The notes under the pieces are model-generated. The model had not been told where the DNA came from. It ran no database searches and was given only the letters and a program-made list of their open reading frames with translations. A DNA stretch of 28,908 nt from positions 1-28,908 of IMG/VR virus record IMGVR_UViG_3300033388_001398; one strand, written 5' to 3'. The position numbers were made by a program, and so were the translations under genes. Source of the DNA: a virus. This document shows positions 1 through 28,908 of the stretch, piece by piece (the stretch's first letter is position 1; every line of letters begins with the position of its first letter).

Positions 1-106
1 TAAAACAAAATTTATATAAGAAGATATTATTTAGTATATAAGCAATAACTTACTTTTTCTCTCTTAAACCGTTCTGCTGGTATTAGTTTAAAGAAAGGAT
101 ACGGAT

Positions 107-322
107 ATGGAAGATTTACTAAAAGACATACAAAATATTTATAAAGATGCTTATATGATGTGGGGTTGTGTTCGCATAGATATAAATAAAAAAGTTTACT
201 TGGTAGCTGATTATGATGATTTCTATGGTGTAAAAATTTGGAACGATGATTTAACACACGATCAAGTATTTAAGGCTAAAGATAAAAAAGAATTAATGGA
301 AAAATTAAAAGAATTAAAATAA
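107..322 (+). CDS. Small hypothetical protein, 71 aa
   Basis: First gene in the window. An AAAGGA ribosome-binding site lies about 8 bases before the ATG. The protein is rich in acidic and aromatic residues (for example YDDFYGVKIWNDD around residues 37-48) and ends in a lysine-rich helix. I recognise no family. It opens the run of small plus-strand genes. Bases 1-106 upstream hold no convincing promoter or gene. Calling it real rests on the ribosome-binding site and position. Confidence 0.65.
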   Translation: MEDLLKDIQNIYKDAYMMWGCVRIDINKKVYLVADYDDFYGVKIWNDDLTHDQVFKAKDKKELMEKLKELK

Positions 323-375
323 ACAATCCCCAAAGGCAGAGTTCTTCCCCATTTGCCTAAAGAAAGAAAAAGATA

Positions 376-435
376 ATGGAAAAAGACATAAAAAATATTT
401 TAATAAAAGAATTAAACAAATTAAGGAACAAATAA
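376..435 (+). CDS. Possible 19-aa peptide
   Basis: A very short reading frame (begins MEKDIKNIL, lysine-rich) fits between the stop at 322 and the next start at 437, ending one base before it. It may be a real leader-type peptide coupled to the next gene, or chance in an AT-rich gap. The upstream purine run GAAAGAAAAAGATA is a weak ribosome-binding site. Confidence 0.25.
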   Translation: MEKDIKNILIKELNKLRNK

Positions 436-436
436 A

Positions 437-595
437 ATGAGATATTATGTAACAAAAGGTAATGTAAGAATAAGCAAGTATTATCCTACATATATTCAAG
501 CTAAAATTCATTTATTTGAAGCTAAACTTGTATATAGTTGTAGGTATGGTAACTTCACAGCAAGAGATATTAAAATAAAGAAAGTAGGTAAATAA
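437..595 (+). CDS. Small basic hypothetical protein, 52 aa
   Basis: Open frame from ATG 437 to TAA 595, with AAGGAA just upstream. The next gene starts two bases after its stop. The protein is basic and tyrosine-rich (starts MRYYVTKGN, ends KKVGK). No family recognised. It fills an otherwise empty 270-base stretch between two tightly packed genes, which supports it being real. Confidence 0.55.
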   Translation: MRYYVTKGNVRISKYYPTYIQAKIHLFEAKLVYSCRYGNFTARDIKIKKVGK

Positions 596-596
596 A

Positions 597-914
597 ATGA
601 ATATATTAACATTAAAAGAGATTGAAGAAAACTTAATAAGACCTAGAGAAAGAGTTAAACTAGGAGAAAAAAGAAATCCTGCTGAATTTTATAGTTGCCT
701 TAATCAAATACAAAGGTTAGAAGAATTATTAAAATATGCAAAAGCAATAGAAGAGAAAGACAAACAAATAGAGTTGCTAAAGGAAGAGAATGAAAAGCTT
801 AACAGTGTAAAAGACATAATAGATAATATTTTATATTGGGATACTTGTCCTAAAGAATACAAAGAAAAATTAGCAAAAGCTTTTAATATAACACCAAAAA
901 AGGAGACAGAATAG
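597..914 (+). CDS. Coiled-coil hypothetical protein, 105 aa
   Basis: The middle (about residues 40-70, EEKDKQIELLKEENEKL) is a charged heptad-like coiled coil, so the protein probably forms dimers or higher oligomers. The C-terminal part (DTCPKEYKEKLAKAFNI) looks like a small helical segment. It starts one base after the previous stop. Its last codons (KKETE) contain an AAGGAGA ribosome-binding site for the next gene, a junction design seen again at 5754 and 5998. Function unknown. Confidence 0.7.
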   Translation: MNILTLKEIEENLIRPRERVKLGEKRNPAEFYSCLNQIQRLEELLKYAKAIEEKDKQIELLKEENEKLNSVKDIIDNILYWDTCPKEYKEKLAKAFNITPKKETE

Positions 915-915
915 A

Positions 916-1125
916 ATGGCTTGTTTAGATAACTGGAGCATTAAAAGAATAAGGGAACAAATTATAGATAGAAATAAACAGATATTTACTGTCCAGTATG
1001 GTGATGTTTGTGAGAGAAATTTAAATGAATATGATTTTTCTTCATTGGGTGGTCTTTCACTTAAAAGAATTTTCACAACTAGAGCAGAAGCAGAAAAACA
1101 CTTAAAAGAATTGGAGGGTAAGTAG
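916..1125 (+). CDS. Hypothetical protein, 69 aa
   Basis: Starts one base after the previous stop, with AGGAGA upstream inside the end of the preceding gene. The C-terminus FTTRAEAEKHLKELEGK resembles the helix seen at the end of many small phage proteins, but no family can be assigned. Both neighbours are also tightly spaced, which supports expression from one transcript. Confidence 0.65.
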   Translation: MACLDNWSIKRIREQIIDRNKQIFTVQYGDVCERNLNEYDFSSLGGLSLKRIFTTRAEAEKHLKELEGK

Positions 1126-1126
1126 T

Positions 1127-1306
1127 ATGTTAACAAATGCAGAACACAATTTAACAAAAGGGATTGATAAAATAATAAAAGAATATGAGAATGGCTCTTT
1201 AGATATTGGAGATTTTATATATCAATCTGTTAAGTTGGCAAAAGATTACGGATATATATCTAAGAATATCAAAAATAGATTATATACAGGACCACTAGAA
1301 GGTTAA
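1127..1306 (+). CDS. Small hypothetical protein, 59 aa
   Basis: Starts at ATG 1127, one base after the stop of the previous gene, whose end carries GGAGGGTAAG as ribosome-binding site. The protein (starts MLTNAEHNL, ends TGPLEG) is mixed helical with tyrosines and matches no family I know. The strong ribosome-binding site and the tight junction support it. Confidence 0.6.
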   Translation: MLTNAEHNLTKGIDKIIKEYENGSLDIGDFIYQSVKLAKDYGYISKNIKNRLYTGPLEG

Positions 1307-1330
1307 CAAAAAATAAAGGAAAATAAACAA

Positions 1331-1507
1331 ATGGAAAGTTATATAATATTGGAAAGCTGTATGAGTATAAGTTGGTTGCAAACAGCTGTTAATAGGAAAA
1401 TAGAGGAAGGATATATACCATCAGGTAACATATATATAAAGCAGACAGACAGTCGACTCAATCCAGAGTACTACTACCAAGCTATGGTTAAGAAGGAAAT
1501 AAAATGA
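1331..1507 (+). CDS. DUF1737-like small protein, 58 aa
   Basis: Length and pattern fit the DUF1737 family of about 50-60-residue proteins. An N-terminal strand leads into LQTAVNRKIEEGYIPSGN (residues 16-33, the family's VN..I..GW.P.G pattern), and the C-terminus carries YYYQAMVKK (48-56), the family's typical end. The family occurs in phages and bacteria and has no established function. Its stop overlaps the next start (ATGA at 1504-1507), a sign of translational coupling. Confidence 0.7.
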   Translation: MESYIILESCMSISWLQTAVNRKIEEGYIPSGNIYIKQTDSRLNPEYYYQAMVKKEIK

Positions 1508-1689
1508 TAAAACTAACAAAAGAAGAAATACAAAATAAAATACCAAAAGCAAAGATTTCAGTTCACACTCTACAAATACACAACATAAGAGTAGCAGTAA
1601 ACAGTGGATATATAACAGCAGAGCAAGGCTATCCTTTAGCAATGGAAGCTATTATTAGAAATATTTTATCAAGATGGGGTAGCTACTAA
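1504..1689 (+). CDS. Hypothetical protein, 61 aa
   Basis: Overlaps the DUF1737-like gene by four bases, with AAGGAAATAAA as ribosome-binding site. The protein begins MIKLTKEEIQNKIPKAKI and has a central helix that resembles small DNA-associated phage proteins, but no motif is decisive. Function unknown. Confidence 0.6.
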   Translation: MIKLTKEEIQNKIPKAKISVHTLQIHNIRVAVNSGYITAEQGYPLAMEAIIRNILSRWGSY

Positions 1690-1705
1690 AACATATATAG
1701 AAGTT

Positions 1706-1828
1706 ATGGATAAACACGAAATACACGGCACTAAAACTGTAAGGTATATATCACCAACATCTTGTGTGTTAATTAAAAGAAGAATACCAACCGATAAGAT
1801 AATATATGAAGATAAAGTTGACAAATAA
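1706..1828 (+). CDS. Possible small basic protein, 40 aa
   Basis: Open frame from ATG 1706 to TAA 1828 (starts MDKHEIHGTK, ends DKVDK). Its last codons GTT GAC A supply the -35 box of the consensus promoter that follows. There is no strong ribosome-binding site. It could be a remnant, because the same C-terminal VDK-plus-promoter arrangement ends the gene at 2465-2758. Confidence 0.4.
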   Translation: MDKHEIHGTKTVRYISPTSCVLIKRRIPTDKIIYEDKVDK

Positions 1829-1846
1829 AACAAAGGGTTATATAAT
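1818..1846 (+). promoter_or_regulatory. Perfect sigma70-type promoter
   Basis: TTGACA at 1818-1823, a 17-base spacer, and TATAAT at 1841-1846. This is an exact match to the bacterial housekeeping consensus at the ideal spacing. The start of transcription should fall near 1853. It would drive the genes from 1911 onward and is read by the unmodified host RNA polymerase. Confidence 0.85.
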
Positions 1847-1852
1847 AACAGA

Positions 1853-1876
1853 GGGTGAAGAGTTTATGCTTTACCC
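1853..1876 (+). promoter_or_regulatory. Hairpin at the predicted 5' end of the transcript
   Basis: GGGTGAAG (1853-1860) pairs with CTTTACCC (1869-1876), eight pairs including one G-U, around an 8-base loop. It begins at the predicted +1 of the promoter at 1818-1846. A stem at the 5' end commonly protects phage mRNA from decay. The short ACTTTTG after it also allows weak termination (attenuation), but the T-run is poor. Confidence 0.5.
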
Positions 1877-1910
1877 ACTTTTGACATAAACCAAAGGAAA
1901 GGAAAGAATT

Positions 1911-2204
1911 ATGAAACTACCATTTAAAATAATAAGCAGAAGCGACTACGATTATTTAATTAAGGTTGCCGCTAAAAATGTAAGAAAAGCTAATATAATA
2001 TTAGATTTAAAAGACCAGTACCTTTATGTACTAACACCAGCACAAAAGAAATATAGCACAGGTCATCAACTAAAGAACATATTAAAAAGATTCGGGGTTG
2101 CAATAGAACCAGTACACAAACATACAAAAAGCCTTAACACTAAAGAGAAAAAAGCTATAATGAATTATATGAATAGCTGTGGACAAAGCGAGGTGCATAA
2201 ATAA
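1911..2204 (+). CDS. Basic hypothetical protein, 97 aa
   Basis: First gene after the consensus promoter at 1818. The leader has doubled Shine-Dalgarno sequence (AAAGGAAAGGAAAG). The protein is lysine-rich and mostly helical, begins MKLPFKIISRSDYDYLIK, and has a small C-terminal region rich in His and Lys (PVHKHTKSLNTKEKKA, about residues 68-83). A nucleic-acid role is possible, but no family is recognised. Its last base overlaps the next start. Confidence 0.7.
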   Translation: MKLPFKIISRSDYDYLIKVAAKNVRKANIILDLKDQYLYVLTPAQKKYSTGHQLKNILKRFGVAIEPVHKHTKSLNTKEKKAIMNYMNSCGQSEVHK

Positions 2205-2461
2205 TGAAGGATTTATTAAAACAAGTACAAGAGCATATCGACAATAAAGCTGTATTATTAGAAAAAAGGTACATAGTAGCTGGTATGTCCCCTTGTGATT
2301 ATATTGAATTCAAAGTGAGAGATTATTGCTGGCAAATAGTTTATGATACTCAAAATAATTATTGTGTAATGCAAGCAGGAAATGTTAAACCTATATATTC
2401 TAAAGACAGAAATTTAATATTAGAAGTATTATATGCGATTAAACAAACAGAGGAGAAGTAG
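2204..2461 (+). CDS. Hypothetical protein, 85 aa
   Basis: Starts at ATG 2204, sharing a base with the preceding stop (TAATG), so translation is probably coupled. The predicted fold is mixed alpha/beta, with a central stretch YDTQNNYCVMQAGNVKPIYS (about residues 47-66). No motif points to a function. It lies just upstream of the first zinc-finger gene. Confidence 0.65.
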   Translation: MKDLLKQVQEHIDNKAVLLEKRYIVAGMSPCDYIEFKVRDYCWQIVYDTQNNYCVMQAGNVKPIYSKDRNLILEVLYAIKQTEEK

Positions 2462-2464
2462 AGG

Positions 2465-2758
2465 ATGTTAAAAGAGCATAAAGAAAGAAATGATAAGATA
2501 AAAAAAGACTGTGCTGAGATAGGATTAGCTGTATCAGATAAAGAGATAGATTGTTTTAATGGAGGTGAAACTGTTTGCTCTTATTGTAATGAGCCTGTAA
2601 TGGTTGATGATGATAGACATTCTTGTTCGCCAGTATTATTTAAAAGAATAGAAGCTTTAGAAAAACTAATAGCAAGGTATATAGGAGAGAGTAATAAGGT
2701 TGGAATAATGGAAGTATCAAATGAGGATTTCAAACAATCTGTTGACAAAATAAAATAA
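2465..2758 (+). CDS. Zinc-finger protein, copy 1, upstream of groEL (97 aa)
   Basis: Residues 38-54 read CSYCNEPV followed by HSC, a C-x2-C...H-x-C cluster likely to bind one zinc. An N-terminal charged helix (MLKEHKERNDKIKK) comes before it and a short leucine helix (LFKRIEALEKLI) after. By hand alignment 53 of the first 69 residues match the protein at 4212-4439, on the other side of groEL. This copy has 20-odd extra C-terminal residues, whose final codons (VDKIK) contain the -35 box of the groEL promoter. Function unknown; protein or nucleic-acid binding is possible. Confidence 0.75.
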   Translation: MLKEHKERNDKIKKDCAEIGLAVSDKEIDCFNGGETVCSYCNEPVMVDDDRHSCSPVLFKRIEALEKLIARYIGESNKVGIMEVSNEDFKQSVDKIK

Positions 2759-2770
2759 ACAAATTATAAT
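2742..2770 (+). promoter_or_regulatory. Perfect sigma70-type promoter for groEL
   Basis: TTGACA at 2742-2747, a 17-base spacer, and TATAAT at 2765-2770. Transcription should begin near 2777, 13 bases before the groEL ATG, leaving room for the GAGGA ribosome-binding site. The arrangement, with -35 formed from a Val-Asp codon pair at the end of the upstream gene, repeats that at 1818-1846, so the two promoters may be duplicates. Confidence 0.85.
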
Positions 2771-2789
2771 TAAACAAAGAGGAAAACAA

Positions 2790-4211
2790 ATGATTAAAAG
2801 GAAACTAAATGTAAACGATATAGCTAATGTTATCTCAATAACACTAGGAGCTAAGGGTAAAACTGTTATATTGCCTGATTCTAGAATAACAAAAGATGGA
2901 GTTTCAGTAGCAAAGGCTTATAAAGCAAAAAGCTTATTAGATACAGTTATTAAACAAGTATCATTACAGACATTAGATGAAGTGGGAGATGGAACGACAA
3001 GTGCAATGGTTCTAATGCAATCAATATATAACACACATTGGAGAAAATCATTACCAAGAATAGAGAAACAACTAGATAAAGAGTTTGATATTATAAATAA
3101 CATTATTAAAAAATCCTCAAAACCAATTAAAAACATTAAAGATTTATACAACATTGCTTATGTATCCAGTAATGGAGATGAAGAAATTAGCAAAAATGTA
3201 TCTGAGATATGCAACAAAATTGGTAAAGACGGTAATGTAACATTAGAAATGTCAGAAACAAAAGAAACACATTACAAAATAGATAACGGTTTTACAGTAA
3301 AAGACGGTATTATATCAGCTAATATGTTACAAGGTAAGTCAGAAGTATTTTATAATCCTTTAATTATGGTATGTAAAGACGACATTAACAGTGTATCTAA
3401 TATATTAAAGATAATTAATGAAAGAGTTCTAGGAAAAGAAAAGAGGTCATTTATTGTAGTATGTGATAAAGTAGACACAGAAACAGTATCAGCATTTATT
3501 ACTAATAGAAGAGATAAATTTACAGAAAAAGGGGAGTTAATGCAAAAAGGTCTTGATATAGCGATTATATCAACATCAGATACAGATAACCTATACAAAA
3601 ATATAGCATTACTAACAGATTCAAAAGTATTAGACCAGAATGATGGTGCTTCTTCTTATGATATACAGCCTGATTGGTTAGGAACTTGTAAAAAAGTTAT
3701 TATAAACTTAGATAAAACAGTATTCGTACACACTAAAGACACTAAAGACAAGCCTAAGACTATGAAAAAAGCTGAATGGGATAAACTTATTTCAAAAGTG
3801 GCTACATTAAACATTGCTGGTGCTTCAAGACCAGAGACATTAGAAAAACTTGACCGCTACGATGATGCTTTGAGGTCAACAATGAGTTCCTACGAAGAAG
3901 GATATTGTAAAGGTGGTGGCTGTGTGTGGTTGGAAGCTTCACAAGAAGTTAAACTATTAAAGAAACCTATGCAATCAGTATTCCGTCAAATGGCAAAAAA
4001 TGCTGGTTATTCTAAATTAAAAACTAATAGATTAATAAAACAATGTTTAGCTAAACATAAGCCTTACAACTTCAAGACAGAAGATTGGAACGGTAAAAAC
4101 ATATTCGATAGTGCTAAGGTGTTAAGAGTAAGTTTAGAATCTGCATTAAGCATTGCTAAGTTGTTATTAAATTGTGGTGCTGTGATGGAAGAAAAGAAGG
4201 GGAAGAAATAG
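2790..4211 (+). CDS. groEL: Phage-encoded GroEL-type chaperonin, divergent (473 aa)
   Basis: A group I chaperonin, an ATP-driven protein-folding ring. Conserved equatorial motifs are present in order: ITLGAKGKTV (17-26), ITKDGVSVAK (33-42, matching E. coli Asp52), GDGTTSAMVL (66-75, with the Asp87 equivalent D67), YDDALRST (357-364, Asp398 equivalent D359), EEGYCKGGGCV (369-379) and IFDSAKV (438-444, Asp495 equivalent). The ATPase residues therefore look intact. It is shorter than the usual 540-550 residues. The loss is mainly in the apical domain (about 170-320), which is barely alignable, and the GGM tail is replaced by a basic MEEKKGKK end. Phage GroELs are known from phage EL and from uncultured marine viruses. 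It has its own promoter, a GAGGA site and paralogous zinc-finger genes on both sides. A GroES-like partner lies at 10405-10722. Confidence 0.93.
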   Translation: MIKRKLNVNDIANVISITLGAKGKTVILPDSRITKDGVSVAKAYKAKSLLDTVIKQVSLQTLDEVGDGTTSAMVLMQSIYNTHWRKSLPRIEKQLDKEFDIINNIIKKSSKPIKNIKDLYNIAYVSSNGDEEISKNVSEICNKIGKDGNVTLEMSETKETHYKIDNGFTVKDGIISANMLQGKSEVFYNPLIMVCKDDINSVSNILKIINERVLGKEKRSFIVVCDKVDTETVSAFITNRRDKFTEKGELMQKGLDIAIISTSDTDNLYKNIALLTDSKVLDQNDGASSYDIQPDWLGTCKKVIINLDKTVFVHTKDTKDKPKTMKKAEWDKLISKVATLNIAGASRPETLEKLDRYDDALRSTMSSYEEGYCKGGGCVWLEASQEVKLLKKPMQSVFRQMAKNAGYSKLKTNRLIKQCLAKHKPYNFKTEDWNGKNIFDSAKVLRVSLESALSIAKLLLNCGAVMEEKKGKK

Positions 4212-4439
4212 ATGCTGAAAGAACATAAAAAAAGAAATGATGAGATAAAGAAAAACTGTTTAGTAATAGGATTAAAGTTATCAGATAAAGAAATAGATTT
4301 TTTTAACGGTGGTGAAGCTGTTTGCTCTTATTGTAACGAGCCTGTAATGATTGATGATAAAAACCACTCTTGTGCTCCAGCATTATTTAAAAGAATAGCC
4401 GCATTAGAGAAATTAGTAAAAGAAATGGGAGATAAGTGA
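4212..4439 (+). CDS. Zinc-finger protein, copy 2, downstream of groEL (75 aa)
   Basis: Paralogue of the protein at 2465-2758, with the same order: charged N-terminal helix, CSYCNEPV...HSC zinc cluster (about residues 38-54), then LFKRIAALEKLV. It ends shortly after that helix and lacks the extra tail of copy 1. It begins directly after the groEL stop, with an AAGGGGAAG ribosome-binding site inside the end of groEL, so it is very likely co-transcribed and translationally linked with groEL. Confidence 0.75.
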   Translation: MLKEHKKRNDEIKKNCLVIGLKLSDKEIDFFNGGEAVCSYCNEPVMIDDKNHSCAPALFKRIAALEKLVKEMGDK

Positions 4440-4672
4440 TGATTGGATTTAAACTTACAAGTAAGAAAACAGGTAGGGTTTATATGATGACAGAGATAAG
4501 TGTTTGCAATGAGTATAGTTGTTTAACATTTGATTCTAACAAGGAAGAAGAGCAGGGTATAAGTAGAATTGATGAGTTCAGCGACTTTGAACACGAGGAG
4601 TCAATGAATGATATGAAGATTGAAGAGTATTTCGATATAGAGATTATAAAAGATATAGGAGATAACAAGTAA
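4439..4672 (+). CDS. Acidic hypothetical protein, 77 aa
   Basis: ATG 4439 is preferred over an upstream GTG at 4436. It shares a base with the previous stop and has GGGAGA six bases upstream. The N-terminal part (IGFKLTSKKTGRVYMMTE) looks like a beta-hairpin. The C-terminal half is strongly acidic (EEEQGISRIDEFSDFEHEES). No family recognised. Confidence 0.6.
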   Translation: MIGFKLTSKKTGRVYMMTEISVCNEYSCLTFDSNKEEEQGISRIDEFSDFEHEESMNDMKIEEYFDIEIIKDIGDNK

Positions 4673-4881
4673 TGACTAAAGAACTATTAAAAACTTTAAA
4701 TGAAGTTATGGAAACTTTAGACATAATGATTAAACTAACTAAAGATGCTAAAGCAAAGATTAAAGAATACAAAGATAAGAATAAAGATAAGAATAAAGAT
4801 AATGATTTAATGGAAGAAGAAGTAATAGCATTTATTCAAATATTAATGACTAAGTATAATAAAGAATTAGGAGAGATGTAA
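4672..4881 (+). CDS. Helical hypothetical protein with lysine/asparagine repeat, 69 aa
   Basis: Start overlaps the preceding stop (TAATG), with GGAGATAA upstream. Two amphipathic helices (residues 1-32 and about 46-66) are joined by a repeat of KDKN units (about 34-42) that comes from the 12-base tandem repeat at 4771-4802. It looks like a small coiled-coil protein. Function unknown. Confidence 0.6.
   Translation: MTKELLKTLNEVMETLDIMIKLTKDAKAKIKEYKDKNKDKNKDNDLMEEEVIAFIQILMTKYNKELGEM
4771..4802 (+). repeat. 12-base tandem repeat inside a gene
   Basis: The unit AAAGATAAGAAT occurs twice in full (4771-4782, 4783-4794) and once in part. The unit is a multiple of three, so slippage would change the length of the Lys/Asn linker without breaking the frame. 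Confidence 0.8.
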
Positions 4882-4883
4882 CA

Positions 4884-5075
4884 ATGAAAGTATCAGAGTT
4901 AATAGAAAAGTTAAAGCAGGCAGATGGTAATAAAGAAATATCAATAAAGGTTAACCACAATATAGATAAAGATGATATATTAATAGCTGAAAACTGTATA
5001 GATGGAAAAATAACTTTAGTCCAAAGTGTTGATATAGCATTAGGGCTGAGTAAAGGAGACAACAATAATGACTAA
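4884..5075 (+). CDS. Hypothetical protein of a common phage type, 63 aa
   Basis: Begins MKVSELIEKLKQADGNKEI, the opening shared by many small phage proteins (MKVSELIE.L...D.....V), then two short strands ending IALGLSKGD. GGAGAG lies upstream. The role of this type is not known. It overlaps the next start by eight bases. Confidence 0.65.
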   Translation: MKVSELIEKLKQADGNKEISIKVNHNIDKDDILIAENCIDGKITLVQSVDIALGLSKGDNNND

Positions 5076-5412
5076 TTCAAACCCTAATATAGATAACTTA
5101 CAACCTGTTAAAAGCAAGGAAGAAGCAACAAAACGAGGTAAGAATGGCGGTATAGCTAGTGGAGTGGCTAAAAGAGAGAAGAAATTACTAACTGGAGCAT
5201 TAAAAGAATTACTTAAAGAAGGTGAAACTGTTCAAGGTATTAACACAGCATTATTAGAGAAAGCAATGAGTGGAGATACTAAAGCTTATGAAGTTATCCG
5301 TGATAGTATTGGAGAGAAGCCAACAGATAAGCAACAGATTACAGGAGTGCTAGGATTAAACGAAGCTAGTGATGAAGCATTTAGCGATATGATGGAGAAA
5401 GCAAACAAATGA
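5068..5412 (+). CDS. KGG-motif protein, possible small terminase subunit (114 aa)
   Basis: Residues 18-39 carry the K.GG.ASG.A.R.KK pattern (KRGKNGGIASGVAKREKK) followed by a helical segment and AMSGDTKAYEVIRDSIGEKP (67-86). Proteins with this layout are frequent just upstream of the large terminase in phages and are variously annotated as hypothetical or small terminase subunit. A basic N-terminus plus helical core suits DNA recognition at packaging start. Here TerL lies 760 bases downstream, after three small genes. The role is inferred from motif and position. Confidence 0.55.
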   Translation: MTNSNPNIDNLQPVKSKEEATKRGKNGGIASGVAKREKKLLTGALKELLKEGETVQGINTALLEKAMSGDTKAYEVIRDSIGEKPTDKQQITGVLGLNEASDEAFSDMMEKANK

Positions 5413-5771
5413 TAGATAGATTTAAATTTAGAGTATGGGATAACATAGGTAAAAGACATATTTATGATGATTTCTCAATACACGCACAAGGGGAGTTCTT
5501 TAACCTATCTTGTATATGTAGCGATGATATTGTTATAGAACAATGTACTGGTCTTAAGGATAAGAACGGGACTTTGATTTTTGAGGGTGATGTATTAAAA
5601 GTAACTTGGGAAAATGGAAGCCAAAATACACATAGAAAAGAAGTGTTATCTGGTGTAGTTAGTTTAAAAGAATATAACCTTATGTTTTGCACAGGGATAG
5701 AAGATTTTGATTTAATACAATTGGAAGAAGCAGAAATTATAGGAAATATACACACTAAGGAGACTAAGTAG
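5409..5771 (+). CDS. YopX-like protein (120 aa)
   Basis: Matches the phage YopX family: N-terminal FKFRVWDNIGKRHIYDD (residues 5-21), the hallmark QCTGLKDKNGTLIFEGDVL (about 45-63), and C-terminal EIIGNIHTK (108-116). The family is common in phages and prophages and has no proven function. The start overlaps the previous stop (ATGA). Its last codons ETK plus stop hold the AAGGAGACTAAGTA ribosome-binding sequence for the next gene. Confidence 0.88.
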   Translation: MIDRFKFRVWDNIGKRHIYDDFSIHAQGEFFNLSCICSDDIVIEQCTGLKDKNGTLIFEGDVLKVTWENGSQNTHRKEVLSGVVSLKEYNLMFCTGIEDFDLIQLEEAEIIGNIHTKETK

Positions 5772-6014
5772 ATGATAATAATAGAAGTAACTGACAAAGC
5801 AATAGAGATGAAAACAACTATTAACGGTGTAGATTATGCATTAGGATTAGCAAAAGAAAACACTACCTACAGTAGGATACAACAACTGTATAATAGTATG
5901 TTAGCAACTATTGAGATGAAGCAATCCCCTCCCTTTTTTATAACAAAACAACCACAGATTTTGCAATCACCTTGGAAGAAACCATTTGAGATAAATGAAA
6001 AGGAGACTAAGTAA
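5772..6014 (+). CDS. Hypothetical protein, 80 aa
   Basis: Starts directly after the YopX stop with AAGGAG nine bases upstream. The N-terminal half (MIIIEVTDKAIEMKTTINGV) looks like beta strands. The C-terminal half has a proline/phenylalanine segment (QSPPFFITKQPQILQSPWKK). It ends in ETK with the same AAGGAGACTAAGTA sequence as the gene before it. No family recognised. Confidence 0.6.
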   Translation: MIIIEVTDKAIEMKTTINGVDYALGLAKENTTYSRIQQLYNSMLATIEMKQSPPFFITKQPQILQSPWKKPFEINEKETK

Positions 6015-6184
6015 TGAAGGTAGTAACAGAGAAAGTGATGTATTGTGTTTGTTGTGGTAGTCCTCATATAAAAAAGACAAAAGATTGCAAATGGTTTGAG
6101 AAAAAATATCATTGCAAAAAATGTGATGTTGAATTCCTTGTCGATTACATAGACACAACTGGAGGGCTGAATGTTAAAAGATAG
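6014..6184 (+). CDS. Zinc-ribbon protein, 56 aa
   Basis: Two cysteine pairs, CVCCG (residues 11-15) and CKKC (34-37), are spaced as in small zinc ribbons. Start overlaps the previous stop (TAATG), and the 3' end overlaps the terminase start by 14 bases. Its final codons contain the GGAGG ribosome-binding site of terL. Probably binds zinc; a nucleic-acid or protein partner is unknown. Confidence 0.65.
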   Translation: MKVVTEKVMYCVCCGSPHIKKTKDCKWFEKKYHCKKCDVEFLVDYIDTTGGLNVKR

Positions 6185-7796
6185 ATTCGCATATTTCAAA
6201 CTATTAGATGAGCTAAAAGCTATGCCAACAAAAGATAGAAATGGTATGATGAGGAAGCTTGCAAAGAATGACTTATTCTTTTTATGTTGGGCTATCATTG
6301 GTTGGGACTTCTACAACCCTAGAGTTAAGAAAGAAAACTATCAGTATAAAAAAGACAGTAAGGGTGAGATAACAACAGAAGAGAACACAGAAGAACAACA
6401 AGAGTTCTTATACCAAGAAGCATTAAGATGTGCAGAGTATCCATTTAACTTCTGTAAACAAGTAGAAGAAGACCCTAATAGATTATTCTTAGTTGCAAGG
6501 GGGCATTTAAAATCATTAACAGTAACAACAGCACAAAACATTCAAGACATATTAAATCATCCTGATTATAGCATAGGTATAGTTAGTTATAACTTAAAGA
6601 TTGCTAAGTCATTCTTAAAACAAATCAAAACTATATTAGAAGATAATAAACTATTGCAGATATTATTCCCTGATATATTATACACTGATGCTAAAAAGCA
6701 AGCTAAGATGTGGAATGAACAAGATGGTATATGTGTAAGAAGAAATACAAGTAGAAAAGAACCTACCTTATGTGCATTTGGATTAGTTGATTCACAGCTA
6801 ACAGGATTCCATTGTGATATATTAAGCTTTGATGATATGGTTAATGAAAACTCTGTAACAAGTGAAGATATGATTTCAAAGACTACTGCAATGTGGGAAC
6901 TATCTGATAACCTTAAGATGATGACAGAGCAAGGAACACAGAAGAGATATGTGGGAACTCGTTATAATCTATATGATACTTATGCAGAGATTATGGAAAG
7001 AGGAACACCGTTTGTTATTATCCCTGCTACTGATGATGGTACATTAGACGGCGAGACTATATTCTTAACATCTCACCAATGGGGCAAGATGAAAGTTGAA
7101 CAAGGTTCACATACTACATACTTACAGAACTTACTAAACCCTAAAGGTTCAAGAGAAAGACAACTTGATGTTGCTGACTTACAATACTACGGTAAGCTAG
7201 ATGAATCACAGATTAAATTACAACTAATAAGATATATACTTGTTGACCCTGCTAATGCTAAGAATAAGAACTCAGACTATTCAGCATTTATAGTAATAGG
7301 TACAAGTGAAACAGGTAAGATATATATACTTGATATAGTAAGAGATAAGCTAGACCCTACTGAAAGAGTAGAGACATTATTTAAACTACATCGTAAGTAC
7401 AAGCCTTTAAGAGTTGGGTATGAAGAGATTGCATTAGCCAGTGATATACACCATATCCGTAAAAAGATGGAGGAGGAACTTTACCCCTTTACAATTTTAA
7501 AACTAGGTGGTAGAATAAAGAAAGAAGAAAGAATAAGAGATATGCTACAGCCTTATCTTGAAGCACATAAGATATACATACCTACTGAGTTGATGTATAC
7601 AGATTATGAAGACAAGGAAGTAAATCTAACTAAAGACTTTGAGATAGAGATGGATTCATTTCCAGTAGGTAAGCACGATGATATGTTAGATGCATTAGCG
7701 AGACTAGGAGATATAAACTTAATCTTCCCACAAGAGGAAGAAGAACAAGAAGAAGATAACACAATAAACGAAAGGGATAGCTATACAGGTTATTAA
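6171..7796 (+). CDS. terL: Terminase large subunit (541 aa)
   Basis: The ATP-driven motor and nuclease that packages DNA through the portal. The N-terminal ATPase has a variant Walker A, LVARGHLKS (107-115), a Walker B with catalytic acidic residue, DILSFDDMV (216-224), and a coupling motif VGTRYNLYDT (261-270). The C-terminal RNase H-like nuclease shows its acidic residues in YILVDPANA (D359), VGYEE (E418/E419) and KHDDMLDALA (D503/D504). Length is normal. The tail is acidic (QEEEEQEEDN). GGAGG lies five bases before the ATG. The portal gene follows. Confidence 0.95.
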   Translation: MLKDRFAYFKLLDELKAMPTKDRNGMMRKLAKNDLFFLCWAIIGWDFYNPRVKKENYQYKKDSKGEITTEENTEEQQEFLYQEALRCAEYPFNFCKQVEEDPNRLFLVARGHLKSLTVTTAQNIQDILNHPDYSIGIVSYNLKIAKSFLKQIKTILEDNKLLQILFPDILYTDAKKQAKMWNEQDGICVRRNTSRKEPTLCAFGLVDSQLTGFHCDILSFDDMVNENSVTSEDMISKTTAMWELSDNLKMMTEQGTQKRYVGTRYNLYDTYAEIMERGTPFVIIPATDDGTLDGETIFLTSHQWGKMKVEQGSHTTYLQNLLNPKGSRERQLDVADLQYYGKLDESQIKLQLIRYILVDPANAKNKNSDYSAFIVIGTSETGKIYILDIVRDKLDPTERVETLFKLHRKYKPLRVGYEEIALASDIHHIRKKMEEELYPFTILKLGGRIKKEERIRDMLQPYLEAHKIYIPTELMYTDYEDKEVNLTKDFEIEMDSFPVGKHDDMLDALARLGDINLIFPQEEEEQEEDNTINERDSYTGY

Positions 7797-7802
7797 AACA
7801 AA

Positions 7803-9761
7803 ATGAAACTAGATAACATTAAAGAATTAGATAACATCTTAGATAAACTAACTAAGAAAGAAAAACAAGAGATAACAGCAGAGGTAACTGGTTCAGTTGA
7901 TGATGATACTAAACAGCACGCTGAAAGAATACAAACATACGAGGAGATTATTAAAACATCTAGGTCTAAAGTAACAGACCCAGTGAAGAATCATCCTTGG
8001 GAAAAAGCAAGTAACATTAAAATACCAATGATATTAGCAGATAGTAACAGTATCGCCTCTATGATTTCAACAGCAGTATTACAAGACGAGATAGTAAAAG
8101 GTGTTGTTATTGGTAAAGATTCTGTTGAAGTAAATAGCAAACAAGCAAAGGATGGCAAAACAGAACAACCATTAGGTAAACAGGACAGAGCAGATAGAAT
8201 GGCAGAGTATGTTAATTATCTATTAAAATCTAAGATACCTGACTGGGAAGAAACACAAGACTATTTATTCTCAAGAAGTGCTTTATTAGGTAGCCAGTTT
8301 AAAAAGACTTACTGGTGTCCTATTGATAAAGTAGTAAAGAGTGAGTTAATTAACTATGATAACATTATTATATCAGAATCACCTACATTAGAAACAGCAG
8401 ATAGAATTACACATACATATAGCTTAACTATGAGTGAGATTATTGGTAGACAAAGAGCAGGTATTTATTCTAAAGTAGATTTAGAAGAAAAAGAAGATGC
8501 AAACTACGAGATATTAGAAACACATACTTGGTATGACTTAGATGATGACGGTATTAAAGAACCTTATATTATTACACATATTAAGAGTGGAGAATTATTA
8601 AGTATACAGAAACGATTTGATAATGAAGATATTAACTATAACGACAAGAAAGAAGTTATATCTATTAAACCAGTAGAATACTTTACTAAGTATGGGTTTA
8701 TAAGAGATACAGAAAACCCTATCTACGATATTGGATTCGGTCAATTGCTAATGCCAATGAATAAAACATCTAATACTATTGTTAACCAACTAATAGATGC
8801 TGGTACACTTGCTAATACAAGTGGTGGTATTATCGGTGGAGGTTCTGGTATAAGAAGTGGTAACTCTATGAAACTTAAAATGGGTGAGTGGAAAGTATTA
8901 ACTGAAGCTTATGACTTAAAAGCTAATATAGTTCCTATTCAAGGTTCTGAACCATCACCAACATTATTTGCATTGTTAGGTTCATTAACACAGGCATCTA
9001 AGGATATTACAAGCATAAATAGTATTAACCCTGAAAGCATTGGAGCTAATACACCAGCTACAACTACATTGTATATGATAGAACAAGGTTTAACAGAACT
9101 AAAAGCTATCTATAATAGAATCCGTAGGTCTATGAAGGAAGAAACTAAAAAGATTCTATACTTCACAGAGAAGTTCGGTGATGTTAATGATTACATTGAG
9201 GATATGGATTTCGGACAAGCTAGTAAAGAAGACTGGACTAAGCGTTCTCAATATGAAATTGTACCTATTAACGGAACAGATTCATTAACTAGAGGTCAAA
9301 GTATGATGAGAGCAAATGCTGTGTATGAAATGGCTATTGCAGGTAACAATCCATTTATGAGCTTAGAGGAAGCCACTGAATATATGCTTAAAGCATTGAA
9401 GATTGATAACTTCAAGAACTTAATGCAAGAACCACCACAGCAACAACCTAATCCTATTGAACAGGCTATGGCACAGAATCAAGTTGAACTAGGTAAAGCA
9501 CAGAATCTATTGCTTAATGCACAGGCTGGTTCTATCGAGCAGAAAACACAGTTAGATAAAATGAAACTAGCTATGGATAATATGATTGCTAAGATTGATG
9601 CAAGAAACAAAACTGTTAAGACTAACACAGATGCAATAGCACAGATTGCTAAGGCACAAGAGACAGAAGAAAGTATTGTCGAAGAGAAAGAAATAGTAGA
9701 TAAGTATTCAGGTACATTAACTTTACCTAAAGCACCAAACCCATTTGAAGGAGGTGAATAA
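7803..9761 (+). CDS. Portal protein, P22-like type (652 aa)
   Basis: Forms the dodecameric DNA gate at one capsid vertex. Position straight after terL, length, and the motif WEKASNIKIPMI (about residues 61-72) agree with the P22/podovirus portal type. The middle part carries RAGIYSKVDLEE and FGQLLMPMNK segments typical of the stem and wing. A long C-terminal helical region, rich in Gln, Ala and Lys (about 560-635), fits the barrel helix. The ribosome-binding site is weak, suggesting coupling to terL six bases upstream. It ends with GGAGGTGA, which serves the next gene. Confidence 0.9.
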   Translation: MKLDNIKELDNILDKLTKKEKQEITAEVTGSVDDDTKQHAERIQTYEEIIKTSRSKVTDPVKNHPWEKASNIKIPMILADSNSIASMISTAVLQDEIVKGVVIGKDSVEVNSKQAKDGKTEQPLGKQDRADRMAEYVNYLLKSKIPDWEETQDYLFSRSALLGSQFKKTYWCPIDKVVKSELINYDNIIISESPTLETADRITHTYSLTMSEIIGRQRAGIYSKVDLEEKEDANYEILETHTWYDLDDDGIKEPYIITHIKSGELLSIQKRFDNEDINYNDKKEVISIKPVEYFTKYGFIRDTENPIYDIGFGQLLMPMNKTSNTIVNQLIDAGTLANTSGGIIGGGSGIRSGNSMKLKMGEWKVLTEAYDLKANIVPIQGSEPSPTLFALLGSLTQASKDITSINSINPESIGANTPATTTLYMIEQGLTELKAIYNRIRRSMKEETKKILYFTEKFGDVNDYIEDMDFGQASKEDWTKRSQYEIVPINGTDSLTRGQSMMRANAVYEMAIAGNNPFMSLEEATEYMLKALKIDNFKNLMQEPPQQQPNPIEQAMAQNQVELGKAQNLLLNAQAGSIEQKTQLDKMKLAMDNMIAKIDARNKTVKTNTDAIAQIAKAQETEESIVEEKEIVDKYSGTLTLPKAPNPFEGGE

Positions 9762-10168
9762 TGTACAGCAAAGACTTTGAGTTTATGAATAAGTATAAGT
9801 CAGTAATGGGTAATACATCATCGTACTTCAAAACAGGATTGTTTAAAAGAAAGATAATGCGATACTCTACACATTTTCATTATGGTATTAAACAAGAAGG
9901 GTATGCCTGTTTAGTGTATTGCAAAACAAAACAAGAAGCATTAAATATGTATAAACAATATATTGAAGCCTTAATCCCTTATAGAAGTGCTAGCAATAGA
10001 GATATGAAGAACTTAAACATAGTATGGAGATGGTTACCAGAGGTTAAGTATATTAAACAAAAAGCAGACAAAGATTTACAGACTAAAGCAGTGGATGGTT
10101 GGTATGTAAAGTCAAGGTTTGTACTCGCCACAGACAAGGAAATAAAAAGGAGTAACTTAAATGGATAG
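9761..10168 (+). CDS. Hypothetical protein between portal and scaffold (135 aa)
   Basis: Start overlaps the portal stop (TAATG), preceded by GGAGGTGA. The protein is basic and aromatic (YSTHFHYGIKQEGYACLVY, about residues 35-53), with a helix FCKTKQEALNMYKQYI-like segment after it. It could belong to the packaging or head module by position only. No family recognised. Confidence 0.65.
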   Translation: MYSKDFEFMNKYKSVMGNTSSYFKTGLFKRKIMRYSTHFHYGIKQEGYACLVYCKTKQEALNMYKQYIEALIPYRSASNRDMKNLNIVWRWLPEVKYIKQKADKDLQTKAVDGWYVKSRFVLATDKEIKRSNLNG

Positions 10169-10433
10169 AATAACACAATCCCAGTTTAACAGCTGGAAAA
10201 AGGAAGAAGCAGGAAAGCTATTCTTTGACTGGATAAAAGGAAATATCAAGGCAGAGAAGATTAAACTAGAAAGTATATCTAAAACTTCACTTAATTGTAG
10301 TCAAGAAGATTACTATAAGAAATGTGTAGTATGTGGAATTAATATAAGAAACTGGCAAGATATACTAGAAGCTAAAGTAGATTTCATACAAGGAGATGAA
10401 GAAAATGAAAAGCAAACTAAAGGAAATAAGTAA
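10161..10433 (+). CDS. Hypothetical protein with cysteine cluster (90 aa)
   Basis: AAAAGGAG lies upstream of the ATG. The N-terminal part (MDRITQSQFNSWKKEEAG) is helical. The middle has cysteines in NCSQ and KCVVCG (about residues 54-67), which may bind metal. It resembles small proteins often found between portal and scaffold in podophages, none with known function. Its last 29 bases overlap the co-chaperonin gene. Confidence 0.6.
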   Translation: MDRITQSQFNSWKKEEAGKLFFDWIKGNIKAEKIKLESISKTSLNCSQEDYYKKCVVCGINIRNWQDILEAKVDFIQGDEENEKQTKGNK

Positions 10434-10722
10434 ATACGAACCACTTAACACTTACATATTAGTAAAGGTAAAAATCATTAAAGAAACTGATGATGGTTGG
10501 ACACATAGTACAGATGTTAAGAACAGAGGAACATTTGAGAATAAAACTGGTATTATTATAAAACTAGGTAATTCTCTACATAAGGAATACAGACACCTGA
10601 ATGTTGGTGATGAAGTAAGATTTCACGAACATAGAGGGGAAGCTGTTGGGCAGGATGATGACTATTTGTATAGAGCTATACAAGATGTTGACATCTATTT
10701 AATAACTAAGAAAGGAAACTAA
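10405..10722 (+). CDS. GroES / T4 gp31-like co-chaperonin (105 aa)
   Basis: Likely lid of the chaperonin ring. The GroES pattern is visible: YEPLNTYILVK (11-21, like PLHDRVIVK), an exposed loop (about 25-45), TGIIIKLGNS (48-57, like GEVLAVGNG), LNVGDEVRFHEHRG (65-78, like VKVGDIVIF) and YRAIQDVDIYLI (89-100, like SDILAI). Length is close to GroES (97) and gp31 (111). The GroEL docking tripeptide of the mobile loop (GGIVL in GroES) is replaced by DGWTH. ATG 10405 is chosen over 10396 because AGGAG lies nine bases before it. It sits immediately before scaffold and capsid genes, as expected for a capsid-folding partner; the chaperonin ring is encoded at 2790-4211. Confidence 0.8.
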   Translation: MKSKLKEISKYEPLNTYILVKVKIIKETDDGWTHSTDVKNRGTFENKTGIIIKLGNSLHKEYRHLNVGDEVRFHEHRGEAVGQDDDYLYRAIQDVDIYLITKKGN

Positions 10723-10723
10723 G

Positions 10724-11638
10724 ATGACATTTAATAACGAAGAGACTACACCAGTAGTAGAGGAACACGCTTCAGATGTTGTAACAGAAAAGAAATTTTC
10801 TGAGCTAACAAATGAGGACTTAAAAGGAATGAACCAAGAAGAAGTAGAGAACTATGCTAAAGGACAAGGCTGGCAATCAGCTGAGAACTTTAGAGGAGAC
10901 CCTAGAAAAGTCAAGACTGCTATGCAATTTATAAATGACGGTAAGAACGAATTACCTATTATAAGAGCTAATAATAAGAAGCTAGCAGATAGTAACGACC
11001 AACTAAGAAAAGATATGGCTAATTCTACAAAGACTCTAATGGCTAAAATGGAAAGACAAGATGCTAGACATAAGAAAGAACTAGAGAGAGGCATTAAAGA
11101 AGCTGAGAGTAAGATAGCTAAAGCTACAGTTGACTTTGATGTTGTAACTGCCACACAAGAGACAGAGAACAAGGTTGTAATGCAGAATGAGCTAGATGTT
11201 ATGGAAAATGATACTAAGCAGATTCAGGCTCAAACACAACAAACAGAACAACAAAAGGTCAAAGAGTGGGAAACTTGGAGAGGTGGAGTAGAAGCTAATG
11301 AGTTGTTAAGGCAAGACCCAGTTAAATTTATGGGATTTGAAAGAATGGTTGGCGAAACATATATGCAAAACAAAGACCTTCCTACAAGCGAGATTATACA
11401 ACTAGCTAAAGATAAGGCGTATTCTAAAGCATCAGCACCTAATATTCAAGGAGCTAACTCGTCTAAGTCTAAGCCATCATCACCTAGTATTTCAAGAGAA
11501 GATAGGGACTGGATAAACTCTAACATCACAAACGAAACTCAAATGATGAAAAACAGAGGAGCTAGTAACGATGAAATCAAAGCTTATACTAAAAAGCAAA
11601 CAAAACATTATGAATCAAAATTAGAAGAGGAACAATAA
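10724..11638 (+). CDS. Scaffolding protein (304 aa)
   Basis: Acts as the internal template for procapsid assembly. The call rests on position between portal and capsid genes and on composition: acidic N-terminus (TNEDLKGMNQEEVENYAKGQGW, about 27-48), a long charged coiled coil (about 85-190), and a basic C-terminal region (KKQTKHYESKL) of the kind that binds capsid subunits. No protease domain is seen. Confidence 0.75.
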   Translation: MTFNNEETTPVVEEHASDVVTEKKFSELTNEDLKGMNQEEVENYAKGQGWQSAENFRGDPRKVKTAMQFINDGKNELPIIRANNKKLADSNDQLRKDMANSTKTLMAKMERQDARHKKELERGIKEAESKIAKATVDFDVVTATQETENKVVMQNELDVMENDTKQIQAQTQQTEQQKVKEWETWRGGVEANELLRQDPVKFMGFERMVGETYMQNKDLPTSEIIQLAKDKAYSKASAPNIQGANSSKSKPSSPSISREDRDWINSNITNETQMMKNRGASNDEIKAYTKKQTKHYESKLEEEQ

Positions 11639-11639
11639 A

Positions 11640-12152
11640 ATGACTGATAACAAACCAAATAAAACAGATAATTCAGCAACTAATGTGGCGAAAATAACAC
11701 CGATTGAAGAGAAGACAACAAAAGTGCTTGACAATCCGTTAGATGCATTGCATAATATAAAGATAGATAAAAAGGTATATAAAGAAACAGGAATGTTTGA
11801 TATACCAGAGGAACATAAAGACCCGCGTTTTGCTTACGCTTTCCCTTTAATCTCACAAGTTGGCGAGAAACAAAAAAAAGGATGGCATTTATACTCAGAA
11901 ACAATGAGTAAAGCAAAAGATATCGAAGGGCGAGTAGGAAGTGCTATATCATTCTTTGGAAGTCTTGACGATGAGTTAAAAGAATTAGGTCATATTGTAA
12001 TGATTAAAACAAAAGACTCATACAACGAAGAGAAAGAATACATCCAAAAACAAACTGATAGGCAAGAGGAAAGCATTGCAACAGATGCAAAAAATATCAA
12101 AGGTAATTATGGCGAAATCACTAAGGACGATAAGACTAAGATAAAACTATAA
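11640..12152 (+). CDS. Head-region protein of unknown role (170 aa)
   Basis: Begins one base after the scaffold stop. The core segment RFAYAFPLISQVGEKQKKGW (61-80), followed by GHIVMIKTKDSYNEEKE (about 116-132), resembles proteins seen next to capsid genes in podophages. Both ends are charged and probably disordered. A promoter-like TTGACA-N17-CATAAT lies inside at 11728-11756. The gene ends before a strong terminator. Confidence 0.6.
   Translation: MTDNKPNKTDNSATNVAKITPIEEKTTKVLDNPLDALHNIKIDKKVYKETGMFDIPEEHKDPRFAYAFPLISQVGEKQKKGWHLYSETMSKAKDIEGRVGSAISFFGSLDDELKELGHIVMIKTKDSYNEEKEYIQKQTDRQEESIATDAKNIKGNYGEITKDDKTKIKL
11728..11756 (+). promoter_or_regulatory. Promoter-like site inside a gene, ahead of the capsid genes
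   Basis: TTGACA (11728-11733), 17 bases, then CATAAT (11751-11756): one mismatch to consensus, at the first -10 base, which weakens it. It could give extra transcription toward the capsid genes. Chance is possible in AT-rich coding DNA. Confidence 0.3.
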
Positions 12153-12171
12153 TTCATAACAATTTAACAAT

Positions 12172-12213
12172 AAAAAGGAACTTTATGCAGATAAACTGTA
12201 TAGGTTCTTTTTT
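12172..12213 (+). terminator. Rho-independent terminator before the capsid cassette
   Basis: AAAAAGGAAC (12172-12181) pairs with GTTCTTTTT (12204-12212), including one G-U. An inner stem ATGCAG/CTGTAT is also possible. The T-run (12208-12213) forms the terminator tail. It lies 20 bases before the next ATG and probably lowers read-through, adjusting levels of head proteins. Confidence 0.7.
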
Positions 12214-12233
12214 GCTATATAAGGATAAATAAA

Positions 12234-12821
12234 ATGGCAAATACAGATAATGCTTTCGGTTTTAGACCAATTATGTCTAAGGATGGAAGCGGATGGAACG
12301 GTAAGGTTACTAAATATTACATTCCGTCAGGAGTAGCAACTAATGTTTTCATTGGTGATGCAGTCGTAAAGACAGGTACAGCTAATACAGCAACAATTCA
12401 AGGGCATAAGCCAGGTACTTTACCAGCTTTAGCTTTAGCAGCAGCAACAGCAACAACACCTATTACAGGTATTGTAGTTGGATTTGAACCAGTAACAGAC
12501 GAATCTACAAGATACGGTACAGGTGGAACAGATAGAGTTGCATTCGTAGTAGATGACCCAAGAGCTGTATTCGAAGTTCAATGTTCAGGTGATTTTGATG
12601 CAGTAGACACAGGTCTAAATGCTCAAATCGTAGTAGCAGCTGGCTCAACAGCAACTAACCAATCAGGTTACGAAGTGTTAGACACATTCGCAGCAACAGT
12701 TACAAGTCAAATTAAGGCTTTAAGACTAGCTGATAAAGAAGATAACGCTCTAGGAACTAATGCAGTTGTAGAAGTTATCATAAACAACCATACTGAGTCT
12801 AACAACTCATTAGGATTATAA
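12234..12821 (+). CDS. Capsid decoration-type protein (195 aa)
   Basis: A small Ala/Thr/Gly-rich beta protein with phage-head-protein features: NAFGFRPIMSKDGSGWNGKV (6-25), FIGDAVVKTGT (37-47), ITGIVVGFEP (about 78-87) and VVDDPRAVFEVQ (106-117). Proteins of this type usually sit beside the major capsid gene in podophages and are probably head decoration or stabilising proteins. It has AAGGA nine bases upstream and is followed by the major capsid gene. Confidence 0.72.
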   Translation: MANTDNAFGFRPIMSKDGSGWNGKVTKYYIPSGVATNVFIGDAVVKTGTANTATIQGHKPGTLPALALAAATATTPITGIVVGFEPVTDESTRYGTGGTDRVAFVVDDPRAVFEVQCSGDFDAVDTGLNAQIVVAAGSTATNQSGYEVLDTFAATVTSQIKALRLADKEDNALGTNAVVEVIINNHTESNNSLGL

Positions 12822-12831
12822 GGAGTAAATT

Positions 12832-13758
12832 ATGACAATTACAACAGGTTCATTTCCTAAAATGTTAAAAGAAGGTGTTTATACTATTTTTGGTATGACA
12901 TACAACGAAAAAGAACTTCAATGTAAAGACTTATTTGATACATCAATATCAACAAGAAAATACGAAGAAGCGGTATTAAGTTCACCAATGGGCTTAGCAC
13001 CAGTTAAACCAGAAGGTTCATCTATTAAGTATGACGATATGGAACAAGGCTATACTAACAGAGCGACTAATGTTACTTATGGCTTAGGCTTTATCATTAC
13101 TGAAGAAGAAATGGATGATAACCAATATCCAGCTCATTTACAATCAATGGTAAATACAAGAGCAGGTGCTTTGGCTAAATCAATGAGAACTACTAAAGAA
13201 ATTGTTGGAGCTAATCTATACAATAGAGCTTTCAACTCTGCTTACACATTTGGTGACGGTAAAGAAATGATTTCACTAATCCACCCTTCTAAGGCTGGAA
13301 CTTTCTCAAACGAATTAGCTTCAACAGCTTTATCAGAAGCTTCATTAGAAAGTGCTTTAATTGCTATTAGAGGATTTGAAGATGATAGAGGTAAGTTAAT
13401 CGCTGCTAAAGGTGATAAACTAATCGTTCCAAGACAGTTGAAATACACAGCTGACAAAATTTTAAGGTCTGCAATGTCTACAACTGTAGTAACTGAGAGC
13501 ACAACTGGAGTTACTAACACTAATAAGATTAATTCACTTCAAAATGAATTAGCACCATATACAAATGACTATTTATCAAGTTCAACAGCTTGGTACATTA
13601 GAACAGATGTAGACGGTATGGTTAACTACCAAAGAAAAGCACTAGCTTTCTCTGAAGACAATGAGTTTGATACTAACAATCAAAAATTCAAAGCAACAGA
13701 AAGATATGTGTTTACAATGGACGACCCAAGAGCTATTTATGGTTCAGAAGGTGCTTAA
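12832..13758 (+). CDS. Major capsid protein (308 aa)
   Basis: Main shell protein, HK97-fold family by pattern. Evidence: the sequence block GLAPVKPEGSSIKYDDMEQG (about 54-73) leading into YGLGFIITEEEMDDNQY (84-100), both typical of phage major capsid proteins, and the terminal motif MDDPRAIYGSEG. Strong AAGGAG site ten bases downstream of the previous stop. It shares its transcript with the decoration protein and is followed by a hairpin. A likely client of the phage chaperonins. Confidence 0.88.
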   Translation: MTITTGSFPKMLKEGVYTIFGMTYNEKELQCKDLFDTSISTRKYEEAVLSSPMGLAPVKPEGSSIKYDDMEQGYTNRATNVTYGLGFIITEEEMDDNQYPAHLQSMVNTRAGALAKSMRTTKEIVGANLYNRAFNSAYTFGDGKEMISLIHPSKAGTFSNELASTALSEASLESALIAIRGFEDDRGKLIAAKGDKLIVPRQLKYTADKILRSAMSTTVVTESTTGVTNTNKINSLQNELAPYTNDYLSSSTAWYIRTDVDGMVNYQRKALAFSEDNEFDTNNQKFKATERYVFTMDDPRAIYGSEGA

Positions 13759-13765
13759 ATTAATC

Positions 13766-13790
13766 AAGGAGGGTGTAAAAACCTTCCTTT
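13766..13790 (+). terminator. Hairpin after the major capsid gene
   Basis: AAGGAGGGT (13766-13774) pairs with ACCTTCCTT (13781-13789), nine pairs with one G-U, around loop GTAAAA. The following TATTATA is a poor T-run, so it may partly terminate or mark an mRNA end rather than fully stop transcription. Confidence 0.55.
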
Positions 13791-13806
13791 ATTATAGGAG
13801 GACGAT

Positions 13807-14040
13807 ATGGTATATAGAAAAGGTCAGCATAATGTAATAGATGACTTCACAGGCTTTAAAAGAAAAAGTGGTGATTTAAAAAAGAATGTATACGGATTTA
13901 TGTGTGATAGTTCTAATTTAGAACCAAGACACCCTCAAGAGACACTAAGAGTAAGAGGCGATAAACAGTCGGTTACAAATGTAAGAAAAGAAACGGTAAT
14001 CTTTCTAGGAGTAAACGAAGTAAAAGCAGAGGATTTATAA
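13807..14040 (+). CDS. Small protein of the post-capsid type (77 aa)
   Basis: GGAGG lies seven bases upstream. The pattern GFKRKSGDLKK...NLEPRHPQETLRVRGDKQSV (about 17-54) recurs in small proteins found between the capsid and head-completion genes of many podophages (FKRKS...EPRHPQ...R.DKQ). The role is not established; a minor structural or assembly role is likely from position. Confidence 0.65.
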   Translation: MVYRKGQHNVIDDFTGFKRKSGDLKKNVYGFMCDSSNLEPRHPQETLRVRGDKQSVTNVRKETVIFLGVNEVKAEDL

Positions 14041-14041
14041 A

Positions 14042-14974
14042 ATGGCACAATCAGATAACATAGGTACAATATCAACAGACTCTGAAATAATAATACAAGG
14101 ATACAAAAAGGCAGGTATACTATCTGAAGGAGAGACATTAACAGCAGAACAGTTAGTTGATGGTCGTAGAATCCTAAATGCAGTAACAGCCCAATTAATA
14201 AACAAAGGCATAAAGCTATGGAAAAGAAAGTTTGCAACTTTATTCTTAGCAGGTAGCCAAAGAATATATGGACTAGGTAGTGATGCAAGATGCACTGAGA
14301 CCTATATAGAAACAACACTAGATGGAGATTTCCTAAGTGCAGTCGATGTAATAGATGTTACAGACGCAACAGGAATGACAGCAGGCGACCAATTAGGTAT
14401 AATGGTTAGCAATGAGCTAAAATGGTTTGAGATACTATCTATTAATGTTAATGAGATTACTTTAACAACAGCTTTAGGAACAGATGTAGTAGATGGAGCA
14501 AGTGTATTTACATATACTAATATAATATCCAAGCCTATGAAGATTGATGATGCTAATGTTAAGAACTTAGCTAGTTCATCTGAATATCAAATGGTAAGAT
14601 ATTCTCGTCAAGAATACTTTGTTTTAAGTAATAAGACAGAAGAAGGCATACCGTATAACTATTATACAGAGAAAGTCCTTGATAAGATAAACATATACAT
14701 ATATGTAACACCATCAGACTCATTACATACTATTGAATTAAGTTTAACAAGCCCGTTATTTGTAACAGATAGCCCAGCAGACCAAGTAGACTTCCCTATT
14801 GAGTTCTCACAATTACTAATATATTCAGTAGCTAACGAGCTATGTTTAGAAAATGGAGTAAATGAAATAACATCAGGAACAATATTTGCAGAGAAAAACA
14901 AACTATATAATGAGACTAATGCATTTGATAGTGAAGAAACTAGCATATTCCTTAGCCCAGATATGGAGGATTAA
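14042..14974 (+). CDS. P22 gp4-like head-to-tail adaptor (310 aa)
   Basis: Plugs the portal after packaging in P22-like phages. The N-terminal helix region (EIIIQGYKKAGILSEGETLTAEQLVDGRRILNAV, within residues 15-48), followed by LINKGIKLWKRK and a C-terminal VDFPIEFSQLLIYSVANELC (about 241-260), match this family's pattern of an AA..ALG..D.GE.....V..G...LN..L start and a W.......YP.EW...L. .LA...... end. P22 gp4 is 166 residues; the extra length here is a beta-rich insert (about 90-165). Directly precedes a gp10-like gene. Confidence 0.75.
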   Translation: MAQSDNIGTISTDSEIIIQGYKKAGILSEGETLTAEQLVDGRRILNAVTAQLINKGIKLWKRKFATLFLAGSQRIYGLGSDARCTETYIETTLDGDFLSAVDVIDVTDATGMTAGDQLGIMVSNELKWFEILSINVNEITLTTALGTDVVDGASVFTYTNIISKPMKIDDANVKNLASSSEYQMVRYSRQEYFVLSNKTEEGIPYNYYTEKVLDKINIYIYVTPSDSLHTIELSLTSPLFVTDSPADQVDFPIEFSQLLIYSVANELCLENGVNEITSGTIFAEKNKLYNETNAFDSEETSIFLSPDMED

Positions 14975-16360
14975 ATGAGAATACAAATATCGCCACAGTT
15001 TTATAAGAGTGAATCAGGTAACTTTTCATCTGAAAGATGTATAAATATGTTTGTACAAAAAGGCTCTACTGGAACTAAAGCAGAATTTATGGTTAAGAAG
15101 ATAGCAGGACAAGAGCTACATCTTAATATAACTGGGATACCTTCAATAGATAATTTATATCAAAAGGGAGATATTACTTATATCGTAGGGCAGAACTCAT
15201 TTATAAAGGTTGATGCTGACTTAAACCAAACATATATAGGTAATTTAGGCTCTTTCACAGGTAGAGTACAATTTGCAGAACTTAATGAGTTTGTATGTGT
15301 GCTTACACCAAACGGGCAACTATTCGTATATAACGAAACTACAGAAGTATTTAAAAGAGTAACAGATAACGACTTCCCTACTGGTTCAAGTATATGTTCA
15401 CTAACTCAAAGAATAATAGTCTCTAACTTAGATACACAACAGTTCTTTTGGAGTGAATTAGGCGACCCATTAGATTGGACTGCTTTAGGTTTTGCAAGTA
15501 AAGAGGGGAACCCTGATAATTTAACAGCTTGTAAGGTTAATAGTGGCTCATTGTGGCTTATAGGAGAGAGAAACATAGAAATATGGAATCCTACTGGAGA
15601 TACAGCTTTACCTTATGCTAGAATCGGCTCTGTAGCGATAGAACAAGGTTGCCAAGCTAAGGATACTATTGCAACTATTGATAATTCAATAATATGGGTA
15701 GGAGATAGTGGTTCAGTATATGCTGCTAAATCATACAACGCGGTTAAGATTTCAACAGATGCTATTGATAATGAATTAGGTAAATTTGATTTAAGTTCGG
15801 CTTTTGCTTTTACTTATGAGCAATACGGTCATAGTTTTTATGTTCTTACAATACCAGAAGAGATAACTTTAGTATATGATTTTGATACTGGGTTTTGGCA
15901 CGAAAGAAAGTCTTGGCAAAAGAACGATTGGAGAATATCTAATGTTGCTTATGTAAATAACAATGTGATAACTGGTGATAAATACTTACCTAAACTATAT
16001 AGTCAGTCTAAAGATATATTTACTGAAGATGACGAGAAGATTAGATGGACAAATGTATTTCCTATTATATATGATGATGATAAACGACTAATACACGATA
16101 AACTATTAATAGATATAGATACAGGACTAGGTAAAGATGACAATACTATTCCTTACTTAACAATGGACTTTAGCGATGATGGTGGTAAACTATGGAGCAA
16201 TTACAGACAAGTAAGTATAGGTAAGGTTGGAGAATACGGTAAAAGAGCTTTATTAAGACGATTAGGACAATCTCGTTATAGAATATATAGAATACAAGGT
16301 TCTTCTGATACTGAAATAAATATAAGTGGAGCATTTTTAGAGGGGAGAATAGGAAGATGA
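14975..16360 (+). CDS. P22 gp10-like DNA stabilisation protein (461 aa)
   Basis: A tail-tube/plug component that keeps packaged DNA inside the head. Evidence: close length to P22 gp10 (472), order after the gp4-like gene, and the typical start PQFYKSESGNFSSERCINMF (8-27), followed by repeated beta segments such as YIVGQNSFIKVD and IIWVGDSGSVYAA. The central WLIGERNIEIWNPTGD (about 190-205) is characteristic. Starts with GGAGG upstream, one base after the previous stop. Confidence 0.82.
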   Translation: MRIQISPQFYKSESGNFSSERCINMFVQKGSTGTKAEFMVKKIAGQELHLNITGIPSIDNLYQKGDITYIVGQNSFIKVDADLNQTYIGNLGSFTGRVQFAELNEFVCVLTPNGQLFVYNETTEVFKRVTDNDFPTGSSICSLTQRIIVSNLDTQQFFWSELGDPLDWTALGFASKEGNPDNLTACKVNSGSLWLIGERNIEIWNPTGDTALPYARIGSVAIEQGCQAKDTIATIDNSIIWVGDSGSVYAAKSYNAVKISTDAIDNELGKFDLSSAFAFTYEQYGHSFYVLTIPEEITLVYDFDTGFWHERKSWQKNDWRISNVAYVNNNVITGDKYLPKLYSQSKDIFTEDDEKIRWTNVFPIIYDDDKRLIHDKLLIDIDTGLGKDDNTIPYLTMDFSDDGGKLWSNYRQVSIGKVGEYGKRALLRRLGQSRYRIYRIQGSSDTEINISGAFLEGRIGR

Positions 16361-16734
16361 CGGAATTAAGAATACACGATAATTTTGAAGACTATGAAAA
16401 CTTAGTTCAAAAGTATGGCTTTACAAAAAAAAGCTTGCAATCTTGGAAGAAGTATCCTAACATATTTATAAGTGATGATAAGTGCTTAATGCACTTTGCC
16501 AAAACAGGAGAAGACTTTTGGGAATTACACATCACTTTTGATAAAGAATATCGAGGAAAAAAATCACTACATATAATTAAAAAAGGAATCTTGTGGATGT
16601 TGAAAAACAAAACTCCACGGGTTGTTTGTGGTATTCCTAAAGATAAATTAAATGTAAGAATGTTGGCAAGATGTGTCGGCTTTAAAAAAACAGGTAGTAG
16701 AGACGGATTCGAGCTTTACGAGATAAGGAGATAA
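16357..16734 (+). CDS. GNAT-fold-like protein, position of P22 gene 14 (125 aa)
   Basis: FWELHITFDKEYRGKKSLHI (49-68), a following helix, and a final MLARCVGFKKTGSRDGFELYEI strand give the acetyltransferase-like beta-strand/helix order. The acetyl-CoA loop is incomplete (RGKKSL), so activity is uncertain. In P22-like and T7-like phages, GNAT-like proteins of this kind (gp14, internal virion protein A) are assembly or ejection-related, not necessarily enzymes. The gene sits between the gp10-like and ejection genes, as P22 14 does. Overlaps the previous stop by four bases. Confidence 0.65.
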   Translation: MTELRIHDNFEDYENLVQKYGFTKKSLQSWKKYPNIFISDDKCLMHFAKTGEDFWELHITFDKEYRGKKSLHIIKKGILWMLKNKTPRVVCGIPKDKLNVRMLARCVGFKKTGSRDGFELYEIRR

Positions 16735-16736
16735 TT

Positions 16737-17483
16737 ATGGAATCATTAGGTTCAGTATTCGGAGCAAACGAACAAGTAAAAGGTCAAAAAGTGGCTCAAG
16801 ATATGTTTGAAGCTCAAAAAGCAGAATACAATCCATTTAAAGAAGCAGGTTTAGAAGGCTTTGATGTCTTGCAACAAGCTATTTTAGGACAAGACAACAC
16901 AGGTTATGAAAACTTTATGCAAAGACCTGATATTCAATATCAAATACAATCAGGAGTAGATACAGCAACTCAAGGGTTGGCTGGTAAAGGTGCATTAAAC
17001 TCAGGTTATGCAATGCAACAACTACAAGGTATAGGTCAAAACATCGCAGGACAAGGATATAACCAATATCTAGGAGATTTAAGTGGCTTAGCTAACTATG
17101 GAATGTCTGCATTAGATAGACAAACTGGATTAACAGGACAAATAGCAGATGCTAGAATTGGAGTAGGTCAAGCAAGAGCAGGTAGAGCTGATGCTTACGG
17201 AACTTTCGGACAAGCTGAAGGAGAAATGGCTATGAAAGCTATGCAAATGGCTTCAGATAGTAGATTAAAAGAAAATCTTAAACCAATAGCTAAACTAAAG
17301 AATGGCTTAAGTGTTTATGTAGGTAACTATAACGATAAAGCAATAGAAATTGACCCTAGCTTAAATAAAAAACCTCAATTATTCTTAATAGCTCAAGAGG
17401 TTCAAGAGATTGTACCTGAAGCGGTGGGTGAAAAGAACGGATATTTAGCAGTTAATTACGAACTAGCGGTAAAGGAGAAATAA
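16737..17483 (+). CDS. Ejection-type protein with C-terminal S74-like chaperone domain (248 aa)
   Basis: Residues 1-165 are rich in Ala, Gln and Gly, and helical, like P22 gp7-type ejection proteins. Residues 173-248 look like the intramolecular chaperone (peptidase S74): SDSRLKEN (173-180), LFLIAQEVQEIVPEAVGEKN (215-234) and the final NYELAV. In S74 domains the Ser and Lys of this motif release the domain by self-cleavage, so cleavage before S173 with K178 as the base is possible. The domain is more often on tail fibres. The protein lies at the gene 7 position, ahead of two more ejection-type genes. Confidence 0.75.
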   Translation: MESLGSVFGANEQVKGQKVAQDMFEAQKAEYNPFKEAGLEGFDVLQQAILGQDNTGYENFMQRPDIQYQIQSGVDTATQGLAGKGALNSGYAMQQLQGIGQNIAGQGYNQYLGDLSGLANYGMSALDRQTGLTGQIADARIGVGQARAGRADAYGTFGQAEGEMAMKAMQMASDSRLKENLKPIAKLKNGLSVYVGNYNDKAIEIDPSLNKKPQLFLIAQEVQEIVPEAVGEKNGYLAVNYELAVKEK

Positions 17484-17484
17484 A

Positions 17485-18615
17485 ATGGTAGCACCTTACA
17501 ACCCTTTTTTTAGACAATTACAATCAAAGAGAATTGACGATGCTAGACTTGCTAATGAAAGAGCAGGAGTTAGGCAACAGCAAGCTCAACAACAAGAACA
17601 AGTACAAGCAGAAAATCAAAGAAGATATGTAGAAGCACAAGCTATAGCAAAACAACAAAGAGATACAACAGTAGCTGGTAATATGTCTCGTGCAATACAA
17701 TCAGCAACTCCTGAGCAAAAAGCACCAATGTATAAATCTTTTCTTAAACAATATGGAGACCAAGGCGGTAATATAGAAGGAATGCCTGTTGAGTATACAA
17801 AAGAACTAGAGCCTATGTTAGCACAAATGTCAGCAATGAGTCCTGATAGTAGAGCTTCTGGTATGTCAAATACAGAGTTTTCATCTAACCTTAGAGCTTT
17901 AGAGCAAGCTGGAGTATCAGAAGAAGAAATTAACAAAATAAGATTAGATAGAGCTAAAACACAGGCTAAAGGATTTGATACATTAAGAGGTCAATCTTAT
18001 GCTACCTCTACTGGTAAAGGGCAAGCACAAATAGAACAAAAACCATTAGAAGAAGCCGCTGTATTAGGTGTAAGAAACCCAGCATTGCTACAACTTCAAG
18101 AAGATTTACAAAGACAAAAAGCAGCTATTGAACAAGAAACAGCTCCTGAGCTAATAAGAGCGAAATCATTAGCGACTGAAAAAGCAACTATTGAAAACGA
18201 ATTAAGAACAATGGAAGCTAATATGCCATCTATTATTGCGAATACAGATAGATTAAGAGAATTAGCACAAACAGCAACATATTCTAAAGCTGACCAAGCT
18301 ATTGATTGGACTAGAAGACAAGCAGGACTTGAACCAACTGAAGGTTCTTTAGCAAGAGAAGAGTTTGTCTCTATAATTAATAACCAAGTCTTACCATTAT
18401 TAAAACCAACATTTGGTGCAGCGTTTACAGTTCAAGAGGGGGAGACATTGAAAGCGACAATGGGTGACCCTGACAAATCGCCTAGAGAGAAAATGGCGGC
18501 ATTAACTGCATTTATTAATCAGAAACACCAAGACATTCAATCAAAACAAAGAGCTATTGGAGAAACAGAACAGCCAACCAATCAAGAAGCAGTTGATTTA
18601 TGGGAGAGTTTATAA
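17485..18615 (+). CDS. DNA ejection protein, P22 gp20-like position (376 aa)
   Basis: An internal virion protein thought to cross into the host envelope during DNA delivery. Evidence: long Gln/Ala/Arg-rich helical N-terminus (about 10-60), a middle coiled coil (about 205-250), and the C-terminal segment LPLLKPTFGAAFTVQEGETL (about 305-324), a pattern common in podophage ejection proteins, followed by ATMGDPDKSPREK. AAGGAG lies upstream. Confidence 0.7.
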   Translation: MVAPYNPFFRQLQSKRIDDARLANERAGVRQQQAQQQEQVQAENQRRYVEAQAIAKQQRDTTVAGNMSRAIQSATPEQKAPMYKSFLKQYGDQGGNIEGMPVEYTKELEPMLAQMSAMSPDSRASGMSNTEFSSNLRALEQAGVSEEEINKIRLDRAKTQAKGFDTLRGQSYATSTGKGQAQIEQKPLEEAAVLGVRNPALLQLQEDLQRQKAAIEQETAPELIRAKSLATEKATIENELRTMEANMPSIIANTDRLRELAQTATYSKADQAIDWTRRQAGLEPTEGSLAREEFVSIINNQVLPLLKPTFGAAFTVQEGETLKATMGDPDKSPREKMAALTAFINQKHQDIQSKQRAIGETEQPTNQEAVDLWESL

Positions 18616-20390
18616 TGCAAATAGATGATAAAGCAAAACTATATTTAAAAAAGGCTAAAGAGTCTGGTATTTCTATGGACGAGGCTTTTTCAGTATTAAC
18701 ATCTAAAGGTTATGAAGTAGGAGCTAAACAACCACTTAAACCATTAACAGAGGCACAAAAACAAAAAGGGATAGAAGCTGGTGATAGAGCTGTATTAGCA
18801 AATCAAGATGTAAGCAAAGGTCAGTCTGCATTGCAAGGAGCTTTCCAATCAGCAACATTTGGACTTGGAGATGAAATTATAGGTGCATTATCACCTAGCT
18901 TAACAATAGAACAAGTCAGACAACAACAAGAAGATATAAGGCGAGCGAACCCTAAGAGTGCTATGGTTGGAGAAGTCGGCGGAGCTTTATTAGGCGTAGG
19001 TGGATTAGCAAAACTAGGAGCAAAAGCATTACCTAAAGTAGCAGGTTCATTAGCAATGACAAAAGTACCACAAGGAGCAAATTTATTAGCAAAGGCAGGT
19101 AATCTAGCTTTAAATACTGGTAGAGGTTCAGCTGTAGGTGGAAGTGTAGCAGGTTTATATGGATTTGGTGGAGCTGAAGGAAGTATAGAAGAAAGATTTG
19201 ATGCAGCAACAGACGATGCAAAACTTGGGGCTTTATTCGGTGGAGCAATACCCCCATTAGTAGCAACTGCAAAAGGTGTAGCCTCTCCTATAACTAAAGG
19301 TGTTAAGAAATTGTTTGAAAGAACAACACCTAAAGCAAAAGCAGCATTAAACGAAGTGTTAAAAGAAACAAAAGGTTCTTTAAATATTGATGATGTAGTT
19401 GGTAGCGATAAAGGTATAAGAGCTTTATATAATGCAGTTGATGCGGATGAAAAAGTTGCAAAAGCAGCTAGAGAAATGAGTAAAACAGCTCAAAACAATA
19501 GTGCTTATGATACACAAAACATCGTTAAGAAAACACTAGGGTTTGATGATATAACTAAGGCTAAAGCTAAGGCTGGAGAAAATTATGGTAACTTATTTAA
19601 GAAAGTTAAAAACAAGCCTATTGGCGAAGATGTATATAATAACAAAACATTACAAGGGGCTTTAAAGAAAGCGAGAGCTGACGATTTAACAGATGAAATG
19701 ATTGGATTAAAAGACAACTCTTTAGGAGTTGCACAAAAGGTTAAAGAGCAATTAGATGATATGATTAACGGCTCTTATAAAACAGGAGAGTTTGGTTCAT
19801 TAAAAGCTACCCCAATGACAGGTCAATTAATGAAAATAAAAACTGCCTTTGTTCAAAAGCTAGATAAGGCTGTTCCTGAATATGCTAAAGTAAGAGCAAA
19901 CTTTGGAAGTTCATCAAGAGCTAATAGTTTATTAGAGTCTATTGACGATTTAAAAGGTAATCTTGGTGGAAATGAAGCTAAAGGACTACTTACTAATAAA
20001 AATAGAAAAGCTATGATTGATATTTATGGGTCAGATAAAGCTAATAAATTTATAAAAGAAATAGATTTAAGAAGTGTTAAAAACGATAGATTAAGAAAAC
20101 TATCGGCTTTAAGTGAAAAAAAATTAACTGGTAAAGAACCTTTATTAGCAGGACAACCATTTAGAAGAGAATCTTTAGAGTCTTTAGGCTCAGTAGTTGG
20201 TTCAAAAATAGACAAAAACATTACAGCAAAACAAAGAGACATTAGAAGAGTTATTGGTGAAAACATATTAGGACAAAGTGAATTACCACGATTAAATCCA
20301 ATGGTAGAGCAAATAATGCAATATAACCCTTTTAGTGTTCCTACACAAACAGACTTTATAATCGGCACACAGCCATTGAGAGGAAGATAA
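18615..20390 (+). CDS. DNA ejection protein, P22 gp16-like position (591 aa)
   Basis: Start at ATG 18615, which overlaps the previous stop (TAATG) and has GGGAGAG 7 bases upstream; an ATG at 18600 lacks a site. The N-terminus carries the pattern ESGISMDEAFSVLTSKGYEV (15-34). A glycine/alanine-rich amphipathic section (about 105-190, VGGLAKLGAKALPKVAG) could insert into membranes. The rest is charged helix. Third of three ejection-type genes, before the fibre genes. Confidence 0.7.
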   Translation: MQIDDKAKLYLKKAKESGISMDEAFSVLTSKGYEVGAKQPLKPLTEAQKQKGIEAGDRAVLANQDVSKGQSALQGAFQSATFGLGDEIIGALSPSLTIEQVRQQQEDIRRANPKSAMVGEVGGALLGVGGLAKLGAKALPKVAGSLAMTKVPQGANLLAKAGNLALNTGRGSAVGGSVAGLYGFGGAEGSIEERFDAATDDAKLGALFGGAIPPLVATAKGVASPITKGVKKLFERTTPKAKAALNEVLKETKGSLNIDDVVGSDKGIRALYNAVDADEKVAKAAREMSKTAQNNSAYDTQNIVKKTLGFDDITKAKAKAGENYGNLFKKVKNKPIGEDVYNNKTLQGALKKARADDLTDEMIGLKDNSLGVAQKVKEQLDDMINGSYKTGEFGSLKATPMTGQLMKIKTAFVQKLDKAVPEYAKVRANFGSSSRANSLLESIDDLKGNLGGNEAKGLLTNKNRKAMIDIYGSDKANKFIKEIDLRSVKNDRLRKLSALSEKKLTGKEPLLAGQPFRRESLESLGSVVGSKIDKNITAKQRDIRRVIGENILGQSELPRLNPMVEQIMQYNPFSVPTQTDFIIGTQPLRGR

Positions 20391-20391
20391 A

Positions 20392-21462
20392 ATGACTAAA
20401 TATAATAACCCATTTCAAGCAGAATATGACGGTAACGGTGAACCATTAAGCGGTGGTAAACTAAACTTCTACGATGCAGGAACTACTGATGCACAGCCAG
20501 TTTACAGCGATGAGGACTTAGTAACCCCGTTGAGTAATCCAGTTGTAGCAGATGCAAGTGGTAGATTTCCAACAATGTATATGCAGAAGATAGTCTATAA
20601 GATAGTATTAACAGATTCTGACGATGTAGTAATAGCAACCGAAGACGATGTGGATTTTACAGGTGCTACTTTATTTAACGATATTAAGATATATGCAACA
20701 ACAACTGAAAGTGGTGTGGTTACATTAGCAACAGCATCTGATGTTATAACTGGAACAGATGCACTAAAAGCAGTGACTCCATTGGCTATTAATGAAGCAT
20801 TGCAAGAGATATCAGTTAGTCCTAAAAACTATTTTACAGGTGCGGTAACTACGGTTGACGACATAACTCCTGATGAATTAATTAACATTACATCTTGTGA
20901 GGCTCGTTCTAGTAATAATGAGATTGATATAATTGTATCAGAGACTTTAGATTTTGATATTAATACTAATGCTAACTGGGCTTCAGGAACAGCACCAAGT
21001 TTAACAAGTATTGATATATATTTATGGGCTGTTTATGATGCTACTTCTTCATTCTATATATTTGACGATGAAACAGGCTCTAACATCGTAGAACCAAGAA
21101 AAAGATTAGTTGTATTACTTTCAACTGATGGAAGTTCAGATATTATTGAAGATTCTATTGTTAATTTTTCTATGGATAACCAAAGCACAATAGATAGAAA
21201 TATGCCAGACCATAACAATGCAATAGCTTTATCAGTAACATCTTATGTAGCATTAGAAAACGGTTGGGTTTCTGCTAAAGCGAATAATGCAAATACTTGT
21301 TTTGTAGAAAATACAACGCAGAACATAGCTAATGGAGCAAGTCATAACACTCCGACTACAGAAATGGGGGCTGTACCTTGTTCTAAAGGGGATACAATAA
21401 CTTTAACAACTAATGGTAGTTGGACTTATAGATACTTCACACCACTTAAAGGAGGCGAATAA
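20392..21462 (+). CDS. Tail-fibre protein with head-binding domain (356 aa)
   Basis: Residues 1-90 match the common phage fibre anchor: NPFQAEYDGNGEPLSGGKLNFYDAGT (within 5-31) then VVADASGRFPTMYM (55-68), which attaches fibres to the virion. The next section (VVTLATASDV...TPLAINEAL, about 107-140) is a usual shaft repeat. The C-terminal part (about 155-240) contains a module also present in the 1181-residue protein: RSSNNEIDIIVSETL, NANWASGTAPS (193-203), FYIFDDETGSNI. There it is split by an inserted domain; here it is continuous. Likely receptor-binding or fibre base. Confidence 0.8.
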   Translation: MTKYNNPFQAEYDGNGEPLSGGKLNFYDAGTTDAQPVYSDEDLVTPLSNPVVADASGRFPTMYMQKIVYKIVLTDSDDVVIATEDDVDFTGATLFNDIKIYATTTESGVVTLATASDVITGTDALKAVTPLAINEALQEISVSPKNYFTGAVTTVDDITPDELINITSCEARSSNNEIDIIVSETLDFDINTNANWASGTAPSLTSIDIYLWAVYDATSSFYIFDDETGSNIVEPRKRLVVLLSTDGSSDIIEDSIVNFSMDNQSTIDRNMPDHNNAIALSVTSYVALENGWVSAKANNANTCFVENTTQNIANGASHNTPTTEMGAVPCSKGDTITLTTNGSWTYRYFTPLKGGE

Positions 21463-21785
21463 TGATTAGATTAGCAAGAAATATTAACGAAACAACTGGA
21501 TTATGTGCAGAAGTTTATTTAGGTAATGACAAAACCAAACAAGGCTTTGAAGAAAGAGATGTAAAAGCATCTTATGATGGTAGTTATTATTTAACTGAAA
21601 AGTGTCCTGATAAACCTGAGAGTGTAATAAAAAAAGAAAAAATATTAGCGTTAAAAGATAATCTTATAAATACAGACTATCAATCAAATAAAGCTTTTGA
21701 AGGTTATCCTAGTGATGATTGGGAAGCCATTAAGTCTGAAAGAGAAGCTTGGAGATTAGAAATAAGAGAATTAGAAGGAAAATAA
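21462..21785 (+). CDS. Tail-fibre assembly-like protein (107 aa)
   Basis: Start overlaps the stop of the first fibre gene, with AAAGGAGG upstream. C-terminal half (LKDNLINTDYQSNKAFEGYP...EAIKSEREAWRLEIRELE, about 64-105) has the long-helix pattern of fibre-assembly helpers, with an aromatic tail. Its place between two fibre genes supports a chaperone or connector role. Confidence 0.55.
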   Translation: MIRLARNINETTGLCAEVYLGNDKTKQGFEERDVKASYDGSYYLTEKCPDKPESVIKKEKILALKDNLINTDYQSNKAFEGYPSDDWEAIKSEREAWRLEIRELEGK

Positions 21786-21786
21786 A

Positions 21787-24700
21787 ATGATTCTTCAAAT
21801 ACCAGATTTCAACCATCAAATAACCGATGACACTAACTTATGGGATAAAGAGTGGTATAACTTTATGCAAGAGTTGGTTGATGGAGTAAATGCTGGTGGA
21901 GGTGGTGGCACAGACGACCATACACAATTAATAAATATCGGTGTTGCAACTCATCCTCAAATTGATTCTCATATAGAAGATACTACTATACATTTCCTTA
22001 AAAACAGTATATCTCATTTAGTATTACAAGATATAGGGGTTTATACTCATCTTGAAATAGACTCACACATTGATAGTTCAGTCAATCCTCACGGGACTAC
22101 TTTAGAGCAAGCTAGAACTGCTGGTGATACTTATGCAGGTGATGTTAATTATGGCAATAATGCAATAACAGATATAAAATATATAGACTTTAACTTAATA
22201 GCCTCAGTTTTACACCAAGAAGGTAGATTACACTGGAATGGAGATGATGGAACACTTGAACTAGGAATGCCAGGTGGTAATGTTAATTTACAAATAGGAC
22301 AAGAGAACCTTATTAGAGCAACTAACGATGAAGGTTCACAAATAAATAACGGGCAAGCTGTTTATGTAAGTGGAGCAACTGGGGCTAATCCTTTGGTTAA
22401 GTTAGCTGATAAAGATTCATTAACTACAGCCTCAGTGATTGGGGTTGTTACAGAGAACATTACAGATAATCAAAAAGGTTATGTTACTACTTTCGGATAT
22501 GTAAGAGATATGGATACTTCTGGCATTTCAGAGGGAGCTATTGCTTGGTTAGGAGATGACGGTAACCTTACGGGGACAAGACCCACTTCACCTGAGATTC
22601 AAGTTGGAGTTGGTATAGTAATGAGAGAACACGCAACAGAAGGTGTATTGTTTGTTAATCCATATATCACACCTAGATTACAAGGATTAAGTGATGTATT
22701 TATAACTCCAGTTGATGGCGATTTGCTTAAATGGAATGGTAGCACTGCAAGATTTGAAGCATATAACTTAGGCATTACAAAAGAACCTACTGGATTTGTA
22801 GAACCTAAAGATGTTATTATTACAGGTAACGGCGATGAAACTGTAACTTTAACAGGAACAGTAAATGCTTATTATGAAGGTGTTAAGAGTACAACTATTA
22901 TAAACGGTTGGACTTCACCAGCACACGGCACAGATACAAACGATGCTTATTTCTTAATGTATAACGGAACAACTATTGACTGGGTTTTAGAATCTAGTGG
23001 ATTTGGTGAAACTATTTACTCTAATCTTTTAATATGTTTTGCTTTTTATGACCCTACTAATGCAAATTGGGTATATTTAAGAGAATCTCACGGTTTAATG
23101 CCTTGGCAATCACACAGAGAAAATCATAAAGTAAACGGAACATTTAGAGATAGTGGTGGTTCATTAGCTGATTATGTATTAGATAGCACAACACCAGCGG
23201 ATAGAAGACCTTCTATAAGTGCTTGTTTATTATATGATGAAGATTTACCAACTGAAAATAATGCTTTACCAACTGGTACTTATACTAATTTTTATTTAGA
23301 CGGTGCAGACGGTGATGTAAACTTTATTTCAGGACAAGCGGATATTATTCCTTTAAGTGGTAATAGACCTTATTGGAATGAATTTACGGGTGGAGTTTGG
23401 CAACAAACACTAATGTCTAATAACTTTTATGGTTATGAATTTATAATTGCTATACCTATGGCAGAAGATTCACCTTCTCAAGATTTAAGATATATACACG
23501 TACAAGGGCAACATCAAGATAATAGCTTATCTAATATACAAGCAGTGACAACAAACGATGTTAGCTTAGGTAAGTTTAGCTCATTGCTACCTGAATTTAT
23601 TGGTATTACAAAAGTAATTTATCAATATACAGCAGGTAACTGGAAGCTTATTGAAGTTACTGATTTGACAGGTACAAGTTCAAGCCAAGTATCTTCTCCA
23701 GCAGGTAACTTTTTAACAAGTGTAACAAGCGATACAAGTTTAGACGGACTAGGGACAGCTTCAAGTCCTTTGAGTGTATCAACTGACTTCTTTAACAAAA
23801 CTATCGATACAACTGACGACATAACAGACACGACTACAAATAGATTTACAAACGATACTGACATAACAAGACTAGCTAATACTTCAGGAACTAATACAGG
23901 AGATGAAGATTTAAGTGGTTTAGTGCCATATACAGGGGCTACAACAGATGTAGACTTAGGCTCAAATGATATTAAATTCGGTGATGGATTCGGTGCTGTA
24001 TTTGGAGATTCTGACGAGGCTTCTATCAATTATACAGCTGGTGATGTGTTGGAAATTAGTGCTAATGCTGATGTAGCAAGACTAACTAGCCAACCTAGTG
24101 GAGGGACTGACCTTGCAATATCAACAACTAAATATGCAAATGATGTAGCCTCAGGTGGTGGTAGTGCTGGATTCTATAAAGACTATATAAATGGTGGTGT
24201 TTCTAGTAATGATGCAACCTTCCCTAATAGTATAATAAATGTAAGTGCAGTAAGGTGTCGTTCTAGTGATGATACATTAAATATAGTTGTTGCACAAACA
24301 GACTTAGATATAACAGATGATGCTGACTGGGCTAGTGGCTCAGCTCCTCCTTCATTTGTAAGTGATATTCCAGTATTAACAGCGAATGTAGACCAAGGGT
24401 ACACTGTTAGTGCAACTAATGCACAACTACAGCCGTATCTTGCTTTTGATGGTAATATAAGTGGTGGTTTTAATGGATGGGTTGCTAATAACGGGACAAC
24501 AACAGGATTTTTAAGGGTTTCCTTGCCAGCTTCTAAAGTTTACAAGGCTTATAAAATACTTTCATATCTAAATACAGCAGGAGCGGGTCCTAAAAACTGG
24601 ACTATTGAAGGTTCAAATACGGGTGCTTTCGCTGGAGAAGAGACTATTTTAGACACACAAACTAATCAAAACCCCTTAACATTTACAGAGTATGCCTTAA

Positions 24701-25332
24701 CAAACTCAACAGGATATCTATATTATCAAATAAGAATTTCATCTAATAATGGAGCTATTTTTGTAGGTATAGCAGAAATTTCATTTTCAGAAAATTCAAG
24801 TATAGGTAGTTCAAGTATACATACTTGGGCAGACTACAACAGTGGGACTAACATCTTAATATTTGATGATTCTACAGGTTCTAATATAGCAGGAGCTAAA
24901 AGAAGAGTAGGCTCGTTTATTACAGATTCAAGTGGAGATATTATACCATTTACTCAAATAGAGAAGTCGGGTGGTGCTATAAAGGTATCTTATAATGCTG
25001 TGCTTTCCTCTATTCTAGCAAATTCATCATCTTATACGGAAATAAATATTTTAGTTCCAGTAGGCATTGTAGTTGATGTTAGGTTAAATCCTATTATTGC
25101 TGGTAATTTTGCCGCTGCAACAGCGAATGATTTATACCTTAAATCTTTAGAAGATTTTGAAGAGGTTTGTTCGTGTCTAAGTCAAAGTTCAACAGGTAAT
25201 GTTCTACCAAAAATGGGAACACAAATTAACTTAACAACAGATGTTAATTCAGAAATACAATATAAAACGGTAGGTTCATTTTCAACAATAGAAATTGTTA
25301 CTAACGGATATAGAGATGAGAGGATAGCATAA
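21787..25332 (+). CDS. Large receptor-binding tail protein with discoidin-like domain (1181 aa)
   Basis: Order of parts: Gly-rich linker; two near-repeats THPQIDSHI and THLEIDSHI (about 60-105); beta segments including VYVSGATGANPLVKLADKDS (190 onward) and FITPVDGDLLKWNGS (about 305-319); a 300-residue central domain (about 340-640) with MPWQSHRENHK; LVPYTGATTDVDLGS near 710; AISTTKYANDVASGGG (about 777-792); then a module shared with the 356-residue fibre. This module is split at residue 856 by a segment (856-1008) with F5/8 type C/discoidin features: YLAFDGNISGGFNGWV, a W-T-I-E-GSN strand, YYQIRISSNNGAIFVGIAEI. Such domains bind sugars or lipids, so it could bind host surface glycans. Confidence 0.82.
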   Translation: MILQIPDFNHQITDDTNLWDKEWYNFMQELVDGVNAGGGGGTDDHTQLINIGVATHPQIDSHIEDTTIHFLKNSISHLVLQDIGVYTHLEIDSHIDSSVNPHGTTLEQARTAGDTYAGDVNYGNNAITDIKYIDFNLIASVLHQEGRLHWNGDDGTLELGMPGGNVNLQIGQENLIRATNDEGSQINNGQAVYVSGATGANPLVKLADKDSLTTASVIGVVTENITDNQKGYVTTFGYVRDMDTSGISEGAIAWLGDDGNLTGTRPTSPEIQVGVGIVMREHATEGVLFVNPYITPRLQGLSDVFITPVDGDLLKWNGSTARFEAYNLGITKEPTGFVEPKDVIITGNGDETVTLTGTVNAYYEGVKSTTIINGWTSPAHGTDTNDAYFLMYNGTTIDWVLESSGFGETIYSNLLICFAFYDPTNANWVYLRESHGLMPWQSHRENHKVNGTFRDSGGSLADYVLDSTTPADRRPSISACLLYDEDLPTENNALPTGTYTNFYLDGADGDVNFISGQADIIPLSGNRPYWNEFTGGVWQQTLMSNNFYGYEFIIAIPMAEDSPSQDLRYIHVQGQHQDNSLSNIQAVTTNDVSLGKFSSLLPEFIGITKVIYQYTAGNWKLIEVTDLTGTSSSQVSSPAGNFLTSVTSDTSLDGLGTASSPLSVSTDFFNKTIDTTDDITDTTTNRFTNDTDITRLANTSGTNTGDEDLSGLVPYTGATTDVDLGSNDIKFGDGFGAVFGDSDEASINYTAGDVLEISANADVARLTSQPSGGTDLAISTTKYANDVASGGGSAGFYKDYINGGVSSNDATFPNSIINVSAVRCRSSDDTLNIVVAQTDLDITDDADWASGSAPPSFVSDIPVLTANVDQGYTVSATNAQLQPYLAFDGNISGGFNGWVANNGTTTGFLRVSLPASKVYKAYKILSYLNTAGAGPKNWTIEGSNTGAFAGEETILDTQTNQNPLTFTEYALTNSTGYLYYQIRISSNNGAIFVGIAEISFSENSSIGSSSIHTWADYNSGTNILIFDDSTGSNIAGAKRRVGSFITDSSGDIIPFTQIEKSGGAIKVSYNAVLSSILANSSSYTEINILVPVGIVVDVRLNPIIAGNFAAATANDLYLKSLEDFEEVCSCLSQSSTGNVLPKMGTQINLTTDVNSEIQYKTVGSFSTIEIVTNGYRDERIA

Positions 25333-25931
25333 TGAAATATATAAAAACAGATAAAGGACTTGAAAAATACGACGAAAACACACACGAACCAGTTAATATA
25401 GAAAACGATGTTATAATTGGAGCGGGAACAACTATAATTATTAAAACAGATTCTAAATGGGTATATTGGGATAAGTTCAACAAACCAAATTCATTAAAAG
25501 AATATGGAAACAATGCAGTAGAGATAACACAAGCATTATTTGCTAGTCAGTATAGGTTATCAGATGCAGGAACTCCTATTTATTATGATTCTACTACAGA
25601 AACTCTTACTACAAGAGCCACAGATAATGTTAATGCTATAGTTGATGGGACAGACCCTGAAGAACTAGAATCTAATTTACTAAGTGACGGTAGTTGTGTT
25701 CTAAAAGATGTTAATGTGTTAGTTAGTTGCGGTAGTGTAAACAGACAATCAATTATAGATACAGGGCAAGAAGATTTAAACGAAAAAGAACTTAAAAGAA
25801 ATTGTGCTAAAGCTCTAATTGAAAACCACGACTCTACACAAGATTTAGCTGTCTTTAATGCTATTAAGGACAAAAATTTAATAGGTGCTGATTTTGGAAC
25901 ATTATGCACTACAATTATGGAGATAGAATAA
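25332..25931 (+). CDS. Hypothetical tail-region protein (199 aa)
   Basis: GAGAGGA lies upstream; start overlaps the previous stop. The N-terminal half is beta-rich, including VIIGAGTTIIIKTDSKWVYWD (about 27-47), suggesting a small carbohydrate- or fibre-associated fold. The C-terminal half is helical and acidic, with several cysteines (SCGSVNRQ, about 131-138, and LCTT near the end). It follows the fibre genes and could be an assembly helper. No family recognised. Confidence 0.6.
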   Translation: MKYIKTDKGLEKYDENTHEPVNIENDVIIGAGTTIIIKTDSKWVYWDKFNKPNSLKEYGNNAVEITQALFASQYRLSDAGTPIYYDSTTETLTTRATDNVNAIVDGTDPEELESNLLSDGSCVLKDVNVLVSCGSVNRQSIIDTGQEDLNEKELKRNCAKALIENHDSTQDLAVFNAIKDKNLIGADFGTLCTTIMEIE

Positions 25932-26095
25932 TGCCAAAAGGATACGGAAAACCAACAAAGAAACCAACTAAAAAGAAAGTTGTTGCAAAAAAGCCTAAGA
26001 TAGGTTACAACAAGAGTAGAAAGGTTGCTGGTTCAGGAAAAACAACTATAAGAACTTTAAAGAAGATTGCAAAAAACAAATATGGTAAGGCTTAA
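25931..26095 (+). CDS. Small highly basic protein, 54 aa
   Basis: ATG 25931 overlaps the previous stop (TAATG), with GGAGATAG upstream; an upstream in-frame start at 25904 would lie inside the previous gene. Lysine makes up over a third of the chain (MPKGYGKPTKKPTKKKVVAKK). Similar Lys/Gly-rich peptides are found near the end of phage structural modules and may bind DNA or the virion. Role unproven. Confidence 0.65.
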   Translation: MPKGYGKPTKKPTKKKVVAKKPKIGYNKSRKVAGSGKTTIRTLKKIAKNKYGKA

Positions 26096-26714
26096 ATTTT
26101 ATTTATCAATGCTAATGATTTATGTTGGGATTTCGTTTTCAACATCTTTTGAGATGTTTTTTTGGTTAGTATTTGGTGGCTTATTCTTATATATTTGGAG
26201 CTTGTTTGAAATTAAACAAAACAAACATTACTCTATAATCTTTTTAACACTATGCTTTTTTACAGCTTCAACAATAGATGACTTATTAGGTGGAGATAAT
26301 TTAGAGCTTATATTATTACCTTATTTATTATTATCAGCAATAGCATTCTATAAAGAAGAGCCTAGAACTAAATTAAAACCTATATTAGATTATAAAAACC
26401 CTTTTATTATACACGGTAAGCCTGATTCATTATTTGACTATGTAGCAATGCTAACAAAAGGACAATTAACATCAGGAAAAGCTATTATATATCCTAGTAG
26501 AAATTTTGGATATCACAATGTATGTTATGCTAAAAATATGTTCCAGTTATTAAACCGTAAAAAATATGTTAAATTCGAGCCTTTTTATATTGACAAGAGT
26601 ACTATAATTAGGCTAATAGAAAAGGGACACTATATAGAACCTGCTAAAATGAGTTATGCAGAAGCTTCTAAGCTATCAAATAAATATGGTGTAAATTGCA
26701 AGGAGTTATATTAA
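26082..26714 (+). CDS. Multi-spanning membrane protein with C-terminal soluble domain (about 210 aa)
   Basis: Start at ATG 26082 is preferred over TTG 26067; neither has a strong ribosome-binding site, so coupling to the basic-peptide gene (overlap 14 bases) is likely. Residues 1-90 carry about four hydrophobic segments (FYLSMLMIYVGISFS, MFFWLVFGGLFLYIWSLF, IIFLTLCFFT, LILLPYLLLSAIAFY). From about 95 it is soluble and basic, with FGYHNVCYAKNMFQLL and a final YAEASKLSNKYGVNCKEL. No known family. Precedes the holin-like gene, so a lysis or superinfection role is possible. Confidence 0.65.
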   Translation: MVRLKFYLSMLMIYVGISFSTSFEMFFWLVFGGLFLYIWSLFEIKQNKHYSIIFLTLCFFTASTIDDLLGGDNLELILLPYLLLSAIAFYKEEPRTKLKPILDYKNPFIIHGKPDSLFDYVAMLTKGQLTSGKAIIYPSRNFGYHNVCYAKNMFQLLNRKKYVKFEPFYIDKSTIIRLIEKGHYIEPAKMSYAEASKLSNKYGVNCKELY

Positions 26715-27008
26715 ATGTCAGCAGAGATACTAAAAGAAATTAAAGAAATAAAAGAACAACAAAACGAGATTTATAAGAGGCTATTTGTATCTAACGGTCA
26801 AACCGCACTTGTAGAAGAAGTAAAACAAATAAAAGCTAAGTCTAGTAACACAGAAACAAACCTAATTGAGCATATAAAAGAAGACAAAATAGTTAATTGT
26901 GGAAATAATAAAGTTATTAATAAATTTGCAGATGTCTTTATAAAAGGTTTTGCTACGGCTATGATGGTTTTATTGGTATTAGGTATTAAAACTTGGATTA
27001 ACACTTGA
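26715..27008 (+). CDS. Holin-like small membrane protein (97 aa)
   Basis: N-terminal charged coiled coil (EILKEIKEIKEQQNEIYKRL, 3-22), then a polar middle, and a single C-terminal membrane segment (about 77-92, GFATAMMVLLVLGIKTWI). This topology and size resemble the XhlA/class-III holin-type phage membrane proteins. GGAGTT ribosome-binding site. Last plus-strand gene before the terminator. A tail-anchored virion or spanin-associated protein is an alternative. Confidence 0.45.
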   Translation: MSAEILKEIKEIKEQQNEIYKRLFVSNGQTALVEEVKQIKAKSSNTETNLIEHIKEDKIVNCGNNKVINKFADVFIKGFATAMMVLLVLGIKTWINT

Positions 27009-27034
27009 CAATAAATAATTAATAGTTTTAGAAT
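27005..27034 (+). promoter_or_regulatory. Promoter-like site facing the terminator
   Basis: TTGACA (27005-27010), 18 bases, TAGAAT (27029-27034), one mismatch to consensus. Its predicted start (about 27041) is the first base of the terminator stem, so it would yield only a roughly 30-base hairpin RNA unless the terminator leaks. It may be a chance match. Confidence 0.35.
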
Positions 27035-27040
27035 ATAGAT

Positions 27041-27070
27041 GGAGGCGAAATCCTCCGTTTAAGTTTTTTT
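27041..27070 (+). terminator. Rho-independent terminator of the plus-strand structural block
   Basis: GGAGG (27041-27045) pairs with CCTCC (27052-27056) around CGAAAT, followed by GTTTAAG and seven T residues (27064-27070). This closes transcription of the late plus-strand genes before the opposing minus-strand block. Confidence 0.8.
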
Positions 27071-27075
27071 CATAG

Positions 27076-27107
27076 AGGACTAGTCTTAATTGGCTAGTCT
27101 TTTATTT
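27076..27107 (+). terminator. Second hairpin terminator at the convergent junction
   Basis: GACTAG (27078-27083) pairs with CTAGTC (27094-27099), extended outward by one G-U and one A-U pair, followed by TTTTATTT. It backs up the terminator at 27041. The stem overlaps the rusA stop codon on the opposite strand. No good T-run is present in the minus direction. Confidence 0.6.
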
Positions 27108-27501
27108 CTATTATTTCAAACTCTATATAATCTTGTTCTGCATATTTCTTTACTGCGTGAACATCTACTATTTGGCTGTCATCATCATAAGCAATTTTAT
27201 TCAAGGCATCAAAGGCTGATTTTTGTAGATTATCTATATCAATGTTTTTTAAATCAAAATACTTGCCGTAAAGTGCTTGTTTCTTCTTCGTAGAGAAGCT
27301 TTCAGCTGGTTTTAGGTAGAATGTTATATCAATCTTAATTAGACTGCTTGTAGGGGCTTTAAAATAGCCTTTGCACTTTTCAGCAAAATCCTCTTCAAAC
27401 TGCCTAGTTTTACTTGGTGTATACATTACTATATACTTGCCATTTCTTCTAGCCTTTGGTCTTCCTTTTGGAACTGGTCTAATATCTATTAATAACCCCA
27501 T
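27094..27501 (-). CDS. rusA: RusA-like Holliday-junction resolvase (135 aa)
   Basis: Cuts four-way DNA junctions, which phages use to resolve recombination and trim branched DNA before packaging. Signature parts: N-terminal RPVPKGRPKARRNGK (8-22), MYTPSKTRQFEEDF (26-39), and the acidic metal-binding region LKNIDIDNLQKSAFDALNKI (73-92) with YDDDSQIVDVHAVKKY (94-109). Length is typical (about 120-140). It has no ribosome-binding site and overlaps the lysin gene by 13 bases, so it is probably translated by coupling. Last gene of the minus-strand block. Confidence 0.9.
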   Translation of the reverse strand: MGLLIDIRPVPKGRPKARRNGKYIVMYTPSKTRQFEEDFAEKCKGYFKAPTSSLIKIDITFYLKPAESFSTKKKQALYGKYFDLKNIDIDNLQKSAFDALNKIAYDDDSQIVDVHAVKKYAEQDYIEFEIIEIKD

Positions 27502-27836
27502 AAACTTGAATCTGCTTTTCTATAGTCTATATGTATAAAGTTTTTAGACACTCCTACTGAAAGCCCATTACTTATAGCAATATATACTAGGTTAGCCTTG
27601 TGTTTACCACCCCAACCTTTAGTAGATATATCAACTGCATTACCCAACAAATGTTGTGATTTCTTTGCTCCACCTATTTTTTTATTATATTCTTTAGTTC
27701 TATACGAGCTAGTTATTACAAAAGGCTTTTTTACAAACCCTCTAAAATATTCTAATTGCTCTATTAAAATAGGATTCATCTTGTCAAAACAAGGCTCTCC
27801 TCCCATTGTAAATTCTGATTCTTTAAAGTATTTCAT
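27489..27836 (-). CDS. M15-type endolysin, D-Ala-D-Ala peptidase (115 aa)
   Basis: A cell-wall-cutting lysis enzyme. SYRTKEYNKKIGGAKKSQHLLGNAVDI (within 44-70) holds the SxHxxGxAxD zinc signature (H62, D69), and FIHIDYR (about 100-106) supplies the second metal histidine. This is the M15_3 type common in phages; the short chain has no separate wall-binding domain and no signal peptide, so it needs a holin. Start overlaps the previous stop (TAATG), with GGGGA upstream. Confidence 0.92.
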   Translation of the reverse strand: MKYFKESEFTMGGEPCFDKMNPILIEQLEYFRGFVKKPFVITSSYRTKEYNKKIGGAKKSQHLLGNAVDISTKGWGGKHKANLVYIAISNGLSVGVSKNFIHIDYRKADSSLWGY

Positions 27837-28072
27837 TATCTTTCCCCTTTTGCATACTGTTCTGCTTCTTCTAAAGTTGTGAAAATCTTATCTCTCAAAG
27901 GATATTGACTAAACCCATTAACCCATATTTTAAAACATTCCTTATCATCTATTTCTTGAAAACTATTTCTTTCAAATCTCCATATATTACTGCCCTCATC
28001 GACCCCATATAAATCTGCATCTTCATCCATATTAAAAAAGTCTAAAACATTCATATCTTCTAATCTTGCCAT
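27836..28072 (-). CDS. Acidic hypothetical protein (78 aa)
   Basis: Starts at ATG 28072, sharing a base with the preceding stop (TGATG), with GGAGG seven bases upstream; a GTG at 28075 is less likely. Sequence begins MARLEDMNVLDFFNMDEDAD and ends TTLEEAEQYAKGER. Strongly acidic with aromatic residues. Function unknown; it lies inside the lysis block. Confidence 0.65.
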   Translation of the reverse strand: MARLEDMNVLDFFNMDEDADLYGVDEGSNIWRFERNSFQEIDDKECFKIWVNGFSQYPLRDKIFTTLEEAEQYAKGER

Positions 28073-28305
28073 CACTTAACCTCCTGTATGTTTGCCACCA
28101 TTGATGATGGTATTAAATCTCCGTCAACCCAAAAATCATAATCGTATAGTCTTTTTATATTTAAGTAGTATTTAAAAGCTTTCCAATCTTCTTTATCAAA
28201 GAATCTATATGTATGTCCTGTTAGTTTAGATACTATTACATAGAAATGGTCTTCAATACTTCTTTGTGTACCTACTGGGTAGTTGTTTTTATCTATATTA
28301 AACAT
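28072..28305 (-). CDS. Hypothetical protein (77 aa)
   Basis: A very strong AGGAGG ribosome-binding site lies five bases before the ATG, inside the small reading frame at 28293-28361. The protein is aromatic-rich (KAFKYYLNIKRLYDYDFWVDGD, about 42-63). No family recognised. Overlaps the next gene's start (TGATG). Confidence 0.65.
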   Translation of the reverse strand: MFNIDKNNYPVGTQRSIEDHFYVIVSKLTGHTYRFFDKEDWKAFKYYLNIKRLYDYDFWVDGDLIPSSMVANIQEVK

Positions 28306-28361
28306 AAACCTCCTATTGTTAAAGCTATTAGTATGTTGCTCATTATTGTAATCTTATTCAT
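28293..28361 (-). CDS. Possible 22-aa hydrophobic membrane peptide
   Basis: Minus-strand ATG 28361 to TAG 28293. GAGGA lies five bases before the start. The peptide is MNKITIMSNILIALTIGGLC followed by LI, a single membrane-length hydrophobic stretch after a short polar start. It fills the only gap in the minus block, overlaps both neighbours by a few bases, and carries the next gene's ribosome-binding site. It may be a lysis-associated or regulatory miniprotein, or a leader used for coupling. Confidence 0.45.
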   Translation of the reverse strand: MNKITIMSNILIALTIGGLCLI

Positions 28362-28566
28362 TTTTATCCTCGTTGAAATAGAACTCTAGTATTTCATTAC
28401 ATATTTCTTTGTTTTTCCATTGGCTCTTCTCTCTGTTTGATGTTACAGTTATATCTTTGTAAGTAGCTGATATAGATGAAGAACAACATCCTACATTAAC
28501 CTTTTGCCCGTTTATTGATTTGTAAGGGTCTTCTATATCATATTTAACCTTTTTATAGTCAATCAT
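28354..28566 (-). CDS. Hypothetical protein (70 aa)
   Basis: Starts right after the stop of the Rz1-like gene, with GAGGAA upstream. Contains two adjacent cysteines (GCCSSS, about 26-31) and ends acidic (FYFNEDKNE). No signal peptide or membrane segment. Function unknown. Confidence 0.6.
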   Translation of the reverse strand: MIDYKKVKYDIEDPYKSINGQKVNVGCCSSSISATYKDITVTSNREKSQWKNKEICNEILEFYFNEDKNE

Positions 28567-28719
28567 CTATTCCTCGCTCTCTACAGAAGTCTTAAACACT
28601 TCTCTATTATGTTGGTTAAGTTCTAATAATGCAGGGTCGCTATAATCCCAGTTACTTTTTATTCTGTTTTGATTTGGACAACAACCACTTACGATAATCG
28701 CTATCACTAATACCCTCAT
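28567..28719 (-). CDS. Rz1-like outer-membrane spanin lipoprotein (50 aa)
   Basis: ATG 28719 is preferred because it places a short hydrophobic signal (MRVLVIAIIV) directly before the lipobox SGC, giving a lipidated Cys13. Upstream in-frame codons (to 28800) would add a basic leader with no function. The mature protein (about 38 residues) would sit in the outer membrane. It starts inside the Rz-like gene in another frame, the standard Rz/Rz1 arrangement. It is less proline-rich than lambda Rz1. Confidence 0.7.
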   Translation of the reverse strand: MRVLVIAIIVSGCCPNQNRIKSNWDYSDPALLELNQHNREVFKTSVESEE

Positions 28720-28873
28720 TAGATTCTTTAATGTTTTGTATCCTAACAACTTCTTTAAGTTCAGCTTTAATCTGCTTACTCTTTTGTCTTTTACTACCAT
28801 CTATAACTCCCTTAAAATATACTAAAAAAGGGCTTAATGCCTTGATTAGTGCTAATAAAACTTTGCTTTCCAT
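28652..28873 (-). CDS. Rz-like inner-membrane spanin (73 aa)
   Basis: N-terminal hydrophobic segment (VLLALIKALSPFLVYF, 5-20), then a basic stretch and a coiled-coil helix (KQIKAELKEVVRIQNIKESN, 33-52), with a C-terminal DSDYRKWLL. This topology (inner-membrane anchor plus periplasmic coil) fits the small Rz-type spanin. Partner Rz1-like gene overlaps it in another frame. Together they fuse the outer and inner membranes during lysis. The first gene of the minus block; its promoter is not visible inside the window. Confidence 0.65.
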   Translation of the reverse strand: MESKVLLALIKALSPFLVYFKGVIDGSKRQKSKQIKAELKEVVRIQNIKESNEGISDSDYRKWLLSKSKQNKK

Positions 28874-28908
28874 CTTAGTGACTAAACTTGTTAATTAAAG
28901 TTTGTAAT

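Follow-up and report, generated by a model that had tools for sequence, protein, structure and literature searches.

The locus examined here raises the question of whether a phage that carries genes for both a GroEL-type ring and a GroES-type lid possesses a chaperonin system of its own, and, if so, which proteins that system might serve. The window, as we call the whole 28,908-nucleotide stretch of viral DNA that was analysed, is probably a fragment, since no polymerase or helicase was noticed in it. On the minus strand, 27094-27836 encodes a Holliday junction resolvase of the RusA type together with an M15 peptidase, the latter with matches to phage endolysins.

A group I chaperonin gene with a retained ATP site

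A sequence-only reading of this DNA had placed a group I chaperonin with intact ATPase motifs at 2790-4211 on the plus strand, and our data uphold that assignment. The 473-residue product scored 105 bits against the Pfam family PF00118 (Cpn60_TCP1; curated cut-off 34.3 bits), spanning 490 of 490 profile positions, and matched the PHROG chaperonin GroEL family at 4.8e-72. In an alignment with E. coli GroEL, for which the reference sequence was taken from the MG1655 record, the ATPase aspartates D52, D87 and D398 correspond to D36, D67 and D359 of the window protein, and the same three are present in the aligned orthologue from the 7.3 kb IMG/VR contig L008, discussed below. A check for loss of ATP-binding residues found most of the surrounding nucleotide site retained as well (T30-L31-G32, K51, GDGT, G414-G415, N479 and D495, E. 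coli numbering).

The AlphaFold2 model of the protein, built on a 37-row alignment (pLDDT 85.9, pTM 0.81), superposes on Cpn60/GroEL chains across ~455 residues with Z of 36-38, while group II chaperonin chains gave Z 33 at lower identity; as modelled, the fold is three-domain and nearer group I than group II. Aligned to E. coli GroEL, the apical positions L206, I209, V233 and I237 are still hydrophobic, and three other apical contact positions are changed (Y203 to N, F204 to M, V264 to T). Because some of these contacts are altered, we can only infer that the ring binds the lid.

A co-chaperonin gene beside the head genes

The gene at 10405-10722 (plus strand), which had been read as encoding a GroES-pattern protein, does encode a GroES-type co-chaperonin, of 105 residues from its likely start. 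The start at 10405 is better than the alternative at 10396, as the Shine-Dalgarno sequence AAGGAG at 10390-10395, 9 nt upstream of it, is better spaced. On its own sequence the protein is borderline, since the ORF from 10396 to 10722 scored 20.0 bits against PF00166 (Cpn10), just below the curated cut-off of 21.1 bits, and matched the PHROG GroES family at 2.1e-4. The L008 orthologue scored 38.2 bits, above the cut-off, and a two-sequence profile made from the window and L008 proteins matched Cpn20 in the PDB at 2e-4. By tblastn the window GroES matched no phage record, and a search of phage records with the L008 GroES gave just two matches, both weak.

Structure prediction, in which a missing GroES beta-barrel would have been apparent, gave a Cpn10-type barrel (pLDDT 82.7), so the assignment stands. 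The model matches the Cpn10 structure 1p3h (Z 9.8, rmsd 3.1, 86 aligned), 3nx6 (Z 9.8, rmsd 2.1, 69 aligned) and T4 gp31, 2cgt (Z 9.7, rmsd 2.6, 72 aligned). Its lowest-confidence stretch, residues 37-45 counted from 10396 (pLDDT <50), falls at the position of the mobile loop, which is disordered in the model. The hydrophobic contact tripeptide of this loop is IVL in GroES, but WTH in the window lid and LKL in that of L008; like the altered apical contacts, this weighs against the pairing of ring and lid.

Gene neighbourhood and transcription

A perfect sigma-70-type promoter sequence, TTGACA-17-TATAAT, is predicted at 2742-2770 on the plus strand, 20 nt upstream of groEL (12/12 consensus matches). 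Over both strands of the window, chance alone would give some 0.02 such sites; the promoter and operon assignments are predictions from consensus matching. At the same place upstream of groEL in L008 lies TTGACA-17-TATATT (positions 445-473, 11/12 matches), which strengthens the earlier suggestion that groEL has a promoter of its own. The window holds a second perfect TTGACA-17-TATAAT site at 1818-1846, upstream of an ORF at 1911-2204.

Downstream of groEL, all on the plus strand, are the packaging and head genes. A probable small terminase subunit (5068-5412) precedes the large subunit gene; it has a PHROG match of unknown function, and its C-terminus resembles that of the ORF between groEL and terL in L008. 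The large terminase subunit (6171-7796; PHROG terminase large subunit, 8e-59) and the portal protein (7803-9761; PHROG portal, 7e-12) follow. The lid gene had been described as lying beside the scaffold and capsid genes, and groES does directly precede the probable scaffold gene at 10724-11638, which is so named for its location between groES and the capsid gene and its same place in L008, its product having no Pfam or PHROG family match. The major capsid protein is encoded at 12832-13758 (PF25209, 1.5e-12; PHROG major head protein) and a P22 gp10-like head-closure protein at 14975-16360. The match of the latter to PHROG head closure Hc3 (3e-98) supports a P22-like head-closure protein, in line with the earlier description of a P22-like virion.

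The distance between groEL and groES had been taken to suggest different timing of the two genes, a proposal that our data do not support. Sixteen plus-strand ORFs up to 12152, groEL among them, abut or overlap, no gap exceeding 7 nt; of the four terminator-like sites found in 1-13000 all are on the minus strand, and no promoter site above chance lies upstream of groES. We thus found no evidence for separate operons. Because the unbroken gene run reaches groES and the scaffold gene, the simplest reading is that groEL would be the first gene of the packaging/head operon and groES a later gene on one transcript.

Two further features of this region were noted. A YopX-family protein (PF09643, 43 bits) is encoded at 5409-5771, within the operon between groEL and the terminase, and groEL has on either side one copy of a small gene whose product carries a CSYCNEPV motif (2465-2758 and 4212-4439), the duplicated stretches, 2434-2671 and 4181-4418, being 79% identical over 238 nt. 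No such copies adjoin groEL in L008, so the duplication was either gained in the window or lost in L008.

A relative with the same gene order

Searches of viral contigs with single proteins and with two-row alignments returned L008 as the only close relative, and a terminase search of genome contigs yielded neither a prophage nor a host. The gene order of L008 is that of the window: groEL and a terS-like gene come first, followed by terL, the portal gene and a small ORF, and then by groES and the beginning of a gene that resembles the scaffold gene. Protein identities between the two are 68% for GroEL, 68% for the terminase, 59% for the portal, 51% for GroES and 44% for the product of the gene after groES, so that groEL is as conserved as the terminase and more conserved than the portal. 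Approximate dN/dS values, at a dS near saturation, are ~0.14 for groEL and ~0.30 for groES. The shared order, the identities and the low dN/dS together indicate that the pair has been maintained and is no accident of assembly. Host contamination as the source of groEL is ruled out, the L008 groEL lying in the same head operon.

A shortened ring protein

What is unusual here is the ring protein itself, which is trimmed down in a way so far seen in one relative only, L008. The two GroELs are 473 and 455 residues long, compared with 515-556 in 31 other viral GroELs. When 62 GroELs were aligned, only in these two was the greater part of the first 15 residues missing, together with 4 from the stem loop, 19 from the apical region 339-360 and 14 from the equatorial region 425-440. 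The last region is shortened too in the GroELs of phi14:2 and cr108_1 (by 11 and 9 residues, respectively), in which the other three regions are not. Since the deletions are common to two diverged phages, they are old and have been kept.

Residues at the positions of contact between subunits and between rings differ as well. At the inter-ring positions of E. coli GroEL, compared as residues only, A109 and E434 are lost to the deletions, E461, S463 and V464 are replaced by S, L and K, respectively, and R452 is retained. R197 and E386 form an inter-subunit contact in GroEL; in the window and L008 proteins they are D and R, a reciprocal swap found in 0 of 60 other GroELs (in the window, D172 at codon 3303-3305 and R347 at codon 3828-3830). 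On the basis of the inter-ring losses and the charge swap, we hypothesize that the contacts of the window GroEL ring have changed and that it may be a single ring.

In a phylogenetic tree the window and L008 GroELs form a very long branch, of unsure placement, apart from the phage and bacterial GroELs, and because of its length neither the source nor the host of groEL can be read from the tree. Recent capture of groEL from a host was considered and is unsupported: the listed bacterial matches show 24-29% identity, much as the phage ones do, and the branch is long and separate.

Rings and lids in other phages

The sequence-only reading had set a phage ring and lid together against the lone lid of T4 and the GroEL-type protein of EL, and had pointed to their separate placement; neither the pair nor the separation is new. 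Among the 600 candidate stretches listed from IMG/VR, at least 568 encode GroEL relatives. Cpn10 was found above the cut-off in 20 of the 40 longer groEL-bearing viral contigs examined, and in 25 contigs with both genes (a count that includes L008 and two near-identical contigs) the genes lie within 1 kb in 13 and further apart in 12, separated pairs thus being about as common as adjacent ones. Lid counts made with plain Pfam Cpn10 are lower bounds, since that search missed the window's own groES.

Some phages have been reported to have both GroEL and GroES homologues (PMC7185714), and both genes are in the deposited records of several isolates. The record of Bacteroides phage DAC16 contains both. 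Cellulophaga phage phi38:1 has an annotated group I ring (gp005) and Cpn10 lid (gp007), but these are nearly adjacent and lie among replication genes, and its GroEL (521 residues, 26-27% identical to that of the window) is without the deletions. Both proteins are also annotated in the isolated Flavobacterium phages elemo and immuto, the former of which resembles the window in its fairly small genome (60 kb) and is named as a podovirus; in both, however, the genes are adjacent and the GroEL is of normal length. The elemo record (MT497069) has a second gene annotated as chaperonin cpn10, at 11516-12001, away from the groES-groEL pair; no paper on the elemo phages and chaperonin came up in a literature search. 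Ring and lid genes lie apart within one genome, as in the window, in the Vibrio phages 1.244, K351 and phiKT1024, although these genomes are large (158-191 kb); in 1.244 the lid is 76 kb from the ring.

T4 gp31 and RB49 CocO are phage lids of the Cpn10 fold (the window model matches gp31 with Z 9.0-9.7), but those phages encode only the lid (PMC9598537), whereas the window encodes a ring too. The giant phages EL, OBP and AR9 encode divergent GroEL-type rings, as the window does. Among phage chaperonins it is these that have been purified and subjected to structural study, and they reportedly act with no lid (PMC9598537, PMC7185714).

Order of acquisition

Distant relatives of the portal were found on fourteen viral contigs, of which 13, mostly short, with near-duplicates and representing about four distinct types, were searched by profile. 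A GroES-like gene was present in 9 of the 13 and groEL in none, and in all three contigs whose ORFs were mapped the GroES-like gene directly precedes a scaffold-like gene. The absence of groEL from these contigs is weak evidence, since they are mostly short and near-duplicated. The P22-like phage DSL-LC05 (complete, 37.6 kb), whose gp10 is the closest head-closure protein to that of the window (33% identity), has an annotated GroES beside the portal and no groEL. Since a lid without a ring is the usual state among the portal relatives, the lid looks to be the older element of the head module and the ring a later, lineage-specific addition. By analogy with gp31, the older lid probably served first with host GroEL; the ring would then have been added in the lineage of the window and trimmed.

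Proposed function of the pair

The explanation we consider probable is that the phage has its own group I chaperonin system, in which groEL heads the packaging/head operon, groES is on the same transcript between the portal and scaffold genes, and virion proteins, such as the capsid or fibre proteins named in the sequence-only reading, are the proposed clients. Expression would be late, groEL being transcribed as the operon's first gene from the strong sigma-70-type promoter directly before it, with groES further along. The phage ring would take up non-native phage proteins at its hydrophobic apical groove and hydrolyze ATP, the phage lid would close it by way of the mobile loop, and the capsid or other large virion proteins would fold without reliance on host GroEL. 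The pairing of GroEL with GroES, the formation of a ring, the shared transcript and the service to virion proteins are what we infer.

It is also conceivable, though rather unlikely, that the two genes provide separate activities, the lid acting mainly with host GroEL, like T4 gp31, and the phage GroEL acting alone, like those of EL, OBP and AR9. The GroES-like genes in the head modules of relatives that have no phage groEL would fit such a division, as would the reported independence of the EL, OBP and AR9 chaperonins from a co-chaperonin (PMC9598537) and the divergence of the window GroEL, with its partly changed apical contact residues; on the other hand, both genes are kept together and in order in L008, and apical positions L206, I209, V233 and I237 are still hydrophobic. 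Far less probable, in our estimation, is that the phage GroEL is a reduced protein, partly decayed or repurposed, for example as decoy, scaffold or host-chaperonin regulator, that forms no standard capped double ring. While the four shared deletions described above, the absence of A109 and E434 from the inter-ring positions and the very long branch are what such a history might leave, they are countered by the low dN/dS, the full ATP site with D398 present, the strong promoter-like site conserved in L008, and the occurrence of the same deletions in two diverged phages, which marks them as old and kept.

Within the explanation we prefer, that of a phage-owned ring and lid, a more specific proposal can be advanced tentatively, as a possibility somewhat against the odds: that a small P22-like podovirus carries, among the genes of its head operon, a minimal group I chaperonin whose trimmed ring is without the N-terminal strand and without most inter-ring contacts of the E. 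coli type, and probably works as a single ring with a dedicated lid. With 455-473 residues, a lid of its own and a link to the head genes, so compact a ring would show how small a chaperonin with a lid can become and would be a tractable system for finding its virion client, and the presence of the lid without a ring in relatives makes the order of lid first and ring later testable.
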